In this document: one piece after another, positions 1 through 64,000 of the stretch
Layout of the letters: every line of letters starts with the position of its first letter
How positions within the stretch are numbered: position 1 is the first letter of the stretch
Source of the DNA: Sulfurospirillum deleyianum DSM 6946
GTDB lineage: Bacteria > Campylobacterota > Campylobacteria > Campylobacterales > Sulfurospirillaceae
Direction of reading: 5' to 3'
DNA: 64,000 nt
Assembly: GCF_000024885.1 (NCBI RefSeq)
Contig: NC_013512.1
Span: forward strand, 2,046,001-2,110,000
Translations under genes and position numbers: made by a program
The notes under the pieces: generated by a model
Told to the model about the DNA's origin: nothing
The model's input: the letters and a program-made list of their open reading frames with translations, nothing else
The model's database searches: none

Positions 1-713
1 ACACTGCTAGGTCTTGAAAACCAAAACCCTTGAAAGAGGTCTATGTCCAACTTCATCGCCGTTAGAATTTCCTCTTCTTCTTCAACGCCCTCCGCTAAAA
101 CCAATGCCCCAATGTTAAAACACATGTTTGCGATGGATTTTAAAATCTCTTTATGAATAAAGTTTTGATGCACATTAAAAATAAGGGAACGGTCAATTTT
201 GACAATATGGGGGCGTACGGTTGAAATACGGTCAAAATTGGCATTGCCAGCTCCAAAATCATCCAACGCAATTAAAAAACCTCTCTCCTTGTAAAAGTCA
301 CAAAACTCTTTGAGACGTTTGGTATTTTCAATCTGATACTCTTTAATCTCAATGACAACACGAGAAGGTGGAATACCCACTTCATTGGCAAGAGCGCAAA
401 AAGCAAAATCTTGAAAGCTTAGTGACGTATCAAGCAAATGAGATTCAAAGTTTAAAAAAAGCAGTAGCTCTTTATTGACATCTAAAAGAGGTTTGAAAGC
501 TCTTAGCGCTTGCATACGCACATGTTTATCAAGCATAAAGCAGAGATTCTCTTTTTGAGACTGCTCAAACACAAAAACAGGAGAGAGCGATTCATTATTT
601 TCATCTACTGCTCGCATGAGTGCCTCTACTCCCATCATTTTAGCGCTACGAATCGAAATAATTGGCTGAAAAGCAATCGTAATAACACCTTTTTCAATGA
701 ATTGTTTTACCAT
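1..713 (-). CDS. EAL-domain protein (c-di-GMP phosphodiesterase), C-terminus cut by window
   Basis: Reading the minus strand from the ATG at 713 gives an uninterrupted frame to base 1. The product starts MVKQFIEKGVITIAFQPIIS, the usual start of an EAL domain. It has VEALMRA (EAL motif), VVIEIKEYQI, LDDFGAGNANFDR and EGVEEEEEI, which carry the metal-binding Glu/Asp residues of the family, so catalytic activity is plausible. About 237 residues are visible with no extra sensor or GGDEF domain, so this is a stand-alone EAL protein hydrolysing cyclic di-GMP in the cytoplasm. The end lies outside the window. Confidence 0.85.
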   Translation of the reverse strand, partial: MVKQFIEKGVITIAFQPIISIRSAKMMGVEALMRAVDENNESLSPVFVFEQSQKENLCFMLDKHVRMQALRAFKPLLDVNKELLLFLNFESHLLDTSLSFQDFAFCALANEVGIPPSRVVIEIKEYQIENTKRLKEFCDFYKERGFLIALDDFGAGNANFDRISTVRPHIVKIDRSLIFNVHQNFIHKEILKSIANMCFNIGALVLAEGVEEEEEILTAMKLDIDLFQGFWFSRPSS

Positions 714-831
714 CCAATGCCCCTTTGTAAATCATAAAATGATTATACACAAGCCTTCAATGAGAGCGTGTCTAATAAAGAGGCAATGATGTATAAAAAC
801 ACTTTTTAAAGATTTATCCGCTAAAGTAACA

Positions 832-846
832 CTAAATAATTATTAG
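832..846. promoter_or_regulatory. A/T-rich imperfect palindrome before nikA
   Basis: The bases CTAAATAATTATTAG sit about 40 bp before nikA. Epsilonproteobacterial NikR operators are A/T-rich inverted repeats, and a nickel gene follows, so a NikR role is possible. The symmetry is weak and only one copy is present. Confidence 0.2.
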
Positions 847-885
847 TAATAAAAATACATTGGCTTTTATGACAAAGGAGTGTAA

Positions 886-2478
886 ATGATGATAGGAAAA
901 AAAAGAGGAGCCTTACTATGCTCAGCCCTTATCTTGGCATTTTTGACGGGATGTGAAAGCAAACCCAAAGAGGTCAAGGTGGCTAAAACAGAGTTGGTAT
1001 ATGCCAGTACCAAAGATATTCGTAACATTAATCCGCACTTGTACGGAGGAGAGATGTCCGCTCAAAACATGGTCTTTGAATCTTTGGTCATGAACACGCC
1101 TGAAGGGGTTAAACCGTGGTTGGCTGAACGTTGGGAGATCAGTAGTGATGGCAAAAGCTACACCTTTTATTTGCGCAAAGATGTCAAATTTAGTGATGGT
1201 AGCCCTTTTGATGCGACGGTGGTGAAGAAAAACATCGATGCGGTGATTGATAATCGTGCAAGACACGCATGGTTAGAGTTGGTCAATCAAATCGAAGGCA
1301 GTGAAGTCGTCGATAACTTTACCTATAAACTTACCCTCAAAAATCCCTACTATCCAACTTTAAGCGAACTTGCGATGACAAGACCCTTTCGTTTCATTGC
1401 GCCATCGTGCTTTATCGAGGGTGCAACCAAAAATGGGGTAAGTTGTTATGTAGGAACAGGTGCGTGGGTGCTTTCAGAGCATCAGAAAAACGCTTTTGCA
1501 CTCTTTAAGAAAAACCCAAACTATTGGGGAGAAAAAGCAAAACTGGAACAGATTAAATGGCGAGTGATGCCTGATCATCAAAGTGTGTTACTCGCACTGC
1601 AAAAAGGTGAAATCGACCTTATTTTTGGAGCGGATGGCGACATGATAGACCTCAATGCCTTTAGTGTGCTTCAAAAAGAGGGAAAATACACGACCTTGCT
1701 CAGCCAACCCACCGCCTCTCGTGCCATTTTACTCAACACCAAACAGCCTATCACGGGGGAAGCAAAGCTAAGAGAAGCTCTGCAACACGCTATCAATAAA
1801 GAGATGATCGTCTCTGGCATTTTAAATCACTCAGAAAATAGCGCCAACACGCTTTTTGCCCCAATAACGCCCTATTGCGATGTGCCGCTCTCTCGCAAAC
1901 TTTACGATGTTGAAAAAGCTAAAGCCTTGCTGGATGAAGCGGGTTGGATGATGGATGAGAAGCTAGGATATCGAAGCAAAGAGGGAAAAATACTCTCCTT
2001 GCGTCTTTATTTTAATGCCAACAACGCACAAGAAAAAGCCATTAGCGAGTACATTCAAAGCAATCTTAAAGAGGTGGGCGTGGAGCTTAAGATTATTGGA
2101 GAGGAGAAACAAGCCTTTTTAGACAGACAAAAAAGCGGTGACTTTGACTTACAATACGCTCTTTCATGGGGAACACCCTACGATCCTCAATCGTTCGTCT
2201 CTTCATGGCGTATGGCAGCGCATGGCGATTATCAAGCGCAGTTAGGGTTAGAGAAAAAAGCGTGGTTAGATGCGCAAATTCAAGCCATTTTGATTGAACC
2301 ATCACACGAAAAGCGCACAAAAATGTACGCAGAGATTTTGACTTACATTCACGATGCAAACGTCTATGTGCCACTGAGTTATGCTCGCACCAAAGCGGTA
2401 TTTACACCTAAACTTAAAGGGGTGAGTTTTAATCCTTCTCAGTATGAAATCCCTTTTGAAAAGATGTTTTTCGAGTAA
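886..2478 (+). CDS. nikA: nickel-binding lipoprotein of ABC transporter (NikA family)
   Basis: Periplasmic solute-binding protein of the peptide/nickel (SBP family 5) group, 530 aa, the normal length. An N-terminal signal with lipobox LTGC puts the lipidated Cys at residue 23. Stretches such as RHAWLELVNQI, RPFRFIAPS, NYWGEKA, ALSWGTPYDPQSF and EIPFEKMFF match E. coli NikA motif by motif, far better than oligopeptide-binding proteins, so nickel (as a chelate) is the likely ligand. A good ribosome site (AAGGAG) precedes tandem ATG codons at 886 and 889. nikB begins 3 bp after the stop, so it heads an operon with both permeases. Nickel would serve hydrogenase or urease encoded elsewhere. Confidence 0.88.
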   Translation: MMIGKKRGALLCSALILAFLTGCESKPKEVKVAKTELVYASTKDIRNINPHLYGGEMSAQNMVFESLVMNTPEGVKPWLAERWEISSDGKSYTFYLRKDVKFSDGSPFDATVVKKNIDAVIDNRARHAWLELVNQIEGSEVVDNFTYKLTLKNPYYPTLSELAMTRPFRFIAPSCFIEGATKNGVSCYVGTGAWVLSEHQKNAFALFKKNPNYWGEKAKLEQIKWRVMPDHQSVLLALQKGEIDLIFGADGDMIDLNAFSVLQKEGKYTTLLSQPTASRAILLNTKQPITGEAKLREALQHAINKEMIVSGILNHSENSANTLFAPITPYCDVPLSRKLYDVEKAKALLDEAGWMMDEKLGYRSKEGKILSLRLYFNANNAQEKAISEYIQSNLKEVGVELKIIGEEKQAFLDRQKSGDFDLQYALSWGTPYDPQSFVSSWRMAAHGDYQAQLGLEKKAWLDAQIQAILIEPSHEKRTKMYAEILTYIHDANVYVPLSYARTKAVFTPKLKGVSFNPSQYEIPFEKMFFE

Positions 2479-2481
2479 GCG

Positions 2482-3411
2482 ATGAGTCGTTTTATTGCCA
2501 AGCGCCTTTTGCTTATACTTCCTTTGCTCTTAGGAATTTCGGTGGTGAGTTTTACCCTCTCCGCCCTCAGTCCTAGTGATCCAGCAGAGGTGGCATTGCG
2601 GGTCAATGACATTACCCCTACCACAGAAGCGATTGCGCAGATGCGTGAAGAGTTAGGACTCAATGCTTCTTTACATGTAAGGTATTTCTCATGGCTTTTA
2701 GGTGTTTTAAAGGGCGATTTTGGGGTGAGTTACATTACTAAAACGCCCGTACTTCATGAAATAGCCCACGCTCTTCCCACCACCCTTCTTTTAGCGGGTA
2801 TTACCTTAGGTTTGGTACTCGTTTGGGGTGCATTTTTGGGTGTAGTGTGCGCCTTATATCGCAATCGTTTTTTAGATAGAGCCATCAGAAGCGTCATTTT
2901 TTTTACGGGTGCCATTCCTAGCTTTTGGCTCGCACTACTCTTTATTGCCTTTTTTTCACTCACCTTAGATCTTTTCCCAACCGCAGGCTTAGAGGAGCGC
3001 TCAGGCATTATTTTGCCCTCATTGACTCTGTTTTTAAGCTATGTAGCGACCTATATGCGACTGATGCGAAGTAGCATGTTGCAAAATGAGCATGCCCCTT
3101 ACATCTTCTATGCAAGAGTGAGGGGGCTGAGTGAGGCGAAGATTATGAAACATCGCATTATCAATGCCTTGCACCCTTTTGTAATTGCGCTTGGCATGTC
3201 GATTCCAAAATTAATCGCAGGAACGGTGGTTATTGAAACTATTTTTGCTTTGCCAGGAGTTGGACGGCTGTGTGTGAGTGCGATTTTTAGCCGTGATTAT
3301 CCGATGATTCAAGGCTATGTCTTTTTAATGGCGCTTTTGTTTTTGCTCTTTAATCTCATCGCCGATGTAAGTGTGAAGCTCATAGACCCTCGTTTAAGAG
3401 GTGAGTTGTGA
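2482..3411 (+). CDS. nikB: nickel ABC transporter permease NikB
   Basis: 309-aa inner-membrane permease of the DppB/NikB family, with about six hydrophobic segments. The EAA-like loop is seen around YARVRGLSEAKIMKHRIINA, followed by the typical VIETIFALPGVGRL stretch. It starts 3 bp after nikA. Its stop overlaps the GTG start of nikC by 4 bp (GTGA), indicating translational coupling. It forms the channel with NikC for the ligand delivered by NikA. Confidence 0.88.
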   Translation: MSRFIAKRLLLILPLLLGISVVSFTLSALSPSDPAEVALRVNDITPTTEAIAQMREELGLNASLHVRYFSWLLGVLKGDFGVSYITKTPVLHEIAHALPTTLLLAGITLGLVLVWGAFLGVVCALYRNRFLDRAIRSVIFFTGAIPSFWLALLFIAFFSLTLDLFPTAGLEERSGIILPSLTLFLSYVATYMRLMRSSMLQNEHAPYIFYARVRGLSEAKIMKHRIINALHPFVIALGMSIPKLIAGTVVIETIFALPGVGRLCVSAIFSRDYPMIQGYVFLMALLFLLFNLIADVSVKLIDPRLRGEL

Positions 3412-4241
3412 GTGGAGTTTATGCTAAATTGGTGCGTGACCCTTTGGCGATTGCCTCACTTGGTGTCATTGTTGGGATGATTCTTTTAGGCATTTTTGCG
3501 CCATGGATTGCTCCGCATGATCCCATCGCAACCAACCTTGCTCTCAAATTTGCCCCATGGGGTGGAGAATTTCCACTGGGGAGTGATCATTTGGGGCGGT
3601 GTATTGCCTCGCGTCTTCTTTTTGGCATTCGTACCACGCTTTTTTTAGCACTGTTTGCTATGAGTATGACACTTATTTTGGGAGTCATCTTAGGCATTTT
3701 GGCAGGATTTTTTCGCAAAGCCGAAGAGCCCATTCTTCGTGGGTGCGATGTGATGCTCTCCTTTCCCAGTGAGCTGATGATATTGGCGATTGTAGGGATG
3801 TTAGGAGCTGGCATGGGCAATCTTATCTTAGCCAATGTCATCGCCAAAGTGGCATGGTACACCCGCATGGTCTATTCGTTTGTGTTGGTGCATCGTGAGC
3901 AAAACTACATTGCCTTTGCCAAAGCCACAGGCGTTGCTCCGCTTCGCATTTTAAAAACGCACATTTTACCCTCCATTTTCGATGACATCGTGATGTTAGC
4001 CACGCTGGATGCGGGGTGGGTCATTATGAGTATTTCCGCACTCTCTTTTTTAGGACTAGGCGTGCAAGCGCCCACGCCTGAATGGGGCATGATGCTCAGT
4101 GAAGCCAAAAATGTAATGAGTGTTTACCCCTTGCAAATGCTCCCCTCAGGGGTGGCAATTTTGGTGGTGGTTTTAGCGTTTAATTTTTTAGGAGATAGCA
4201 TTCGTGACGCACGAGATGACAGAAAAATATCTATATCATAA
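3408..4241 (+). CDS. nikC: nickel ABC transporter permease NikC
   Basis: 277-aa permease of the DppC/NikC family. The GTG start overlaps the nikB stop. The N-terminal OppC segment (APWIAPHDP), LGSDHLGRC, the EAA loop FAKATGVAPLRILKTHILPS and the late SFLGLGVQAPTPEWGMML motif are all present, so the protein looks intact. No nikD/nikE ATPase genes follow: the next gene is a GNAT and the strand then switches. The transporter must borrow its ATPases from elsewhere in the genome. Confidence 0.88.
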   Translation: MSGVYAKLVRDPLAIASLGVIVGMILLGIFAPWIAPHDPIATNLALKFAPWGGEFPLGSDHLGRCIASRLLFGIRTTLFLALFAMSMTLILGVILGILAGFFRKAEEPILRGCDVMLSFPSELMILAIVGMLGAGMGNLILANVIAKVAWYTRMVYSFVLVHREQNYIAFAKATGVAPLRILKTHILPSIFDDIVMLATLDAGWVIMSISALSFLGLGVQAPTPEWGMMLSEAKNVMSVYPLQMLPSGVAILVVVLAFNFLGDSIRDARDDRKISIS

Positions 4242-4253
4242 TCAGGAATATCC

Positions 4254-4793
4254 ATGTTACATGTAAAAACCATTTCGTATGAGAGAGTGACGCAAAAAAC
4301 TTTTGCCAAAGCCAATGCGTTTATTTGGGAGCAGTGTGAGTTTCATTATGGTAATAAAATGATGCCAGAGCGTTATGAAGTGCTTAAAAAACGCATTGAA
4401 GTGGAGATGAGTCGTCCTGAGTGCTGTGCCATTTTTATCGCACTCAATGAAAAAGAGGAGGTCGTAGGCGTTATTGCGCTGAGTGATTATGACGATAGAA
4501 TTGAGAGCATTCAAGGGCGTTATCGCACAAGGCAAACGGCGGAGATGAGTCGCTGTTACGTTCACGAAGCGTATCGACGCTGTGGCATTGGTGTACGCCT
4601 TTTTGAGCTTGCCACAACGTTTGCCAAAGAGAGGGGGTATGAGATGCTTTACTTGCATACTCACTACTTTTTGCCGGGTGGTTTTTTGTTTTGGAGCGCT
4701 ATGGGGTTTGCCATCACCCTTGATGAAGGCGGCATATGGCAAACGGTGCATATGGAGCGTCTTGTCGAGCAAGAAGCACGCTCGTATGCCTAA
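4254..4793 (+). CDS. GNAT-family N-acetyltransferase
   Basis: 179 aa. The acetyl-CoA-binding region is visible as EMSRCYVHEAYRRCGIGVRL, with the R-x-x-G-I-G pyrophosphate loop, followed by a helix and a GFAITLDEGG strand. The start is 13 bp after the nikC stop, so it may be cotranscribed with nikABC. The substrate is unknown. The first codons contain a copy of the TTACATGTAA palindrome, read as LHVK. A long open frame on the opposite strand is a shadow. Confidence 0.75.
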   Translation: MLHVKTISYERVTQKTFAKANAFIWEQCEFHYGNKMMPERYEVLKKRIEVEMSRPECCAIFIALNEKEEVVGVIALSDYDDRIESIQGRYRTRQTAEMSRCYVHEAYRRCGIGVRLFELATTFAKERGYEMLYLHTHYFLPGGFLFWSAMGFAITLDEGGIWQTVHMERLVEQEARSYA

Positions 4794-4811
4794 CTCTTTT
4801 TACATGTAACG

Positions 4812-6368
4812 CTAACGCAACAGGTCTAAGCTGGGTTTATACTCACTCGTTTGAATTTTAAAAAGAGCAAGAATGGTGTGAAAAAGATGGTCATGCGAAA
4901 GCGCCTCTTTGGCTTTTACATGTAACGCTTTTTCTTTCTTTTTGTCGCTAAAATAAAACAGAGCGGGGACATGCTTTTGATCACTGGGCGCTATCATGTA
5001 AGGAAGCCCATGGAGATAAATGCCGTTTTCGCCGAGCGATTCACCGTGATCTGAGGCGTAAATCAGCGCTGTTTCGTATTTGTCTTCATTCTTTTTTAAA
5101 AGTGCAATCGCTTGGTTAATCACATAATCGGTGTATAAAATGGTGTTATCATAGGTATTGACAATCTCTTCTTGCGTGCATTTTTCCAAATCTTGCGTAT
5201 CGCAGGTTGGAGTAAATTTTTTAAACGCTTCTGGATAACGCTGAAAGTAGGTAGGTCCGTGGCTTCCCTCTTGATGCAAGACAATAAAGGTATCTTCATA
5301 GGTTTTATCCACATTCTCTTGAAAATCTTTGAGTAAAACCTCATCAAATTGAACCCCTTTATAGTAGAGGGCATCACTGACACGTTTGGCGATATTTTTA
5401 TCTTGTCCTGAGTTGTTATCTCTCCAAATCACCCTCACCCCTGTTTTCATCAACACATCCACAAGGTTTTCGTACTGCTCTTTCTCGCTCTCCCACGCCT
5501 TGCGCTCAAACTTTGAGAACATGCACGGCAGTGAAATAGCCGTTGCCGTACCACAAGAGCTCATATTGGAGAGATAGACCACATCCTCTCTTTGCGCAAG
5601 CAAAGGGTTGGTTGGTTTTTCATAGCCTCCCAATGAAAAGTTTTTCGCCCGAGCCGTCTCTCCCACGACAAAGACAACCAGCTTTTTTTTCGCCTCACTC
5701 TGTTTCTTTGCATCATCTGCGATGGTTTGAAAGATGGGTTTTGGTTTTAAACTTGCATAAGCCAATTTCGATGCGGAAGCAATCGGGAAAAAGGGATTAA
5801 GATACATTTTGAGCTCTTTGTGATTTCTAAAAAAAGAGCTGTACGATTTGCTCACCGCCATATAAACGCCACCAATGAGCACAAAACTAACCAAGGCAAC
5901 CAACGCTTTTTGGACAAACTCCACTTTATAGACTCTAAAATGAATACGCACACGAAAGAGCATCCAATAGGCACAAAAAAGCGCTAATCCAAGATAGAGT
6001 AAAAGCTTTGGCGTTACGAGTCCTAAGGCTTCATCCGTGTCGGTTTGAAGGACATTGATAAGCATATCTTTATCAATGACCGTACCAAATGAGTCGATAA
6101 AATAACTGCTTAAAAGGCTAATGACCACCAAAAGCGCTACTCCTATACGAAAGCTCATACGGTGGGTTAGGAGTAAGAGCACATTTAAAGCAAAAATATA
6201 CAAAAGCACCATCACAAAAGGCGCACTCAAAGCAATCATGTAATTTTGCTCTAAAAGGGCAAAGTCATAAAGCTTTGAAAAAAATGTAATATTAAAAAGC
6301 GCACTGAGCGCAAGTGCTAATAAAAAAATAATTTTTTGGGTTTTAAAGTGAATAAGTATGGCACCCAT
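4812..6368 (-). CDS. eptA: lipid A / surface phosphoethanolamine transferase (EptA family)
   Basis: 518-aa inner-membrane enzyme with about five N-terminal transmembrane helices (DUF1705 region) and a periplasmic sulfatase-fold domain. The nucleophile motif GETARAKNFSLGGY near residue 237 supplies the Thr that carries phosphoethanolamine. SSCGTATAISLPCM and SDHGESLGENGIYLHG carry zinc-binding and disulfide residues. Campylobacterotal relatives (EptC) decorate lipid A and also the flagellar rod protein. It lies 67 bp downstream of a kinase gene in the same direction, so it is probably the target of that two-component system, as in pmr-type loci. Confidence 0.88.
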   Translation of the reverse strand: MGAILIHFKTQKIIFLLALALSALFNITFFSKLYDFALLEQNYMIALSAPFVMVLLYIFALNVLLLLTHRMSFRIGVALLVVISLLSSYFIDSFGTVIDKDMLINVLQTDTDEALGLVTPKLLLYLGLALFCAYWMLFRVRIHFRVYKVEFVQKALVALVSFVLIGGVYMAVSKSYSSFFRNHKELKMYLNPFFPIASASKLAYASLKPKPIFQTIADDAKKQSEAKKKLVVFVVGETARAKNFSLGGYEKPTNPLLAQREDVVYLSNMSSCGTATAISLPCMFSKFERKAWESEKEQYENLVDVLMKTGVRVIWRDNNSGQDKNIAKRVSDALYYKGVQFDEVLLKDFQENVDKTYEDTFIVLHQEGSHGPTYFQRYPEAFKKFTPTCDTQDLEKCTQEEIVNTYDNTILYTDYVINQAIALLKKNEDKYETALIYASDHGESLGENGIYLHGLPYMIAPSDQKHVPALFYFSDKKKEKALHVKAKEALSHDHLFHTILALFKIQTSEYKPSLDLLR

Positions 6369-6435
6369 AATGTAGAATCCTTTTTATCATTGATATAAAA
6401 AGAATTCTAAAGGATGAAAATGAATGCGAAATGAA

Positions 6436-7857
6436 TTAGAATTGAACGCTTACAATGGTGCGTTTGTTCTCTTTTGAAAAATGAAGCGTGGCACGGTGCA
6501 GGTCTAAAATGTTTTTCACAATCGCCAAACCAAGACCACTCCCTTTGGCATACTCCTTACTTTTTTGCCCCCTATAAAAAGGCTCACACAACTGAGCTAA
6601 CTCTTTAGTGTCAATCTCTATACCTTCATTTTCAATGCTAAAACGCTTTACATGTAAAGCGATATGCACATGAGAATTTTCAAACGCATACTTAATCGCA
6701 TTGTCAATGAGGTTGGAAAAAACCATCTTCAATAACACCGCATTGCTTTGAAGGCTAAAAGGCTCTAACACATCTAACGTGAGGGTAATGCCTCGCTTTT
6801 GCGCAAAGGCTTTTTTCTCTTCGACACACTCCACTAAGACCTCATCCACATAGATATCTGAGAAATGTTTCATCAGCTCATTTCTCGTGTTACTAGAGAG
6901 AAACAGAATTTTCTCAATCACCTCATGCAAATGCGAGAGCTCATGGCTAATTTTTCTCAAAATCGCTTGATACTCCTCCCCACTTCGCTCTTTACGAAGT
7001 CCGACCTCAATTTCCCCTTGCATAATGGTCAAAGGCGTTTTAAGCTCATGCGAGGCGTTTTGCCCAAATTGTTTCACTTGTGTATAAGCGTGTTGTAAGT
7101 TTGATAAAAGCGTGTTAAAAGTCTCAATCAAATCATCTATCTCTCTTGAAATATAACTTTTGGGAAGGCTCATGTGTTTATCTTGAATGCTAATATTTCG
7201 AACCGCATTGGTGACATTTTGAACGTTTCTTAGTGAAACAGAGATAAGAAAAGAGGCAAGTAAAAGGACAATGAAGAGCAGAAGAGATAAGCCAATCCAC
7301 AACGCCTCTTTCATCTTTTCAATTTCAGGGGTACGTTTATCATAAGGCATGGCACATTGAAGCAGAAACATTTGGTTCTCATGTGTCCCTAGAAAGAGAG
7401 TTCCGATGTAAATTTTATTTTTAGTGAGGTGTGAGTTTTTCGTTTCTGAAAAGTAAATTTTCTCAGGCTCTTCTAAAATTTTTTGAATCAAATCATCCTT
7501 AAGTTTTAAGCTCTCACCTTTTAAATCTTCTGACTTAGCAATAATATTTGGCTCTTGCGAGGCGATTTTATAGGTTAAAAGTTGTGCGTAGAGCAAAGGA
7601 ATGTCAAACTCCTCTTTGACTTCATCAAGCTCCTCTTTTAACTCCTCAAAATCAATCTTTTGCCCCTTCTCCCTTCTTTCAATGTAATCATGCTGTAAAT
7701 CTTTGGCATACGCCGTCAGTGAGGCTTCAATGGAGCGCTCTTGCGATTTTTTCATGGTATAAATAACGCCTGAGCCAAAGGCATAAAAAAAACCAAACAA
7801 GATGAGTCCAAGGGCTAGAAGTAGGCGGAATTTTAAATTTTTAAAGAGCGTTTTCAT
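6436..7857 (-). CDS. sensor histidine kinase of the eptA operon
   Basis: 473 aa. A first transmembrane helix (residues about 10-35), a periplasmic domain of roughly 140 residues, a second helix near 190, a HAMP linker, then the H-box FGQNASHELKTPLTIMQGEI and the ATPase boxes (NLIDNAIKYAF, GSGLGLAIVKNIL). All catalytic motifs are intact. It overlaps the upstream regulator gene by 17 bp and precedes eptA, so the three form one transcription unit. The signal is unknown; by analogy with PmrB it may be cations, acid or peptides. Confidence 0.87.
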   Translation of the reverse strand: MKTLFKNLKFRLLLALGLILFGFFYAFGSGVIYTMKKSQERSIEASLTAYAKDLQHDYIERREKGQKIDFEELKEELDEVKEEFDIPLLYAQLLTYKIASQEPNIIAKSEDLKGESLKLKDDLIQKILEEPEKIYFSETKNSHLTKNKIYIGTLFLGTHENQMFLLQCAMPYDKRTPEIEKMKEALWIGLSLLLFIVLLLASFLISVSLRNVQNVTNAVRNISIQDKHMSLPKSYISREIDDLIETFNTLLSNLQHAYTQVKQFGQNASHELKTPLTIMQGEIEVGLRKERSGEEYQAILRKISHELSHLHEVIEKILFLSSNTRNELMKHFSDIYVDEVLVECVEEKKAFAQKRGITLTLDVLEPFSLQSNAVLLKMVFSNLIDNAIKYAFENSHVHIALHVKRFSIENEGIEIDTKELAQLCEPFYRGQKSKEYAKGSGLGLAIVKNILDLHRATLHFSKENKRTIVSVQF

Positions 7858-8515
7858 TGAGGGTGTATCCTAAATTTCGATGGGTTTTAATCAGTTTGAG
7901 TTCAAAATTTTTATCGATTTTACTGCGCAATCGGTACATGTAAACACTCACCATATTGCTATTAATGCTCTGCTCACTGGAAAAAAGTTGCTCTTCTAGC
8001 ATCTTCTCTTCAATAATCGCTCCCTTATGGCGCATCAAATACTCTAAAAGCATGTACTCTTTAGCAGTAAGGCTTATGACTTCTTTAGAGCGTGTCACAC
8101 TTTTGGTTACAGGATTCAGCTCCAAATCAGCCACTTTTAAAAGCGGTTCTTTGTCATTTTGTTTGCGCAGTTGTACATGAATGCGTGCGAGTAACTCCTC
8201 AAAACTAAAGGGTTTGGTAAGGTAGTCATCCGCACCGAGATGGAGCAATCCCACTTTATCGCTGATGGTACTTTTTGCACTGAGCACAATAATAGGCGTA
8301 TGAAGCTTTTGTTCTCGAAGCTTTTGACACACGACGTCACCTTGCACTCCTTTAATCATCAAGTCCAAAATAATCATATCGTAAGGATTCATTTGGGCAA
8401 GGTAGAGGGCGTCTTCTCCATTATCGCACAGCTCAACACTAAAAAGCTCCTCTTCTAAGCCTTGTTTTAAAAAAGAGGCAATGCCCTCATCATCTTCCAC
8501 AATTAAAATTTTCAT
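7841..8515 (-). CDS. OmpR-family response regulator of the eptA operon
   Basis: 224 aa. The receiver domain shows acidic residues VEDDEG, phosphoacceptor Asp in MIILDLMIKG and Lys in DYLTKPFSF. The winged-helix domain contains LTAKEYMLLEYLM and LIKTHRNLGYTL. It is first in the minus-strand unit regulator-kinase-eptA. The start follows a purine-rich stretch (AGAGGATGAA) a few bases upstream. Confidence 0.88.
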   Translation of the reverse strand: MKILIVEDDEGIASFLKQGLEEELFSVELCDNGEDALYLAQMNPYDMIILDLMIKGVQGDVVCQKLREQKLHTPIIVLSAKSTISDKVGLLHLGADDYLTKPFSFEELLARIHVQLRKQNDKEPLLKVADLELNPVTKSVTRSKEVISLTAKEYMLLEYLMRHKGAIIEEKMLEEQLFSSEQSINSNMVSVYMYRLRSKIDKNFELKLIKTHRNLGYTLNENAL

Positions 8516-8605
8516 TTCATCCTCTTTTCAAATCATTCTCGTATTATACCTTACATGTAACCCTTACCAAGAGGTGTTATAATAGTCTCAAAAAAAGGAA
8601 GATTG

Positions 8606-8950
8606 ATGGTAAAAATTTACGGTATTACTACCTGTGGCAGTGTGAAAAAGGCACTCTCATTTTTAAAAGCTAAGGTGATTCCTTACACATTTATTGATTT
8701 AAAAACGACGCAAATCAGCGAAGCGAAGCTGGAAGAGTGGCTTGCAAAGCAACCTCTGTCGGTTTTGTTTAACACCAAAGGAACGAAGTTCAAAACGCTA
8801 GGACTCTCTAAAGAGATAAGCGATGAAGAGAAAAAAATGTGGCTTTTAAAAGAGCAGTTACTCTTCAAGCGTCCCATCATTGAGTGTGAAGATGAGACGC
8901 TTTTGGTCGGGTTTGACGAGGCGCTTTATTTACGCACGTTTGGCGGTTGA
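8606..8950 (+). CDS. ArsC/YffB-like thioredoxin-fold protein
   Basis: 114 aa, the standard size of the ArsC/Spx/YffB group. The N-terminus KIYGITTCGSVKKALSFL carries a single active-site Cys, and the C-terminal region has FKRPIIECEDETLLVGFDE, typical of YffB-type proteins that bind glutathione or act as putative reductases. A TTG codon lies directly before the ATG; I chose the ATG at 8606 because AAGGAAG is well spaced from it. The 3' end overlaps the convergent exporter gene by 21 bp. Arsenate reduction is not shown by the sequence, and no ars genes are nearby. Confidence 0.72.
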   Translation: MVKIYGITTCGSVKKALSFLKAKVIPYTFIDLKTTQISEAKLEEWLAKQPLSVLFNTKGTKFKTLGLSKEISDEEKKMWLLKEQLLFKRPIIECEDETLLVGFDEALYLRTFGG

Positions 8951-9553
8951 GATAAAAAAGGCAGCCAAAAGCAAAAACGCTCCGGTAATTTGGTTTTGAA
9001 TCCGAATGGCACGAATGGACTTAATGACGTGTTTGAGTTTGGAAGCGAGTGAGCTATACCCCGTCATCACAATAATATCCACAGCGATAAGTGTCGCACA
9101 AATAATGCCAAATTGCCCTAAGAGCGGGGCATTTGGATTGAGAAATTGGGGAATAAACGCCACTAAAAACACGGTGGCTTTAATGTTAGTAAGATTAACC
9201 AGTGTAGCTTGCATAAACGCTTTTGACGCACTGTACGCTTTAATCTGCGTCGCATCATCAGGCAAATGAGGCTTTTCAATAAACTTCATTACCCCTAAAA
9301 AAACCAAATACGCCACGCCAATCCACTTAATGATGTTAAAAAGTAAAAGTGAGCTCATAATGAGTGAGCCAAGTCCAATAACCACAATAAACGTTTGCGC
9401 AAAAAGCCCCGCTTGTAAACCAAAAATAGCGGCATAAGAGCGCTTGAGTCCATATTTCAACCCATAATTCATCGAAACCACGGCTCCTGCTCCGGGGGAA
9501 ACACTAATCAAGATAGACGCAACCAACATGGTGAGCCAAATATCCAAAGACAT
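8930..9553 (-). CDS. LysE/RhtB-family amino-acid exporter
   Basis: 207-aa membrane protein. The start MSLDIWLTMLVASILISVSP with following PGAGAVVSMNYGLKYG is the LysE/RhtB signature. Six hydrophobic stretches are visible, plus the LGVMKFIEKP and NLTNIKATVFL segments. The likely role is export of a small amino acid or similar metabolite. A TTACATGTAA palindrome lies about 10 bp before the start. Confidence 0.82.
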   Translation of the reverse strand: MSLDIWLTMLVASILISVSPGAGAVVSMNYGLKYGLKRSYAAIFGLQAGLFAQTFIVVIGLGSLIMSSLLLFNIIKWIGVAYLVFLGVMKFIEKPHLPDDATQIKAYSASKAFMQATLVNLTNIKATVFLVAFIPQFLNPNAPLLGQFGIICATLIAVDIIVMTGYSSLASKLKHVIKSIRAIRIQNQITGAFLLLAAFFISTAKRA

Positions 9554-9657
9554 GAAAAAATCCTTACATGTAAAGTTAAGAAGGATTGTACTTCATGGTG
9601 ACTTAGAAGCCATTAATGTGGTACAATTTTTCAAAATGCATACCACAAGGATAGAGA

Positions 9658-10473
9658 ATGAAAATAGCAATGAGCGGTGCGAGTGGATTTGTTGCCAATG
9701 CCTTAAAAAAGAGATTTCCTGATGTTGTGGTGATTGAGCGCAATGACGATGTACAAGCCATCACCCAAAAACTAGAGAGTGTCGATGCGGTGTTTAATCT
9801 TGCAGGTGCACCCATTGCAGCACGTTGGGATGAGGCGTATAAAAAAGTGCTCTGGAGCAGTCGCATTGAAACCACCAAAAAGCTCGTTATGGCAATGAAT
9901 CAAAGTGAGGTTAAACACTTTATCTCCACTTCAGCCGTGGGTATTTACCCAAGTGGTGTCCCCTGCGATGAAAATAGTGAAAAATTGGGCGAGGATTTTT
10001 TGGCGCATTTAGCGATTGCATGGGAAGGTGAAGCTCGAAAATGCACCCAAAAAACGACCATTTTACGTTTTGGTGTTGTTTTGGGAGACGGTGGTGCACT
10101 CGAGAAGATGCTACCCTCATTTAAAATAGGTCTAGGCGGAATTATTGGCAACGGGGCGATGGTGATGAGCTGGATTGACATTGATGATTTGGTGAATATC
10201 TACGCTTTTGTGCTTGAGAAGGGACTTGAGGGGGTCTATAACGCCACCTCTCCTCAACCACTGACCAATTTTCGCTTTACCAAAATGCTCGGAAAAGTGT
10301 TGCGTCGCCCCACCTTTTTGCCTGTGCCCTCTTTTATCATTAAAATACTTTTTGGAGAAGGCGCAACCGTGCTTTTAGATAGCAAAGAGGCGTACCCCAA
10401 AGCCTTACTTGAAAAAGGTTTTACATTTACGTATGGGGATTTGGAGAACTCCCTTCGTAAAATTCTCGCTTAG
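9658..10473 (+). CDS. TIGR01777-type SDR epimerase-like protein (YfcH family)
   Basis: 271 aa. The N-terminal Rossmann fold begins KIAMSGASGFVANALKKRF, with the nucleotide-binding Gly motif. VFNLAGAPIAARW, STSAVGIYPSG and the C-terminal FLPVPSFIIKILFGEGA stretch are all typical of the TIGR01777/YfcH group. The cell-division-inhibitor name given to some homologues is not supported here. It likely binds NAD(P); its substrate is unknown. It converges with the next gene, overlapping by 4 bp. Confidence 0.8.
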   Translation: MKIAMSGASGFVANALKKRFPDVVVIERNDDVQAITQKLESVDAVFNLAGAPIAARWDEAYKKVLWSSRIETTKKLVMAMNQSEVKHFISTSAVGIYPSGVPCDENSEKLGEDFLAHLAIAWEGEARKCTQKTTILRFGVVLGDGGALEKMLPSFKIGLGGIIGNGAMVMSWIDIDDLVNIYAFVLEKGLEGVYNATSPQPLTNFRFTKMLGKVLRRPTFLPVPSFIIKILFGEGATVLLDSKEAYPKALLEKGFTFTYGDLENSLRKILA

Positions 10474-11096
10474 CGTCTCTCCAAAAAAAGTCGGATGCCC
10501 AAGGCTATCATCACCACACCTGAGAGGGCATCGAGACTTTGACGCACACTTTTTTTGGTGATAAACCCATTGGCAGAGACAATCGTATAAACCAAAATCG
10601 CCTGCCAAAGATTGCCCACAATAAAATGAAGTAAAGCCAAAAAGAGCGATTGCGCAAGGGCAGAGTGTTCATGGTTGATAAATTGTGGCAAAAACGCCAT
10701 GTAAAAAACAACCGCTTTAGGATTTAAGACATTCGATAAAAACCCTTCTCTTAGAGAGACCCAAAAGGAAAAGGAGCGTTTTTCAACAGCTCTTTCTTGC
10801 ATTTTTCTATGATGCCAAAATGATTTAAGGGAAACCATCCCTAGCCAGATAAGATAAAGCGCTCCTGCAATTTTCAGGGCTGTAAAGGCGTTTGCAGAGT
10901 ATAAAAGGAGTGCTGAAATCCCCACCGCTGAAAGCGTTGCGTGTACAAATAGCCCCGAACAAATGCCTAAACTTGAAACCAAGCCATCTTTCGCACCTCC
11001 TCGAAGTGTGTTTCGAATCACGATCATCGTATCCGCCCCCGGACTCATTGTCAGTAGCGTAATAGCAACCATAAATGTCCATAATTCTAATGGCAT
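10470..11096 (-). CDS. LysE/RhtB-family exporter, second copy
   Basis: 208 aa. MPLELWTFMVAITLLTMSPG followed by ADTMIVIRNTLRGG is the family start, with six hydrophobic segments and LNPKAVVFYMAFLPQF. It is only distantly similar to the exporter at 8930, so it is not a recent tandem duplicate. It probably exports an amino acid such as threonine or homoserine lactone; the substrate cannot be read from sequence. Confidence 0.82.
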   Translation of the reverse strand: MPLELWTFMVAITLLTMSPGADTMIVIRNTLRGGAKDGLVSSLGICSGLFVHATLSAVGISALLLYSANAFTALKIAGALYLIWLGMVSLKSFWHHRKMQERAVEKRSFSFWVSLREGFLSNVLNPKAVVFYMAFLPQFINHEHSALAQSLFLALLHFIVGNLWQAILVYTIVSANGFITKKSVRQSLDALSGVVMIALGIRLFLERR

Positions 11097-11166
11097 TGCA
11101 TCGACCTCTTTTTTGTAAATTATGTTATTTTACTCCAAAGCGACACAAAATATCTTGACTTATTAT

Positions 11167-11186
11167 TTGAAAATGGTTATCATTTC
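11167..11186. promoter_or_regulatory. possible Fur-type operator upstream of flavodoxin operon
   Basis: TTGAAAATGGTTATCATTTC resembles half-conserved Fur boxes built from TGATAAT-like repeats. It lies about 20 bp before the first gene of a flavodoxin unit, and flavodoxins are often induced by iron shortage. The symmetry is imperfect. Confidence 0.25.
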
Positions 11187-11207
11187 ATAAATTAAAAGAG
11201 GTGAACG

Positions 11208-11654
11208 ATGTCTGAGTCCTATTCAACCCTGCAAGAGATAAGCCGACGATTTGACCGTGAAGATTTAGCATTGGTTGCGCACCATCCTGATCTTTGCTTT
11301 ACCATCAACAGTTATGAACTTTTTACCCACCATGTTTTTACACGGGTCAAACGTCAAAATCCTGACAAATCCATTACACAAGAGTCGTGTCGTATTGTGA
11401 TTCAAAGTGAAGAATGTGAAGATGCTTTACATCTCTATCCCACATGGAAACGCATTGAAGAGCGTGTAGATTTTGAGGCAACACAGGAGATTGAGCGTGC
11501 GATTGAGGTGTTGGCTTCTAGAGAGTGTAAGCATATCTATTTACTCTTTCCTCGCAGTGCCAATTTTAAAAGACATGTGCCGATTCGAAGCCCAAAACTC
11601 GATGCGATGGGGTTAGAATATACACTCAAACTTGTACCGTATGTTATTTACTAA
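11208..11654 (+). CDS. conserved hypothetical protein upstream of flavodoxin
   Basis: 148 aa, not recognised. It is soluble and charged, with no signal peptide or membrane segment and three Cys (FTINSYELF preceded by LCF, SCRIVIQSEEC, ECKHIYLLF). RBS AAAAGAGGTG is well placed. It ends 18 bp before the flavodoxin gene in the same direction, so cotranscription is likely and a role with flavodoxin or iron limitation is possible but unproven. Confidence 0.6.
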   Translation: MSESYSTLQEISRRFDREDLALVAHHPDLCFTINSYELFTHHVFTRVKRQNPDKSITQESCRIVIQSEECEDALHLYPTWKRIEERVDFEATQEIERAIEVLASRECKHIYLLFPRSANFKRHVPIRSPKLDAMGLEYTLKLVPYVIY

Positions 11655-11672
11655 TTTAAAAGGAGTTTATTT

Positions 11673-12179
11673 ATGAAGACAGGAATTTTTTACGGAAGTA
11701 CCAATGGAAACACCGCTGATGCGGCACAAAAAATTCAAAAATCGTTCAATGCCGAGTGTCATGATGTGGGTAAATTAAATAACGCAGATGCACTCAATGC
11801 GTATGATTTTTTAATTTTAGGAACCTCTACATGGTACGATGGCGATTTGCAAGATGATTGGGATAGTTTTTTGAGCCACCTCAAATCAGCTGATTTAAAA
11901 GGTAAAACCATCGCCCTTTTTGGCATGGGTGATCAAGAAAGTTATGGAAGTGATTATGTGAGCGGTATGCGTCAGATTTATGATGTGGTCCTTGAAAAAG
12001 GAGCGAACGTGATTGGGGCGTGGGAAGATCAAGGCTACTCGTATGAACACTCCGCTTCCGTGATTGATGGAAAATTTGTCGGACTTGCTTTGGATGAGGA
12101 CAATCAAAGTGACCTCACTGATGAGCGTATCGCCTCATGGTGCGCCCAATTAAACACTGAGTTGAAAGCAAGCGCATGA
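11673..12179 (+). CDS. fldA: flavodoxin
   Basis: 168-aa long-chain flavodoxin. The FMN phosphate loop is FYGSTNGNTADAAQKI at the N-terminus. The isoalloxazine loops are STWYDGDLQDDW (Trp) and FGMGDQESYGSDYVSGM (Tyr), as in FldA. It carries low-potential electrons, for example from pyruvate:acceptor oxidoreductase, and replaces ferredoxin. It is preceded by AAAAGGAG. Its stop overlaps the ATG of a small Cys-rich frame (ATGA). Confidence 0.92.
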   Translation: MKTGIFYGSTNGNTADAAQKIQKSFNAECHDVGKLNNADALNAYDFLILGTSTWYDGDLQDDWDSFLSHLKSADLKGKTIALFGMGDQESYGSDYVSGMRQIYDVVLEKGANVIGAWEDQGYSYEHSASVIDGKFVGLALDEDNQSDLTDERIASWCAQLNTELKASA

Positions 12180-12316
12180 GTGCATGTGACATAGTTTGCA
12201 CTAAGCCAAACCCTACTGCTGGGCGTCAAACGTCAAAAGATGTCAAAAAACCTGAACAAAGCGATGCAATCAAAAATGCAAAAGAGCGACTGCTTTTTTG
12301 TAAATGCACGTGCTAA
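12176..12316 (+). CDS. 46-aa Cys-rich small protein overlapping flavodoxin stop
   Basis: An open frame of 46 codons starts in the ATGA overlap of the flavodoxin stop and ends just before a strong terminator. The product begins MSACDIVCTKPNPT and ends LLFCKCTC, with Cys at residues 4, 8, 42, 44 and 46: a CxxxC pair near the start and CxCxC at the end. This could bind metal or form disulfides. There is no independent ribosome site beyond coupling. I do not recognise a family. The position between gene and terminator supports it being translated. Confidence 0.5.
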   Translation: MSACDIVCTKPNPTAGRQTSKDVKKPEQSDAIKNAKERLLFCKCTC

Positions 12317-12322
12317 AATCTC

Positions 12323-12348
12323 GATGAAAAGGCGTCTGCCTTTTCATC
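12323..12348. terminator. bidirectional hairpin terminator
   Basis: Perfect 11-bp stem (GATGAAAAGGC / GCCTTTTCATC) with loop GTCT between the convergent flavodoxin unit and the DUF1007 unit. A and T runs on the two sides fit termination both ways. Confidence 0.8.
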
Positions 12349-12349
12349 T

Positions 12350-12859
12350 TTACTCTTGAATCGCCACTTTATACGCATAGTAAAAATCCGCATCATACCC
12401 TTCCACGGCACACTTTGTCGTTTTACATGTAAGAAATTTTTTCTTCAAAATTAACGCGACAAACATCTCAGGGTCATAAAAACGCAGTTCGTATTTTTTC
12501 ATATGAGGTTTTTCAATACTAAAGGTATAAATCAGTTTTTTCTTTTCAAAGAGCGCATTAAAGTCATGAACAACATGAATATCCAACTCCTCTTTTCCAT
12601 TGAAAATATGCATAAAATAACTGTAAGGCTCCAATGTTTTAAAATGGTCTTTTTCCATAAATGCCACTTCATTGGCATCGAGTTTTTTATCTCTGTTTTT
12701 ATCATAATCCTCCATAAGCATGGAAGAGCTCATCTCATCAAAAACCCAGCGAATATCAATTTTATCGGGCAAAACATCCACATAGGTATCCAAAAAAACA
12801 TGCGGATGAGCAAAAAGCGAAACAGCACAAAACCATCCCAACAATAGTAACTTTTTCAT
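12350..12859 (-). CDS. DUF1007 periplasmic protein (ZevA-like), copy 1
   Basis: 169 aa with signal peptide MKKLLLLGWFCAVSLFAHPH. Directly after the cleavage site comes HPHVFLDT, the His motif typical of DUF1007, then FDEMSSSMLMEDYD and an EF-hand-like DKNRDKKLDANE. DUF1007 proteins pair with NicO-type permeases; in Haemophilus the ZevAB pair handles zinc. It is last in a three-gene minus-strand unit, 3 bp from the permease gene. Confidence 0.75.
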   Translation of the reverse strand: MKKLLLLGWFCAVSLFAHPHVFLDTYVDVLPDKIDIRWVFDEMSSSMLMEDYDKNRDKKLDANEVAFMEKDHFKTLEPYSYFMHIFNGKEELDIHVVHDFNALFEKKKLIYTFSIEKPHMKKYELRFYDPEMFVALILKKKFLTCKTTKCAVEGYDADFYYAYKVAIQE

Positions 12860-12862
12860 GCA

Positions 12863-13612
12863 CTAAAACGCCCGTGATGAAACGGGATTGAGTAAAAAGA
12901 AAATACCCAAGGCCATCACACACAACACCCCTAAAAGACGTAAAACCCAAAACCAACGAGGCTGTGTAACAACAAGACGTGATTTTTGAAAAGCGTGTAC
13001 CAAAAGCCCCGCCAAAGAGATGCTAAGCCCCATACCAAGACTCATAAAAAGTGCCGCAATAATGCCTATTTCCATATGCCCTAAGGTTATCGCAAAAAAG
13101 CAGAGCGTAATCACCCCAGGACACGGAACAATACCCGCTAAGAGCACCACGCCAAAACGGCTTTTATGGGGTTTAACACGCTCTTTGCTTATCTTTCGTG
13201 ATTGCCACACTTCATACAACAGCCAAAAGCTCAATAAAACAATAAATGCCCCTGAAATTTGAAACAGCGGAGGATTGACACTGCGAAAAAGCTTCATGGC
13301 ACTTACCTGAATCAAATAATGTGCCACCAGTGTCACCAAAAGCGCAGACAGCGCATGCACAATAGCAATCAAAAAGCCTAGTTGAAACACATGTATTTTT
13401 TTAGAAGGATTTGCCAACACATACCCTGCAACTAAAGCTTTGCCATGCCCTGGTCCTAAGGCATGAAGCACTCCATACGCAAAAGAGAGCGCAAGAATAA
13501 GAGCAACAGCGCTACTACTTCCCTCATCTATACTTCGAAAATGGTTGGAAAGTTCAGCGTTAAAATAGCGGTTAGCTTCGGCAAAATAAATTGCAACAGA
13601 AGAAAAGGTCAT
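12863..13612 (-). CDS. NicO/RcnA-type metal permease (ZevB-like)
   Basis: 249 aa with about six transmembrane helices. GVLHALGPGHGKALVAGYVL contains the H-x5-H metal motif of the NicO family, and AGIVPCPGVITLCFFAI the second conserved motif. NicO proteins move Ni, Co or, in ZevB, Zn; the direction is not readable here. It overlaps the upstream DUF1007 gene by 4 bp (ATGA) and is 3 bp from the downstream one. Confidence 0.78.
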   Translation of the reverse strand: MTFSSVAIYFAEANRYFNAELSNHFRSIDEGSSSAVALILALSFAYGVLHALGPGHGKALVAGYVLANPSKKIHVFQLGFLIAIVHALSALLVTLVAHYLIQVSAMKLFRSVNPPLFQISGAFIVLLSFWLLYEVWQSRKISKERVKPHKSRFGVVLLAGIVPCPGVITLCFFAITLGHMEIGIIAALFMSLGMGLSISLAGLLVHAFQKSRLVVTQPRWFWVLRLLGVLCVMALGIFFLLNPVSSRAF

Positions 13613-14115
13613 GGCAACTCCAAAAGGTACCCAGAATAATAAGCGTTATCGACTTCTTTTAAGGTATAGTGTAATGATGATTGAATATGCTCAGGTTCTA
13701 CGAAAAGAGCACATAAAAAAGATTCATCCCAAAAACCAATAGATTTTTTTTGATGTTGATAGGGATGTAAATCAAGAGTGAATTCTATCACAAAAGTATT
13801 TTCAAGACGAAAAAGGCGAATTTCTTTAGGATGAAGAATAATCTTTTTCTTTCCTACTAAGAGATGTGTAAAAAAAGAGAACTCTTTTAGAGGATTAAAA
13901 ACATCTTTTTTAAAAAGTAAAGTCTCTTTTGAATCAAAAACGCCATCGTGATTCACATCAAAATCATTCATTAATCCTTGTGATGTCATTTCATCAAACA
14001 ACCACTGAATCTTTAATGTATTTTCTGAAATCTTTAAATAAACATCAATATACGTATGAGGATGTGCATAAAGATTGAGAGCACAATAAAAAAAAAGTGA
14101 AAAAATCCGTACCAT
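13609..14115 (-). CDS. DUF1007 periplasmic protein (ZevA-like), copy 2
   Basis: 168 aa. Signal peptide MVRIFSLFFYCALNLYAHPH is followed by HTYIDVYLK, FDEMTSQGLMNDFDVNHDG (EF-hand-like Ca-binding loop) and FWDESFLCALFVEP. It is clearly paralogous to the protein at 12350, but diverged. It is first in the operon DUF1007-NicO-DUF1007, translationally coupled to the permease. Confidence 0.75.
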   Translation of the reverse strand: MVRIFSLFFYCALNLYAHPHTYIDVYLKISENTLKIQWLFDEMTSQGLMNDFDVNHDGVFDSKETLLFKKDVFNPLKEFSFFTHLLVGKKKIILHPKEIRLFRLENTFVIEFTLDLHPYQHQKKSIGFWDESFLCALFVEPEHIQSSLHYTLKEVDNAYYSGYLLELP

Positions 14116-14184
14116 TTAGCATGCTTTTTTCGTAGTCATATCAAGCATTGTATCAAAAGAATACTAAATACAACTCAGTTGCGC

Positions 14185-14345
14185 CTAACGAGGAGCATAG
14201 ATGATAATACCTACACCCACAAGCGCAATCGCTCCGCCCAACACCACGCATATCCTTTTTCTTCTCTAAAACACAGCCAAATAAAATAACCACCTCCGAT
14301 TTCCAACACACCAGCAAGCACAAAATAACTTAATGATTTAAAGAT
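14185..14345 (-). pseudogene. YnfA/UPF0060 membrane protein remnant
   Basis: The minus strand reads SLSYFVLAGVLEIGGGYFIW and LCFREEKGYAW, the start of a YnfA protein. After a frame change it continues VVLGGAIALVGVGIIIYAPR then stop, the YnfA end. About 50 central residues, a good start codon and the reading frame are lost, so one internal deletion plus decay explains it. Intact YnfA is about 108 aa with four transmembrane helices. No other gene occupies the 14116-14470 gap. Confidence 0.8.
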
Positions 14346-14390
14346 CCATCTTCTTCCTTTTTGTAAAAACCTATGACACCTTTTTTAATT

Positions 14391-14405
14391 TGATAATAAA
14401 TATCA
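14391..14405. promoter_or_regulatory. possible Fur-type operator before DUF2325 gene
   Basis: TGATAATAAATATCA has perfect TGATA/TATCA arms and the A/T-rich look of Fur boxes, 66 bp before the next start. A further ACAATTATCA sits nearer the gene. Confidence 0.3.
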
Positions 14406-14470
14406 TATTTAATAAAAATTAAGCTTTCTTGGAGTATTATTTCAATAACAATTATCAAAAAGGAGAAACA

Positions 14471-14782
14471 ATGTCAGCAGTTCTCGTTATCGGTGGCGAT
14501 AAGATAGATTCCATTACCTCTGTTTTACAAGATTTCTCTTTTGAAAAAGTGACCCATTGGGATGCACGTAACCCTTCTGTGGTTAAAAAAGAGATTCCTC
14601 AAGATGTGCAGTTGGTGATTATGCTCACCAATTTTTTGAATCATAACGCCATGAATAAATTTAAAAACGAAGCTAAGCGTAAAGCGATTGAGTTTATTTG
14701 TGCAAAACGCTCTGAGAGTTCTGTCTTTTGTGAACTGTGCAAAAAGTACAATCCACATGGATGTATTCTTGATAAAAAATAG
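14471..14782 (+). CDS. DUF2325 protein
   Basis: 103 aa. MSAVLVIGGDKIDSITSVLQ is the DUF2325 start, a small Rossmann-like domain. The C-terminus FCELCKKYNPHGCILD has three Cys that may bind metal. I chose the ATG at 14471 because AAGGAG lies directly upstream, rather than an ATG 42 bp earlier. A Fur-like box upstream suggests iron control; the function is unknown. Confidence 0.75.
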   Translation: MSAVLVIGGDKIDSITSVLQDFSFEKVTHWDARNPSVVKKEIPQDVQLVIMLTNFLNHNAMNKFKNEAKRKAIEFICAKRSESSVFCELCKKYNPHGCILDKK

Positions 14783-14789
14783 TCTAAGC

Positions 14790-14809
14790 AAGGGTGTTTG
14801 TACACCCTT
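14790..14809 (+). terminator. hairpin terminator after DUF2325 gene
   Basis: Perfect 8-bp stem AAGGGTGT / ACACCCTT with a 4-nt loop, followed by TTTGG. Confidence 0.7.
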
Positions 14810-14833
14810 TTGGACACGTAAAGGTTATCGCTA

Positions 14834-15568
14834 ATGTCTTCACCTATGCTTTGCAATGAAAATCTTTTGAATGAATGTGATGTCGTTCGTATGATTCATG
14901 AGCGCCACTTTTGGGTGGAGTATGAACCCATTATCGCCATGCATTCAGGAACTATTTTTGGCTATGAAGCGTTGGCTCGTTTTATTTTAAATGAACGACG
15001 TATTCCACCTATGCCTGTCTTGATGGTTGCGCATCAAAATCCTGAGCTTTTTTTTCACCTAGAGTCTGAACTCAAAGCCTTGCAACTCTTTCACCGACCC
15101 AACAATGCCATGCTTTTTCTCAATCTCGACCCGCACAATTTTAGTGAACCCAAGCACATTGCGTTTTGGAAACAACTTTTCGGCAATGCTCAAGATATTT
15201 GTATTGAGATTACGGAAAATACGGACGATATGCAAACGGCTTTTTTATCACATTGCCTCAATGAAATTCAAACGATGGGCTTTCCTATTGCGCAAGATGA
15301 TATTGGTAACGATGATAAACCCTTTTGTTTTGATTTGACCAGACGAGCGGACTTTTTAAAATTTGACAAAACATGGCTTTTAAAAATAAAACATTGTCCT
15401 GATTATCAAGAAATTCTAAAAGGTTTTTTAGCTTTTGCCAAAGCACAAGGAAAACGCTCTATCCTAGAAGGAATAGAAACGGAAGGTGACTTTCTTTTAG
15501 CCCGTGATTTAGGCGTTGATTTTGTACAAGGCTACCTCTTTAAACACCTCAATCATCACTCCTGCTAA
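14834..15568 (+). CDS. stand-alone EAL-domain protein
   Basis: 244 aa. FGYEALARF (EAL motif), ICIEITENTDD, AQDDIGNDDKPFCF, FLKFDKTW and LEGIETEGDF cover the catalytic set, although the QDDIGND motif deviates from the usual DDFGxG and the N-terminal QP motif is replaced by EYEPIIAM. It probably hydrolyses or senses c-di-GMP. It has no transmembrane or sensory part. It is not closely similar to the partial EAL protein at the left edge. Confidence 0.78.
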   Translation: MSSPMLCNENLLNECDVVRMIHERHFWVEYEPIIAMHSGTIFGYEALARFILNERRIPPMPVLMVAHQNPELFFHLESELKALQLFHRPNNAMLFLNLDPHNFSEPKHIAFWKQLFGNAQDICIEITENTDDMQTAFLSHCLNEIQTMGFPIAQDDIGNDDKPFCFDLTRRADFLKFDKTWLLKIKHCPDYQEILKGFLAFAKAQGKRSILEGIETEGDFLLARDLGVDFVQGYLFKHLNHHSC

Positions 15569-15599
15569 TCTTTACATGTAAAGCTCTTTTTACGTCACT

Positions 15600-15648
15600 T
15601 TAAACACATTTTTTCCTTTTCACACGAAAAGTATAAAAATGTGTTTAA
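15600..15648. other. long two-level hairpin between EAL gene and TehA-like gene
   Basis: A perfect 14-bp outer stem (TTAAACACATTTTT at 15600-15613 with its complement at 15635-15648) encloses a 6-bp inner stem (CTTTTC/GAAAAG) with loop ACAC. It may be a terminator of the EAL gene or an independent structured transcript. It is longer than the other terminators in this window. Confidence 0.6.
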
Positions 15649-15752
15649 CTTTTTAACGTGAATCTATCCATCAATAGAAATTTTAGTCTTTTTAGATAAA
15701 CTTCCATTTTAATTATTATAAATAAAAATGAGAATTATAATAAGGAGTTATT

Positions 15753-16721
15753 ATGGAAGCATCCGAAACGATCGAAAAAAATAGACTTAAATTTTTCCCG
15801 ATTATGATGTATGCAATTGTTATGGGACTGAGTGGTTTGACCATTATGTACCAAAAAGCGGTTAGTACGCTTAGCTTTCCTGAGTGGATTGCTTTAGGTT
15901 TAATGGCACTTTCCACCATCGTTTTTGTGGTGATTAGTGTTATTTATGTGGTGAAGTTTTTTACCTATAAAGAGGCGGTCAAAAAGGAATTTACGCATCC
16001 TGTTCGTATTAATTTTTTCGCCGCAGTCTCTATTTCAATGCTTATGTTAGCCATTGTCTATAAAGAGCAACAAGAGAGTATCGCAGCCCTTTTTTGGTAT
16101 GCAGGTGTTGCGCTTCATTTTTATCTGACCCTTCATACCATTTCGTATTGGATCAATAACAATCAAGAACTCGCTCACTCCAATCCCGCATGGCTTATCC
16201 CCATTGTTGGAAATGTGTTAGTTCCTATTGGTGGTGTTGGCTTTGCGCCACAGGGCGTATTGCTTTACTTCTTTAGCGTGGGAATTTTTTTCTGGGTGAT
16301 TCTTTTTGCAATTTTGTTTAACCGTATCATTTTCCACCATCAATTAGCGAATAAGTTTATGCCAACGCTTTTCATTTTGATTGCGCCTCCTGCGGTAGGA
16401 TTTTTAGCGTATGTGAAAATGTTTGGGGTAATTGATTTGTTTGCTAATATATTGTTTGATTTGGCACTCTTTTTTACCTTATTGATTGCCTTTTTGTATA
16501 AAAACTTTATCAAAATCAAATTTTTCATCTCATGGTGGGCGTTTGTGTTCCCTCTAGCAGCAATGGGAATTAGTGCGATGGTTATGTACGCTCATACTAA
16601 AGATCTTTTCTTACTCTATCTCTCGTATACAATGGTAGGTGTCACAACCGCTGTCATTGCAGTGGTACTCTATCAAACGTTAATTCACATGCAAAAAGGT
16701 GAAGTTTGTATTCAAGAATAG
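15753..16721 (+). CDS. TehA/SLAC1-family anion channel or transporter
   Basis: 322 aa with about ten transmembrane helices. FFPIMMYAIVMGLSGLTIMY, the HFYLTLHTISYW segment and NPAWLIPIVGNVLVPIGGVG fit the TehA/SLAC1 fold (C4-dicarboxylate/malate or tellurite-resistance channel family). RBS AAGGAG is well spaced from the ATG. The substrate is unknown. The gene stands alone and ends at a hairpin made of two TTACATGTAA copies. Confidence 0.72.
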   Translation: MEASETIEKNRLKFFPIMMYAIVMGLSGLTIMYQKAVSTLSFPEWIALGLMALSTIVFVVISVIYVVKFFTYKEAVKKEFTHPVRINFFAAVSISMLMLAIVYKEQQESIAALFWYAGVALHFYLTLHTISYWINNNQELAHSNPAWLIPIVGNVLVPIGGVGFAPQGVLLYFFSVGIFFWVILFAILFNRIIFHHQLANKFMPTLFILIAPPAVGFLAYVKMFGVIDLFANILFDLALFFTLLIAFLYKNFIKIKFFISWWAFVFPLAAMGISAMVMYAHTKDLFLLYLSYTMVGVTTAVIAVVLYQTLIHMQKGEVCIQE

Positions 16722-16747
16722 AGTTCTTACCGTTTTAAAAACCCTCT

Positions 16748-16777
16748 TTACATGTAAGGAAAAATCCTTACATGTAA
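16748..16777. terminator. bidirectional terminator built from two TTACATGTAA palindromes
   Basis: Arms TTACATGTAAGGA and TCCTTACATGTAA are perfect complements (13 bp) with an AAAA loop. The two palindromes themselves form the stem. It lies between convergent genes, and the second copy supplies the selD stop codon. Confidence 0.75.
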
Positions 16778-17799
16778 AAGAGTGGTTTCTCTTCTTTTTC
16801 AAACACCTCAGCAATAATCGCACTGTAACTAAGCCCCTCATCAAGCAGTTCTTGAAGCAGTTTTGGCGCATCTTTTTGTGAAACTGCCATCAAAAGTCCC
16901 CCTGAAGTTTGCGCATCGTAGAGTAAAATTTCATCTTTATAGGGCACTTTAGCATCCACATACATACTCACATAGGCTTTATTGTTGTAAGCACCCGCTG
17001 GAATAATCCCCATGTCTGCCATCGCCTTTGCCTCTTCAAGAATAGGAATCTCTTTAAGCCAAAACCCAATGCTGACTCGATGAAAACTCATCTCATACGC
17101 ATGTCCCAACAGACCAAAACCTGTAATGTCCGTACAAGCACTCACATCGTATTTTTGCATAATGCGTGAAGCTTTATGATTGAGTGTGGCTAAAATAGAG
17201 GCTACTTTTTCCACCACAGAACTCTCAAGCATATCCGCTTTAATGGACGTAGTTAAAACACCCATCCCTAAAGGTTTCGTTAAAATAAGCACATCCCCCA
17301 CACGAGGCGTATTGTTGCGGTAAATTTTTAAAGGATGCACAAAACCCGTGACACTCATGCCATAGGTCATCTCAGGTGCTTCTATCGTATGCCCCCCAAT
17401 AATCACCCCACCGCACTCATTCACCTTACTCTGCCCGCCTGCAAGAATTTCTTTCAGCACGCTTCGTGGCTGGTGGCAACCATCAAATCCTACGATGTTC
17501 ATCGCCGTAGCCACTTCCCCACCCATGGCGAAGACATCGCTTAAAGAATTGGCCGCCGCAATTTGTCCGTAAACAAAAGGGTCATCCACCACAGGGGTAA
17601 TAATATCTACCGTTTGAACAAGGGCTCTTCCTTCATCCAAATAATAGACACTCGCATCATCACTCTCATCCATTCCAACCAATACTTTCTCGTGCGTGCA
17701 GTTTAAACCACCTATCGCTTCTGTGAGGTCTCCCGGACCCAGCTTGGCAGCACAACCCGCAGCTTTGACGTACTTGGTCAATTTTGCTTCGTTGTTCAT
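16768..17799 (-). CDS. selD: selenide, water dikinase
   Basis: 343 aa from the ATG at 17799, which has TAAGG upstream; a longer frame from 17829 lacks a good ribosome site. It makes selenophosphate from selenide and ATP, the Se donor for selenocysteine. The active site AAGCAAKLGPGDL has Cys16 and Lys19, matching essential Cys17 and Lys20 of E. coli SelD. The nucleophile is a plain Cys codon, not UGA. VGMDESDDASVY, VDIITPVVDDPF and the Gly-rich VIIGGHTIE are intact. It is downstream of yedF on the same strand. The consumer here is the Sec-containing formate dehydrogenase at 36-39 kb. Confidence 0.93.
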   Translation of the reverse strand: MNNEAKLTKYVKAAGCAAKLGPGDLTEAIGGLNCTHEKVLVGMDESDDASVYYLDEGRALVQTVDIITPVVDDPFVYGQIAAANSLSDVFAMGGEVATAMNIVGFDGCHQPRSVLKEILAGGQSKVNECGGVIIGGHTIEAPEMTYGMSVTGFVHPLKIYRNNTPRVGDVLILTKPLGMGVLTTSIKADMLESSVVEKVASILATLNHKASRIMQKYDVSACTDITGFGLLGHAYEMSFHRVSIGFWLKEIPILEEAKAMADMGIIPAGAYNNKAYVSMYVDAKVPYKDEILLYDAQTSGGLLMAVSQKDAPKLLQELLDEGLSYSAIIAEVFEKEEKPLFYM

Positions 17800-17907
17800 T
17801 GTATACCTTAATTTCAACTTCTTAAACATAAAATATTCAAGAAGTCATGTGAGCCTTCCGCTTGGGAAAACTTATCATAGTTTGAAAAGCTTTACTTTGA
17901 AAGCGTT

Positions 17908-18498
17908 TTATAATGATATCGTTCCTTCTCCACCCAAAAGCATCTCTAAGGTGCCATAGGCATTGCCGATTTTTCCAACCTTTAATTTATCCATCACCCC
18001 GTAAAACTCTAAACAAATCCCACAAGAATAAATCTCAACCCCTTTAGCCTCAAACGCTTTTAAGACCTCCATAATGGGCGAATTCTCTTCCGCAGACGTC
18101 AGATACACAGCGGTGTTCACACAAATAATACGCTTAGGAATTTTAGGCAATTCAAGTGCAGATTTTAAAAAGCCTACGACGAGCTTTTCACCCAGTTCAC
18201 CCTCACCTACGGTATGACTTTTCAAAAACAAGGTTTTATCTAAAAAGGCATCGTCTTTACTCGTGGCAACAATCTGACATGCGAAACCTTTGATGATAGA
18301 AACAAGCGTTTTACCCTCTTCTAAACCCTCTAAGCGTGTTTCAAAACCGCCATTTTGGGCAAAACGTACCACATTTTCTCGTGCGGCAATATTATCTACG
18401 ATGACTTCTAAAATCGAATCATTGGGTAAACTTTCCAATGCTTTTTTGGTTTGTAATACGGGCTCGGGACACGCCAAGCCACTGCAATCAATTTTCAT
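17908..18498 (-). CDS. yedF: YedF-type selenium-metabolism sulfurtransferase-like protein
   Basis: 196 aa. The N-terminal TusA-like domain has CSGLACPEPVLQTKKALE with the Cys-Pro-Glu-Pro motif. The C-terminal DsrE-like half has CVNTAVYLTSAEENSPIM and GVEIYSCGICLEFYG. This two-domain form is the family annotated as selenium-metabolism YedF, nearly always beside selD. It may carry or deliver reduced selenium to SelD; that is family inference. It lies 108 bp upstream of selD. Confidence 0.85.
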   Translation of the reverse strand: MKIDCSGLACPEPVLQTKKALESLPNDSILEVIVDNIAARENVVRFAQNGGFETRLEGLEEGKTLVSIIKGFACQIVATSKDDAFLDKTLFLKSHTVGEGELGEKLVVGFLKSALELPKIPKRIICVNTAVYLTSAEENSPIMEVLKAFEAKGVEIYSCGICLEFYGVMDKLKVGKIGNAYGTLEMLLGGEGTISL

Positions 18499-18576
18499 GA
18501 ATTTCCTTTTGTAAGTAAATACTGTTTGTCTAAGCCTTAGACCTTTTAACGCGAGTGAGTGGAATATAAACCACTC

Positions 18577-18765
18577 TTATTTTTGATTCATGGTCTTTTC
18601 AATCCACTTTTGAGCCGCATCAACGCTCTCAAAGGTATGACTTTTCGCCACTTGAACTTGACCTTCGTAAAAACGAACACGAATGCCATCTTGCACCTCA
18701 TCTATCTTAATACGTGTAATACGCTCAGCATTAAGATACACTCTATCATTTAATTTTACAAACAT
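18577..18765 (-). CDS. small conserved hypothetical protein (62 aa)
   Basis: MFVKLNDRVYLNAERITRIK begins a short, beta-rich product without Cys, signal or membrane segment. RBS AAGGAG is directly upstream. It precedes yedF-selD by 78 bp on the same strand and may be part of that unit. The fold resembles small regulatory beta-strand proteins, but no family is recognised. Confidence 0.6.
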   Translation of the reverse strand: MFVKLNDRVYLNAERITRIKIDEVQDGIRVRFYEGQVQVAKSHTFESVDAAQKWIEKTMNQK

Positions 18766-18832
18766 ATAAAACTCCTTTTCTTTAATAAGATTTTATTTTA
18801 GCACGATTTTTGTAAAAGCTTCTTCTACATGA

Positions 18833-19612
18833 TTAACGCAATTTATTATTAACAAACCTCACGGTTAAAAAAACCATAATAGAAAGAATAATCATCACCG
18901 CTGCCACAGGGGCGGAGTAACTAAGCCCAAAACTGGTAAATCTATCGTAAATAAGCACAGGCGCTGTCATAGGATGATAGACCAAAATCACCACCGCACC
19001 AAACTCACCCAAACCTCGTCCCCACATCATCAAACACCCATTGACAATATCTTTTTTCGCATTGGGTAAAGAGATAGCCAAAAAGACTTTAAGAGGACTA
19101 GCCCCTAGGGTGCGTGCTACTTTTTCAAGTTTGACATCCACTTTTTTAAACCCCTCTTTCGCTCCATTTATCAAAAATGTAGCAGAGAGGAACATCATCG
19201 CTATCATAATGCCCGCTTCCGTGCCAATAAACTTGATGCCAAACAGATCAAAAAAACTCCCCAATGAGCCATGCCCAAAAGCAATTAAAAGCGCAATACC
19301 TGCAGCCGTATGAGGAATCATAATAGGAATATCAACCAAAGTTTCCAAAAAAGAGCGCCCTATAAATTCATGCCTTGCGATTAAATAAGCTAAAGGAAGC
19401 CCCGTAAGCAAAGCAAAAAGTGTTGCAAACAAAGAGACTTTCATGGTCAACAAAATGGAAGAAGAGACATCCGCTTCTTTGAGGGTTTTAAGAAGCGTAG
19501 CGGGATCATTGCCTATCATCATCTTAAATAAAGGAAGGGTTAAAAAAAGCAACATAATTGCGCCCAAAAAAACTAAAAATGTTGTAAACCAGTAGCGTTT
19601 CATAGATAGCAC
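18833..19612 (-). CDS. wtpB: tungstate/molybdate ABC transporter permease
   Basis: 259-aa permease with about six transmembrane helices. PLAYLIARHEFIGRSFLETL, DIPIMIPHTAAGIALL and the EAA loop ARTLGASPLKVFLAISLPNA with GRGLGEFGAVVI match ModB/WtpB/TupB. It overlaps the ATPase gene by 13 bp. With WtpA and WtpC it imports tungstate (or molybdate), the metal needed for the formate dehydrogenase encoded 16 kb away. Confidence 0.87.
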   Translation of the reverse strand: MLSMKRYWFTTFLVFLGAIMLLFLTLPLFKMMIGNDPATLLKTLKEADVSSSILLTMKVSLFATLFALLTGLPLAYLIARHEFIGRSFLETLVDIPIMIPHTAAGIALLIAFGHGSLGSFFDLFGIKFIGTEAGIMIAMMFLSATFLINGAKEGFKKVDVKLEKVARTLGASPLKVFLAISLPNAKKDIVNGCLMMWGRGLGEFGAVVILVYHPMTAPVLIYDRFTSFGLSYSAPVAAVMIILSIMVFLTVRFVNNKLR

Positions 19613-20583
19613 ACATCCTTTTTATGAAATCCAATGTAGATCATTTCACCACGATTGATGGAACATCCTTCATGCTCACGTTTCAACACTTTGACGAAAA
19701 ATTGCTCTTTTCCTATCGTAACAAAGAGTTTAAAATGATCGACTATTCCCATACATTCATCCAATTTTCCTTCAAAACAATAATCACACTTTAGATTGCT
19801 TTCTTTAGAAACTAAAATAGCATTGGGATCAATCGAAAAAAGCTGAGCAGAATCTTCACCCAATAATAATGATGAAAAAATATTTTTAAACCCTAAAAAT
19901 TCCGCTACTTTCAAAGAGCTTGGATGGGAGAGAACCTCATTAGCGCATCCTACTTGTTGCACCTTTCCATCCATCACAATGGCAATGCGATCTGCTAAAT
20001 ACGATGCTTCTCTAAAATTGTGCGTTACATGTAATGTTGTAAGATGATAACGTCTGTGCATCTCTTTGAGAAATTTCATAATCGCATTCCGAAAAGTAGG
20101 ATCAATGGCACTTAAAGGCTCATCTAAAAGTAAAATTTTAGGACGAGAAAAGAGTGCACGAGCAATCGCAATGCGTTGCTTTTCACCTCCTGAGAGATTA
20201 TCAATACGTCTATCTAGCAATTTTTCTAAACCTAAGAAATCCACCAAATCGTTAAACAAAGAGTCTGCATCTTCAATAAACTTATAACGTCCTGCAAAAC
20301 GGATATTTTCTCTTACGCTTAAATTTGGAAAAAGTGCAAAATCTTGATAGACAAAGCCAACCAAGCGCTCTTCGGGAGCCATATTTGTAATGTCTACTCC
20401 ATTAAACAGGAGTTTCCCGCCGATACCATGTAACCCTGCAATCGATTCTAAAATAACCGTCTTTCCCGCCCCAGAGTGCCCTAAAATAACAAAATACTCA
20501 CCCTCGCCTACATCAAAGCTAATATCATGAAGATGAAAAGCCCCTACATCACATGTAAGGGCTTGAAGGGAGAGAAAACTCAT
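19600..20583 (-). CDS. wtpC: tungstate/molybdate ABC transporter ATPase
   Basis: 327 aa. Walker A GHSGAGKTVILES, signature LSGGEKQRIAIARAL, Walker B KILLLDEPLSAID and switch His HVTHNF are intact. The roughly 110-residue C-terminal tail after residue 215 is shorter and more divergent than a full ModC Mop domain but includes two Cys (CDYCFEGKLDEC). It overlaps wtpA by 4 bp and wtpB by 13 bp, so wtpABC is one operon. Confidence 0.87.
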   Translation of the reverse strand: MSFLSLQALTCDVGAFHLHDISFDVGEGEYFVILGHSGAGKTVILESIAGLHGIGGKLLFNGVDITNMAPEERLVGFVYQDFALFPNLSVRENIRFAGRYKFIEDADSLFNDLVDFLGLEKLLDRRIDNLSGGEKQRIAIARALFSRPKILLLDEPLSAIDPTFRNAIMKFLKEMHRRYHLTTLHVTHNFREASYLADRIAIVMDGKVQQVGCANEVLSHPSSLKVAEFLGFKNIFSSLLLGEDSAQLFSIDPNAILVSKESNLKCDYCFEGKLDECMGIVDHFKLFVTIGKEQFFVKVLKREHEGCSINRGEMIYIGFHKKDVCYL

Positions 20584-21530
20584 TTACTTCCCAAAATAGA
20601 GCTATCGCCTGTAATCACAGGAGGGTTCATCGCATCTTGTCCATTTTTCTTCATAATCGCTTGTCCTTCAGCGGAGAGCACAAAGTTGACAAACGCCACC
20701 GCACCTGCTTTGTTAGCTGGGGATTTATCATTTTGAAACACACTCAAACCATACACCATTGGCGCACCCACTTGCTTGACCACTTCACCTGGTTTTTTAC
20801 CATCAATGTTAAACGAAACTGATTTGTAAAAATCTTCAAATTTTGCATTTTTGAGATTAATCTCTTCAGGCAATGAAACATATTTGAGTTTGTGTTGGTC
20901 TGCTACGGATTTGTAAATATAAAGATAGTCATACTGATGAGACTCTAAAAGTCCTAATAAATCTGTCTCTTTCGGGCGAACAATCACTTTTTTAGCATTT
21001 TCTTCGCCAATTTCATAATGGTCACCATAACCAAAAATTTTCGCATAAAGCCCCTCTTTTTTATAGTGCTTTTCTGCCAGCATGGTAACTAACATAGAAC
21101 GATACCCACATGGATCTAAATTGGGATTGGAGTGACCCACCGTAACGCCCTCACGTAAAAAAATATCAGCCCAGTTATTGCTGTTAATCTCTTTAGCAAA
21201 TTTTGATTTTTCCGTATAGGCTAAAACCATCTCATTGGTTGCAAAATGAGCATTGAATTTGGCATGATTAGGAATTAACATCGTATCAATCACTTGATAA
21301 TCCGCACTTCCCATCACATCTGCCGCACGACCTAAATCCGTTACTTTACGTGCTGCTGCCACACTGCCACTTGGCTCTCGTTGAACATCAAACTGCGGAT
21401 ATTTGGTTTCAAATACTTTTTCAATCTCCGCAAATGGTACCGAAAGGCTCCCCGCATGCAATACTACAACAGGCTCTTTTGCTAACAACAAGGATGCCGC
21501 AAGCGCACTCAATACTAAAATTTTATTCAT
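20580..21530 (-). CDS. wtpA: tungstate-binding periplasmic protein
   Basis: 316 aa with signal peptide MNKILVLSALAASLLLAKEP. VVLHAGSLSVPFAEIEKVFE, EPSGSVAAARKVTDLGRAAD and NPNLDPCGYRS are hallmarks of the WtpA family, whose octahedral oxyanion coordination includes Asp and Glu; D/E residues are present in DLG and NLDPCG. These proteins usually prefer tungstate strongly over molybdate, but the sequence alone cannot settle it. Its 131-nt leader contains a structured element also found before fdhA. Confidence 0.85.
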   Translation of the reverse strand: MNKILVLSALAASLLLAKEPVVVLHAGSLSVPFAEIEKVFETKYPQFDVQREPSGSVAAARKVTDLGRAADVMGSADYQVIDTMLIPNHAKFNAHFATNEMVLAYTEKSKFAKEINSNNWADIFLREGVTVGHSNPNLDPCGYRSMLVTMLAEKHYKKEGLYAKIFGYGDHYEIGEENAKKVIVRPKETDLLGLLESHQYDYLYIYKSVADQHKLKYVSLPEEINLKNAKFEDFYKSVSFNIDGKKPGEVVKQVGAPMVYGLSVFQNDKSPANKAGAVAFVNFVLSAEGQAIMKKNGQDAMNPPVITGDSSILGSK

Positions 21531-21660
21531 ACAAACTCCTTTGATAAGATGTGTTACTTTTGCATATTTACACTCAAACCCTCATAAAATTCACCGTTTA
21601 GTTTCACAAAGAAATAGTACACTATTTTAATAGCGTCAAAATAGCAACTCAACATAAAGG

Positions 21661-21727
21661 CTACGTTAACACTGAACTTTATTCGTCACAATGTTAACGT
21701 ACCTTAGATGCTTTGACTTCTTGCAAA
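21661..21727 (-). ncRNA. candidate Mo/W-cofactor-type leader RNA before wtpA
   Basis: The 67-nt segment and the one at 39163-39229 begin with the same 14 bases (CTACGTTAACACTG on the plus strand) and end with TGCAAA at the same distance. Between them, positions 15-17 pair with 33-35, with two compensatory changes. A second stem joins 2-6 to 37-41, keeping pairing by U-G wobble in RNA. Both lie in leaders of genes for W/Mo import or use. A Moco/Tuco riboswitch is the leading idea; the match to the published consensus was not tested. Confidence 0.5.
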
Positions 21728-21745
21728 ACACGTTTTGAAGAAAGT

Positions 21746-22483
21746 CTACTCTTTAAACTCTTTTTTATTACGGGGCTTTAAAAACAACTCTTTGAAACGC
21801 TCATTGGCGTAGTTTTCAATATCTTCTTGAAGCTTTCGATAATTTTCCATGTATTCACGTGCTACAGGTGTCAGTTTCGTACCCGCATCTTCACCACCAC
21901 CTTGCTTGGTTTCAACCATCACATCGTTAATATTTTTTTGCAAAATCTTAATGTGCGTCCACGCTTTTTTATAATTCATCCCAATCACTTCTGAGGCTTT
22001 AGAGATAGAACCTTCTTGCTCAATGAGCTCTAAAATCTCGGTTTTACCTTTACCAAAAAGCAGTTCACCCTCAGCATTTTCGATCCATGTTTTCGTTTTG
22101 ACATACAAACGTGGACGCTTTTTTTCAGTAAAACACCCCAAACTACAATAAGTCACATCAATATTTTTTTCTTTGAGTGTCCCTCTGATTTTTTTAAGTC
22201 CAATGCCTCCTGCTTGCGCTCTGGCATCTTTACATGTAATACGATTTTTATCATCTAAAAAAGGACTCAAACGACTCAGTGCTTCCGCATCAAACGAGCC
22301 ACCCTCAACCCGACCAAATTGACCCAAGTCACACGAATCAATGCGTATGTCCATCGCTTTAGCGCAATCGCCTACTTCACGGATAGGGCATTTTAACTTT
22401 GAGGCAATCTTATAGGCATCCGCACAATCAAGCTTGCCTTTTTCATTCAAATACTGCTGAATCAACACTTCCATCTCAGACAT
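21746..22483 (-). CDS. ModE-type regulator with duplicated N-terminal Cys domain
   Basis: 245 aa. The C-terminal half has the ModE winged helix: ILELIEQEGSISKASEVIG, MNYKKAWTHIKILQKNI and the TKQGGGEDAGTKLT loop. It lacks TOBE/Mop domains. The N-terminal half instead contains two related units, DAYKIASKLKCPIREVGDC... CDLGQFG and DARAQAGGIGLKKIRG... CSLGCF, each with Cys, perhaps a metal or redox sensor. It lies between fdhD and wtpABC on the same strand, with a 3-bp gap to fdhD, so it may control both. Confidence 0.72.
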   Translation of the reverse strand: MSEMEVLIQQYLNEKGKLDCADAYKIASKLKCPIREVGDCAKAMDIRIDSCDLGQFGRVEGGSFDAEALSRLSPFLDDKNRITCKDARAQAGGIGLKKIRGTLKEKNIDVTYCSLGCFTEKKRPRLYVKTKTWIENAEGELLFGKGKTEILELIEQEGSISKASEVIGMNYKKAWTHIKILQKNINDVMVETKQGGGEDAGTKLTPVAREYMENYRKLQEDIENYANERFKELFLKPRNKKEFKE

Positions 22484-22485
22484 AC

Positions 22486-23274
22486 TTACGCCTCCACCAC
22501 AATTCTTTGAGGATGACGGTAAATATTCATCGTATCGCCTCTCACAAATCCAATCAGTGTTAAGCCAAATTTCTCTGCAATCATTAAACCTAAACAGGTT
22601 GATGCCGTTCTTGAAGCTAGAATGGGGATTTGATGCATGACCGCTTTGGCGACCATTTCAGAAGAGAGTCTTCCACTCACCATTAAAAAAGCATTTTTGA
22701 CATCCGCACCTGCAAGTACTGCTTTGCCCACGACTTTATCAATCGTATTGTGTTGGGCAATATCTTCACCAATAAAATAAGTATGCTCATCCGTAAAGAG
22801 TTTTGCCGTATGCACACAGCCTGTTTGCTCATACAAAGGACACTCGGTATAAAATTGACTCATTTCGGTGCTTAGTTTTCGGCTACTGAGTTTAAAAGGG
22901 CTTTGAATGACTTTTGCAGCAATCGCTTCAGGGTCGATGTTCGCAGTCATGCTCTTACCGCATCCACTAATCACCACGCCCTCAGCGTTTAATTTATGAA
23001 TACTCTCTTCATTCACTTTTGCTTCAATCTCCACACGCATACCATCATTTAAAAGTTTAAGGGAGGTGACATCGCTGAGTTTTTCAATGATATTTTCACT
23101 CATCAAATAGCCAATCGCAAGGGCTTCTTGATCCACAGGTGTTGCCATGACCGCACCCACACGATTGCCATTGACAATCAGTTCTAGCTTGATTTCACGC
23201 ACCAACGTGTCCTCTCGCTCGAATTTCTCTTTTCCTTTGATTTTTGTGATCGTAGTTTTAAAAACAGGTTCCAC
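22486..23274 (-). CDS. fdhD: formate dehydrogenase accessory sulfurtransferase FdhD
   Basis: 262 aa, the usual length. FdhD transfers sulfur to the Mo/W-bis-MGD cofactor before insertion into formate dehydrogenase. IKLELIVNGNRVGAVMATPV, LAIGYLMSENII and EDIAQHNTIDKVVGKA with MVSGRLSSEMVAKA are intact. The sulfur-carrying loop reads SGCGKSM: only the first Cys of the CxxC seen in E. coli FdhD is present. It leads the unit fdhD-regulator. A short GTAGCG/CGCTAC inverted repeat (23308-23336) lies in its promoter region. Confidence 0.9.
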   Translation of the reverse strand: MEPVFKTTITKIKGKEKFEREDTLVREIKLELIVNGNRVGAVMATPVDQEALAIGYLMSENIIEKLSDVTSLKLLNDGMRVEIEAKVNEESIHKLNAEGVVISGCGKSMTANIDPEAIAAKVIQSPFKLSSRKLSTEMSQFYTECPLYEQTGCVHTAKLFTDEHTYFIGEDIAQHNTIDKVVGKAVLAGADVKNAFLMVSGRLSSEMVAKAVMHQIPILASRTASTCLGLMIAEKFGLTLIGFVRGDTMNIYRHPQRIVVEA

Positions 23275-23400
23275 TTTTTCTCCTATTTAACGTCAATAAA
23301 GGAGATTGTAGCGCACTAAAGTTAATAGTACGCTACATTTTTACATGTAAGAAGTCAAAACATTTGTAGCAGAGTACGTGTGGGTACGATTTGCAGTGCT

Positions 23401-25629
23401 CTAAAACGTTAACCCAACACTTAGATAGGCACTAAAAGGTGCTCCTACAATATAGGTAGGCTGTGTTGTATCCGCAGCAAGAGCATTATCTGGTGTAATA
23501 ATAGAAGCAATATAACGTTTGTTAAACACATTGATAAAGCTCAACTTGACATCAGCCGACTTAAACCCTTTGATTTTGGGCAACCTATAATCAATGTCAA
23601 AATCAACCGTTGTAAACGAAGGAATTTTTTGTGTATGATCAACATTTCCATATCTGCTTCCTGTGTATTTAACGATAGGAGTAAATTTAAAATTTTCTAT
23701 TTTATACGTCAACGCTCCTTTAACACCGTACATCGGCGCATCAGGAATTTGATCCCCCTTAATAGAACTTATACTTATTGCACTCGTCTGAAAATCTTCT
23801 GTGTAGTAGTATTGGTTATAAAAAAGGCTTGCGAGAACATCAACAGACTCACCTAAAGGACCACTCATAGCAAATTCTGCGCCATAACTCATCGCATCTA
23901 TGCTATTGGTAGGATACGCTATGCCATAGTGAGAGTCATACACATTTGCCTGTTTTCCTGTTACTTTAGTAAAAAATAGATTTGGATTATAAACAATTCC
24001 ATTAGATTTATATTTCATCCCAATATCAAAATTATCAGACAATTCTAATTTTTGTTGATCCCATAATTGTTGTAGCGTTACATTTTTTGCGACAAACTTA
24101 GCACGATTTGTGACATACGTTGGAAATAGATTGACATCATATCCGTAACTTCTAGCATAATCAAAATAGATATCAATGTTATGCGTCAGTTGATAACCTA
24201 CATACACACTGGGCAACCACTCTGTAAATGTTTTGGCATCAACACTTCCCCATTCATCAACGGTTCCTTGAGCTATCGCCGTATCATAATCAGAACTGGT
24301 CGTAGCATTAGTACCAAAGGTATAATTTTTCAACCCTGCCAATTTAAAATCAAGGTATCGAATACCTAAAGAATAACTCAACCTATCTCTCTCTCCACAA
24401 AACTCTATAAAAGGTGAATTAAACTCATGGTATTGATTCTTAGCTAAAATATTCCATCCAGCATATTGTAATTGACCTGATGCGTTAATCGTATACAGTC
24501 TTCGACTTGATGGTGGTCCTGGAGGTTCTTGTCTGCCTCTCCAATATCCCATTTTCATACTTAACTCATCGTTTAAAGGAACTTCATACTCCAAAACACC
24601 TCCATACCTATCATGGTCAATTAACCATTCGATCTCTCTTGTTTTAGCATCATTTGCAAACCAATAGTTTCCTTTATCCTTTGAATAATAGGGTTTAAAG
24701 CGCATAACAGAATCATTGACAAAACGATACTCAACGTTCGCAGTTAAAACGGTGTCTTTAAAAGATTGTTTATTCCAATCATAATAATTTGAGCTTCCCA
24801 CGCTAGAGACACGATTCCAATCTTTTTTAGCATAGGTATCCAAATCTTTCGCTTCTGCATAGCTCAATCCATAATAATTATGGTGGTTATCTTCATTGTG
24901 GATGACAAACATTTCTGTTTTAAAATTATCATTAGGTGTATAAACCGCACCTAACATCATATTTTTCCTGTCTAAATCACCTTCGCCTTTCCATTTATCG
25001 CCACTTGTTTTAGAAAAAGACCCAAAAATTGCTACATCATCCATTTTCCCCGTATCAAATCGCAAAAAACTTCTTAAGGTCTTGTCTGAACCAACGGTTT
25101 GAGCAAATTGCGTTTCCATCTCTTTTTTAGGTCTAGCGACGGTTAAATCAACTTTACCTATAAGATTTGAAAATCCAAGACTTTTATCAACAGGTGCGTA
25201 CCCTTTATAAAGATCAATACCAGAAAAATTTTCCATATCAAACATGGTTTTACCGCCACCAGGATTACCACTAATGGGCAAGGATTCTAGCATATACACA
25301 CCCCCTGGTCCTGATTGATTTTTACCCCTGATTCTTAATGGATCATGAAAAGATGTTTCATTCGAACCAAATATTTCCGCAGGTTGATAATCCACAGATG
25401 GCGACATGCCAACAACTTTCAAAGCAGACATACCAACAGGTCCACTATAAAGCTCTATTGCTTCCTTGGTAAACCCCTGCGAATTGATATTATCTTTATT
25501 ATCTGTTTCAAAAATAGCACCCCCGTCACTCTCATTTGATACAGTCACTTTCTCTAACGTATACGTATCTTGGCTGTAAAGAATACTCAATGTAGCCATT
25601 AAACTCATCAAAATAACTTTTTGCTTCAT
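23401..25629 (-). CDS. TonB-dependent outer-membrane receptor
   Basis: 742 aa. Signal peptide MKQKVILMSLMATLSILYSQ, then a TonB-box-like segment TYTLEKVTVS, a plug domain (residues about 40-170; IRGKNQSGPGGVYMLESLP) and a beta-barrel ending in Phe (LSVGLTF). It is probably first served by the small membrane protein upstream and by the dedicated TonB-ExbBD. The neighbours are ModE regulators and tungstate genes, and a ModE-like box precedes the unit. I infer a molybdate/tungstate chelate or related metallophore as ligand; iron or cobalamin chelates remain possible. Confidence 0.85.
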   Translation of the reverse strand: MKQKVILMSLMATLSILYSQDTYTLEKVTVSNESDGGAIFETDNKDNINSQGFTKEAIELYSGPVGMSALKVVGMSPSVDYQPAEIFGSNETSFHDPLRIRGKNQSGPGGVYMLESLPISGNPGGGKTMFDMENFSGIDLYKGYAPVDKSLGFSNLIGKVDLTVARPKKEMETQFAQTVGSDKTLRSFLRFDTGKMDDVAIFGSFSKTSGDKWKGEGDLDRKNMMLGAVYTPNDNFKTEMFVIHNEDNHHNYYGLSYAEAKDLDTYAKKDWNRVSSVGSSNYYDWNKQSFKDTVLTANVEYRFVNDSVMRFKPYYSKDKGNYWFANDAKTREIEWLIDHDRYGGVLEYEVPLNDELSMKMGYWRGRQEPPGPPSSRRLYTINASGQLQYAGWNILAKNQYHEFNSPFIEFCGERDRLSYSLGIRYLDFKLAGLKNYTFGTNATTSSDYDTAIAQGTVDEWGSVDAKTFTEWLPSVYVGYQLTHNIDIYFDYARSYGYDVNLFPTYVTNRAKFVAKNVTLQQLWDQQKLELSDNFDIGMKYKSNGIVYNPNLFFTKVTGKQANVYDSHYGIAYPTNSIDAMSYGAEFAMSGPLGESVDVLASLFYNQYYYTEDFQTSAISISSIKGDQIPDAPMYGVKGALTYKIENFKFTPIVKYTGSRYGNVDHTQKIPSFTTVDFDIDYRLPKIKGFKSADVKLSFINVFNKRYIASIITPDNALAADTTQPTYIVGAPFSAYLSVGLTF

Positions 25630-25659
25630 CTTGAACCTTTATGTAAATTTTTTCAAAAC

Positions 25660-26115
25660 TTAAATCAAAAACATCAATTTAGCTAACAAAACAATCGCTA
25701 CACCCACCGTGAAAATGTAATAATAAGCAGAACTTTCAACGGGGTTTGGATCTTCTGCATTTTTTATCTTAAAGAGAAGGCGCTTTGTAATCGAAAACAC
25801 CACTTTGACTCCAATGCCATACGCAAGCAAGACTTTTATAATCAGCATTGTTTGAAACGTCGTAGGAAAAATGCCATTTTCAAACGTAAGATACTGCATA
25901 CTTAAAATCGTACCTGTCAAGATCAGTACCATCATGTTAGCGGGATAAATTTTCCAGACTCTTTTGGACAACTCTTTTTGTAAATTGTCAAAATTATCCT
26001 TACCAATCGTACCTTTAATAGGTGCTATAACAAACAGTTTTGCAAAGCCCCAACCCATAAATAACATTGCACAAAAGAGATGCACAATGAGTATTGTCTT
26101 GTATAGTAATTCCAT
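25660..26115 (-). CDS. four-helix membrane protein upstream of TonB receptor
   Basis: 151 aa with four hydrophobic helices. VHLFCAMLFMGWGFAKLFVI and WKIYPANMMVLILTGTILSM resemble CopD/DUF2269-type proteins, with possible haem or metal His near the start. It is 30 bp upstream of the receptor gene on the same strand and has an AAGGAG site. It may aid import across the inner membrane or act with the TonB complex; no function is known. Confidence 0.6.
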   Translation of the reverse strand: MELLYKTILIVHLFCAMLFMGWGFAKLFVIAPIKGTIGKDNFDNLQKELSKRVWKIYPANMMVLILTGTILSMQYLTFENGIFPTTFQTMLIIKVLLAYGIGVKVVFSITKRLLFKIKNAEDPNPVESSAYYYIFTVGVAIVLLAKLMFLI

Positions 26116-26198
26116 AAAAACTCCTTTTTAATGTAGTCAATCTCTAAAAAATATATAGCACTTAAAATGACACTGCCCTGTTTTACATGTAACCTATT

Positions 26199-26342
26199 TT
26201 AAAAGCTATAAGAATTGATTGTAGTGTTTAGCTTGCAGGATATCTTTATCATAGACACCTCAATTTTCTCTATCTCAAACGTTTCACTCATCAAAACAAA
26301 TACAATGATCCATAAAAGCACTAAGCCAACCTTGTATTTTTT
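26199..26342 (-). other. possible small or degenerate ORF in the 320-bp gap
   Basis: Between the ATPase gene and the four-helix protein, the minus strand shows an open frame reading KYKVGLVLLWIIVFVLMSE, then TFEIEKIEVSMIKISCKLNT and INSYSF. It looks like a short membrane peptide. A strong AAAAAGGAG lies upstream, but the in-frame codon at the right distance is not a normal start. It may be a micro-protein with a lost start or a gene remnant. The gap also contains a ModE-like box and one TTACATGTAA copy. Confidence 0.25.
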
Positions 26343-26369
26343 CTCCTTTTTAAATGATATGTACCAAAA

Positions 26370-26393
26370 CAATATATTTTATTTTATATAACG
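26370..26393. promoter_or_regulatory. ModE-like operator upstream of receptor unit
   Basis: Arms CAATATAT and ATATAACG with an 8-bp A/T spacer match the ModE layout (CGnTATAT, 8 bp, ATATAACG). The right arm is perfect. It lies upstream of the minus-strand four-helix protein and TonB receptor genes. Confidence 0.5.
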
Positions 26394-26435
26394 ATAAATC
26401 TGCCCTTACCCTAAAGAGATAATTTCCTCCTTCCG

Positions 26436-27218
26436 TTACTTAATATGCACAAACGATGGAATGCAAACAGAATACCCACATACGGTCTGTTTAAGCGCAA
26501 TGTTTGTGTTGTAAAGCTCGTTGATTAGCTCTTGTGTTATCGTTTCATGTGTATCACCATGCGCTAAAATCCTCCCTTTTTTTAAAGCATAGGTATACCC
26601 ACCCAACATCAAAGCATGTTCAGGGAAATGGGTAGATTTTAAAAAGGTATACCCCTCCTTGGAGAGGAGTATGATTGTTTCCAAAAGACGCAACTGATTG
26701 CCATAGTCTAAACCCGACACAGGCTCATCCATCACCAAGATTTTTGCCCCTTGCGCCAAAGAGCGTGCTATTAAGACCAACTGTTTTTCACCACCACTCA
26801 GCGTTTGAAAAGTGCATTTTTCCAAATGCAAAATACCCAACCGCTCCATCGCTGCATGCGCAAGGGAAATGTCTATTTTTGAGGCTCTTTTAAAGCACGA
26901 TTCAAAAGCAATGCGTCCCATGAGCACAATATCTAAAGCACAAAACGCAAACGCAACTTGTGTACTTTGAGGCACATAACTAATGTGTAAAGCACGTTCT
27001 TTAATCGAATAGTTTTTTAAAGGCTTTCCTTTGAGCATTACCTCGCCACACGTTGGATTGAGTAACCCTAAAAAAAGTTTCATTAAGGTACTTTTACCAA
27101 CCCCATTTGATCCAAGTAAAGAGACGATTGAACCCTCTTGTATGCATAAATCAACCCCTTGTAAAACCACTTTATCGTTGTAGGCAAAATGAAGATTACG
27201 TGCCTCATAAAAACTCAT
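26436..27218 (-). CDS. FecE/BtuD-type ABC transporter ATPase
   Basis: 260 aa. Walker A LGSNGVGKSTLMK, Q-loop SYVPQSTQVA, signature TLSGGEKQLVLIARSL and Walker B KILVMDEPVSGLD are intact, and the switch His is in KSTHFPEH. It belongs to the iron-siderophore/vitamin B12/MolC class of ATPases. Its start overlaps the permease stop by 4 bp. With the permease and the binding protein at 31171 it would complete a type II importer. Confidence 0.87.
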   Translation of the reverse strand: MSFYEARNLHFAYNDKVVLQGVDLCIQEGSIVSLLGSNGVGKSTLMKLFLGLLNPTCGEVMLKGKPLKNYSIKERALHISYVPQSTQVAFAFCALDIVLMGRIAFESCFKRASKIDISLAHAAMERLGILHLEKCTFQTLSGGEKQLVLIARSLAQGAKILVMDEPVSGLDYGNQLRLLETIILLSKEGYTFLKSTHFPEHALMLGGYTYALKKGRILAHGDTHETITQELINELYNTNIALKQTVCGYSVCIPSFVHIK

Positions 27219-28231
27219 ACAAATCCTTTTTTAGCATTGCGAAGTGCCAGCACAAAAATCGGTATTCCAATCAAAGATGTCGCAATCCCTATGGGAATTT
27301 CAATGTTCATAGAGATGCGACACAATGTATCTACGATGACTAAAAATAGAGCACCCAAAAGCGCACACATCGGAAGGAGCACACGATTATCCGCACCCAC
27401 CAAAAAGCGCGCGATATGCGGTATAATAAGACCTACCCAACCTATCATACCAGCAACCACAACCGTGAGTGTACTCAGCAAAGTAGCAAGTAAAATAGCG
27501 CTATTGCGTACCCATGCCACTCGCACACCCAGTGCTTTTGCATCATCATCACCAAGACTTAAAATGTTGAGGTATTTACCCATCAACGAAAGCATGATGG
27601 TACTAAAAAGTAGAGGCAGCGCTACACTGCTGAGTGTGTTCATATCGACAGCACTAAAAGAGCCCATCAGCCAGTAAACAATCGTTGGAAGCTTATTGTA
27701 CGGGTCAGCAACAAACTTGGTAACGGAGAGAAGCGCTGAGAATAAAGAACTAGAAATAACGCCACCCAAAACCAATAAAATCATTTGTGAGCTATTCTTT
27801 CCATATATTTTTGCTACGACAAGAGCGACTAAAACGGCTACAAAACCAAATAAAAACGCAAAGAGTTGTACCCCTAACCAACTATCAGAAATCATGATGC
27901 CAAGGGCTGCCCCAAACGAGGCGCCCGCTAAAACACCCAATATGCCAGGAGAGACCAATGGATTGACAAACATCGCTTGAAACGCTCCACCAGAAACTGA
28001 AAGCGCAGCCCCTACAAGAAGAACGGCTAAAATACGTGGCAAGCGAATATCAAAAACAATGTTAGTAAGCAATACCACCTCATGGGGTGTCTCACCTATG
28101 TTAAAAAACTTCCATGCCAAAAACTGCCAAAGCGTCCCTAATTCAATCTCATAACGTCCCAATGCTAAAGAGATAAGCACGCTTGTAGCAAGACTGACTA
28201 CCATTAAACTAAAAAAAAGTGAATTTTTCAT
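27215..28231 (-). CDS. FecCD/BtuC-type ABC permease
   Basis: 338 aa with about ten transmembrane helices. LPRILAVLLVGAALSVSGGA, FQAMFVNPLVSPGILGVLAG and ARFLVGADNRVLLPMCALLG are family signatures. This class imports chelates (siderophores, B12) and, in Haemophilus MolBC, bare molybdate/tungstate. It precedes the ATPase in one unit. The 173-bp gap to the upstream tonB holds no recognisable riboswitch. Confidence 0.87.
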   Translation of the reverse strand: MKNSLFFSLMVVSLATSVLISLALGRYEIELGTLWQFLAWKFFNIGETPHEVVLLTNIVFDIRLPRILAVLLVGAALSVSGGAFQAMFVNPLVSPGILGVLAGASFGAALGIMISDSWLGVQLFAFLFGFVAVLVALVVAKIYGKNSSQMILLVLGGVISSSLFSALLSVTKFVADPYNKLPTIVYWLMGSFSAVDMNTLSSVALPLLFSTIMLSLMGKYLNILSLGDDDAKALGVRVAWVRNSAILLATLLSTLTVVVAGMIGWVGLIIPHIARFLVGADNRVLLPMCALLGALFLVIVDTLCRISMNIEIPIGIATSLIGIPIFVLALRNAKKGFV

Positions 28232-28404
28232 TTGCTATCCAATATTTTTCTATTTTCACCAAGACTCTCTACACTCTCCACGTAGTAACACAACAAGGTG
28301 CAAGAAGAGCAAGATTTTTCTATTCGGGCTATTTACACACCCTGTTGTACGCTATAAACCAACAACAGCCTAACAAGAAACTAGCATGACACATTGAAAA
28401 CTTC

Positions 28405-29097
28405 TTATGAAGTGAGTTTAAAAACAACAGGGACTTTAATCTCGATCTCCTCATGGGGAGGAAACTCAAAAGGCACTGCTTCAAGCACAGCATCAATCGC
28501 ATTGCGATCCAAAAGTACTTTGCCACTAGACTTTGCGATCTTAATCGATGTAGCATCGACCATTCCATTGGTATGAATTAAAAATTGCACCACGGTCTCA
28601 CCCTCTATACCCATCTTTTTTGCCGCAGAAGGATAACGAAGGCTCTCTTGAATTTTATCTCTTACTTTAGCGAGATAGACCAAAAGCAGGTCATCCTTGC
28701 GCTTTGAGAGCGTTGTTCTCATCGGTGCTTCTTGCGCCTTTGGCGTAACTGGCAATACCTCTGCTTGCTCCTTGATAGGCACATTGGAATGTATCGTTTT
28801 TTCTACAACAAGCTCTTGGATGGGCTTTTGAATGGGAAACGTTTTTGCCGATACTTTTGGCACTTTTTTTTCAAGCTTTTGCTCAACAATAGGCTTTATT
28901 TTACGTGGAAGCTCTTGCAAAATCTCCTGATGAATCATCTCAGGTTTTAGCTCCTCTAAAAAACTCACCTCTGTGATAATTAACTCTCTTATAGGAGGCT
29001 TAGGCAGCATGTCACTTCCTATAAAAAGTGCACACCCAATCAAAACATGCACCAAAAGTGTCCCAAAAGAGGCAACAACGAAATGGGATGTTTTCAC
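28405..29097 (-). CDS. tonB: TonB energy-transducing protein
   Basis: 230 aa. One N-terminal transmembrane helix (VVASFGTLLVHVLIGCALFI), a Pro/Lys/Glu-rich periplasmic linker with PIQKPIQELVVEK-like repeats, and a C-terminal TonB domain: SLRYPSAAKKMGIEGETVVQ and AVPFEFPPHEEIEIKVPVVF. It overlaps exbD by 4 bp. Being placed with a receptor and a FecCD transporter suggests it is dedicated to that system. Confidence 0.88.
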   Translation of the reverse strand: MKTSHFVVASFGTLLVHVLIGCALFIGSDMLPKPPIRELIITEVSFLEELKPEMIHQEILQELPRKIKPIVEQKLEKKVPKVSAKTFPIQKPIQELVVEKTIHSNVPIKEQAEVLPVTPKAQEAPMRTTLSKRKDDLLLVYLAKVRDKIQESLRYPSAAKKMGIEGETVVQFLIHTNGMVDATSIKIAKSSGKVLLDRNAIDAVLEAVPFEFPPHEEIEIKVPVVFKLTS

Positions 29098-29501
29098 ACT
29101 CCCCCCTTCGTTGTCTGAATCACAAACGTGCTAATGCGATGCTTTTTACAAATGTCGATGACCTTGACCACATGCTCAAACGGCGTTTTTGCATCACTTC
29201 TCAGTACGATATGAGGCTCTTGAGTGTTCATGCACGCTATTTTTGTGTCTAACGCTTCTATGGAAAGCGCCACATCATCACAATAGAGTTCTCCCACTTC
29301 TGTGAGTGATAAAACCATAGGCTTTTTCTCATCTTTTTGGTTTTGAGCATTGGATGCATGGGGGAGCGTAAGCGGAATTTTGCCTTGGGTAACAAACGTA
29401 GCTGTCACCATAAAAATGACTAAAATAACTAAGACGATGTCCACAAAAGGAGTCATATTAATCTCAGCAATATCACTTTCATAAGAAGGTTCACGCTTCA
29501 T
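29094..29501 (-). CDS. exbD: ExbD proton-channel subunit
   Basis: 135 aa. IAEINMTPFVDIVLVILVIF holds the membrane Asp essential for proton coupling, followed by a periplasmic domain (VVLSLTEVGELYCDD, HIVLRSDAKTPFEHVVKVI). It overlaps exbB by 11 bp and tonB by 4 bp. Confidence 0.9.
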   Translation of the reverse strand: MKREPSYESDIAEINMTPFVDIVLVILVIFMVTATFVTQGKIPLTLPHASNAQNQKDEKKPMVLSLTEVGELYCDDVALSIEALDTKIACMNTQEPHIVLRSDAKTPFEHVVKVIDICKKHRISTFVIQTTKGGV

Positions 29502-29937
29502 TGAGCTGTGCCTCTTTTTGAGTTAAGAAAACCTTGACACGTCTGGTAAAATAGTTATACGCAATAACACAAGGAATAGCAACAAAAAGCCCCGTTGCCG
29601 TGGCAATCAGCGCTTCAGAGATACCTTGCATAATAGGTTGAACATCAAAAGCGTTATTAGAGCCTATCGCATGAAACGCTTGAATAATACCCAACACCGT
29701 TCCAAAAAGCCCAATAAATGGTGCGTTGTTACCAAAGGTCGCTAATATGCCCAAACGCGATTCAAGACTGAGTCGCAACGTATAATAATCCATCGTTTGA
29801 TACTTCGTTTGAATTGCGCTAAACACTAAAAAACGCTCAATCATCACCCCAACAGCAATCATACTCATAACAACCAATACCCAAAGGACAGGGTCAATCC
29901 CTAGAAGGGCAAACGATAAAAGCTTTTCACTCAGCAT
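29491..29937 (-). CDS. exbB: ExbB proton-channel subunit
   Basis: 148 aa, the short form typical of campylobacterota. Three transmembrane helices, with RLGILATFGNNAPFIGLFGT, VLGIIQAF and ALIATATGLFVAIPCVIAYN carrying the conserved Thr residues of the channel. It is the first gene of exbB-exbD-tonB-permease-ATPase. Two inverted repeats of ModE type lie upstream, so metal supply probably controls it. Confidence 0.9.
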   Translation of the reverse strand: MLSEKLLSFALLGIDPVLWVLVVMSMIAVGVMIERFLVFSAIQTKYQTMDYYTLRLSLESRLGILATFGNNAPFIGLFGTVLGIIQAFHAIGSNNAFDVQPIMQGISEALIATATGLFVAIPCVIAYNYFTRRVKVFLTQKEAQLNEA

Positions 29938-29987
29938 CTTTTCTCCTTGATTAAAAACATTTTCTATGCCTTTACAACTCTCTAACA

Positions 29988-30016
29988 GTCGTTATTTACT
30001 TTATATAAATAACGAC
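29988..30016. promoter_or_regulatory. perfect 11-bp inverted repeat upstream of exbB
   Basis: GTCGTTATTTA and TAAATAACGAC are exact complements separated by CTTTATA, 51 bp before exbB. The CGTTAT/ATAACG cores are those of ModE sites, with a 9-bp rather than 8-bp core spacing. It is a strong operator candidate for the exbB unit. Confidence 0.65.
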
Positions 30017-30058
30017 CAATAAAACGAACAATAAGAATTAAGAGACATTGCATTATAT

Positions 30059-30082
30059 CGTAATATAATTATAAATATAACG
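30059..30082. promoter_or_regulatory. ModE-like operator between exbB and the ModE-TOBE gene
   Basis: CGTAATAT, 8-bp spacer AATTATAA, ATATAACG: 7 of 8 arm positions are symmetric and match the ModE consensus. It lies between divergent exbB and the regulator gene, so may act on both. The rest of the 29938-30284 gap has no other clear feature. Confidence 0.65.
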
Positions 30083-30284
30083 AAAATTTTAGCTTCTCTT
30101 TTTTACATGCGCTATGACTTACATCAAGAATGATGCTCAAACAAAGAGACATTGGCTCTTTCCATAAGTTCTTTAAAATCATTTTAGGATGCGTGTTCTA
30201 ATATAAATCATTGTAAAAATTGACGATTGATTTATGATTTGGTTATACTTTAGAGAACATAAAGATCGTAAGAAGGTGATACCC

Positions 30285-31058
30285 ATGTTAGAAGCACGAC
30301 TTTGGATGAAAAAAAGCAACAAAAACTACCTTGGTAAAGGACGTATTGAACTACTAGAGCGCATTCGTGAACATGGATCTATCCATGCTGCCGCTAAAGC
30401 AATGAAGATGAGTTATAAAGCTGCTTGGGACTCCGTCGATGCGATGAATAACCTCTCCGAAACACCCCTTGTCGAAAAAATCAGTGGTGGAAAAGGAGGT
30501 GGTGGGACACATTTAACAGCCAAAGGTGAAGAGGTAATAGCCGCTTTTCATAACCTTCAAGTGAAACATCAACAATTTTTAGATCTTTTTGGAAGCAGTG
30601 ATAATTTAGCAACCATTGTTCAAACACTGAATCGTCTTTCATTAAAACTTAGCGCTCGTAACCAACTTATCGGCACAATTAGCGCCATAAGAGAATCTCC
30701 TGTTAATGTACAAATAGAACTTACCATAAAGGCAGCCAATAAAATTTATGCTAGCATTACCAAAAACAGTTATCAAGAATTAGGACTCCACCTTGGCGAT
30801 AGCGCTATTGCTATTATCAAAGCCAGTTCAATTTTTCTCTCAAAAACGAAACCTACCATTGCGTGTGAAAACCTCTTACAGGGCAAAATCATTCAAATTC
30901 TCAGCGATACCTCTAGCACGGAAATCACCTTAGAACTAGAAAGTAAAAGTACGATTACAGCGACGATTTCAAATGAAGCATTCGAACCTTTAGGGTTAAA
31001 AATCAATGAAGAAACATATATTTTCTTTAAAGCATCTAACGTTATTTTAGGTATTTAA
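30285..31058 (+). CDS. modE: ModE molybdate/tungstate-responsive regulator with two TOBE domains
   Basis: 257 aa from the ATG at 30285, chosen because AGAAGGTG lies 7 bp upstream and the ModE homology begins at once; a frame 17 codons longer is possible. The N-terminal winged helix has ELLERIREHGSIHAAAKAMK, MSYKAAWDSVDAMNN and GGKGGGGTHLTAKG. Two Mop/TOBE repeats follow (RNQLIGTISAIRESPVNVQI, LLQGKIIQILSDTSSTEITL), which bind oxyanions in ModE dimers. This is the full E. coli-like architecture, unlike the TOBE-less regulator at 21746. It is divergent from exbB, across two operator-like repeats. Confidence 0.88.
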   Translation: MLEARLWMKKSNKNYLGKGRIELLERIREHGSIHAAAKAMKMSYKAAWDSVDAMNNLSETPLVEKISGGKGGGGTHLTAKGEEVIAAFHNLQVKHQQFLDLFGSSDNLATIVQTLNRLSLKLSARNQLIGTISAIRESPVNVQIELTIKAANKIYASITKNSYQELGLHLGDSAIAIIKASSIFLSKTKPTIACENLLQGKIIQILSDTSSTEITLELESKSTITATISNEAFEPLGLKINEETYIFFKASNVILGI

Positions 31059-31117
31059 AGCCAATACGCCTTGATAAATTTCTAAACTTTTAATTTTAGA
31101 AAGAACTTTAAGATTTT

Positions 31118-31141
31118 CATTATATATTTATTTATACAATG
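31118..31141. promoter_or_regulatory. ModE-like operator before binding-protein/radical SAM operon
   Basis: CATTATAT, 8-bp spacer, ATACAATG, 29 bp before the start codon, where it would overlap the promoter. It shares the CATT variant with the site at 34024. Confidence 0.45.
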
Positions 31142-31170
31142 CAAAGACATTTTCCATACGGAGGCGTTTT

Positions 31171-32193
31171 ATGCATGTGTTCATTTTTTTTCTACTGTTC
31201 GTAACCTCACTTTTTGCAAATGAGTCGCGAACATTTTTAGATGTTAGCAACAAGCCTATTGTACTTCCTGAGCATATCACTCGCATTTATGGCTCAGCTC
31301 CACCCATTAGTTTTATGATTTATGTCATTGATGACACCCCACTGATTGGTGTTAATTCTCCACAAACAAATAAAGACAACAACAATGGTGAAAAATTTTT
31401 AAGTAAACATTTCATGGAACTTCCTATTTTAGGAGGTTGGCATGGCAACAATATTCCCAATTTAGAAGCAATTTTAGCCGCAAAGCCTGATGTAATTATC
31501 ACATGGGATACGCCACTACTCAATGAAAAAACAGCTAAAGATTTAGCACGCATTTCTATTCCTGCTCTGAAAGTAAATATTGACGATTCGCAAAACTACC
31601 CTGAGGTTTTTCGCTACCTTGGAAGAGTTATGCAAAAAGAAGAGCGTGCCAATGCACTAGCTAACATGGCGCAAACCTATTTAGATGAGCTCAAAACTTT
31701 TGTAGCAAGTATCCCTGAAAAAGAGCGTACCAAAGTCTATTACGCTGAAGGTGATTTTGGGCTTCAAACAGAATGTGACCGCTCTTTTCACTCTGAACCT
31801 TTAGCCCTAGCTGGAGGTAACTTAGTGCATAAATGCGTGCAAAACAGTGTTGTAGGATTACAAGAAGTAAGTTTTGAACAGATTATTTTATATGACCCAG
31901 AAGTTATCATCGTTCAAAATCCAACGTTTTATAAAACCGTCTTTCGTGAGAAAAAATGGGCAGTGCTCAAAGCCGTTCAAAATAAAAAAGTATACTTAGT
32001 CCCAAAATCCCCCTTTAATTGGACAGATAGACCACCTTCTTTTATGCGTATTCTTGGGGCACATTGGATTGCGAGCAAACTCTATCCCACACGCTATCCC
32101 TATAAAATTGAAGACAAAGTCAAAGCATTTTATCAGCTCTTTTTTGGTGTTGAACTCAGTAACGAAGATTTAAAAACCTATTTTAAGTTATAG
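31171..32193 (+). CDS. class III (FecB/BtuF/MolA-type) periplasmic binding protein
   Basis: 340 aa with signal peptide MHVFIFFLLFVTSLFANESR. Two lobes joined by a long helix: N-lobe (HITRIYGSAPPISFMIYVI, NLEAILAAKPDVIITWDTP) and C-lobe (RTKVYYAEGDFGLQTECDRS, FHSEPLALAGGNLVHK, VSFEQIILYDPEVIIV). This is the soluble partner of FecCD transporters; the permease and ATPase just across the divergent promoter are the obvious match. The preceding ModE gene and operator suggest a molybdenum/tungsten ligand. GGAGG precedes the start. Confidence 0.83.
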   Translation: MHVFIFFLLFVTSLFANESRTFLDVSNKPIVLPEHITRIYGSAPPISFMIYVIDDTPLIGVNSPQTNKDNNNGEKFLSKHFMELPILGGWHGNNIPNLEAILAAKPDVIITWDTPLLNEKTAKDLARISIPALKVNIDDSQNYPEVFRYLGRVMQKEERANALANMAQTYLDELKTFVASIPEKERTKVYYAEGDFGLQTECDRSFHSEPLALAGGNLVHKCVQNSVVGLQEVSFEQIILYDPEVIIVQNPTFYKTVFREKKWAVLKAVQNKKVYLVPKSPFNWTDRPPSFMRILGAHWIASKLYPTRYPYKIEDKVKAFYQLFFGVELSNEDLKTYFKL

Positions 32194-32210
32194 CAACAAA
32201 AGGATATTTT

Positions 32211-33992
32211 ATGATTTGCCCGATTTGTGAACGACGATGCCATGTCGAAGAAAAAGGCATTGGGATGTGTGGTCGCTATGAATGCCAAGACCATGCCATG
32301 ATAGAGCGTTTTCCAAACGCATACCTTGTTGTAGCACCCATTTCAGCAGAAACCATGCCTGTGCTGCACTTTCACCCTCGTGCCAAATTTTTGCAAATCA
32401 GCACCACTGGGTGTAATTTTGACTGTTTGGGGTGCATCTCAACCGTGGTTGCTAAGGAGATGAATGTACAAAGCCCAGCGCTTAAAAAGCTTTCGCCGAT
32501 GCAAATTATCAACAAAGCCTTAGAGCAAGCGTGTGATGGCATTGTTTTTCTTATGAATGACCCTCTCGCCTCGTTTTACACCTTTTTAGAGATTTGCACA
32601 CTGGCTAAAAAACATGGACTTTTGACAGGGTGCTCTACCAATGGTTATTTTACGCAAAAATCCCTAGCCTTACTTTCCCCTTATTTGGATTTTGTCAATA
32701 TTGGGCTTAAAGGCTTGTGCAATGATGTTTACCGTAGTTGCGGTGCGTCCAGCTACAAGCCTGTATTACGCAATATCGAGCTTTTTCACCATCAAGGTGT
32801 GCACGTTGAAGTGGCGTGCATTCATAAAACAGACAACGAAGAAGAGCTTTTAAAAATTGCCCAAACATTGGCAAACATCTCCAAAGAGATTCCCCTCCAA
32901 ATTATGCGATTTATCCCTATTGAAGATGCGAGCATCACCCTAGAGCCTTCCATCTTAGCATCTGAAACCCTTTACAAAAAACTCTTATCGCATCTTGATT
33001 ACGTCTATCTTTTCAACTCCCCTGGAACGGAGTCTTTAAATACTCACTGCCCTAAATGTGGCGCATTGATTTTTGAGCGAGATTTTTACGGTCCTATGGG
33101 CGCAAAGCTAAGAGCCATTCACCCAAACTATCACAAACACACCTGCCCAAACTGCCATCACATTCTTCCCATCAAAGGAGAGCCTGCCGAAAAAATCTTC
33201 AATGAAGATGGTTTTGAAGGCGGCTATCCACTCACAAGAGCGTTGGAAATCGTAGAGGGAACACTTGCGACACTAGGCGTAAAGAAGCAAAAAGATGTCA
33301 CCGCATGTTGGGAAAAACTCTTGCAAAATGATGGACTACGACGCTTACATGTAAACATTCAAAACTTTGACGATTATGCCAACACAATAAAGTATCTTGC
33401 AAACCTCACCCACAAAGAAACTCTGGCTCAAAAGCTCCTTGCTTACATGAGAGAAAAGATTGCCATAATCACCCAAGAATTACCCAAAATTGACGTTAAA
33501 CCACGGGTCTATTATGTGATGGGAAAACCCTTATTTGCACTCGAAGAAGAACGCCTTGAAAATCAGTTGGTTGAAATGGCAGGTGGTATCAGTGTCAATA
33601 AAGGGCTGGATTTGCAGGGAAGACCTGGAAAAAAGATATCTGTCGAAATGCTCAACGCACTCAACCCTGATATTATCTTTATCTCATCATTTTTAGACTG
33701 CCCGCTCGATGAGTTTTACATGTATTGTGAAAAACAAGGCATCGTCGTCGAAGCACTCAAACAAAAACGTATCTACACACACCTTGCACCCTGTTTTGAT
33801 TTTGGAAGCCCCCGTTGGATTTTGGGCTTGATGCACATCGCCAACATGCTCCATCCAACGCTTTACCATTTCGATGTTTTAGAAGAGGCTAAAGTCTTTT
33901 ACCGCCTCTTTTATGAAAGCACCTTTAGCCTCCCCACGCTCAATCGTTCCTTTGCAAAACCAAGCCAATATCACACAATGGTTCAAATTTAG
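32211..33992 (+). CDS. radical SAM protein fused to a cytoplasmic binding-protein lobe
   Basis: 593 aa, no signal peptide. Residues 3-25 hold a Cys cluster (CPICERRC...CGRYEC), as in AmmeMemoRadiSam/PflA-like enzymes. C68, C72 and C75 form the radical SAM CX3CX2C motif (TTGCNFDCLGC). A four-Cys zinc-ribbon follows at 280-315. From about residue 430 the chain matches the C-lobe of the neighbouring periplasmic protein: VYYVMGKPLFALEEERLENQ, LVEMAGGISV, EMLNALNPDIIFIS and a C-terminal VFYRLFYE helix. The binding lobe is therefore cytoplasmic. It begins 18 bp after the binding-protein gene and is probably cotranscribed. I infer a role in modifying or releasing the imported metal chelate; no characterised homologue of this fusion is known to me. 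Confidence 0.8.
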   Translation: MICPICERRCHVEEKGIGMCGRYECQDHAMIERFPNAYLVVAPISAETMPVLHFHPRAKFLQISTTGCNFDCLGCISTVVAKEMNVQSPALKKLSPMQIINKALEQACDGIVFLMNDPLASFYTFLEICTLAKKHGLLTGCSTNGYFTQKSLALLSPYLDFVNIGLKGLCNDVYRSCGASSYKPVLRNIELFHHQGVHVEVACIHKTDNEEELLKIAQTLANISKEIPLQIMRFIPIEDASITLEPSILASETLYKKLLSHLDYVYLFNSPGTESLNTHCPKCGALIFERDFYGPMGAKLRAIHPNYHKHTCPNCHHILPIKGEPAEKIFNEDGFEGGYPLTRALEIVEGTLATLGVKKQKDVTACWEKLLQNDGLRRLHVNIQNFDDYANTIKYLANLTHKETLAQKLLAYMREKIAIITQELPKIDVKPRVYYVMGKPLFALEEERLENQLVEMAGGISVNKGLDLQGRPGKKISVEMLNALNPDIIFISSFLDCPLDEFYMYCEKQGIVVEALKQKRIYTHLAPCFDFGSPRWILGLMHIANMLHPTLYHFDVLEEAKVFYRLFYESTFSLPTLNRSFAKPSQYHTMVQI

Positions 33993-34023
33993 ACACACTC
34001 CTCTTGTACTTCCCTTCAAAATT

Positions 34024-34047
34024 CATTATAGTTTTAAATATATAATG
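34024..34047. promoter_or_regulatory. ModE-like inverted repeat before methyltransferase remnant
   Basis: CATTATAG, 8-bp spacer, ATATAATG. The wider repeat AAATTCATTATA / TATAATGAATTT is a perfect 12-bp pair around a 10-bp loop, extended by CCTTC/GAAGG with one bulged base. It could be an operator or a terminator of the radical SAM gene. Confidence 0.45.
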
Positions 34048-34064
34048 AATTTTGAAGGATTTTC

Positions 34065-34626
34065 ATGGAACAAAAGTTGGCTTTTTGGGACAACATGGCG
34101 AAGCGTTATCCACGTTTTAATGACGCATCAATAAGCAAAGATATCCATCCTATCTTAAACTGGTGTCACGGCCATTGATGTTTCAGAGGGTATGCTAAAA
34201 GCGCTCAATGAAGATGCTATCCAAACAGGCGTGTCGCACCATGTCCAAACCCATCAAAGCGATTGGGGTACTTTGGCGCTGACAACACAATATGACATTG
34301 TCATCGCTTCCATGACTCCTGCGATTAATAACGTACAAAAAATTGAAAAAATACTGGGTGCGAGTAAACAACTTGGCATTTACGTCGGCTGGGAAAAATA
34401 CCGCACCAACAAACTTGTAGAAGCTTCAGTCAAAGCGCATACACTCAAAGAAGAGGAATACTCGTTTGAAGAAGCCAAGGAGTATGCTTACGAACAGCTT
34501 GGTCGAAAAGAGCTCACCCCTAATGATACCATCATCGAATCTATCCTCATCAAGCACATGCAAAACGATCAAGTTATCGTGAAAACACAAGCCGAAAAAG
34601 GGGTTGTGTTGTGGAAAGCAACTTAA
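34065..34626 (+). pseudogene. SAM-dependent methyltransferase, broken by internal deletion
   Basis: From the ATG at 34065 the frame reads MEQKLAFWDNMAKRYPRFND, a typical methyltransferase start, then stops near 34177. In another frame TGVTAIDVSEGMLKALNEDA begins at once and continues, intact, to 34626. The missing piece is motif I (the GxGxG SAM-binding loop) plus a frameshift, so a deletion removed the cofactor site. The downstream half keeps YDIVIASMTPAINNVQKIEK. It follows the radical SAM fusion gene and may once have belonged to that pathway. Confidence 0.8.
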
Positions 34627-34653
34627 CATATATTCTTAATTAGTGATAAAAGA

Positions 34654-34683
34654 AGATAAGCCCAACAACCGTCGGGCTTATCT
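34654..34683. terminator. bidirectional hairpin terminator
   Basis: 10-bp perfect stem AGATAAGCCC / GGGCTTATCT with a 10-nt loop, between the methyltransferase remnant and the convergent fdh operon. Confidence 0.8.
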
Positions 34684-34690
34684 AAAACGC

Positions 34691-35590
34691 TTAAACCTTA
34701 CCTTCTTCTTTGAGTTTTCTATACCAAGAACTGTGAAGGATGGCAACCTCTTCTTCTTCTTTATAGCCTGTAATCATAGAGTGAATTGCGCCTTTAATCG
34801 CAATCGCTGCCATGTAAACATGTACCATAAAAAACGTCGCTACGACCATACCCAATACATTGTGGATAATCGCCGAGATACGGAGTAAATCAATTTGACT
34901 GACCCCAAAAAGTGTTGCCACAGGAGAGAGGTTAATGTTTAAGAAGAACATCAACGCTCCTGTTAAAATCATTAAAATACCACCAGGCATTGCAATCCAA
35001 AACCATGCCTTTTGACCTGCGTTAAACTTACCCGCAGGAATTGGCTTTTTCTCTTTGGAAAGATATCCGCCTACGATCATCATCCACTTGACATCATCCA
35101 TGTTGAAAATCATATCTCGAATCCATGCAATGATCATAGGAAGGACGGTAATCGCAAAAACAGGTGTGGCAATCCCGTGAAGGTTCTTACACACACGAAC
35201 AAAGGTTCCACCTCCGAAGAAGTCTCCAAACGCCATAATAAATCCTGTGGGCACTAACACCAAAAAGGAGAGTGCCGCAAGGTTGTGCATGACTCGCATC
35301 AACAAGCTAAATGCAAAGATTTTCTTGCCATCATGCGAAAACACTTTAGGTCCAATAATCATATAGTGAATCGAACCTGCAACCGGAACTAAAAAGAGCG
35401 CAATCAAAAACCCTTTCCAAAACCACTCACGTTGGAGGTAGGTAAAAACCTCTCCAAACGCAAAGTATTTTGGAATAGCATTGAGCATAGCTGTTCCATA
35501 CAAAGGGTCATCATACGTTCCTGTGCTTATGGCATATAAAGAGGTCATCGAAAGTAACAAGCTGCTTAAGAGCACAAGGTACTTTTTCAT
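34691..35590 (-). CDS. fdhC: formate dehydrogenase cytochrome b subunit
   Basis: 299 aa with signal-like start MKKYLVLLSSLLLSMTSLYA and about four core transmembrane helices. It anchors the enzyme and passes electrons from formate to menaquinone. Candidate haem His lie in MRVMHNLAALSFLVLVPTGF, VCKNLHGIATPVFAI, IHNVLGMVVATFFMVHVYMA. It overlaps fdhB by 4 bp and is last in the operon, before a strong terminator. Confidence 0.9.
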   Translation of the reverse strand: MKKYLVLLSSLLLSMTSLYAISTGTYDDPLYGTAMLNAIPKYFAFGEVFTYLQREWFWKGFLIALFLVPVAGSIHYMIIGPKVFSHDGKKIFAFSLLMRVMHNLAALSFLVLVPTGFIMAFGDFFGGGTFVRVCKNLHGIATPVFAITVLPMIIAWIRDMIFNMDDVKWMMIVGGYLSKEKKPIPAGKFNAGQKAWFWIAMPGGILMILTGALMFFLNINLSPVATLFGVSQIDLLRISAIIHNVLGMVVATFFMVHVYMAAIAIKGAIHSMITGYKEEEEVAILHSSWYRKLKEEGKV

Positions 35591-36219
35591 TGTGTAAGCC
35601 CTTTTCTGCTTTGTTTATTATAGGCAACATTCCAAAGATAAGAGTTATTTGCCTCTTTACTCTCTCCACGAGCTAGAACACGTGTACGATAAAGTTCAGA
35701 AACTTTCTCAGAGGTTCCAATCATCAAAGCATTGGTCGAACACATCGCCGCACACACAGGAACTTTTCCCTCAGAGATACGATTTTGACCATAGGTATGA
35801 CGCTCTATTTCAGAGTTGGTTTCAAGTGGACCACCTGCACACATGGTACATTTATCCATGGCACCTTTAGCGCCAAAGACACCATCTTTTGGAAACTGAG
35901 GCGCACCAAAAGGACATGCGTATAAGCAGTATCCACATCCAATACATTTTTCTTTATCATGAAGCACAATACCATCTTCACGAATATAAAAACAATCCAC
36001 TGGACACACTTGTGAACATGGAGCGTCAGAGCAGTGCATACACGCAATCGAGATAGAGGTCTCTTTGCCCTCCACACCATCATTAAGCGTTACGACCTTA
36101 CGTCGTGCAATGCCCACAGGGAGTTCATGCGCATTTTGACAAGCAACCACACAAGCAAAACACTCAATACATCTCTCTGCATCACAATAAAATTTTAGAC
36201 GACTGTTGATATTTTCCAT
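35587..36219 (-). CDS. fdhB: formate dehydrogenase iron-sulfur subunit
   Basis: 210 aa from the ATG at 36219, which has AAGGAG upstream; a frame extending to 36363 overlaps fdhA and is not credible. Sixteen Cys in four ferredoxin-type clusters are visible: CIECFACVVAC, CMHCSDAPCSQVC, CIGCGYCLYAC, CTMC with CAAMC. It carries electrons from the catalytic subunit to the cytochrome b subunit. It lies 10 bp after fdhA. Confidence 0.92.
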   Translation of the reverse strand: MENINSRLKFYCDAERCIECFACVVACQNAHELPVGIARRKVVTLNDGVEGKETSISIACMHCSDAPCSQVCPVDCFYIREDGIVLHDKEKCIGCGYCLYACPFGAPQFPKDGVFGAKGAMDKCTMCAGGPLETNSEIERHTYGQNRISEGKVPVCAAMCSTNALMIGTSEKVSELYRTRVLARGESKEANNSYLWNVAYNKQSRKGLTQ

Positions 36220-36229
36220 AGGGCTCTCC

Positions 36230-39094
36230 TTACGCTTTCTCAACACGGCATAGACCCGCATTGAACTCAGAAATTTGGGTAATCGGGTCAAATCCATAGT
36301 TAACAATGGTATTTGAACTTTCACCAATCGTGTAAGGACGTGTGCCTTCTGGATAGTTCGCACTCAAATCCACACCCTGCATAACACCCGCAAAGTTGTA
36401 CGGCATACAAATACGATCAGGGGTTACACTTCTATTGTAGTGTACTCTAACTTTAATCTTTGTACCCTGCGGTGCATGAATCCACATCATACCTTTATCT
36501 TCAATACCATACTTAGAGGCTAAGTCTGGGTGAATATTGGCAAACATCTCTGGAGTGATGCTTGAGAGGTACTTACTGGTTCGCTCTAGCATTCCAGCAC
36601 CTGAGAGGTTGACTAGACGCATAGAGGTCATAATAGTTGGGAACTCTTTGGACCAATCTTGTTTGGTTTGCTCAGAGATAAACCTTGTTGCTACCCTAAA
36701 GTTATTGTCTTGATCAGGCAATGCAGGGTATTTTTGAACCAAATCCCAACGTGGTGAATGAATAGGCTCACGGTGTACGGGTACTGGATCTGGAAATTCC
36801 CAAACAATCGTACGTGCTCTTGCATTACCATAAACACACACGCCATACTCACGAGCATATTTTTGGATAATACCACTAAAATCCATCGCCCAGCTTGGTC
36901 CCATTTGTGCTTTCTCTTCTTCAGAGAGCGTAATGCCAAGCACTTTTTCGATGTTAGCTTTAGTGAGTTGTGGGTAGCCACCTTTGATTTTTTGACCTGG
37001 AAGTGTCACGGTCTCATCGGCAATTTGGCTCACACCATTGTGCTCCATTCCAAAACGATTTCTAAAGCCCATACCGCCTTCATTGACAGGTTTGGATACA
37101 TCGTAAAGAACAGGAGAACCTGGATGTTTTTCATCCCAACATGGCCATGGAAGTCCGTAGTATTCGCCTTCCATCTCACCACGCCCTTTGAGGGTTAATG
37201 GATCAAAAAGATGCCAATTTGCTTGGTGTTTGCGTAGACGCTCTGGTGTCCAGCCCGAAAGACCAATACTCTTAACCGTACGAGCAATCTCACGAACCGC
37301 ATCATCTGGCCAAACAAAATCATCTTTATATTTAACGACTTCGCCTTTTTCCACATGCATTTTCATGCCCTTGACATACTCATCATAAAAACCAAATTTT
37401 TTCGCAAAAGCAAACATCACTTCATGATCTGCTTTACTCTCATACAGTGGTTCAACGACTTGTGAACGCCATTGCGCAGAACGATTGGTTGCGGAAAGGG
37501 TTCCTTCACACTCAAACTGTGTTGCCACAGGAAGAATATAAATACCATCTTTTCTATCGGTAATAATCGCTGCTTCATTCACAAACGGCTCAGCAACAAC
37601 AAGCATATCGAGTTTATCAATCGCCTCTTTGATTTTCACTTGTTGAGACATAGACGTAATACCTGTTCCTTGTACCCAAAGCACACGAATAGGCGCAGAA
37701 GAAGTTGTTTTTTCTTCTTGAAGAACACCTTGCCACCATTTAGCAAGAGAGAAACCTTTAGCATGCATCCATTTATGCTCACCCTTCGCATCGAGTTCTG
37801 GATGGAAACGGCTTTGAAGATACTCTAAACTCACACCCCATGTTTTTGCATAGTATTGCCATGCGGCTTTATCCAAACCATAATAGCCTGGAAGAGAGTC
37901 TGCAAGGTTTGCCATATCGGTTGCACCTTGAACGTTATCGTGTCCACGAATAATTTGACAACCACCACCTGCTTTTCCAGCATTACCTGTCACAAGCGCT
38001 AAAATTGGAAGAATACGGGTGTTTGAACTACCCACAGAGTGTTGTGTAATTCCTAAAGACCATGCAATAGCAGCTGGTTTAGTTTTTGCATACAATTCTG
38101 CTATTTCTAGGATTTGTGCAACAGAAGCACCTGAAACATTAGACGCCTCTTCAGGTGTCCATTTTGCAGCTTCGGCTCTGATTTGATCCATCGCATAGGT
38201 TCTATGATCAATAAAATCTTGATCTTCCCAACCGTTTTTGAAGATTACATGTAAAAGTCCATAGGCAAACGCAATATCGGTACCAGGACGAATACGTACA
38301 TAAATATCTGCTTTTGCAGCACTGCGTGTAAAGATAGGATCGACTACGATCAACTTCGCGCCTCTATCTTTGGCTTGCAAGAAGTGTTTAAATCCAATTG
38401 GATTAGCAACAGCGGAGTTTGCTCCGACCATCATGATTAACTTAGAATGTGCAACAATATCACCAAAGTGATTTGTCATAGCACCGTAACCCCATGTATT
38501 TGCCGCACCGGCAACGGAAGCACTGTGTCAGATTCTAGCTACGTGATCGATATTATTTGAGCCCCAAAACGCAGCAAACTTTCTAAAGTAAAACGCTTGC
38601 TGGTTATTGAATTTTGCTGAACCTAGGAACATTGCGGTATCTGGACCATTTTCTTCTCTAATTTTTAACATTTTAGAAGAAATTTCCTCAATCGCTTGAT
38701 CCCATGTTAAACGATGCCATTTACCATTCTCTTTTTTCATTGGGTATTTGATACGTTGTTTTGATTTGGTTAAATCAATTTGATCCGTACCTTTACAGCA
38801 GTGGCTTCCCTCACTGATTGGATGGTCATGTGCGGGTTCTTGTCTTACCCATACACCATTTTGTACTTCAGCTTTAATACCACAACCTGCTGAACAAATC
38901 GAACAGATGGTTTTTACTGTTTTTGAGCCTGGAAATGGGTTTTTAATCTCTTCCGCACTCGCCACTCTAATCTTCTCTTCTTTTGCAAGAAGATTCCCCG
39001 CTCCAAAACTAGCACTTCCCAAAGCCGCCATTTTTAAAAATGAACGTCTTCCGACTTTGCTAGAGGAGAGTAGTTGGGTTTCGCTTTTACTCAT
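36230..39094 (-). CDS. fdhA: selenocysteine-containing formate dehydrogenase catalytic subunit
   Basis: 954 aa read through an in-frame UGA at 38528-38530, taken as selenocysteine at residue 189. The context DHVARI-U-HSASVAGAANTWG is the Mo/W formate dehydrogenase active site. The TAT signal has GRRSFLKMAALG (residues 15-26). A [4Fe-4S] site follows (CSICSAGCGIK), then the two MGD-binding regions (GANSAVANPIGFKH, GNAGKAGGGCQIIRGHDN). It is exported to the periplasm and oxidises formate to CO2. selD, selA and selB are all in this window. The leader carries a structured element shared with wtpA. Confidence 0.95.
38500..38530 (-). promoter_or_regulatory. SECIS-like hairpin directly after the Sec UGA
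   Basis: Thirteen nt after the UGA, the transcript reads UUGCC-GGUGC-GGCAA: a perfect 5-bp stem with a GGU-containing loop, the position and loop type recognised by bacterial SelB. Confidence 0.7.
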
Positions 39095-39162
39095 ACACTG
39101 TCTCCTAAGTTTTATAGAGTTCTTTGAACTCTTGATACGTTTTTAAAGCAAAGCTCTAAAAA

Positions 39163-39229
39163 CTACGTTAACACTGGGTTTTCTTCGGCGCAATGCCCAC
39201 GCACCCTTAGTGCTTCTGTTCCCTGCAAA
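39163..39229 (-). ncRNA. candidate Mo/W-cofactor-type leader RNA before fdhA
   Basis: Same length and same ends as the element at 21661-21727. Where that has A15/A16 with T34/T35, this has G15/G16 with C34/C35, so a stem is kept by two compensatory changes. It lies between the small TAT protein gene and fdhA, 68 nt before the start codon, where it could control translation of fdhA inside the operon. Confidence 0.5.
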
Positions 39230-39247
39230 TAGAATTTTGCGAGAAAT

Positions 39248-39451
39248 CTAGTTGGTTCTCTTATAGTAGAGTTCCCACTCTTTTGTCTCTTTATACAAAA
39301 TCTCTTTTTTGGGAGATTTTCCATAAACAACACCGTTGTTTCCTTTTGTGTCACTCTTAGCACTCGCTAAAGCCACACTTGCCCCAGCCGTTGCAATAAC
39401 CGCTGATGTTCCAAGGGCTTTCTTTAAAAAGTCCCTTCTGTTTTCGTGCAT
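39248..39451 (-). CDS. small twin-arginine protein of formate dehydrogenase operon
   Basis: 67 aa from the ATG at 39451 (AAAAGGAGG upstream; a longer frame reaches 39553 without support). MHENRRDFLKKALGTSAVIA is a TAT signal (RRDFLKK) with hydrophobic stretch, leaving a mature part of about 40 residues. It matches the small 'formate dehydrogenase region TAT target' proteins found upstream of fdhA in this phylum. It may escort or stabilise FdhAB. Confidence 0.8.
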   Translation of the reverse strand: MHENRRDFLKKALGTSAVIATAGASVALASAKSDTKGNNGVVYGKSPKKEILYKETKEWELYYKRTN

Positions 39452-39616
39452 AGTTCTATGCCTCCTTTTCCTATGATGAGGAATCAGTTTTTCACCCTTA
39501 AAAGAGTTATGAAAAAAGAAGTTTTTTCCTCTTTCATAACGCTTTAATAGCATTATGCTAAATTTGCATATTTGAAGACAAAAAGAGTCTTAAATATGCA
39601 AAAAAAGCATATTTAT

Positions 39617-40327
39617 TTATAAAACAATTTCATCCAAATTACGTCTAATTCGCTGACTCAAAGGTTTTCTGTCCGTTTGAATGACCGCACTCACACGATG
39701 GGCACTCGCAACTTTTTGCGAAGGAGCAACATCTAAATAGAGACGTTCAAAATCACTAAAGGCTTTTAAAACAATGGCGGTATTTTTATAGAAAACACTC
39801 TTTTCATGCGTAAAGAGAAGCTCTGCAAAATCATCAATACACTCATTTAAAATCTCAGCAAAAAAGGTATGAGCTAAGTTTAAACTCTCTTCATCTCCTT
39901 CAATCCCTGATTCAATAAGCGTTGACATAAGTCGAAACGCAAAAACCATTTGATCTTCAGAGTCATTACACAAAGGCTTGTTACGTCTAAATTTAGAACG
40001 AAGCACTAAACCAGCAGCTTTCACTCGCTTTTGACCATCATCTCTTCCCTCATCATAATACGAAGCACTCAAAGGGATAAAAGAGCTCTCAGGTGAGACA
40101 AAAACTTCATCATACTCCGCTCTTAATGCGCTAAAACCCTCTGTTTTAATCTTCTCTTGAATTGCCCCTAACGCTTCATAACTGCCCTCATCCAAAGGAT
40201 TGGATAGAAAAATTGGAAGCAGCGTTTCTACATCTTTGTACCCTTCATCACTGGAAGAAAAATCTAACATTTTCGCAAAAAAAATGTAGTACAGTGAACG
40301 GGCTTGATTGATTGCTTTTTTATCCAT
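39617..40327 (-). CDS. TorD-family chaperone for formate dehydrogenase
   Basis: 236 aa, all-helical, no signal. ARSLYYIFFAKMLDFSSSDE and EYDEVFVSPESSFIPLSASY fit the TorD/DmsD family, which binds the TAT signal and apo-enzyme of molybdoenzymes until the cofactor is inserted. The first codons overlap the ferredoxin gene by 8 bp. Its client is presumably FdhA, two genes downstream. Confidence 0.83.
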   Translation of the reverse strand: MDKKAINQARSLYYIFFAKMLDFSSSDEGYKDVETLLPIFLSNPLDEGSYEALGAIQEKIKTEGFSALRAEYDEVFVSPESSFIPLSASYYDEGRDDGQKRVKAAGLVLRSKFRRNKPLCNDSEDQMVFAFRLMSTLIESGIEGDEESLNLAHTFFAEILNECIDDFAELLFTHEKSVFYKNTAIVLKAFSDFERLYLDVAPSQKVASAHRVSAVIQTDRKPLSQRIRRNLDEIVL

Positions 40328-42017
40328 TTTTAACCTCTTTCATCTCGGTTTCCATATGCGCTCTAAACATCACTTTAGGTTTACAATCCGCACAACAATA
40401 AAGCGTTCTAAGCTTCACATCATCTCCCATAAAAAGTGGGGTCATAATGGCAACAATTTTTTCAACCGATTTGCGTGTAGCAAACTCTTTCCCACACTCC
40501 ACACAGGCGAAAAGCTCATCGTGCGCCATAATGCGCTGTGAAAACCAGCTTGGCTTGAGATGGATTTCATCTTTGATTACATGTAAACAATCTTTTTCAG
40601 GACAGGTCACTTCACAATAGCCACAGTTGGTACAAATCGAAGCGTTAAAACGAAGACTGTTATCCTCAGGATGTGCGGTTAAAGCCCTGACATTACAGGC
40701 TCCCACGCAACTTAAACAGAGCGTACATTTATCGGTATCAATACTCATGTCACCATAATGCACATGCTCACCCGTCTTCACCACACCCAAATCCTCTTCA
40801 CCCACCACATGGGCTAAACGTGCGGAAAAAATTTCACGTTTACGAAGCCCTGCCTCATTAATACCATAACAGCACTCAGGAATACTCTGCAAGGTTTCAA
40901 AAACAGAGGCTAACTCTTCGGTGGTTTCACACACATAAATGGCTTTTTTATGGTACTTTTTCTCAAAAATCTCATTTAAGATACGAATAACATCGCCTGT
41001 ACCTTTAGAGATAAAATCGGTATAAAAAACAATGGGATTACCACTGGTTTGAAGTAAATTCAGCAAATGCGCCTCATGTAAATATTTCTCCCCTTCAATC
41101 ATCAAAGGAAGCACACCCTCACGAAGCGGAATATCAATCACGCCTAAATCCATCTTATTCGGAATAATCAAGGCAATCGATTCTCTAAAATAATCACTCA
41201 AATGGGTAAACGCAAGGCGTGGCATCTGCGTATAATCAAGCGCACCACTAGGACACACACTCACACAGCCACCACAGCCGTGACAATCAATGTGTGAGAA
41301 AACCAAATGCTTGGTCTCGTCCTCTTTTAAAATGGCAACCGTGGGGCACACCTCCGCACACTTCCCACAAATCTCCTCACGGCGTTCATGATACTGGCAA
41401 ATGGAAGGATCATAACTGATGTAGTTTTTATAGTGATACTCACCCGTTCGCTCACGAAGGGTTTTTAACGCTTCTTCTAATCCTATCACAGCGGGGTCAT
41501 ACACACCACTTTGCTTCATGGCAAACTTCGGAGCATTCCACCAAAGCACTTGATCACACTCTAATTCTAAGAGTTCGTCCTCTTTTTTAAGCGTTACATG
41601 TAAAGCACCTATATGCCCATTGAGGTCTAAAATCATTGAAGGAGAAAGTAACATGACGGTAAACATTTCTTCACTTAAATCGCTCTTGAGTGCTTCATGC
41701 TCTGATTCATCTGTTACGATCAGTAACTTCTTTCCCACTTCTTGGCTATAATCCACATCTTGCGCAAAATCAAACCCAACAGAGCGTATCGCATAGAGTT
41801 TCGCAACATTCGTGATTTTGTGAGCAATGCTATCTTCTGATTGCGCCACATAAAAATTGATTTCAGGCGCATAAATAAGAGCCTCGGCTTCAGGATAATT
41901 CGCAACAAGAAAATCACCTTTACAGGGGGTTTTCACCCATTCTATTGTCTCATCAAGGGGAAAATCAATACCAACGGTATCGTAAAATGCGTACTCTTTT
42001 TGCATAAGTTTGTCCAT
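40320..42017 (-). CDS. multi-cluster 4Fe-4S ferredoxin-domain protein of fdh operon
   Basis: 565 aa, cytoplasmic. Two ferredoxin pairs are visible: CGKCAEVCPTVAIL with CHGCGGCVSVCPSGAL (residues about 210-260) and CTLCLSCVGACNVRAL with CTNCGYCEVTCPEKDC (about 430-490), plus two CxxC pairs near the end (CVEC, CCADC). This protein type heads fdh operons in Campylobacter and relatives; an electron-transfer or sulfur/Fe-S role in assembly is likely but not proven. It is first in the operon, 74 bp from a near-perfect ModE site. Confidence 0.8.
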   Translation of the reverse strand: MDKLMQKEYAFYDTVGIDFPLDETIEWVKTPCKGDFLVANYPEAEALIYAPEINFYVAQSEDSIAHKITNVAKLYAIRSVGFDFAQDVDYSQEVGKKLLIVTDESEHEALKSDLSEEMFTVMLLSPSMILDLNGHIGALHVTLKKEDELLELECDQVLWWNAPKFAMKQSGVYDPAVIGLEEALKTLRERTGEYHYKNYISYDPSICQYHERREEICGKCAEVCPTVAILKEDETKHLVFSHIDCHGCGGCVSVCPSGALDYTQMPRLAFTHLSDYFRESIALIIPNKMDLGVIDIPLREGVLPLMIEGEKYLHEAHLLNLLQTSGNPIVFYTDFISKGTGDVIRILNEIFEKKYHKKAIYVCETTEELASVFETLQSIPECCYGINEAGLRKREIFSARLAHVVGEEDLGVVKTGEHVHYGDMSIDTDKCTLCLSCVGACNVRALTAHPEDNSLRFNASICTNCGYCEVTCPEKDCLHVIKDEIHLKPSWFSQRIMAHDELFACVECGKEFATRKSVEKIVAIMTPLFMGDDVKLRTLYCCADCKPKVMFRAHMETEMKEVKNG

Positions 42018-42090
42018 TAAGTGGTAAATTATAATTGACCGAATTGTAAAATCATTTGGATTAAACGGTTCTTAATAATACAAAAAGACT

Positions 42091-42115
42091 CGTTATATTA
42101 TAATTGTATATAACG
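42091..42115. promoter_or_regulatory. ModE-like operator of the fdh operon
   Basis: CGTTATAT and ATATAACG are perfect complements with a 9-bp spacer, the best ModE-type core in the window. It lies 74 bp before the first fdh operon gene and 83 bp before the divergent ligand-binding protein. Confidence 0.7.
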
Positions 42116-42197
42116 ATATATAGCCCCTTTGCTCCTTAGCTTTCGTTAATCTTCTTCCGCTATAATTGAAGATATCTCTTTCATAAGGTATGGTGTT

Positions 42198-43358
42198 TTG
42201 GTCAACAAAAATTTTCTTCTTCTTGGTATCATCAGCCTTGGTATCTTTATCAGTGGGTTACTTTTTAGGAATTTTCCTCTGCATGAAAAAAGTGCTATTG
42301 TCTTAGGAACGTCTCTTCCTCTCAGTGGCATTAACGCTGATCTTGGCAAAGACATGGTCATTGGTGCTAATACCTATTTTAGCCATATTAACGCTAGAGG
42401 TGGTGTGCAAGACAAAAAAATCCAGCTTGTCCATTATGATGACAAATACGAACCCGAAAACACCCTACAAAACACCATCAAATTGATTGAAAAAGATGGT
42501 GCTTTTGCTCTTTTTGGTTTTGTGGGCACACCTACGGTTAAACGTGTTTTACCACTGATTACATACAGTAACATTCCCTTTATCGCACCCTATACAGGTG
42601 CTTCGTTTCTACGCAATGAAGAGCTAAGCAACATTGTGAATTTTAGAAGCTCCTACGCACAAGAGATGGACGCCTTGGTTGAATATTTAAATACCCAAAA
42701 GAAAGTAACAAAGTTTGCGATTTTTTATCAAAATGATGATTATGGTGAAGAGGGTTACGTTGCTTTGGCACAAGCCCTTGCCAAACGCAATCTTCAACTA
42801 AGCGCAGAGGGAACCTACAAACGCAATACCCTCTCCATTCGTCATGCCGTCCATGAGATTGAAGGTGCTAAACCTGAGGCCATTATCCTTGTGGGTGCGT
42901 ATAAACCTACCGCACGGTTTATTGAAAAAGTGAAAAGCACTTTTTCGTATCAGCCTATTTTTTCACCTATCTCTTTTGTCAATGCCAACGCTTTAATGCA
43001 CGAATTAAAAGGCAATGGGGAAAATCTTCTTTTCTCACAAACCGTACCTTCATGTGATGATTTTTACTCAAAAGAGGGAATTGAATACCGTAAACTACTC
43101 TCATTTTATTATCCTGAAGCCAAACCCTCCCTCGTCTCTTTTGAGGGGTTTTTAGCGGCAAAAAGCGTTGTGAAAGCACTTCAGAACATTCATGGAACCA
43201 TCACACGGGAGAAGTTTCTTGAAAACCTTAAACACTTAAATACCTACACCCTTGACAATATTCCTTTGCACTATCGCAATGCGCAACTCCTCAACCAAGT
43301 CTATCTTGCGCAGTATCATGATGGCAAATTTGAAATTATCCAAAAGTATGAGTACTAA
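42198..43358 (+). CDS. periplasmic ligand-binding protein (LivJ-type) of a sensor set
   Basis: 386 aa from a TTG codon at 42198; no ATG or GTG is available in frame, and AAGGT lies 9 bp upstream. A single N-terminal hydrophobic segment (NFLLLGIISLGIFISGLLFR) anchors or exports it. The type I binding fold follows: LGTSLPLSGINADLGKDMVI, GANTYFSHINARGG, FAIFYQNDDYGEEGY. A kinase gene overlaps its end, so it is likely the sensory input of that kinase rather than a transporter part. The ligand is unknown. Confidence 0.8.
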   Translation: MVNKNFLLLGIISLGIFISGLLFRNFPLHEKSAIVLGTSLPLSGINADLGKDMVIGANTYFSHINARGGVQDKKIQLVHYDDKYEPENTLQNTIKLIEKDGAFALFGFVGTPTVKRVLPLITYSNIPFIAPYTGASFLRNEELSNIVNFRSSYAQEMDALVEYLNTQKKVTKFAIFYQNDDYGEEGYVALAQALAKRNLQLSAEGTYKRNTLSIRHAVHEIEGAKPEAIILVGAYKPTARFIEKVKSTFSYQPIFSPISFVNANALMHELKGNGENLLFSQTVPSCDDFYSKEGIEYRKLLSFYYPEAKPSLVSFEGFLAAKSVVKALQNIHGTITREKFLENLKHLNTYTLDNIPLHYRNAQLLNQVYLAQYHDGKFEIIQKYEY

Positions 43359-44988
43359 TATGCAACTGCTAACTCTCATTAACCAAAAACTAGAAACCAT
43401 TAAGTTTTCCAATAAAACGAAAATTTTAATTGTCATTATTTTAAGTGGAATTATGACCATTGGTTTTTTAATGTTTGTTTCCATTTTTGCACTCAAATAT
43501 GACTATGAAACGTTGTTTCAAAAGCACACTCAACCGCAAGTGGATTTAGAAGAGCTCAAAGACCTTTACTGCGTAAATATCAATGAAACGTTGCACGACA
43601 TCAAAGAGAAACAAATCAGCAATGCCGACGCCATAGAGGTCATTCAACTCGCACAACAAATTACCCATAAACAGTGGCACAGCTATCAAGATGCCATCCA
43701 TCATCCCATTGGCGGACTGCCCTATTTTGCAAGTCGCTGGCTCAATCTCTTTTTAGTCGCCCCTAAACTGCCTGAAAAAACCCTCTTTCAGCAGGGAATT
43801 ATTGAGAAAATAAATCTTAAAATGCACGAATTGGATGTCAAAACCAACACACTTTTGGATTTTTTACGCAACAACACTTTAGCGCAAGAAGCGTGGATTG
43901 TGGATGAGATTATGTTAGAGACCAACTCTTTAAATATTTATCTCTCGAGTTTAATTACCACCCATTTAAAACAATCCATTACCGAGAAGCAGATTAACGA
44001 CAAACTCTTTCAAACCAGTACGTTTATGCTTATTTTTCTTATTGGACTGATTTTCTTTTTCATCTCAATGGTTCTTTTTACTATCATTAACCATTTTAAA
44101 AATCTCAATGCCTACTTAGAGGAAAATGTCTCGCTTAAAACCAAAGAGCTTCAAGAGCTTAACGACTCCCTTGCTTTGCGGGTAAAAAAAGAGGTGGAGA
44201 ACAGTCGTAAAAAAGACAACATCATGTTCCAACAAGCCCGTCTTGCCAGTCTTGGAGAGATGCTTCAAAACATCGCCCACCAATGGAGACAACCTCTGGG
44301 CTCTTTGATGATGATTATTCAAAGTTTTGAAAGTAAATTTTTAGCCAAAAAACTGACCGAAGAGTTTGTGACCAGCCGTGTGGCGGATGCGCAAATGCTC
44401 TCCCAAAATATGTCCGATACCTTAGAGGATTTTCGCACCTTTTTCAATCCCAATAAGAGCAAAAAAGAGTTTAGCCTCAAAGAGGTCATTCAAAAGTCGA
44501 TTGACCTCTCCAAATACCAATTAGAGAGAGAAGCGATTGATTTGCACTTTTTCCTCAAAGAAGATTTGCGTGTGTTTGGCTTTAAAAATGAGCTGATTCA
44601 CGTCCTACTTAACCTGATTGGGAACTCTAAAGATATTTTAGCCTCCAAAGCAGAATTACCCCAACGTATTATTCATATTATTGCCAAAGAGAACGAACAA
44701 GCGATTTATATTAATGTTATTGATAACGGTGGGGGCATAAAAAGTGATATTATTCCTAAAGTCTTTGATCCTTACTTTACCACCAAACATCAAAGTGTGG
44801 GGACGGGCATTGGACTTTTTATGTCCAAACAGATGGTTGAAAAACATATGCATGGAAAGATTACATGTAAAAACATTCGCCATAAATTAGGCACAGCCAA
44901 ACTCTGGTCATGTGCGATGTTTACCATTACGATTCCAAAAAATATTCAGATGACTGAAGAGGACAACGATGAACAAGCGCAACTTTGA
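43348..44988 (+). CDS. sensor histidine kinase paired with ligand-binding protein
   Basis: 546 aa; start 43348 or 43360 (both ATG) overlap or abut the preceding stop. Transmembrane helix near residues 30-50, a periplasmic helical domain, a second helix near 230, a coiled coil, then H-box LGEMLQNIAHQWRQPLGSLM and ATPase boxes NLIGNSKDIL, DNGGGIKSDI, GTGIGLFMSK. All key residues are present. It overlaps the regulator gene by 20 bp. Confidence 0.87.
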   Translation: MSTNMQLLTLINQKLETIKFSNKTKILIVIILSGIMTIGFLMFVSIFALKYDYETLFQKHTQPQVDLEELKDLYCVNINETLHDIKEKQISNADAIEVIQLAQQITHKQWHSYQDAIHHPIGGLPYFASRWLNLFLVAPKLPEKTLFQQGIIEKINLKMHELDVKTNTLLDFLRNNTLAQEAWIVDEIMLETNSLNIYLSSLITTHLKQSITEKQINDKLFQTSTFMLIFLIGLIFFFISMVLFTIINHFKNLNAYLEENVSLKTKELQELNDSLALRVKKEVENSRKKDNIMFQQARLASLGEMLQNIAHQWRQPLGSLMMIIQSFESKFLAKKLTEEFVTSRVADAQMLSQNMSDTLEDFRTFFNPNKSKKEFSLKEVIQKSIDLSKYQLEREAIDLHFFLKEDLRVFGFKNELIHVLLNLIGNSKDILASKAELPQRIIHIIAKENEQAIYINVIDNGGGIKSDIIPKVFDPYFTTKHQSVGTGIGLFMSKQMVEKHMHGKITCKNIRHKLGTAKLWSCAMFTITIPKNIQMTEEDNDEQAQL

Positions 44989-45643
44989 ATTATTGGGAAG
45001 TTTTACTGTACTCTACCTTGAAGATGAAGCGGATTTGCTCAAGCATACCAGCTCTATCCTAGAAGACTTTGTCAAAACCATCTATCCTGCCCAAACCATT
45101 GACGAGGCTTTGAAGATTATTACGCATGAAAAGGTAGATGTCATCATCTCAGATATTCACCTGCGCAATGGCAATGGTCTTGATTTTTTACGCAAGGTAA
45201 AACTAGAACTTGAATTAGAAATTCCTTCCATCGTTACAACAGCTTTTAGCGATACAGAGTATTTGCTTGATGCGATTAAGTTGCATGTTGATAATTATTT
45301 GATTAAACCTGTGAATATCAAAGAGCTTTTAAACTCATTGCACGACGTTTTACTTCCTCGCATTCAAGCCAAAGAGATTGAACGCTCTTACAATATCATC
45401 AAAACCATCTCCGCTGTGACCGATAGCAAACAGGTCGAAATCATCCGTTTCATCATCAAAAATTTGGACAATGACAATATGCTCAACTACTCTTACAGTG
45501 AAATTATGGAACAAGTCGATGTGAGCAAACCAACGGTCATTAAGCTCTTTAAACAATTAAGCGATCAAGGGATTCTCACCAAAATCCAAAACAAAAAATA
45601 CCTTTTTAATGAGACACAACTACCGCTTCCGGAGGATGTATGA
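44969..45643 (+). CDS. response regulator with C-terminal HTH, upstream of selA
   Basis: 224 aa. The receiver has LYLEDEADLL, phosphoacceptor Asp in VIISDIHLRNG and Lys in DNYLIKPVNI. The C-terminal part (NYSYSEIMEQVDVSKPTVIK, LFKQLSDQGILTKI) is a small winged helix, unlike OmpR or NtrC types. The stop overlaps selA (ATGA). It is cotranscribed with the kinase and probably with selA-selB, so it likely tunes formate dehydrogenase or Sec synthesis. Confidence 0.83.
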   Translation: MNKRNFELLGSFTVLYLEDEADLLKHTSSILEDFVKTIYPAQTIDEALKIITHEKVDVIISDIHLRNGNGLDFLRKVKLELELEIPSIVTTAFSDTEYLLDAIKLHVDNYLIKPVNIKELLNSLHDVLLPRIQAKEIERSYNIIKTISAVTDSKQVEIIRFIIKNLDNDNMLNYSYSEIMEQVDVSKPTVIKLFKQLSDQGILTKIQNKKYLFNETQLPLPEDV

Positions 45644-46977
45644 ACCCTTTACGCACCCTTCCTAAAATTGACAAGTGCCTTGCCCATCCGCTTTTTCAAG
45701 ACGCCAACGCAACATGGGTTATGAAAATCGCCCGTGAAAAGATTGAAACACTGCGTCAAGCACTGCTTTGCAAAGAGCTTGAATATGTGGATGAAGAAGC
45801 ACTGATGTTAGAGATTAAAAAGGCGTATGACGCACTTTTTACCCCATCGCTAAAACCTCTTATCAACGCCACTGGCGTTATTTTACACACCAATATGGGC
45901 AGAAGTCTTATCTCTAAAACCTTACTAGAGCGTGCAAGCACCGTCATTTGCAACTACTCAAATCTTGAGTACAACCTCGAAGAAGGGTGTCGAGGGGAGC
46001 GTTATGAACATGTCAGCCATCATCTCAAAGCCCTCTTAGGCGTGGAAGATGTATTGGTAGTCAATAACAACGCTTCCGCCGTTTTTCTTATCTTAAACAC
46101 CTTTGCCAAAGCCAAAGAAGTGATCGTTTCACGAGGCGAATTGGTTGAAATCGGAGGAAGCTTTCGCATTCCTGAGGTGATGAAACAAAGTGGAGCAACG
46201 CTCGTTGAAGTAGGCGCAACCAACAAAACTAAAAAAAGTGATTATGAAAACGCCATCAGCGAAAATACGGTGATGCTGATGAAAGTACACCAGTCTAATT
46301 TTTCCATTGAAGGCTTTAGTGAAGCGCTCTGCTACGAAGAGATTAAAAGACTCGCTACGCAACACTCCCTTTTAGACTATTACGATTTAGGCAGTGGGTA
46401 TCTTCCCAAACTCCCTTACAATTTAGGTAACCGTGAACACTCTTTACACGAGATTCTTACATGCAATCCCTCACTCATCAGTTTTAGTGGCGATAAACTC
46501 TTTGGAAGCGTTCAAGCAGGCATTATCGCAGGACGGGCTGATTTAATCGCACAGCTTAAAAAAAACCAGCTCTTACGCATGTTACGGGTCGATAAAATCA
46601 CCCTAAGCCTCTTAGAAGAGAGCATTAAAGCCTACCTTAAAGAGGAGTGGGAGGAGATTCCAACCCTTTGGCTACTCTTTCGAAGTATCGAAGAACTTAC
46701 CCAAAGAGCCTTACATGTAAAAGAGGTAATTGGGGAACCTTACTGTGAGCTTGTAAAGAGTGAAACGTACATGGGCGGAGGCACACTTCCCAATCGAAAA
46801 TTTCCAACCATTGCGTTACATGTAAAAGGTAAAGCCACCCTTTTAGAGCGTAAATTTCGTGAAAATTTCGTTATTGGACGCATCGAGGAGGATAAATTTT
46901 TACTCGATTTTCGAACCATTCTCCCCCACAATGAAGCCACGCTTATTAGCATCATACAACGCATTATAGGATACTAA
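45640..46977 (+). CDS. selA: L-seryl-tRNA(Sec) selenium transferase
   Basis: 445 aa, near the family length. It converts Ser-tRNA(Sec) to Sec-tRNA(Sec) with selenophosphate and PLP. INATGVILHTNMGRSLISK, EYNLEEGCRGERYEH and the PLP lysine in SFSGDKLFGSVQAGII are intact. It overlaps the regulator gene by 4 bp and is followed at once by selB. Two TTACATGTAA copies lie in its 3' part, read as LHVK. Confidence 0.94.
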   Translation: MNPLRTLPKIDKCLAHPLFQDANATWVMKIAREKIETLRQALLCKELEYVDEEALMLEIKKAYDALFTPSLKPLINATGVILHTNMGRSLISKTLLERASTVICNYSNLEYNLEEGCRGERYEHVSHHLKALLGVEDVLVVNNNASAVFLILNTFAKAKEVIVSRGELVEIGGSFRIPEVMKQSGATLVEVGATNKTKKSDYENAISENTVMLMKVHQSNFSIEGFSEALCYEEIKRLATQHSLLDYYDLGSGYLPKLPYNLGNREHSLHEILTCNPSLISFSGDKLFGSVQAGIIAGRADLIAQLKKNQLLRMLRVDKITLSLLEESIKAYLKEEWEEIPTLWLLFRSIEELTQRALHVKEVIGEPYCELVKSETYMGGGTLPNRKFPTIALHVKGKATLLERKFRENFVIGRIEEDKFLLDFRTILPHNEATLISIIQRIIGY

Positions 46978-48813
46978 ATGGATTATATTATTATTGGAAC
47001 CGCAGGACATGTTGATCATGGGAAAACGGCACTTATTACAGCACTTACAGGCTTTGAAGGCGATACCCTCGAAGAGGAAAAACGCCGAGGCATTACCATC
47101 AATCTTAGCTTTTCCTCCATGCAAAATGAAACGAAAAATGTTGCGTTTATCGACGTTCCAGGACACGAAAAACTCTTAAAAAATATGATTGCAGGAGCTT
47201 TTGGTTTTGATGCAAGTTTAGTGGTCATTGATGCGAATGAAGGCATTATGCCACAAACCAAAGAGCATTTAGAGATTTTAAACCTCTTACATGTAAAAAA
47301 TATCATCATCGCGCTCACGAAAAAAGACCTTGCTTCAGAAGAGGTGATTGCGCTTCGCAACTATGAGATTACTGAGCATTTTAAAAACCTTAAAAATCTC
47401 CATTTGGTGGAAATTATTCCGGTAAGTATTTACGAGCCAAATACCATTCAAACGCTCAAAAATGCCCTTTTTGCACTGCCTACTCTGACGAAAAAAAGCA
47501 ACGGACTCTTTCGCTACTATGTGGATAGAAGCTTCTCTATCGCAGGGGCTGGAACCGTTGTCACAGGAACGGTTTTAGATGGCAGCATTAAAGTGGGTGA
47601 AAAAATCTACGCCCCAGAGATTGAAAAAGAGTTTCTCATCCGTAATCTTCAAGTCCATGAACACGACGTAGAGACCGCCCACTCCTCCCAAAGAACCGCT
47701 ATCAACCTGCAAAGTGCCCAAAAAACGGCGTTTGAAAAAGGAGCTTTGCTGTGTAAAAAAGGGTATATCCGAGGCTTTGATGTTGCTGATGTCTGGTTGG
47801 AAGGCATTGGAGGGTATCATCTCAAACACAACAGTAAGGTGATTTTATTTGTCGGAACCAAACAAGTTGAGGCACGTATTTTGTTTTACGAAACCGAAGA
47901 GAGTGCCCCCTATGGTTATGCCAAATTACAATTTCAGAACAAACTTTTTTTAGTGCATGATGAGCCTTTTATTATCTGTGCGAGTGGTCGAACCATTGGT
48001 GGAGGGCGAGTGCTCAATCCTATTAATGACCCGATGAAGAAAAAAGTCAAACTTGAATTGCTCAAAGCCTTAGATACCAAAAATTTTAAAGAGGCTTTTA
48101 CCATTTTGGTTTCCATGCATAAACACGGCTTTGGACTAATCTCCTCTAACCAACGCTTTGGACTCAACCATGATGAGGCAATCGCCATTGCTCGAAGTAT
48201 GGAAGGCATTTTTGTGGATGAAAAAGGGTTGGTTCTCTACCCTTTAGAGATGCAACATGAGTTAGAAAAAGTGATTAAAGCCATCTACACTAAAAATCGC
48301 TATGCCCTACTCTCCGCCACATCACTCTCCTTAAAACTCAAATGGGCGAGTGCTCTTCTTATAGAGAGTGTCCTTCAAAAACTCTGCAATGAGGGAACGC
48401 TTGATTTGGTGAACGGTGTCTATAAAAACGCCCAAATTCAGATTGACAATATCGAAACACTCATCGAAGATACGGTTTATGACATTTTGAGCAAAGCAGG
48501 GTTTACACCCGATGCGCCATACAATATCTATGATGATTTGGACATTGACCGTAAAATGGGTGATGATGCCCTTAAGAGCCTCACACGGGCTAAAAAAGTC
48601 ATCCGTTTAGAACATAACCTCTTTGTCACCAGTACAGCGCTCAGTGAGATGGTACAAAAGATGAGAGACATTATGCGCAAAAACGAGGGCATTGATATTA
48701 AGATTTTGAAAGAGCAGTGTGATATGAGCCGAAAATATTTGGTAGCGTACCTTGATTATCTCGATAATTTTGATGATATCAAAAAAGAGGGAACCAAACG
48801 CGTATTTCTTTAA
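46978..48813 (+). CDS. selB: selenocysteine-specific elongation factor SelB
   Basis: 611 aa. GTPase G1 GTAGHVDHGKTALITALTG, G3 DVPGHEKLLKNMIAG and G4 LTKKDL are present, followed by EF-Tu-like domains and C-terminal winged helices (ISSNQRFGLNHDEAIAIARS, IDIKILKEQCDMSRKYLVAY) that bind the SECIS hairpin. It starts directly after the selA stop. It delivers Sec-tRNA to the UGA of fdhA. The tRNA(Sec) gene was not found in the window. Confidence 0.94.
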   Translation: MDYIIIGTAGHVDHGKTALITALTGFEGDTLEEEKRRGITINLSFSSMQNETKNVAFIDVPGHEKLLKNMIAGAFGFDASLVVIDANEGIMPQTKEHLEILNLLHVKNIIIALTKKDLASEEVIALRNYEITEHFKNLKNLHLVEIIPVSIYEPNTIQTLKNALFALPTLTKKSNGLFRYYVDRSFSIAGAGTVVTGTVLDGSIKVGEKIYAPEIEKEFLIRNLQVHEHDVETAHSSQRTAINLQSAQKTAFEKGALLCKKGYIRGFDVADVWLEGIGGYHLKHNSKVILFVGTKQVEARILFYETEESAPYGYAKLQFQNKLFLVHDEPFIICASGRTIGGGRVLNPINDPMKKKVKLELLKALDTKNFKEAFTILVSMHKHGFGLISSNQRFGLNHDEAIAIARSMEGIFVDEKGLVLYPLEMQHELEKVIKAIYTKNRYALLSATSLSLKLKWASALLIESVLQKLCNEGTLDLVNGVYKNAQIQIDNIETLIEDTVYDILSKAGFTPDAPYNIYDDLDIDRKMGDDALKSLTRAKKVIRLEHNLFVTSTALSEMVQKMRDIMRKNEGIDIKILKEQCDMSRKYLVAYLDYLDNFDDIKKEGTKRVFL

Positions 48814-48838
48814 AAGAGGCAAAGGCTCTGCCTCTTTT
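48812..48838 (+). terminator. hairpin terminator after selB
   Basis: 10-bp perfect stem AAAAGAGGCA / TGCCTCTTTT with 7-nt loop, overlapping the selB stop region. Confidence 0.8.
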
Positions 48839-48859
48839 AAAACTCTCTTTTACCCTAGG

Positions 48860-48940
48860 TTAACGTATTAAAATAAAACACGTTGCCATTAAAGCAATCA
48901 CTTCAGGGGCGTATTTGGCATAACTAAACCATAGACGCAT
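48860..48940 (-). CDS. 26-aa putative membrane micro-protein
   Basis: A minus-strand frame reads MRLWFSYAKYAPEVIALMAT then CFILIR. GAAGGAT is placed 6 bp before the ATG, a good ribosome site. The second half is hydrophobic enough for one short membrane helix, recalling subunit-like micro-proteins of respiratory complexes. No family is recognised. It is alone between selB and the flavoprotein operon; upstream 48941-49262 has only A/T-rich promoter sequence. Confidence 0.4.
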   Translation of the reverse strand: MRLWFSYAKYAPEVIALMATCFILIR

Positions 48941-49186
48941 AGACTATCCTTCATTTTTTTAACCGTTAAGCATTCTGCGTTCCTTTTCATGATATTGGCG
49001 GTCTATTTCATTATTTACTTAAAAAAATCTTTATATGTAAAAAGTACTTTTTTCTTTTATTTATACTTCTTTGAACTATAAACTAGCCATTTTTAGGGAT
49101 TTATCGCCTATTGTTTTCTAAAGAATTATCCCATTTTTATAAAAAGTAACATCAAAAATTCAAAAATACATTTTTGCTCATATCTC

Positions 49187-49227
49187 ACATTAAATATCAC
49201 AGCTAGTTGTTAAAATTAAGCTGGAAG
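49187..49227 (+). promoter_or_regulatory. conserved promoter block of flavoprotein gene 1
   Basis: A 41-bp block starting ACATTAAATAT and ending AATTAAGCTGGAA aligns without gaps to 54181-54221 before the second flavoprotein gene. It probably holds the binding site of a common regulator. Confidence 0.5.
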
Positions 49228-49262
49228 TAAAAAATAAACTTTTAATCAAGAGGAGATTTACC

Positions 49263-50825
49263 ATGAGTCAAGAGACGATGTCCAGACGTGACGCTCTAAA
49301 ATTTGGTGTTCTAGGTGCGGGAGCTGCGATGCTTACTGCGAGTCAAGCAATGGCGGCGGCACCTATGGAGAAAGATGTTAAGTTTGATGAGGAGTACGAT
49401 GTTATTGTGATCGGCTCTGGTTTTGCTGGACTTGCCGCTGCAGCTAAAGCGGCTGAGCGAGGCTTAAAAGTGCTTATTTTAGAAAAAATGGGACGTGTGG
49501 GAGGAAACTCTGTTATTAACGGTGGTGCGTTTGCCGTGCCAATGAACCCAGATCAAGCAGCCTTTGGCATTAAAGACTCTAAAGAGCTTTTCATTAACGA
49601 TGCACTGAAAGCAGGTTTGGGTATCAACCACGTAGAGATGTTAGAGACTATTTTTGCTCGTGCCTTAGAGACGTTTGATTTTACGGTTAAATGTGGTGCG
49701 AAATATCAAACAGGCAAAAAACCAACATGGTTTGGTGGTCATTCTGTGAACAGAACGATTGTGACTGAAAACATGAGTGGTTCAGCCATTATTCAGCCGA
49801 TGGCAGCTTTTGTTGAGAAATTACCTGGTTGTAAACTTCTTACTCGTGCAAAATTTGATGATTTTGTTATGAGCAATGATGGTACGTCTGTTTTAGGCGT
49901 CACAGCACGTATTAACTACCGTTTTGATAAAAAACTTATCAGCGACGATATGGAAAACACTTCAGGTGAGAAAAAAGTTTTCCGTGCGAAAAAAGGTGTC
50001 ATTTTAGCCAGTGGTGGTTTTTCTATGGATAAAATCTACCGCAAAATGCAAGATCCAAGAATCGCTTATGATCAAGATGCAACCAACCACGATGGCGCAA
50101 CCGCAGGCGCTCTGCTAAAAGCCTTCCAAATTGGAGCTCTTCCTATACACATTGACTGGATTCAACAAGGACCATGGGCTAGTCCAGATGAAAGAGGTTT
50201 TGGTGTCGCACCACTGCTCACACAACAAGGTCTTTTTGTTCATGGTGTTGCTGTGGATGTACGAAACGGTAAGCGTTTTATGAATGAAATGGCAGATCGT
50301 AAAACCAGAGCGGATGCTGAGTATGTTATCCTAAGAGAAGCACCCAAAGCCTTCCCAGTTGCGATTGGTACCTACAATACATTCGAAGAACAGATTTACG
50401 CAGCAGTTGAAAAAGGACTCCAATCTGGCGTTATGAAAAAATTTGACACCCTTGATGCTTTGGCGGCGAACTACAAAATTCCAGCTGATGCGCTCAAAGA
50501 GACCATTAAAGTTTACAATGAAACAGCGTTAGCGGGTAAAGAAGATCAGTTTAAAAAACAAACACTTAAAGACCTTAAAGCAGCACCGATTGATATGAAA
50601 GGACCTTTTTATGCGATTCGTTTGATGCCAAAACCTCACCATACCATGGGTGGTTTAAAAATTGACACCAAAGCACGTGTAATTTCAGGAAATACAGGTA
50701 AACCAATCCCCGGACTTTTCGCAGCCGGAGAGGTAACAGGTGGAACTCATGGCGCAAGCCGATTGGGTAGCTATGCTATTTCTGATTGTCTTGTCTTTGG
50801 AATGATTGCAGGAGAAACGATTTAA
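49263..50825 (+). CDS. TAT-exported fumarate-reductase-like flavoprotein, copy 1
   Basis: 520 aa. TAT signal SRRDALKFGVLGAGAAML, then FAD fold DVIVIGSGFAGLAAAAKAAE and the fumarate-reductase/urocanate-reductase class region. Catalytic-type residues appear in RFMNEMADRKTRADAEYVIL (Arg), PHHTMGGLKID (His) and GEVTGGTHGASRLG (Arg). The HPT motif that clamps fumarate is replaced by QQGPWASPDE, so the acceptor is probably another enoate-like compound. It has no haem domain; electrons would come from the cytochromes encoded next. RBS AGAGGAG. Confidence 0.85.
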   Translation: MSQETMSRRDALKFGVLGAGAAMLTASQAMAAAPMEKDVKFDEEYDVIVIGSGFAGLAAAAKAAERGLKVLILEKMGRVGGNSVINGGAFAVPMNPDQAAFGIKDSKELFINDALKAGLGINHVEMLETIFARALETFDFTVKCGAKYQTGKKPTWFGGHSVNRTIVTENMSGSAIIQPMAAFVEKLPGCKLLTRAKFDDFVMSNDGTSVLGVTARINYRFDKKLISDDMENTSGEKKVFRAKKGVILASGGFSMDKIYRKMQDPRIAYDQDATNHDGATAGALLKAFQIGALPIHIDWIQQGPWASPDERGFGVAPLLTQQGLFVHGVAVDVRNGKRFMNEMADRKTRADAEYVILREAPKAFPVAIGTYNTFEEQIYAAVEKGLQSGVMKKFDTLDALAANYKIPADALKETIKVYNETALAGKEDQFKKQTLKDLKAAPIDMKGPFYAIRLMPKPHHTMGGLKIDTKARVISGNTGKPIPGLFAAGEVTGGTHGASRLGSYAISDCLVFGMIAGETI

Positions 50826-50827
50826 TC

Positions 50828-51268
50828 ATGTGTAACAAAAAAACTCTTTTTTCTATAGGAGTTTTTCTTCTTCTTAGTGCTATTTCTCTGATTGGCAGTG
50901 AGGCGACAACGCCCTCTCCTGCCAAAGAGATTCCAATCAGCGCTGAGATGAAAGAGAAGTTTCCTATCAAAGCTCATCATGCCAAACTCTCTTTGAGATG
51001 TACGGACTGTCATGAGGGGCAAGGGGATAACCCTGAAAACTTTAAAGCGATTGGGGATGAGGGATGTCTATCTTGTCATAAAACCAAACAGTATTTGGCA
51101 GAGAGACTTAAATTTATGGATGCATTACATGTCAATCCACACAACTCGATTCATGATGGTCCAAAACTCTATTGCGATGAGTGCCACTTTGAGCACCAAA
51201 AATCAGACAATATGTGTTTAAGCTGTCACAGCAATGATGTGAAACTTTGGATGAGGGAGACACCATGA
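50828..51268 (+). CDS. periplasmic tetraheme cytochrome c
   Basis: 146 aa from the ATG at 50828 (an earlier in-frame ATG overlaps the flavoprotein). Signal peptide LFSIGVFLLLSAISLIG. Four CxxCH sites: CTDCH, CLSCH, CDECH, CLSCH, the pattern of the haem domain of flavocytochrome c fumarate reductases. Here it is a separate polypeptide that would reduce the flavoprotein. It overlaps the next gene by 4 bp. Confidence 0.87.
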   Translation: MCNKKTLFSIGVFLLLSAISLIGSEATTPSPAKEIPISAEMKEKFPIKAHHAKLSLRCTDCHEGQGDNPENFKAIGDEGCLSCHKTKQYLAERLKFMDALHVNPHNSIHDGPKLYCDECHFEHQKSDNMCLSCHSNDVKLWMRETP

Positions 51269-51897
51269 TGCAAAAACTTCTTTTGTTTATCAAGAGTAAA
51301 CTTTTTCTCTTTGGTGCAGTGGGTGTTGTTATTGGTCTTTTCTTCTCATTAGCGATGTATGAGGGACTTCATCGAACCAGTGATGATAAATTTTGTATCG
51401 TTTGTCATGAGATGGCACCGATGGTGGCGGCCTATCACAACGACGTCCATGGAGGTGCTGGTAAAACAGGTATTAAAGTCACGTGTGTTACCTGCCACTT
51501 ACCTCATGACAATGTTCTTGCATATATTGCAACCAAAGCTAGAAATGGTGTGGTTGAGGGCGCAATTCACTTTTTTGGCAATCCTGATGCGATTGATTGG
51601 CATGCCAACCGTGCTAAAAAAGAGCATTTTGTAGAAGATGGTGGTTGTATTGGATGTCATACCAACTATAAGACCAATACCAATATCAGTGCTAAAGGTT
51701 TAAAAATGCATGCGCATTACGATAGCCTTAAAGATACGGATAAAAAAATTGGATGTGCGTCATGCCACGTTGAAGTGGGACACCATGGACTTAAATCTAT
51801 GTTGAACTACTACAAACCTGAGTATCCGTATTACAACGGTAAATTAGATAAGAAAAAAGAAGAAGTTGAGAAAAAACTCAATGAAACTTTGAAGTAA
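51265..51897 (+). CDS. NapC/NirT-family membrane tetraheme cytochrome c
   Basis: 210 aa from the first of two adjacent ATGs at 51265, overlapping the previous stop. One N-terminal helix (LFLFGAVGVVIGLFFSLAMY) anchors it; four sites CIVCH, CVTCH, CIGCH, CASCH follow, with the His-rich AAYHNDVHGG region. It oxidises menaquinol and feeds the soluble cytochrome and flavoprotein. The C-terminus is Lys/Glu-rich. Confidence 0.88.
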   Translation: MMQKLLLFIKSKLFLFGAVGVVIGLFFSLAMYEGLHRTSDDKFCIVCHEMAPMVAAYHNDVHGGAGKTGIKVTCVTCHLPHDNVLAYIATKARNGVVEGAIHFFGNPDAIDWHANRAKKEHFVEDGGCIGCHTNYKTNTNISAKGLKMHAHYDSLKDTDKKIGCASCHVEVGHHGLKSMLNYYKPEYPYYNGKLDKKKEEVEKKLNETLK

Positions 51898-51947
51898 CGG
51901 GCAAAAAGTCGCCCGTTGCCTCTTTCGTTTCACGGAAAGCAACGGGC
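51896..51947 (+). promoter_or_regulatory. three-part repeat able to form two exclusive hairpins before porin
   Basis: AACGGGC (51896-51902), GCCCGTTGC (51911-51919) and GCAACGGGC (51939-51947): the middle element can pair with either neighbour. The arrangement recalls an attenuator, or simply a terminator followed by partial read-through, between napC-like gene and porin. Confidence 0.55.
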
Positions 51948-51997
51948 AGGTTTACTTTACTTTGTTCACACAAAGTGAAATGAAACAAGGAAGAAAT

Positions 51998-53356
51998 ATG
52001 AAACTCGTTAAATTATCCCTTGCGGCACTCATCACACTTGGCACGATGGCAAATGCTGCAGATACGCTCGCCGATGCGTTTAAAAACGGTAAAGCCACTG
52101 GTGAATTGCGTTTTGTCTACACCGCAGGCTCAGAGAGCGACGCAGAAGTTCAAACCAATCCAGTGAATAATGTCAATGTTGGCTCAGTGGCCGCAGAACT
52201 TAAATACGTCACCGATAGTTTGTATGGCTTTAAACTAGGAATGGCATTTCAATCCGCACATGATCTAGGTTTCCATGAAAATGATAACACAAGCACGGGT
52301 GCAGCCCAAATTGCTAGTGAAGATGATGAGCGTAACTCTGTAAGCACTACCCTTCTCTCAGAAGCGTACATTCAGTATACCTACTCCAAATCAAACATTA
52401 TGATTGGTCGTCAAAAAATCAAAACTCCTCTTATTATGACCAGTACTGCCTTTGCACTGGAAGACTCTTTTGATGCGGCGGTTATTACGGTCAATGAAAT
52501 TCCTGATACGATGGTTAAATTGATGTACATTCAAGACTGGCAAATGCGTTATGGCAGTGATGCACGAAATACGCCAACTCAAAAAGATGACCATTTTAAA
52601 GATGGCATCTACTCTCTTTTCTTTGTCAATAAAAGCATTAAAAACTTGAAAATTGATGGGCAGTACCTTAAAACCAATGAAAATGAAATGATTTATGACG
52701 CTCCTGTTTTCATGGGAGAAGGTGGATATGATGAGTACTATTTACAAGCCGAATACAAACTGCCTATCAGTTTTCCTCTCTCGTTAGCCATGACCTATGC
52801 AGGTGCGGATTATGACACAGGTGTCAAAGCAGCTCCTGTGTCAGCCGTACCAGATGCAGGTGGCGATAATGCACGACTCTATGGCTTTAAAGTAGGCACT
52901 GAACTCTCTGGTATTAAGCTCAATGTGGCGTATACCACGATGGATGATGAAGCTAACTTCCCAGGCACACTTGGTCATGTACCAGACGCTGTTGCTTATA
53001 CCGATATGCTGACCAACAATGCCATTTTTGCGGGCGTGGATGCCTACTCCATTGAAGCCATCTATGGTTTTGGAGTACCAGGTCTAAGTTCTGCACTAAA
53101 ATACGCCCACTATGAGCAAAGTGATGAGGGATATTTAAACAGCGGACACGGTGCTACAAATAGAATGAACCTTGATGGTGCCGATGAGATTAATATTGAC
53201 CTTAAGTATGCCTTTAGTGGCGCTCTTAAAGGTTTCTCCGCACGTCTATGGGCAGGTTATGGTATCTATGATAACCCAACAAGCGCTACTGGTGTCACAT
53301 CGAGCAGTGATGATGACTTCCTTTATGGACGTTTTTACCTCAAGTATAATTTCTAA
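51998..53356 (+). CDS. outer-membrane porin (campylobacterotal Omp family)
   Basis: 452 aa from the ATG at 51998, with AAGGAAG upstream. Signal peptide MKLVKLSLAALITLGTMANA is followed by TLADAFKNGKATGELRFVY, typical of OprD-like porins of this phylum, and a beta-barrel ending YLKYNF with terminal Phe. It likely admits the anionic acceptor of the flavoprotein, given its place in that cluster. Confidence 0.8.
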   Translation: MKLVKLSLAALITLGTMANAADTLADAFKNGKATGELRFVYTAGSESDAEVQTNPVNNVNVGSVAAELKYVTDSLYGFKLGMAFQSAHDLGFHENDNTSTGAAQIASEDDERNSVSTTLLSEAYIQYTYSKSNIMIGRQKIKTPLIMTSTAFALEDSFDAAVITVNEIPDTMVKLMYIQDWQMRYGSDARNTPTQKDDHFKDGIYSLFFVNKSIKNLKIDGQYLKTNENEMIYDAPVFMGEGGYDEYYLQAEYKLPISFPLSLAMTYAGADYDTGVKAAPVSAVPDAGGDNARLYGFKVGTELSGIKLNVAYTTMDDEANFPGTLGHVPDAVAYTDMLTNNAIFAGVDAYSIEAIYGFGVPGLSSALKYAHYEQSDEGYLNSGHGATNRMNLDGADEINIDLKYAFSGALKGFSARLWAGYGIYDNPTSATGVTSSSDDDFLYGRFYLKYNF

Positions 53357-53367
53357 TCGCCTTTTTA

Positions 53368-53393
53368 GGGTTTGAGTCTTTAGACTCAAGCCC
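53368..53393 (+). terminator. hairpin terminator after porin
   Basis: 11-bp stem with one G-T pair: GGGTTTGAGTC / GACTCAAGCCC, loop TTTA. Confidence 0.75.
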
Positions 53394-53402
53394 TCTGTTT
53401 CT

Positions 53403-53434
53403 TTACATGTAAAACTTTTTGGCTTTACATGTAA
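53403..53434. repeat. paired TTACATGTAA palindromes
   Basis: Two copies (53403-53412, 53425-53434) 12 bp apart, flanked by TTTCT and AGAAA so that they can form one long hairpin just before a regulator gene. The motif occurs about 30 times in the window. Confidence 0.85.
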
Positions 53435-53456
53435 AGAAATTTTAATGGGATGTGCG

Positions 53457-54119
53457 ATGAAGATATTTATACTTGAATCTGATAAAGCCCTGCAAGAGAG
53501 CATAGACACCTGCCTCAACAACTGCCGTTTAAAAATCACCATTCGCAAAGCCTACGATAAACAAGAACTGTTTGATGAAGCCCCTCACATGGAAGAATAC
53601 GCTTTGTTTGTGCTCAATCTCAAAAATCCAGCCGACCCTCGGGTGATGGATTTTATTCGAGAACATGGAGGGTATGCCCCTATTTTACTGCTATTAGAGC
53701 CAATGGAAGAACCTTTAATGCTTAAAACGCTTTATTATCTTGGCTATAACGATGTGATTATTAAACCCTTTTATGTTGAGGAGATGGTGTTTCGTATCTA
53801 TAAACTCTGTGAGATTTGGAATAACGATGTCTTCTTTTTACGCAATGGTATGTATTTTGATTGCAAACAAGGTATCTTTATAAGCAACAAAGAAGATTCT
53901 ATTCTTTTAGGTCGCAAAGAGTCTCTGCTTTTAAAATGTCTTTTTTTAAAATCACCGCATATAGCCACATGGGATGAGATTATCTCGTTTGTGTATCACA
54001 ATGAAATTATCTCGCAAGAGCGTATTCGAGCGCTTGTCAAGCAACTCCGAGATAAACTCCCTCTTGAGTGCATTAAAACAGTGAATGGAAAAGGGTACCA
54101 ACTCTTACTTCCTAACTAA
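53457..54119 (+). CDS. OmpR-like regulator lacking the phosphoacceptor Asp, copy 1
   Basis: 220 aa from the ATG at 53457 (same length as its paralogue at 56019; an ATG 12 bp earlier is possible). The receiver-like domain keeps acidic ESD and Lys of VIIKPFY, but the Asp position is Asn54 (FVLNLKNP), so normal phosphorylation is unlikely. The winged helix is LLGRKESLLLKCLFLK, RIRALVKQLRDK and CIKTVNGKGYQL. No kinase is near. It probably controls the flavoprotein genes on either side. Confidence 0.8.
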   Translation: MKIFILESDKALQESIDTCLNNCRLKITIRKAYDKQELFDEAPHMEEYALFVLNLKNPADPRVMDFIREHGGYAPILLLLEPMEEPLMLKTLYYLGYNDVIIKPFYVEEMVFRIYKLCEIWNNDVFFLRNGMYFDCKQGIFISNKEDSILLGRKESLLLKCLFLKSPHIATWDEIISFVYHNEIISQERIRALVKQLRDKLPLECIKTVNGKGYQLLLPN

Positions 54120-54180
54120 AAGTTGGCTAAATTTTGCCATCCGTTATTCTTCTTTTTAAATTTGCTTTCATCTTATTTCT

Positions 54181-54221
54181 TACATTAAACATTATATTTA
54201 ATTAGTATAATTCAGCTAGAA
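54181..54221 (+). promoter_or_regulatory. conserved promoter block of flavoprotein gene 2
   Basis: Ungapped counterpart of 49187-49227 (ACATTAAACAT ... AATTCAGCTAGAA). Confidence 0.5.
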
Positions 54222-54254
54222 CTTATAAAATATCACTTTAAAAAAGGAGTTAGA

Positions 54255-55814
54255 ATGAGTCAAGAGACGATGTCCAGACGTGACGCTCTTAAGTTAGGCA
54301 TGATAGGTGCGGGAGCTGCGATGCTTACTGCAAGTCAAGCAATGGCGGCAGCACCCATGGAAAAAGATGTAAAGTTTGATGAAGAGTACGATGTAATCGT
54401 TATCGGTACGGGATTTGCTGGACTTGCCGCTGCGGCTAAAGCTGCGGAGAGAGGCTACAAAGTGCTTATTTTGGAAAAAATGGGACGTGTAGGTGGAAAC
54501 TCTGTTATCAACGGTGGTGGTATGGCTGTACCTATGAACAAATACCAGAAGAAACATGGTATTGAGGATTCTGGGGAAAAATTTATTGCGGATTGTTTAA
54601 AAGCAGGTTTGGGGATTAACCATGTGGAGATGTTAGAAACGATCGTGAAACGCTCCAACGATGCCTTAGAATTTGCGCTTAAATGTGGGGCAAAGTTTCA
54701 AGATGTTAAACCTGCGTGGTTTGGTGGACACTCTGTGGCACGTACTTTAGTAACAGAAAATATGAGTGGCTCAGGTATCATTCAACCCATGGTAGCTTTT
54801 GTGGAAAAACTCCCTGGATGTAAAATCATGACACGAACCAAAATGGATGATTTTGTTATGAGTAACGATGGGACGTCTGTTTTAGGTGTCACAGCACGTA
54901 TTAACTACCGTTTTGATAAAAAACTTATCAGCGACGATATGGAAAACACTTCAGGTGAGAAAAAAGTTTTCCGTGCGAAAAAAGGTGTCATTTTAGCCAG
55001 TGGTGGTTTTTCCATGGATAAAGTCTATCGAAAAATGCAAGATCCAAGAATTATGGAAGATATGGATGCAACCAACCACGATGGCGCAACCGCAGGCGCT
55101 CTGCTAAAAGCCTTCCAAATTGGAGCTCTTCCTATACACATTGACTGGATTCAACAAGGACCATGGGCTAGTCCAGATGAAAGAGGTTTTGGTGTCGCAC
55201 CACTGCTCACACAACAAGGACTATTTAATCTTGGTATCGCTGTAGATGTACGAAACGGTAAGCGTTTTATGAACGAAATGGCGGATAGAAAAACCAGAGC
55301 GGATGCTGAGTATGTTATCCTAAGAGAAGCACCCAAAATGTATCCTGTTAACTTTGGTACCTATAATACCTTTGGTGAGCAAATCTATCCTCAAGTCGAA
55401 AAAGGACTCCAATCTGGCGTTATGAAAAAATTTGACACCCTTGATGCTTTGGCGGCGAACTACAAAATTCCAGCCGATGCGCTCAAAGCAACGGTGAAAA
55501 AATACAACGAAGATGCTCTAGCAGGTAAAGAGGATGAATTTAAAAAACAAACGCTTAAAAACCTTAAAGCAGCACCGATTGATATGAAAGGACCTTTTTA
55601 TGCGATTCGTTTGATGCCAAAACCTCACCATACCATGGGTGGCTTAAAAATTGACACTAAAGCACGTGTAATTTCAGGAAATACAGGTAAACCAATCCTC
55701 GGACTTTTCGCAGCCGGAGAGGTAACAGGTGGAACTCATGGCGCAAGCCGATTGGGTACAGTTGCGGTAACCGATTGTTTAACCTTTGGCTTAATTGCTG
55801 GAGAGACCATTTAA
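54255..55814 (+). CDS. TAT-exported fumarate-reductase-like flavoprotein, copy 2
   Basis: 519 aa, close paralogue of the protein at 49263, with the same signal, FAD motif, RFMNEMADRKTRADAEY, PHHTMGGLKID and GGTHGASRLG. Several blocks are identical at the DNA level while others differ (residues about 95-150 and 345-375, and GGGMAVPMNKYQKKHG versus GGAFAVPMNPDQAAFG), so it may act on a different substrate. It has no cytochrome genes of its own and may share the upstream ones. An orphan regulator follows. Confidence 0.85.
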   Translation: MSQETMSRRDALKLGMIGAGAAMLTASQAMAAAPMEKDVKFDEEYDVIVIGTGFAGLAAAAKAAERGYKVLILEKMGRVGGNSVINGGGMAVPMNKYQKKHGIEDSGEKFIADCLKAGLGINHVEMLETIVKRSNDALEFALKCGAKFQDVKPAWFGGHSVARTLVTENMSGSGIIQPMVAFVEKLPGCKIMTRTKMDDFVMSNDGTSVLGVTARINYRFDKKLISDDMENTSGEKKVFRAKKGVILASGGFSMDKVYRKMQDPRIMEDMDATNHDGATAGALLKAFQIGALPIHIDWIQQGPWASPDERGFGVAPLLTQQGLFNLGIAVDVRNGKRFMNEMADRKTRADAEYVILREAPKMYPVNFGTYNTFGEQIYPQVEKGLQSGVMKKFDTLDALAANYKIPADALKATVKKYNEDALAGKEDEFKKQTLKNLKAAPIDMKGPFYAIRLMPKPHHTMGGLKIDTKARVISGNTGKPILGLFAAGEVTGGTHGASRLGTVAVTDCLTFGLIAGETI

Positions 55815-55840
55815 CCTCTCATTGTTAACTTTTTACTTCT

Positions 55841-55870
55841 AGAGGAAGCTTTACATGTAAAGCTTCCTCT
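55841..55870. terminator. 30-bp perfect palindrome terminator centred on TTACATGTAA
   Basis: AGAGGAAGCT, TTACATGTAA, AGCTTCCTCT: perfectly self-complementary across all 30 bases, just after flavoprotein gene 2. The common palindrome forms the hairpin centre. Confidence 0.75.
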
Positions 55871-56018
55871 CCCGCTATTTAAGCCATTTGAAAGATTCTT
55901 ATAAAATATTTCTTAATTTTTATATATAAATATTTTTTATCAAATTAAAAACTAAGCTCTTTTGAGCTAAAATCTATAAAGATATAGATACGCAAGATAC
56001 CGAAAATAAGGACGTGCA

Positions 56019-56681
56019 ATGAAAATTATCCTGCTTGAACCCGATGGTGAACTCGCAGATAAAATTGACACTTATCTGAACAGTTTACGTCTAAAAATGA
56101 GTGTCAAAAAACTCAAAAGTGAAGCAGATTTTCTCAATGAAAAATGTCTAGGAAACTACGCACTTTTTATTCTCAATCTCAAAGACCCGCTTAGCCCCAA
56201 TACCTTGAAATTTATTCGTGATACTGGAGGCATTGCGCCCGTTTTATTAGTGCTAGAGCCCAATCCTCACCCTTCTTTATTTAAACCACTTTACTATTTG
56301 GGGTACGACAGTATCATTGTGAAAGATTTTTTACCTGAAGAGATTGCCTTTAGCATCTATAAATTGTGCGATATTTGGAATGACAACAACTTTTTCATTA
56401 CCAAAGAGGTCTATTTTGACTTTCAAAATACAAAATTTGTCTATCATGAACATGATATTTTACTCGGTAAAAAAGAGGCACTTCTGCTCAAACACCTCTT
56501 TTTAAAATGCCCACATAGTGTCTCGTTTAATGAAATTTCATCGTACGTTTATCATGATGAAGTAGTGAGTGAAGAGCGTATGCGTTCTCTTGTGAGACAA
56601 CTCAGAGGAAAAATTCCTTTTAATCTTATCGAAACCATTAAAGGTGAAGGCTATAAAATCGTTACACATCCTATCGCATAA
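56019..56681 (+). CDS. OmpR-like regulator lacking the phosphoacceptor Asp, copy 2
   Basis: 220 aa, paralogue of the regulator at 53457. The receiver position is Asn53 (FILNLKDP), so it is also atypical; the acidic EPD is kept. DNA-binding part LLGKKEALLLKHLFLK, RMRSLVRQLRGKI, LIETIKGEGYKIV. It follows flavoprotein 2, so each flavoprotein gene has one such regulator. Confidence 0.8.
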   Translation: MKIILLEPDGELADKIDTYLNSLRLKMSVKKLKSEADFLNEKCLGNYALFILNLKDPLSPNTLKFIRDTGGIAPVLLVLEPNPHPSLFKPLYYLGYDSIIVKDFLPEEIAFSIYKLCDIWNDNNFFITKEVYFDFQNTKFVYHEHDILLGKKEALLLKHLFLKCPHSVSFNEISSYVYHDEVVSEERMRSLVRQLRGKIPFNLIETIKGEGYKIVTHPIA

Positions 56682-56704
56682 TCTTTACATGTAAACAATT
56701 CTAA

Positions 56705-56911
56705 CTACTTTTTACAGAGTTCATCGAACCATTTTTCGTTCTCTTGGGAGCGGTTCGCTTTGGATTTTAGAAGGCTTTCTTTCATCGAGAGAAGCTCTGG
56801 TATTTCTAAAAAATCGAGCATAGAAAAAGAGGAAATAGGCGCATTTGGGTCAGATTCAACCAGCCCCTCAATCTCTTCTATAAGTACCTTTTTATCGATG
56901 TTCTCATGCAT
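56705..56911 (-). CDS. small acidic hypothetical protein (68 aa)
   Basis: MHENIDKKVLIEEIEGLVES starts a helical, acidic product with no Cys except one near the end (FDELCKK). AAAGG precedes the ATG. It is convergent with the regulator gene and divergent from the Dsb-like gene. No family is recognised. Confidence 0.55.
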   Translation of the reverse strand: MHENIDKKVLIEEIEGLVESDPNAPISSFSMLDFLEIPELLSMKESLLKSKANRSQENEKWFDELCKK

Positions 56912-57006
56912 TTAAAACCTTTGGATTAACAATTTGTTACTTTTTTTATTGTACAATACCTCTCATTTCATGCAGATTAGATTCTGTAAAATCATAAGGA
57001 AAATGA

Positions 57007-57726
57007 ATGAAAAAACAGATTTTATGGTTTGTTGCTTTGCTTTCTAGCACACTTTTTGCAGCAACAGACGCACAAATTGTTGAACACTTTAAATCAACAA
57101 TTCAAGTTCCCAACATTACCATCGAAGTCATCTCCCGTAAAAAAGTAGAGAATATCGAAGGTATGGATTTTGTAACGCTTAACCTAAGCGATGGCACACG
57201 CTCTCAAAAATTGAGCATTTTTACCAAAGATGACCTCATCTTCCCTGATGTCATTAGCATTAAACAAGGTGGAAGCATCAAAGAGATGATGGAGATGGCA
57301 GAGCTTCAAAAAAATCTCTCAACGCTCTACAAAAAAGAGGATAAAAAGAACATCGTCTCTTTAGGCAATGACCCTAAGAAAGAGACATTGGTTGTCTTTA
57401 CTGATCCTGAGTGTCCTTACTGCAGACAAGAATTGATGCAAATTGAGCAACGCCTCACTACCAATAACATCAAACTTATCTTCACCCCTGTGCACGCACG
57501 CAGTTCGTTGGAAAAATCGGTGCTGATTTATAGCGAAACCAACAAAGCAAAAAGTGACGCAGAGAAAATTGCTATTTTGAAAAAATACTTTGACGAAACC
57601 GTCAGCTATGAGCAGAAAATCAACGACCAAGAGATTGGACGTATTGAAGCGCTCAAACAAAAATACTTTGGTGCAGGCATCAAAGGCGTTCCTTTTATGG
57701 TACGTGAAAAAGAGCTGCTTAAGTAA
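57007..57726 (+). CDS. DsbC/DsbG-like periplasmic thiol protein
   Basis: 239 aa with signal peptide MKKQILWFVALLSSTLFAAT. An N-terminal dimerisation-like part is followed by a thioredoxin fold with VFTDPECPYCRQELMQIEQ, a CPYC active site, and cis-Pro in IKGVPFMV. It may isomerise or reduce disulfides, perhaps for the many periplasmic cytochromes c. It stands alone with its own terminator. Confidence 0.78.
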   Translation: MKKQILWFVALLSSTLFAATDAQIVEHFKSTIQVPNITIEVISRKKVENIEGMDFVTLNLSDGTRSQKLSIFTKDDLIFPDVISIKQGGSIKEMMEMAELQKNLSTLYKKEDKKNIVSLGNDPKKETLVVFTDPECPYCRQELMQIEQRLTTNNIKLIFTPVHARSSLEKSVLIYSETNKAKSDAEKIAILKKYFDETVSYEQKINDQEIGRIEALKQKYFGAGIKGVPFMVREKELLK

Positions 57727-57735
57727 CCTTTTTTC

Positions 57736-57766
57736 CCATAGAGACACCTTTTATGGGTCTCTATGG
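57736..57766 (+). terminator. hairpin terminator after Dsb-like gene
   Basis: 10-bp perfect stem CCATAGAGAC / GTCTCTATGG with an 11-nt loop. Confidence 0.75.
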
Positions 57767-57843
57767 AACCTTTTAAGTAAACGAGTGTACAATATTCCAT
57801 CCTCATATTCCTAAGGATACACTTCCGCCATAAAGAGGTTCGT

Positions 57844-58980
57844 ATGGTTTATGCTCCCCTTGTAGCCCTAATCGTCATCTTACTTTTCCTTCTCATAGTA
57901 CTCGCCTTTCGTCTTCAAAAACTTCAGAACAATGCTCCTCATGAAAGAGGTGAACGCTCTACGGAAGAAGAGATTTTTTTTGCGATTGCATTGCCCATTG
58001 CTTTTAAAAAAGAACAACAATGGCACTACAACAAAGCCTTTAAAATAGCCTTTGGAGAACTTTTAAAACCTACGTTTGAAACCCTCGATACTCTGCCTCG
58101 CAATGGCACAACCCTTTTAGACTTAATGTACGACAATGCCATTCAAAAAGCAACACTGATTCATAGTTCTAACTTTTTTAACCGATACAACACAGAAATT
58201 TTTATCTGTGCCCTACACGATGTACACGCTTTACATACACGTAAAACACTGCTACTGAAACAAAAAGAGCAATGTGAACTTGCTTTAGAGAGTTGCGATG
58301 AAGCGCTGTGGGATTGGGATACCAAAAGCGATACCCTCTTTTACTCGACCAAATGGAAAAAAATTATGGGATATGAACCCCATGAAGAGATTGATACCCT
58401 CAATGCATGGCTTAATTTAGTCGATACCAAAGATATGGCAAGGGTCAATGAGGCCTTGCGTGCCCATTTAGATGGTAAAAGTACCTTTTTTTGCATTGAA
58501 CACCGTGTGCGTAACAGCGAACCTCTGCGTTGGGTGATGGTCAGAGGAAAAGCCATCGTTGGCGCACACAACGAAGCCATTCGCATGATAGGAACCCTTC
58601 GTGATGTCACACATCAAAAAGCAGAAGAACTCAAAGAGAAAAAAACCTCGCTCCGCTTTAGCGGATTTATCGAAAATCTCCCCTTTTTAGGATTTATCAA
58701 AAACAGCCAAGGCGAGTACCTCTACCTCAATCCTGCCTTTCAAAAATTTATCGGTTTTAAAGCGTGGAAAAACAAAACAGACCCTTTTCTTTTTAATGAA
58801 GCAACCGCAGAAGCACTCGAAGAGATTGAACGATTGTGTCGTTATGAAGGGCTTTGCTCTCATACCATTTCACTGACAAACGAACACAACCATCCAACAC
58901 CATTTACCCTCCACTGTTTTATGCAAGACGAATCAGAAGAGAGGCTTTTTTGCGGTATTTATATTAAACACGCTTCCTAA
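57844..58980 (+). CDS. membrane-anchored PAS-domain protein without output domain
   Basis: 378 aa. One N-terminal helix (LVALIVILLFLLIVLAFRLQ), a divergent first sensor part, a PAS-PAC domain (CDEALWDWDTKSDTLFYSTK, RWVMVRGKAIV, GTLRDVTHQKAEEL) and a second PAS (NLPFLGFIKNSQGEYLYLNP). No kinase, GGDEF, EAL or HTH domain follows; the gene ends intact. It is 75 bp upstream of a two-component pair and may sense for it. Confidence 0.72.
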   Translation: MVYAPLVALIVILLFLLIVLAFRLQKLQNNAPHERGERSTEEEIFFAIALPIAFKKEQQWHYNKAFKIAFGELLKPTFETLDTLPRNGTTLLDLMYDNAIQKATLIHSSNFFNRYNTEIFICALHDVHALHTRKTLLLKQKEQCELALESCDEALWDWDTKSDTLFYSTKWKKIMGYEPHEEIDTLNAWLNLVDTKDMARVNEALRAHLDGKSTFFCIEHRVRNSEPLRWVMVRGKAIVGAHNEAIRMIGTLRDVTHQKAEELKEKKTSLRFSGFIENLPFLGFIKNSQGEYLYLNPAFQKFIGFKAWKNKTDPFLFNEATAEALEEIERLCRYEGLCSHTISLTNEHNHPTPFTLHCFMQDESEERLFCGIYIKHAS

Positions 58981-59055
58981 GATTTTGCATGATTAACAAA
59001 CCATTCAAAGAAGTAGCGTATGATATACCCCATGTCTACTATCAAGGAATCCTCC

Positions 59056-59733
59056 ATGCAACCTAATCTTTTAATGATTGAAGATGATACAGAGTTAGCT
59101 GAAATTCTAAGTAATTTTCTCAAACGTTACAACATCTACGTCACCAACTACGAAGATCCTTATCTTGGCATCAGTGCTTTAAATCTTAAAAAGTATGACC
59201 TCCTTATTCTTGATCTCTCCTTGCCAGGTATGGATGGGCTTGAAATCTGCAAAGAGATACGCTCAAAAAGTGATATTCCCATTATCATCTCTTCAGCACG
59301 CAGTGATTTGGAAGATAAAATAGTTGGACTCGAGTTGGGAGCGGATGATTATTTGCCCAAACCTTATGAGCCTAAAGAGCTGTATGCTCGGATTATGAGT
59401 GTGCTAAGGCGTTATAAAAAAAGCAACAATCCTCATGAAGAAACGCCTATGGCACTGCAACTTAAAGAAGAGAGTCATACCATTTTTTTTCAAGGCACAC
59501 CCCTTACTCTCACCCCAGCAGAGTTCGATGTCCTCGCCCATCTGATTAAAAAGAATAATTGCGTCGTTTCTAGGGCTGAACTTTTAGGGAGTGCTCTTAG
59601 TCTCAATGAAGAGAATGAGAGTCGAAGCTTGGATGTGTTGATTAGCCGTATTCGCACCAAACTAGGGGAGAGTTCTAAAGAGCCTAAACTGATTCATTCT
59701 ATACGAGGCATTGGGTATAGGTTACAAGCATGA
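59056..59733 (+). CDS. OmpR-family response regulator (ArsR-like)
   Basis: 225 aa from the ATG at 59056 with AAGGAAT upstream; two earlier in-frame ATGs lack a site. Receiver MIEDDTELAEIL, Asp in LLILDLSLPGMDG, Lys in DYLPKPYEP. Winged helix LTPAEFDVLAHLI and LIHSIRGIGYRL. It overlaps the kinase by 4 bp and resembles the acid-responsive ArsR regulator of Helicobacter in motif layout. Confidence 0.85.
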   Translation: MQPNLLMIEDDTELAEILSNFLKRYNIYVTNYEDPYLGISALNLKKYDLLILDLSLPGMDGLEICKEIRSKSDIPIIISSARSDLEDKIVGLELGADDYLPKPYEPKELYARIMSVLRRYKKSNNPHEETPMALQLKEESHTIFFQGTPLTLTPAEFDVLAHLIKKNNCVVSRAELLGSALSLNEENESRSLDVLISRIRTKLGESSKEPKLIHSIRGIGYRLQA

Positions 59734-60968
59734 AATGGTACCACTCCATTATCACTCGCATTTCACTTATTTTTGCGTTAGCGCTTTTAGGGATTGGTGC
59801 CATTTTTTTCTCCCTTTTTATGCACGAAAGAGAGAGTACCCTAAGACAAATGAACGATTATGCGCACATTGCTCTTCGCTCCGCCATGGATCCTCACACA
59901 AGACAATTAGACCAAAGTAAACTAGAAGAATTAGGCTTTTCAATCATCAACGATAAAGCCCTTATTGAAAAACTCCTCACACTTCCAAAACCCCCACGCC
60001 CTCTTCCCATGCGCCATATGGAAGAGAAGATGCGCTTTCGTATAGACGTCATTCCCTATGGCATACATATGTTTGCCATGTTACACAAAAAAGATATGCA
60101 CCCTCTTGTTGTGCAACTCCCTTATCAAAAAGAGCTTTTTCCACGATTGCTCTTTCCCCTACTCACTTTTGCCTTTGTTATTTTTCTCTACATTGGTATT
60201 TTGCGAAGTATTATGCCCCTTAAAACCCTGCGGGAACAAATCAAACACTTTGCCAATGGCAATTATGACGTTACATGTAAAAGCCATAAAAAAGATGAAA
60301 TTGCCACTCTTGCCAATGAATTTGACCTTGCAGTCAATAAAATAAAATCACTCAGGGATTCAAGGCAACTCTTTTTGCGCAACATCATGCATGAGTTAAA
60401 AACACCTATCACCAAAGGAAAACTTGCCTCTGAAATGATAGAAGATGCCACCTATGCAAAGATTTTACAAAATGTGTTTAAGCGTCAAGAAGCGCTTTTG
60501 GAGGAGTTTTCACGCATTGAAAAGTTAAGTGCAGATGAGCTAAAACTAGAAATCAAAGAGTATCACATCGAAGATGTCGTCGATTTTGCTTTAGATATTT
60601 TAGAGGACAAAAAAGAGCACATTACATGTAAGCTCTCACCCATTGAAATTTCTGTTGATTTTGAACTTTTTGGAGTTGCCTTAAAAAACCTGCTGGACAA
60701 TGGCATAAACTACGCCAGTGATGGCAAAGTTTACCTTGAAAACGACCAAAACACCATCACCATCTCCAACCGTGCCCCTAAACTTGAGTTTGCGCTTGAG
60801 CGTTACGCTGAGCCTTACTTTTTAGAGGGTAAAAAACAAAAAAGCTCTCGAGGACTTGGATTTGGCTTGTTTATAACATGGCATGTCATTCGTTTGCATG
60901 GAATGAAATTAGCCTACACTCACAAAGAGGGAATGAACCACTTTACCATCTCACTTAAGAGCGTTTAA
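59730..60968 (+). CDS. sensor histidine kinase (ArsS-like)
   Basis: 412 aa. Helix 1 (ISLIFALALLGIGAIFFSLF), a periplasmic domain containing several His and Met (PMRHMEEKMRFRIDVIPYGI), helix 2 near 155-175, HAMP, then H-box FLRNIMHELKTPITKGKLAS, which is close to HP0165/ArsS. ATPase boxes NLLDNGINYA and RGLGFGLFI are present. The His-rich sensor fits pH or metal sensing. Confidence 0.84.
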   Translation: MKWYHSIITRISLIFALALLGIGAIFFSLFMHERESTLRQMNDYAHIALRSAMDPHTRQLDQSKLEELGFSIINDKALIEKLLTLPKPPRPLPMRHMEEKMRFRIDVIPYGIHMFAMLHKKDMHPLVVQLPYQKELFPRLLFPLLTFAFVIFLYIGILRSIMPLKTLREQIKHFANGNYDVTCKSHKKDEIATLANEFDLAVNKIKSLRDSRQLFLRNIMHELKTPITKGKLASEMIEDATYAKILQNVFKRQEALLEEFSRIEKLSADELKLEIKEYHIEDVVDFALDILEDKKEHITCKLSPIEISVDFELFGVALKNLLDNGINYASDGKVYLENDQNTITISNRAPKLEFALERYAEPYFLEGKKQKSSRGLGFGLFITWHVIRLHGMKLAYTHKEGMNHFTISLKSV

Positions 60969-60969
60969 T

Positions 60970-61002
60970 AGACATCTTTTAAATAGGTTATGCAAGATGT
61001 CT
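60970..61002. terminator. hairpin terminator between kinase and methyltransferase
   Basis: 9-bp stem AGACATCTT / AAGATGTCT with a 15-nt loop, overlapping the 3' end of the convergent methyltransferase gene. Confidence 0.65.
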
Positions 61003-62061
61003 AATATACAAAAGACTTTGACACACACCCAAATGGTCATCAATCGCTTCTATCGTAAGTCCCGCACGCTCAATTAAGGCGATAAAATCCTTCGAGTGGT
61101 ACATCTTGCTGTATCCATTTGCCATCGCCGTAAAATAAGGCGATGTGTTGATAATACAATACGCAGAGGTCTCAAAACGCTGTCTATCCCAAAATGGCTC
61201 CATAATACAAAGCCGTGTATTTTCATCCATCGCCTCTTTGGCTTTGCTCAAAATCATCACAATCATCTCTTCGCTAAAGCAGTCTAAAAACTGACTCATC
61301 CAGATAATATCAAAGCCTTTGGGAAAATGATGCTCAGAGGAGAGAACGTTGGCAGGAAGCAGAGATATGTGCTTCTCTAAGCCCTCTTTTTGGATGTTCA
61401 CTTTTGCTAATGCGAGCTGTTCGGGCAAATCCATAATGCTGACATGTAACGCTTGATTGCTTTTGGCTAAGAGCATGGAAAATTTGCCCGTATTGCCACC
61501 CACATCCAAAATGCGTTTGGGCTTGAGGGCTAAGAGTTTTTGTACCGCTTCAGGAAAAGCGCTATCGGAGTAAAAGTGATCAAACCTAAACCAACTCTGC
61601 TGAGCATCTTCTGGCAAAGAGCTAAGGGCTGGGTAGATACTCTCCCATGAGCCAAATACTTTTAACCCCTCAGGTTTACCACTAAGAATGGCCTTATCCA
61701 ACCAAAAAAGCCCCTGATAATTGACGTGGTGGTTGTAGTTCATATTCGCAATCGTCATGGGGTCATTGAGTAAAAAATAGCCCGTTTTTGTGATGAAATA
61801 GCGTTCATCTTCTTGCTTCACAATGTCCGCACTCAGCGCTGTCTCTAAAAGCGTGATAAGCCCATAACGACTTAATCCTGTCTCTTTTGCCAGCGCATCT
61901 ACGCTCATTCCCTCTTTATGCTCATACAGTGCCTTTAAAACCCCCAAATCTCTCATGGAGCGGGCGGTTTGAAAAATAATGGGTGCAAAAGCAATGCGCT
62001 GGGCGTTATACTGTGCTTCTAAAGCGGAGCAGGTGTCATTCTCTTCAAAAAAACGATTCAT
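60988..62061 (-). CDS. SAM-dependent O-methyltransferase (family 2 type)
   Basis: 357 aa. An N-terminal winged-helix dimerisation domain (MRDLGVLKALYEHKEGMSVD, ALAKETGLSRYGLITLLETA) precedes the Rossmann domain with ILDVGGNTGKFSMLLAK (SAM motif I) and DIIWMSQFLDCF. Such enzymes methylate small aromatic hydroxyl groups and occur in aryl-polyene clusters. It is divergent from the biosynthetic operon starting at 62118, which fits that. Confidence 0.8.
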   Translation of the reverse strand: MNRFFEENDTCSALEAQYNAQRIAFAPIIFQTARSMRDLGVLKALYEHKEGMSVDALAKETGLSRYGLITLLETALSADIVKQEDERYFITKTGYFLLNDPMTIANMNYNHHVNYQGLFWLDKAILSGKPEGLKVFGSWESIYPALSSLPEDAQQSWFRFDHFYSDSAFPEAVQKLLALKPKRILDVGGNTGKFSMLLAKSNQALHVSIMDLPEQLALAKVNIQKEGLEKHISLLPANVLSSEHHFPKGFDIIWMSQFLDCFSEEMIVMILSKAKEAMDENTRLCIMEPFWDRQRFETSAYCIINTSPYFTAMANGYSKMYHSKDFIALIERAGLTIEAIDDHLGVCQSLLYIRHLA

Positions 62062-62117
62062 TTTTTGCCTTTATTTAGCTATCTTTTTATAATATACCAT
62101 CTTATGTTGAAACTAAC

Positions 62118-62444
62118 GTGAAGGATAATACGATTTTAACAAATCTTTATACGCCCATAACACTGGAGCCCAACCATATAAGCGTTGCCTTAAGTGATGC
62201 ACATCATCCCATTTTTCAAGCACATTTTCCAAACAACCCTTTACTCCCTGGATTTGTTTTGCTCGATATGAGTGCCAAGCTTTTACATGTAAAGATTAAA
62301 CGTATTCAAAAAGCGAAGTTTCTTAAACCCATTTTGCCTGAAAGCCTACTGCATTTTCACAGTGAAGCCAAAGAGAAGCGGTTAAAAATTGTTGTCAAAG
62401 TGATGGAAGAAAAAGTTGCGGAGTTGATCTATGAAACAGCCTAA
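62118..62444 (+). CDS. FabA/FabZ-like 3-hydroxyacyl-ACP dehydratase
   Basis: 108 aa from a GTG start. The hot-dog motif HHPIFQAHFPNNPLLPGFVL carries the catalytic His and matches FabZ/ApeI-type dehydratases; it is shorter than FabZ. It overlaps the glycosyltransferase gene by 14 bp. It would dehydrate a carrier-bound hydroxyacyl chain in the pathway encoded to the right. Confidence 0.8.
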   Translation: MKDNTILTNLYTPITLEPNHISVALSDAHHPIFQAHFPNNPLLPGFVLLDMSAKLLHVKIKRIQKAKFLKPILPESLLHFHSEAKEKRLKIVVKVMEEKVAELIYETA

Positions 62445-63135
62445 TGTCATTGTCGTGGTGCCAACGTACAATAACCCTCTGACCATTCAAAAGGTCGCAG
62501 AAGATGTCCTCACGCATGGGTACAAACTCATTATTGTCGATGATGGCTCAAGCACACCTGTGGCTTCACGAATCAAACCGCATGAAAACCTCACCCTTTT
62601 ACGCCATGAAACCAATCAAGGCAAAGGGGCTGCCATTATTACAGGGGCTAAAGAGGCGCAACAACAAGGGTTTGAGTATTTTATTAGCCTTGATGGCGAT
62701 GGACAGCACCTAGCAAGTGAAATTGCCAAAATCGTAGACGCCTGCGATGGTGAGCATCAAATTATCATCGGAGCACGCAATTTTGAGATTAACCATGTGC
62801 CCAATGGTTCAAAATTTGGCAGATGGTTTAGCAATTTTTGGGCATGTTGGGATACCGAACAGCACATCACCGATTCACTCTCAGGCTTTCGTCTCTACCC
62901 CACGTCTATTTTAGATTTGGTGATTGAGACCAAACGTTTTGATTGGGAGATGGAAGTGTTAGTCAAACACGCATGGAAAAAACGGCTCATTAAAGAGGTG
63001 GTGGTGGAGTGTTACTACCCTAAGCCTGAAGAGCGTGTGAGTCACTTTAAAAAGTTTTGGGATACCGCCGCCATTGTCATGGTACATGTCAAACTCTTAC
63101 CTCGCAAATTTTACTTGAAAAAAAGGTACCGATGA
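62431..63135 (+). CDS. family 2 glycosyltransferase
   Basis: 234 aa. The GT-A fold starts VIVVVPTYNNPLTIQKVAED; LIIVDDGSSTPVA and the DxD-like SLDGDGQH follow. It is the soluble dolichyl-phosphate-mannose-synthase-like type, without membrane helices. In aryl-polyene loci a GT2 of this form sits with the dehydratase and acyltransferase. It overlaps both neighbours. Confidence 0.83.
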   Translation: MKQPNVIVVVPTYNNPLTIQKVAEDVLTHGYKLIIVDDGSSTPVASRIKPHENLTLLRHETNQGKGAAIITGAKEAQQQGFEYFISLDGDGQHLASEIAKIVDACDGEHQIIIGARNFEINHVPNGSKFGRWFSNFWACWDTEQHITDSLSGFRLYPTSILDLVIETKRFDWEMEVLVKHAWKKRLIKEVVVECYYPKPEERVSHFKKFWDTAAIVMVHVKLLPRKFYLKKRYR

Positions 63136-63995
63136 GTACAAAACAAAGAGGGAGTGGCTGGAGTATTAAACTCGTATTTAACTTCTATAAAACTTTTGGT
63201 TACACCTTTATTTATTATCTGATGTACCCTGTCACTTTCTTTTATTTTTTGGTCGCACACAATGTCAAAGAAGCGCTCAAAGAGTATTACGCACACATTG
63301 AAGAACCTTTTACACTTTGGGTCTATTATGAACATCTGCGTCATTTTGCCATTACCATGTGTGATCGCTTTATCTCCAAAGTCGAGCCACAAAGCTACAC
63401 GTTTATTATGGAAAATCCAGAGCTTCTCTTAAGCAATGTCCAGCAAGGCTCCATTTTGCTTTTATCGCATTTTGGCGGTTGGGCAGCGGCTGGGAACTGT
63501 TTGAGTGGCTTTAAGATGAATGTCATTATGCAAGAAGCGCTTTTAGAAGAGATTAAAGCGATTGAAGAATCACTAGAGATGAAAAACACTCATTTGCACA
63601 TCATAGACCTCTCCAAAGGAGCGTCCAGCGTTTCACTTGAAATCGCCTCTGCCCTGCTTAGAAATGAGAGTGTTGCCATGATGGCAGACCGTGCGACAGA
63701 GCCTAAACATGCCAAAGAGATTCTCTTTTTTGGCAAGCCTGCCCTTTTCAATCAAAACCCTTTTGCCATTGCCTACAAAACACAAAAACCTTTAATTGCC
63801 CTTGTCGTCATTTATGAAAAAGCCCGCACGTATCGTATTGAATGTATGAATTTAACCATGAATAAAGACCATCATCAAGCCGAAGAAATTGAAACCTCTA
63901 TGCAACGCTACGCTGATTTCTTAGCGAATATCGTGAAACGCTACCCGAAGCAGTGGTTTAATTTTTATCATTTTTGGAAAGAGAAAAAAGCATGA
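63132..63995 (+). CDS. LpxL/HtrB-type lipid acyltransferase
   Basis: 287 aa from the ATG at 63132, overlapping the GT2 stop (ATGA). One N-terminal helix and the motif LLLSHFGGWAAAGN, with the HxxxxE/D catalytic site modified (H then Ala at the usual acid position, HFGGWA), and MMADRATEPKHAKEILFFGK. It probably acylates a sugar-lipid or polyene anchor rather than lipid A. Confidence 0.78.
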   Translation: MSTKQRGSGWSIKLVFNFYKTFGYTFIYYLMYPVTFFYFLVAHNVKEALKEYYAHIEEPFTLWVYYEHLRHFAITMCDRFISKVEPQSYTFIMENPELLLSNVQQGSILLLSHFGGWAAAGNCLSGFKMNVIMQEALLEEIKAIEESLEMKNTHLHIIDLSKGASSVSLEIASALLRNESVAMMADRATEPKHAKEILFFGKPALFNQNPFAIAYKTQKPLIALVVIYEKARTYRIECMNLTMNKDHHQAEEIETSMQRYADFLANIVKRYPKQWFNFYHFWKEKKA

Positions 63996-64000
63996 AACTT
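63992..64000 (+). CDS. start of next gene in the lipid/polyene operon (partial)
   Basis: An ATG overlapping the acyltransferase stop (ATGA) opens MKL... and runs off the window. Only three codons are visible, so nothing can be said of its function. The overlap supports continuation of the operon. Confidence 0.5.

Follow-up and report, generated by a model that had tools for sequence, protein, structure and literature searches.

Iron, cobalamin and a small number of other cargoes are known to be taken up actively with energy from TonB; our literature search found no earlier description of a genetically defined TonB route for molybdenum (Mo) or tungsten (W). The low-affinity molybdate/tungstate importer of Haemophilus influenzae, MolABC (HI1470-HI1472; PMC4031551), couples a FecCD/BtuCD-type importer to a class III binding protein, and has no known receptor, private ExbBD-TonB, radical SAM partner or ModE boxes of the kind described below. 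YiuABC-YiuR of Yersinia, described as an iron-siderophore uptake system (PMC5683015), combines a receptor, a class III binding protein and a FecCD importer, and the nif cluster of Zymomonas contains TonB receptors together with modD and modE (PMC8594446). Both Proteus and a plasmid of E. coli carry an operon of the form binding protein-permease-ATPase-methyltransferase-ModD-TonB receptor, for which we found no published function. The literature searched, in which subscription papers fell outside the scope so that absence is weak evidence, yielded no description of a TonB/ModE/ModD molybdenum system.

The locus considered here lies in a 64,000-nucleotide stretch of the Sulfurospirillum deleyianum DSM 6946 genome (hereafter the window). 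Profile matches recovered the whole gene set proposed by the first-pass annotation at 23401-33992, namely a receptor, a four-helix protein, a FecCD permease, an ATPase, ExbB-ExbD-TonB, ModE, a binding protein and a radical SAM protein. The flanking genes are likewise in place: wtpABC, a tungstate/molybdate transporter (18833..21530, minus strand; the WtpA equivalog scores above cut-off), a gene for an HTH-ModE protein with fdhD (21746..23274, minus), and, on the other side, fdhC, fdhB and fdhA (34691..39094, minus) coding for a molybdopterin formate dehydrogenase that is probably a selenoprotein. The gene content and synteny, like the ModE type, operators and Mo-gene neighbourhood detailed below, are directly established.

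The outer-membrane component is a TonB-dependent receptor of 742 aa (23401..25629, minus), which matches the beta-barrel profile PF00593 (E=1.2e-22) and, below cut-off, TIGR01783 over residues 88-723, while the N-terminal plug PF07715 and any PDB sequence relative went unreported at E<=0.001. It has an orthologue (90%) in the related locus L035, and in other genera receptors that are 45-48% identical to it adjoin related FecBCD loci. Immediately upstream is a small four-helix membrane protein (25660..26115, minus) with a weak, below-cut-off match to CopD, an 87% orthologue in L035 and, in L155, a relative (58%) that adjoins a different receptor. The dedicated TonB (28405..29097; PF03544, E=1.8e-15), ExbD (29094..29501; PF02472, E=1.3e-31) and ExbB (29491..29937; PF01618, E=7.8e-32), all on the minus strand, form an energiser (28405-29937), which like the beta-barrel is a feature of a TonB-dependent transporter. 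The inner-membrane importer consists of a FecE/BtuD-type ABC ATPase (26436..27218, minus; PF00005, E=1.1e-30), which is 82-84% conserved in syntenic loci, and a FecCD-type (type II) permease (27215..28231, minus; PF01032, E=3.1e-77). The best family matches of the permease are BtuC models, albeit below cut-off, and BtuF is a distant sequence relative, as might be expected of an importer of corrinoids or of another cofactor, including a scavenger of pterin or molybdenum cofactor. We regard such a function as highly improbable: the neighbours are Mo/W genes rather than cobalamin genes, and the window has no cobalamin riboswitch, since it returned no Rfam match at gathering scores. This riboswitch is a frequent, though not universal, feature of cobalamin uptake by BtuBFCD.

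Synteny indicates that the gap between the permease and tonB (28232..28404) is the position of a second binding-protein gene in relatives, some of which additionally carry a flavin monooxygenase and a truncated globin in this region. Short collinear fragments in the gap suggest decay. By comparison with L035, another receptor gene has also disappeared, about 140 bp matching its 5' end being left here; judged from these alignments, the S. deleyianum copy of the locus is eroded, with both the second binding protein and this receptor lost.

The regulator (30234..31058, plus strand) has an HTH and two Mop/TOBE domains and scores above cut-off with both TIGR00637 (99.2 bits; cut-off 98.5) and TIGR00638 (110.5; cut-off 55). 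In an alignment to E. coli ModE (1B9M; E=2.7e-31) the SARNQ motif, the T/S pair and the site lysine are conserved, and S126, R128, T163, S166 and K183, the molybdate ligands of the E. coli protein, are the same letters in both. By this alignment it is a molybdate-type ModE with its molybdate-binding residues kept.

The E. coli ModE operator consensus has been published as ATCGNTATATA-N6-TATATANCGAT (PMC545781). A pattern search with this consensus, allowing at most 3 mismatches of 20, found two sites in the whole 2.3-Mb genome, both within the locus, and a reversed-pattern control found 0. These predicted operators, each matching at 17/20, are box 1 (26368..26395) and box 2 (30057..30084), the latter lying between exbB and modE with a box at the equivalent place in relatives. 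The distance of some 250 nt from box 1 to the four-helix gene downstream is explained by the loss of the other receptor gene, which L035 retains at this place and whose remaining 140 bp or so surround the box. Of two weaker ModE-like boxes (14/20), box 3 (31116..31143) ends some 28 nt ahead of the start codon of the binding-protein gene and box 4 (34022..34049) precedes a methyltransferase pseudogene, so that there are boxes at all four positions at which the first-pass annotation had placed them. The looser pattern TCRTTATA-N10-TATAAYGA, to which box 3 has 2 mismatches and box 4 has 0, matches 7 times in the window against 1.3 expected; at 3 mismatches it gives about 70 genome sites against 49 in the control. 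As these looser genome-wide sites are mostly noise, the main claim on operators uses the strict matches only. A palindrome, TCGTTATTTACTTTATATAAATAACGA, read by eye outside the consensus scan, lies between exbB and modE at 29990..30018 and is a 27-bp spacing variant. The regulator resembles E. coli ModE in combining an HTH with tandem Mop domains, in its conserved molybdate ligands and in its operator; unlike in E. coli, the strict operators belong to a TonB/FecBCD locus and occur nowhere else in the S. deleyianum genome. ModE control is by itself no proof of Mo or W in the cargo.

Together with the regulator and its operators, comparison of the gene set across genomes, a check put forward at the outset, makes the link to Mo/W stronger than the first-pass annotation could establish. 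In ten Sulfurospirillum loci, boxes recur at equivalent promoters, with 33 sites of at least 15/20, 15 of them at least 16/20, in 198 kb. At the latter threshold control loci give 3 sites in 357 kb, compared with 11 in 257 kb of related loci from other genera, where the sites precede genes for an SBP (L124), receptors (L127, L130 and L131) and a globin (L118); in the f2/f3 loci boxes are rare (2 such sites in 330 kb). Mo genes (ModE, ModD, modAB and others) are present in 14 of the 34 related loci outside the genus against none of 19 other FecB-type loci (Fisher p=0.0008). In this comparison the loci were picked by similarity to the query and those that are related cannot count as independent; nor are the controls ideal, since five of them adjoin MolA in the tree and L155 may be ModE-linked itself. 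For instance, some related loci adjoin modABC, ModE or ModD. In L034 and L038-L040, the adjoining genes that look 'wtp/mod-like' belong to a sulfate CysPTWA-type set and were therefore left out of the count. Alphaproteobacterial sister proteins of the binding protein adjoin Mop, Glp/MoeA and modA, and those of Proteus and the E. coli plasmid belong to the operon with methyltransferase, ModD and receptor. Within S. deleyianum, a second operon (methyltransferase-SBP-FecCD-ATPase-FmdE-like-ModE-ModD) lies beside a formate dehydrogenase and carries another top-ranked ModE box.

Given that the locus and its relatives sit with Mo genes, it probably imports a Mo or W compound by a siderophore-like route. 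Our preferred reading, to which we assign a probability of roughly 0.62, is ModE-controlled, TonB-powered import of a Mo- or W-containing compound, most likely a chelate. Of the Mo/W metallophore route first proposed, uptake that depends on TonB and is governed by a ModE of molybdate type is supported, as is a strong connection of the genes to Mo/W; an organic chelate as cargo goes beyond what is established. We recognised no genes for metallophore synthesis in the region.

The class III periplasmic binding protein (Peripla_BP_2; 31171..32193, plus) is identical over residues 17-340 to PDB 4PAG, a structure solved from DSM 6946 for which our literature search (including 4PAG with S. deleyianum) found no assigned substrate. 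It has a conserved site formed by ECDxSxH, HxC and DRPPSFMR motifs, and its C202 and C222 are present in 63/64 Campylobacterota relatives. Its closest sequence relative of known ligand is MolA (3PSA; E=2.7e-16). Along with the MolABC-type permease and the sister proteins that adjoin modA and Mop, this would suit a protein that takes free molybdate or tungstate as MolA does, with the receptor only aiding the uptake of scarce or thio forms (thiomolybdate/thiotungstate) in sulfidic habitats. However, the tree groups the Pasteurella MolA-type protein with proteins of Klebsiella and Pantoea in a starred clade of their own, outside of which the 31171 protein lies with its own site residues; based on this placement, the latter is not a MolA orthologue. 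Moreover, the adjacent wtpABC already serves free tungstate/molybdate and, as free oxyanions normally cross porins, one would not expect them to need a dedicated receptor and a private ExbBD-TonB. Import of the free oxyanion is therefore unlikely, if the least so of the alternatives to a chelate.

A somewhat less probable alternative is a siderophore or haem iron system that has been brought under ModE, for example with catechols serving both iron and molybdenum. Classic iron-chelate systems consist of a TonB receptor, a FecCD permease and a class III binding protein, truncated globins occur in relatives of the locus, and the fold is shared by YiuA, whose structure was determined with iron ligands, although it is distant in sequence (E=5e-6). 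Against this, the ModE boxes are conserved, while a search for Fur boxes of at least 14/19 found none between 23 and 35 kb of the window (its three hits outside this part are at background level); Mo genes recur beside the family; and in the tree the binding protein stands apart from most of the other FecB-type control proteins, which were sampled from the same phylum.

With respect to MolABC, the first-pass annotation was right about the receptor, and the tree shows MolA to be non-orthologous; however, receptor-containing relatives with Mo genes exist elsewhere, in Proteus, on the E. coli plasmid and in Zymomonas, and the locus is therefore one member of a wider, apparently uncharacterised group. 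It shares the transporter type, receptor, methyltransferase and a Mo gene with the Proteus/E. coli plasmid operon, in which neither the radical SAM fusion nor a linked ModE was seen.

For import of a Mo or W chelate, we infer the direction of regulation, the cargo and each enzymatic step as follows. At low cytoplasmic molybdate/tungstate, ModE would leave its boxes and the unit would be made; the receptor, powered by the private ExbB-ExbD-TonB, would carry the compound over the outer membrane, and the 4PAG protein would pass it to the FecCD-ATPase importer. The metal would then be freed in the cytoplasm, possibly aided by the radical SAM fusion and, in relatives, by the methyltransferase, flavin monooxygenase and truncated globins, and would go to the neighbouring W/Mo formate dehydrogenases. 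If true, such a metallophore route would be to Mo or W what siderophore systems are to iron, and the locus ties this uptake to a Mo regulator and W/Mo formate dehydrogenases. The cargo of the 4PAG protein, once known, could help reassign receptors and FecBCD importers annotated as iron uptake. A broader scenario, in which Campylobacterota take up Mo or W through a dedicated metallophore route that is TonB-dependent, controlled by ModE and equipped with chelate-cracking cytoplasmic enzymes (in some lineages a flavin monooxygenase with a truncated globin; in Sulfurospirillum a radical SAM enzyme with half a binding-protein domain), is tentative and, on balance, doubtful.

The radical SAM protein (32211..33992, plus) couples an AmmeMemoRadiSam-like domain to a reduced class III binding-protein domain and is probably cytoplasmic, as no signal peptide was seen. 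The radical SAM half shares cysteine motifs and 26-30% identity with AmmeMemoRadiSam; the CxxxCxxC cysteines (C68/C72/C75), along with C3, C6, C10, C20, C280 and C283, are invariant. In predicted structures the folds match those of PFL-AE/NifB and of MolA, YiuA and 4PAG, respectively, with MolA among the top folds for the C-terminal domain; the whole-fusion model is weak (pLDDT 61) and that of the binding-protein-like domain alone is better (82). Unlike AmmeMemoRadiSam, the fusion has a reduced Peripla_BP_2-like partner in place of MEMO/AMMECR1. The approximately 600-residue radical SAM frames of family f7 were rejected as the same protein, being a different fusion with a MEMO-like domain. That the fusion reads the same ligand as the binding protein is weakened by the absence of the ECDxSxH, HxC and DRPPS motifs and by a model in which helices take the place of its N-lobe core; long branches made tree placements of this domain and of SBP_b unusable. 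The whole fusion was seen in Sulfurospirillum(-aceae) alone, with roughly half of the Sulfurospirillum genomes being without it. With the ligand motifs of its binding-protein-like half lost, and with the methyltransferase dead in S. deleyianum, the 'processing' role first assigned to the locus is conjectural.

This methyltransferase, of class I SAM type, is a pseudogene at 34066..34626 (plus) when aligned with L035 and L033; the remnant first noted is thus real, with its start at 34066 instead of 34192. The methyltransferase was rejected as a Mo marker because one also lies beside non-Mo FecBCD loci, in 7 of the 19-20 controls. Relative to L035, it has a 98-nt deletion, which causes a frameshift and affects SAM motif I, and a second deletion of 108 nt. 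The gene is intact in relatives, where box 4 is conserved before its orthologues.

The locus is a complete import route from the outer to the inner membrane; it has its own energiser, and its regulator is of the molybdate type, with strict operators that lie nowhere else in the genome. All the genes named for it in the first-pass annotation were recovered by gene calls and profile searches of the window, which corresponds to positions 2046001-2110000 of a single-contig genome of 2,306,351 bp. On its flanks the locus has wtpABC, fdhD, a gene for an HTH-ModE protein and a formate dehydrogenase, whose alpha subunit (38528-39094 continuing into 36230-38479, minus strand) is split by an in-frame TGA. 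A SECIS_3 match lies at 38475-38533 (32 bits, below gathering), and fdhA at 36230-39094(-) probably encodes a selenocysteine formate dehydrogenase.

Profile searches identify the regulator at 30234 as a full ModE with an HTH and two Mop domains; in an alignment to E. coli ModE it retains the SARNQ motif, the T/S pair and the molybdate-site lysine. We scanned the complete genome with the E. coli ModE consensus operator, ATCGNTATATA-N6-TATATANCGAT (PMC545781), which is external and not derived from this locus: allowing up to 3 mismatches of 20, there are two matches, at window positions 26368 and 30057, and none in the control. Likewise, 20 trials with Markov-shuffled windows yielded no site of at least 16/20. 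A looser pattern, partly circular in being partly built from the boxes of this locus, adds window boxes at 31116 and 34022 and, outside the window, a palindrome at genome position 817963 that is nearly perfect. The latter precedes the intact methyltransferase gene of a second Mo/W-type operon (L113; G000:C1:808001-824000 of S. deleyianum), which reads methyltransferase-SBP-FecCD-ATPase-FmdE-like-CrcB-DUF190-ModE-ModD and adjoins a formate dehydrogenase paralogue; this makes two FecBCD loci in the genome that carry boxes and neighbour formate dehydrogenases. The ModE of this operon is a second one (39%), its ModD-like protein matches ModD proteins of the compared loci, including those of the E. 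coli plasmid and Proteus, at 33-36%, and its FmdE-like protein was assigned by reading.

The class III periplasmic binding protein (SBP) at 31171 is identical from residue 17 onward to PDB 4PAG, titled 'ABC transporter solute binding protein from Sulfurospirillum deleyianum DSM 6946', which identifies the source as S. deleyianum. A PDB sequence search gives MolA as its nearest relative with a known ligand; in the tree, however, it clusters with proteins of Campylobacterota and with alphaproteobacterial/ModD-linked ones, and five 'control' proteins join the MolA type in another clade. Of 64 Campylobacterota relatives, 63 have C202 and C222, which the proteobacterial relatives lack; H207, H220 and R287 are mostly kept.

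The Sulfurospirillum relatives share the gene order ATPase-FecCD-SBP2-(flavin monooxygenase)-(truncated globin)-TonB-ExbD-ExbB / ModE-(globin)-(receptor)-SBP1-(radical SAM fusion)-methyltransferase. Against this arrangement, three genes are lost in S. deleyianum: SBP2, a receptor gene of which a remnant remains, and the methyltransferase gene, in which the alignment shows deletions of 98 and 108 nt. Neither the globin nor the flavin monooxygenase turned up in a search of its genome. Boxes recur at the same promoters across these relatives (exbB/modE, methyltransferase, receptor and globin), with 15 sites of at least 16/20 in 198 kb, the sequences being related rather than independent events. 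The radical SAM fusion (32211-33992, plus strand) is present in 7/15 sampled Sulfurospirillum genomes and, as a whole protein, was found among the searched genomes only in this genus and close relatives. Over the first ~320 residues it resembles AmmeMemoRadiSam proteins and has the cysteines common to that family, and the remainder is a class III binding-protein domain; reading revealed no signal peptide. Alignment shows this half to be missing ~50 residues of the N-lobe core and to lack ECDxSxH, HxC and DRPPS, and in the predicted structure (pLDDT 82) the N-lobe is helical and the C-lobe intact. As a guess, the fusion might help release or modify the cargo.

Taken together, we propose that low Mo/W would derepress the locus, which would import a Mo/W compound; the metal would then be released intracellularly and supplied to formate dehydrogenases. 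The dedicated receptor of the locus points to a cargo that is large or scarce, and the predicted cargo is therefore a chelate; possible alternatives are free or thio-oxyanions, or an iron ligand with the locus under ModE control. No genes for synthesis of the predicted chelate were recognised, and hence it could be made by other organisms. All parts of the locus belong to known families, and a literature search covering few subscription papers found no description of a ModE-controlled TonB/FecBCD system combined with private ExbBD-TonB and a radical SAM/half-SBP fusion.

Campylobacterota genera other than Sulfurospirillum also have this binding-protein family, next to FecCD and receptors and often to a monooxygenase, globin, ModE, modAB and ModD. 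Mo genes occur in 14/34 related loci versus 0/19 loci of other FecB-type binding proteins, the control set after removal of one overlapping control, L160 (Fisher p=0.0008, on related, non-independent sequences). Outside the genus, boxes precede the globin (L118), SBP (L124), receptor (L127, L130, L131) or modA (L117); sites of at least 16/20, again not independent, number 11 in 257 kb of other genera, 2 in 330 kb of families f2/f3 and 3 in 357 kb of controls. The receptor-SBP-FecCD-ATPase-methyltransferase clusters of L132-L147 (mostly f3 genomes) contain the same binding-protein family largely without E. coli-type ModE boxes, and may use another operator. L155 (G208:C1:974001-993000), counted among the controls, has three ModE-like sites and another receptor accompanied by a 58% relative of the four-helix protein, and may itself be Mo-linked.

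Proteobacterial relatives of the binding protein (27-32%) neighbour glp, Mop and modA in Shinella, Mop and glp in Rhizobium, modA and TOBE in Indioceanicola, and modA and fdhE in Azospirillum ramasamyi; those of an E. coli plasmid and Proteus lie within a methyltransferase-ModD-receptor operon, and that of Bartonella adjoins a receptor and monooxygenase without a Mo gene. A Zymomonas nif cluster has modD, modE and two TonB receptors (PMC8594446). On a Paraburkholderia plasmid (L088; NZ_CP022991.1, 7716-13117), nifQ on one side and modBA with a TOBE protein on the other enclose genes for a truncated-globin homologue and an LLM flavin monooxygenase, two families that also occur in Sulfurospirillum-type loci.

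A distinct truncated-globin subfamily (HHHxLLxKS, RHxPF, FWNWIExLSxRMINRRT) is found repeatedly next to Mo-linked FecBCD genes (L117, L118, L122, L123, L126, L131, L150), in some loci with a ModE box. Genes for CrcB (fluoride channel) and DUF190 repeatedly flank Mo-linked loci (L034, L036, L037, L041, L113, L115, L151), and a sulfate CysPTWA-type transporter adjoins the locus in L034, L039, L040, L114, L115 and L150, several with a single-domain Mop-like protein.

Follow-up and report, generated by a model that had tools for sequence, protein, structure and literature searches.

The DNA analyzed here (the window, 64,000 nucleotides) was taken from the Sulfurospirillum deleyianum DSM 6946 genome, which consists of one contig of 2,306,351 bases. 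Among importer and regulator genes, the window encodes a protein in which a radical SAM domain of the PflA/AmrS type is joined to part of a class III binding protein, namely its C-lobe, its backbone helix and an N-lobe in reduced form (Table 1). The product of the gene upstream of this fusion matches PDB entry 4PAG, from S. deleyianum DSM 6946, across its whole mature length. Together with the FecCD permease and ATPase, this binding protein gives the S. deleyianum ABC genes the makeup of MolBCA, a type II importer of molybdate and tungstate whose class III binding protein is MolA (PMC4031551). The pointers to the cargo of the neighboring importer are its ModE context and a distant similarity to MolA. 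The TonB-like protein had no family match in the scan with the ExbB/ExbD/TolQ/TolR models and was assigned by position and sequence character.

A scan with the E. coli ModE consensus found a third, near-perfect ModE-like palindrome at 42090–42116 (none expected by chance) in addition to the two between exbB and modE. This palindrome lies upstream of a 565-aa minus-strand gene (40320–42017), for which no strong NCBIfam match was found, and near formate dehydrogenase genes located downstream of the fusion cluster. A second ModE-like protein (21746–22483), with an unusual N-terminal half before the ModE domain and without Mop repeats, is encoded next to FdhD and WtpABC.

Table 1. Features of the S. 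deleyianum fusion cluster and its surroundings (positions within the window).
Feature	Position	Strand	Evidence
WtpABC-type tungstate/molybdate importer	18833..21530	-	WtpA above cut-off; WtpB and WtpC top-scoring but below cut-off
TonB-dependent outer-membrane receptor	23401..25629	-	PF00593, 81.9 bits
FecCD-type permease and its ABC ATPase	26436..28231	-	PF01032, 260 bits; PF00005, 107 bits
ExbB, ExbD and TonB-like genes, divergent from modE	28405..29937	-	Below ExbB/ExbD/TolQ/TolR model cut-offs
ModE-like palindrome between exbB and modE	29989..30015	.	Expected 0.00 by chance
Second ModE-like palindrome between exbB and modE	30058..30083	.	Expected 0.00 by chance
ModE-type regulator, two Mop/TOBE repeats	30234..31058	+	TIGR00638 and TIGR00637 over cut-off
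Class III periplasmic binding protein (signal peptide present; structure 4PAG)	31171..32193	+	PF01497; PDB match E 9e-223
Radical SAM/binding-protein-lobe fusion, 593 aa	32211..33992	+	ORF, Pfam, BLASTP, model, profile-profile
Radical SAM partial TIM barrel, residues 59-268, CX3CX2C C68/C72/C75	32385..33014	+	PF04055; PFL-AE fold, Z 17.8
Zinc-ribbon-like segment, C280/C283/C312/C315	33015..33185	+	Cys invariant; also in unfused and AmrS rows
Helical remnant at the place of the binding-protein N-lobe, residues 339-385	33225..33365	+	Chains of unfused relatives stop about here
Backbone helix region, residues 386-430, least conserved	33366..33500	+	Model, segment identities
Class III binding-protein C-lobe, residues 431-570, most conserved between phyla	33501..33920	+	Pfam, BLASTP, model, profile-profile
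Degraded class I methyltransferase gene, intact in other Sulfurospirillum loci read	34066..34626	+	Two deletions

Membership of the fusion in the radical SAM superfamily is supported by its Pfam Radical_SAM match (PF04055, residues 64–219, 63.4 bits against a cut-off of 29.5), its CX3CX2C motif and its partial TIM barrel. The first-pass annotation had described this motif, an N-terminal cysteine cluster and a zinc ribbon, and all three hold in the fusions compared: C3/C6/C10/C20, N-terminal to the barrel, are invariant in 14 of 14 fusions, and C68/C72/C75 and C280/C283/C312/C315 show no variation among the same proteins. Pfam Peripla_BP_2 (PF01497) also matched above its cut-off (residues 385–494, 29.3 bits against 27.5), so both domains of the annotated fusion were recovered by HMM search; an AraC helix-turn-helix was absent from the Pfam matches. 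BLASTP against the upstream binding protein aligned fusion residues 362–568 at 25% identity (E 3e-15), and aligning a profile built from 14 fusions to one built from 20 binding proteins gave a probability of 99.8% (E 5.7e-28), bearing out the homology that had been read from motif similarities to the C-lobe. No hydrophobic leader or export signal was found at the N-terminus of the fusion (MICPICERRC), in agreement with the annotation. Given the domain and fold evidence and the missing leader, the annotated idea that a periplasmic recognition module was put to new use in the cytoplasm, as part of a radical SAM enzyme, also stands.

AlphaFold2, run on an alignment of 49 rows, of which 14 were fusions, 15 radical SAM sequences (unfused or AmrS), and 20 C-lobes of binding proteins, produced a model of the fusion with a pLDDT of 88.5 and a pTM of 0.89. 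This model superseded a first one built from 10 rows, which was too poor (pLDDT 63). Homologs of either half had been added to the alignment manually, which gives the fold of each half good support; for the arrangement of the halves, the model draws on the 14 fused rows only. Model residues 31–267 matched the PFL activating enzyme over 222 residues at 2.9 Å, and residues 344–577 superposed on 4PAG with Z 18.3 over 219 residues, the match beginning at 4PAG chain residue 42. The same span also matched YiuA (Z 19.1), 4HN9 (18.9), 4OVK (18.5), CeuE (17.6), and MolA (16.7). The C-terminal fold is thus related to binding proteins, as annotated, while the boundary set at about residue 430 has to move: the binding-protein part starts near residue 340 and includes reduced N-lobe helices and the backbone helix. 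Residues 339–385 were modeled as helices only, and the N-lobe sheet that would belong to a two-lobed cleft is absent. Since the order past residue ∼340 is helices, then backbone helix, then full C-lobe, an entire binding protein was probably fused first, and its N-lobe eroded afterwards.

Class III binding proteins such as 4PAG, 4OVK, CeuE, YiuA, and MolA (PF01497) therefore share with the fusion the fold of the C-lobe and backbone helix (Z 16–19), whereas the fusion is cytoplasmic, retains the N-lobe only as a helical remnant, and carries other motifs. The conserved YYAEGxxGLxTECDxSxH and PFNWxDRPPS of the binding proteins are replaced in the fused lobes by other, equally fixed motifs (YYxMGKPLF...RxENQ, GRPG, DFGxPRW, and NRSFxKP), and for this reason the ligand may differ. 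Btr (NF049932), an AraC-type regulator with a two-lobed domain, is a precedent for moving a class III binding-protein module into the cytoplasm, whereas the fusion places one lobe on an enzyme.

The fusion is under strong purifying selection, with a dN/dS against its nearest relative (89% identical) of 0.077 overall and 0.042 in the C-lobe. Between Sulfurospirillum and Bacillota, identity is 59% in the C-lobe, 55% in the radical SAM core, and 25% in the backbone helix; the binding proteins of the operons are 33% identical between the same groups. The low dN/dS and the between-phyla identities together indicate that the lobe is as constrained as the catalytic domain. This bears on the possibility that the enzyme is a protein activase, its radical SAM domain placing a radical or a modification on a protein partner and its lobe serving as a metal- or ligand-sensing switch or as an interaction domain. 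The PFL activating enzyme is indeed among the closest solved folds (Z 17.8), and an activase family scores against the fusion; we nevertheless regard an activase role as very improbable, given that conservation of the lobe above the catalytic core exceeds what a passive sensor would be expected to show and that no glycyl-radical enzyme gene was recognized beside the fusion.

In phylogenetic analysis the 25 fused lobes from Sulfurospirillum and Bacillota formed one clade (support 99), as did the radical SAM parts of the fusions (support 99). The lobe had been annotated as a copy of the binding protein encoded next to it, a view that does not survive the single clade across two phyla; a topology that placed the fused lobes of Sulfurospirillum with the upstream binding proteins of this genus, as recent copies of these, was rejected (p-AU 3e-34). 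An older relationship of the fused lobes as a whole to the upstream binding-protein lineage was not rejected (p-AU 0.39). The fusion likely moved between the phylum of Sulfurospirillum and Bacillota by transfer.

Fusions were present in 10 of 24 Sulfurospirillum genomes, and no further ones were recognized in a draw of 397 Campylobacterota. A 705-residue frame in one genome (G387), considered as another fusion, proved to be a normal 353-aa binding protein. An exact-pattern scan of 85,000 species genomes returned six loci, in Sulfurospirillum and Desulfotruncus, the fusion of Desulfotruncus arcticus being 57% identical; the scan is not a census, since its patterns are absent from some Bacillota fusions. 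The class of D. arcticus had the fusion in 10 of 113 genomes and a draw from Bacillota in 5 of 398, most Bacillota examined being without it. A plasmid search returned separate halves only, with no fusion.

Among known families, the radical SAM part most resembles AmrS (TIGR04337), with which its N-terminal Cys cluster, CX3CX2C barrel, and C-terminal zinc-ribbon-like segment align end to end. The fusion nevertheless scores only 111.1 bits with this model against a cut-off of 220, falls outside AmrS in the tree (support 100), and carries the extra lobe. Nine unfused proteins, ∼30–37% identical to the radical SAM part of the fusion and ending near residue 340, formed with the fusions a clade separate from AmrS (support 100). 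Nearly all of the nine are encoded near a binding protein, FecCD permease or ATPase, and coupling to type II importers therefore predates the fusion or exists apart from it. Most also have a partner of ∼375–416 aa, and one is found with DUF364 and a methyltransferase. Three members of the 375–416 aa partner family were tested and gave no Pfam match. This partner is encoded directly after the unfused gene in eight loci (L092, L093, L094, L096, L098, L101, L102, and L108).

Each of the 10 Sulfurospirillum loci has a methyltransferase gene adjoining the fusion. The S. deleyianum copy is degraded, one of the two deletions falling in the SAM-binding region, and a methylation step would thus be either dispensable or carried out by a paralogue elsewhere. 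An intact paralogue (45% identity) lies at 817 kb of the S. deleyianum genome, in a second cluster (808.5–826.5 kb; L138 2741–9448) that contains ModD-like, ModE, FmdE-like, ATPase, permease, and binding-protein genes and adjoins another formate dehydrogenase. In Sulfurospirillum cavolei (L070 7213–10596), methyltransferase genes flank the fusion on both sides. Truncated-globin and luciferase-like monooxygenase genes occur within the ModE/TonB cluster of locus L071 (3877–5453 and 8268–8837), with similar genes in other Sulfurospirillum (L072–L074); the S. deleyianum cluster is without them.

Gene order around the Bacillota fusions follows a recurrent pattern of permease, ATPase, binding protein, (DUF364), methyltransferase, and fusion. 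A class I methyltransferase is adjacent, or one gene off (L106), in 14 of 15 loci, and in the remaining one (L127) a TrmO-domain gene, likewise from a methyltransferase family, begins only a few bases from the fusion. The partner methyltransferases of Sulfurospirillum and Bacillota belong to two different subfamilies. A FecCD permease and ATPase are present in 13 of the 15 loci, and DUF364 in 10. ModABC, MoeA, or FmdE genes are often close by: ModA scored over its cut-off beside L103, L120, L123, and L127, MoeA-like genes adjoin L105 and L123, FmdE and MOSC genes lie beside L104, and FmdE lies beside L124. Against a Mo/W link, the stretch read contained no Mo gene in some loci, and L126 and L103 lie next to zinc-uptake-like genes. 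TrmO-domain and FmdE proteins were seen to follow the fusion in L123 (10476–11276), L127 (10462–11307), L124 (7162–8558), and L125 (10904–12209), the proteins of L123 and L125 combining the TrmO domain with an FmdE-like part. The Mo/W theme around the fusion thus reappears independently in Bacillota, a conclusion that these loci support, and the setting in chelate-importer operons suggested by the S. deleyianum window recurs in the genome survey.

Another reading concerns tetrapyrroles: similarity to BtuF/BtuC, IsdE, and heme systems is likewise seen in the binding protein and permease, and truncated-globin genes occur in Sulfurospirillum clusters. Heme or a corrinoid would then be imported, and the fusion and methyltransferase would remodel or open the ring, a reading for which the radical SAM methyltransferase ChuW, which acts in anaerobic heme breakdown, also counts. 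We consider such a role improbable, because regulatory and neighbor evidence favors Mo/W in both phyla and because the radical SAM part is PflA/AmrS-like rather than HemN-like.

DUF364/DUF4213 proteins (Dhaf4260, PMC2954201) share with the fusion a neighborhood of Mo-, W-, or V-linked importers, as partners and not as relatives of it; their genes have previously been tied to W, Mo, and V transport, and a role in the synthesis of flavin-, pterin-, or siderophore-like chelators was suggested for the proteins (PMC2954201). It is conceivable that the fusion works with the methyltransferase and DUF364 to synthesize or modify a small metallophore, which the cell would secrete and take up again; the C-lobe would then recognize the ligand under construction and not an imported chelate. 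A methyltransferase and DUF364 suit ligand synthesis as well as breakdown, and the conserved site of the fused lobe is its own, differing from that of the importer's binding protein. We rate biosynthesis as a serious rival of rather low probability: no exporter or assembly-line enzyme was recognized in the annotated stretches, where part of the neighbors were tested, and loci such as L107 and L104 pair the fusion with a methyltransferase only. Modification of the ligand, release of the metal, and biosynthesis of the chelator would look alike at the level of sequence.

The fusion sits in Mo/W-linked uptake operons in two phyla, and so it may well process the chelate that is imported. We see close to an even chance that it is a cytoplasmic enzyme handling a Mo/W-type metal chelate after import. 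From the computed architecture, constraint, single clade, and operon partners, we infer the following cleft, ligand, and chemistry for such an enzyme. The binding protein and type II ABC importer would bring the chelate in, helped in Sulfurospirillum by an outer-membrane receptor and TonB. Lacking its partner lobe, the C-lobe may position the chelate, or the ligand without metal, at the opening of the radical SAM barrel, where a 5′-deoxyadenosyl radical would modify or break the organic ligand. The partner methyltransferase may then cap the ligand, methylation weakening chelation, e.g., by catechol oxygens. Mo or W would thereby be freed for molybdopterin enzymes such as the neighboring formate dehydrogenase.

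Open-licence papers on radical SAM enzymes with FecCD, PF01497, AmmeMemoRadiSam, or TonB/ModE metallophores yielded no description of the fusion, and none was found in the open-licence literature for metal removal from an imported Mo/W chelate in anaerobes. The radical SAM family and the lobe are themselves of known kinds; a single binding-protein lobe attached to such an enzyme is, against this literature, new. More broadly, we regard it as plausible, at somewhat less than an even chance, that the lobe and barrel jointly form the substrate cleft of a new enzyme class that processes or builds a dedicated Mo/W metallophore in anaerobes and that constitutes, with its unfused sisters, an importer-coupled radical SAM family. 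The fusion offers a soluble, conserved candidate enzyme, with partners, a regulator, and a solved importer binding protein, in which the lobe of a transport protein has been turned into an enzyme domain, and through it a whole AmrS-like radical SAM group without known function is now tied to chelate import.
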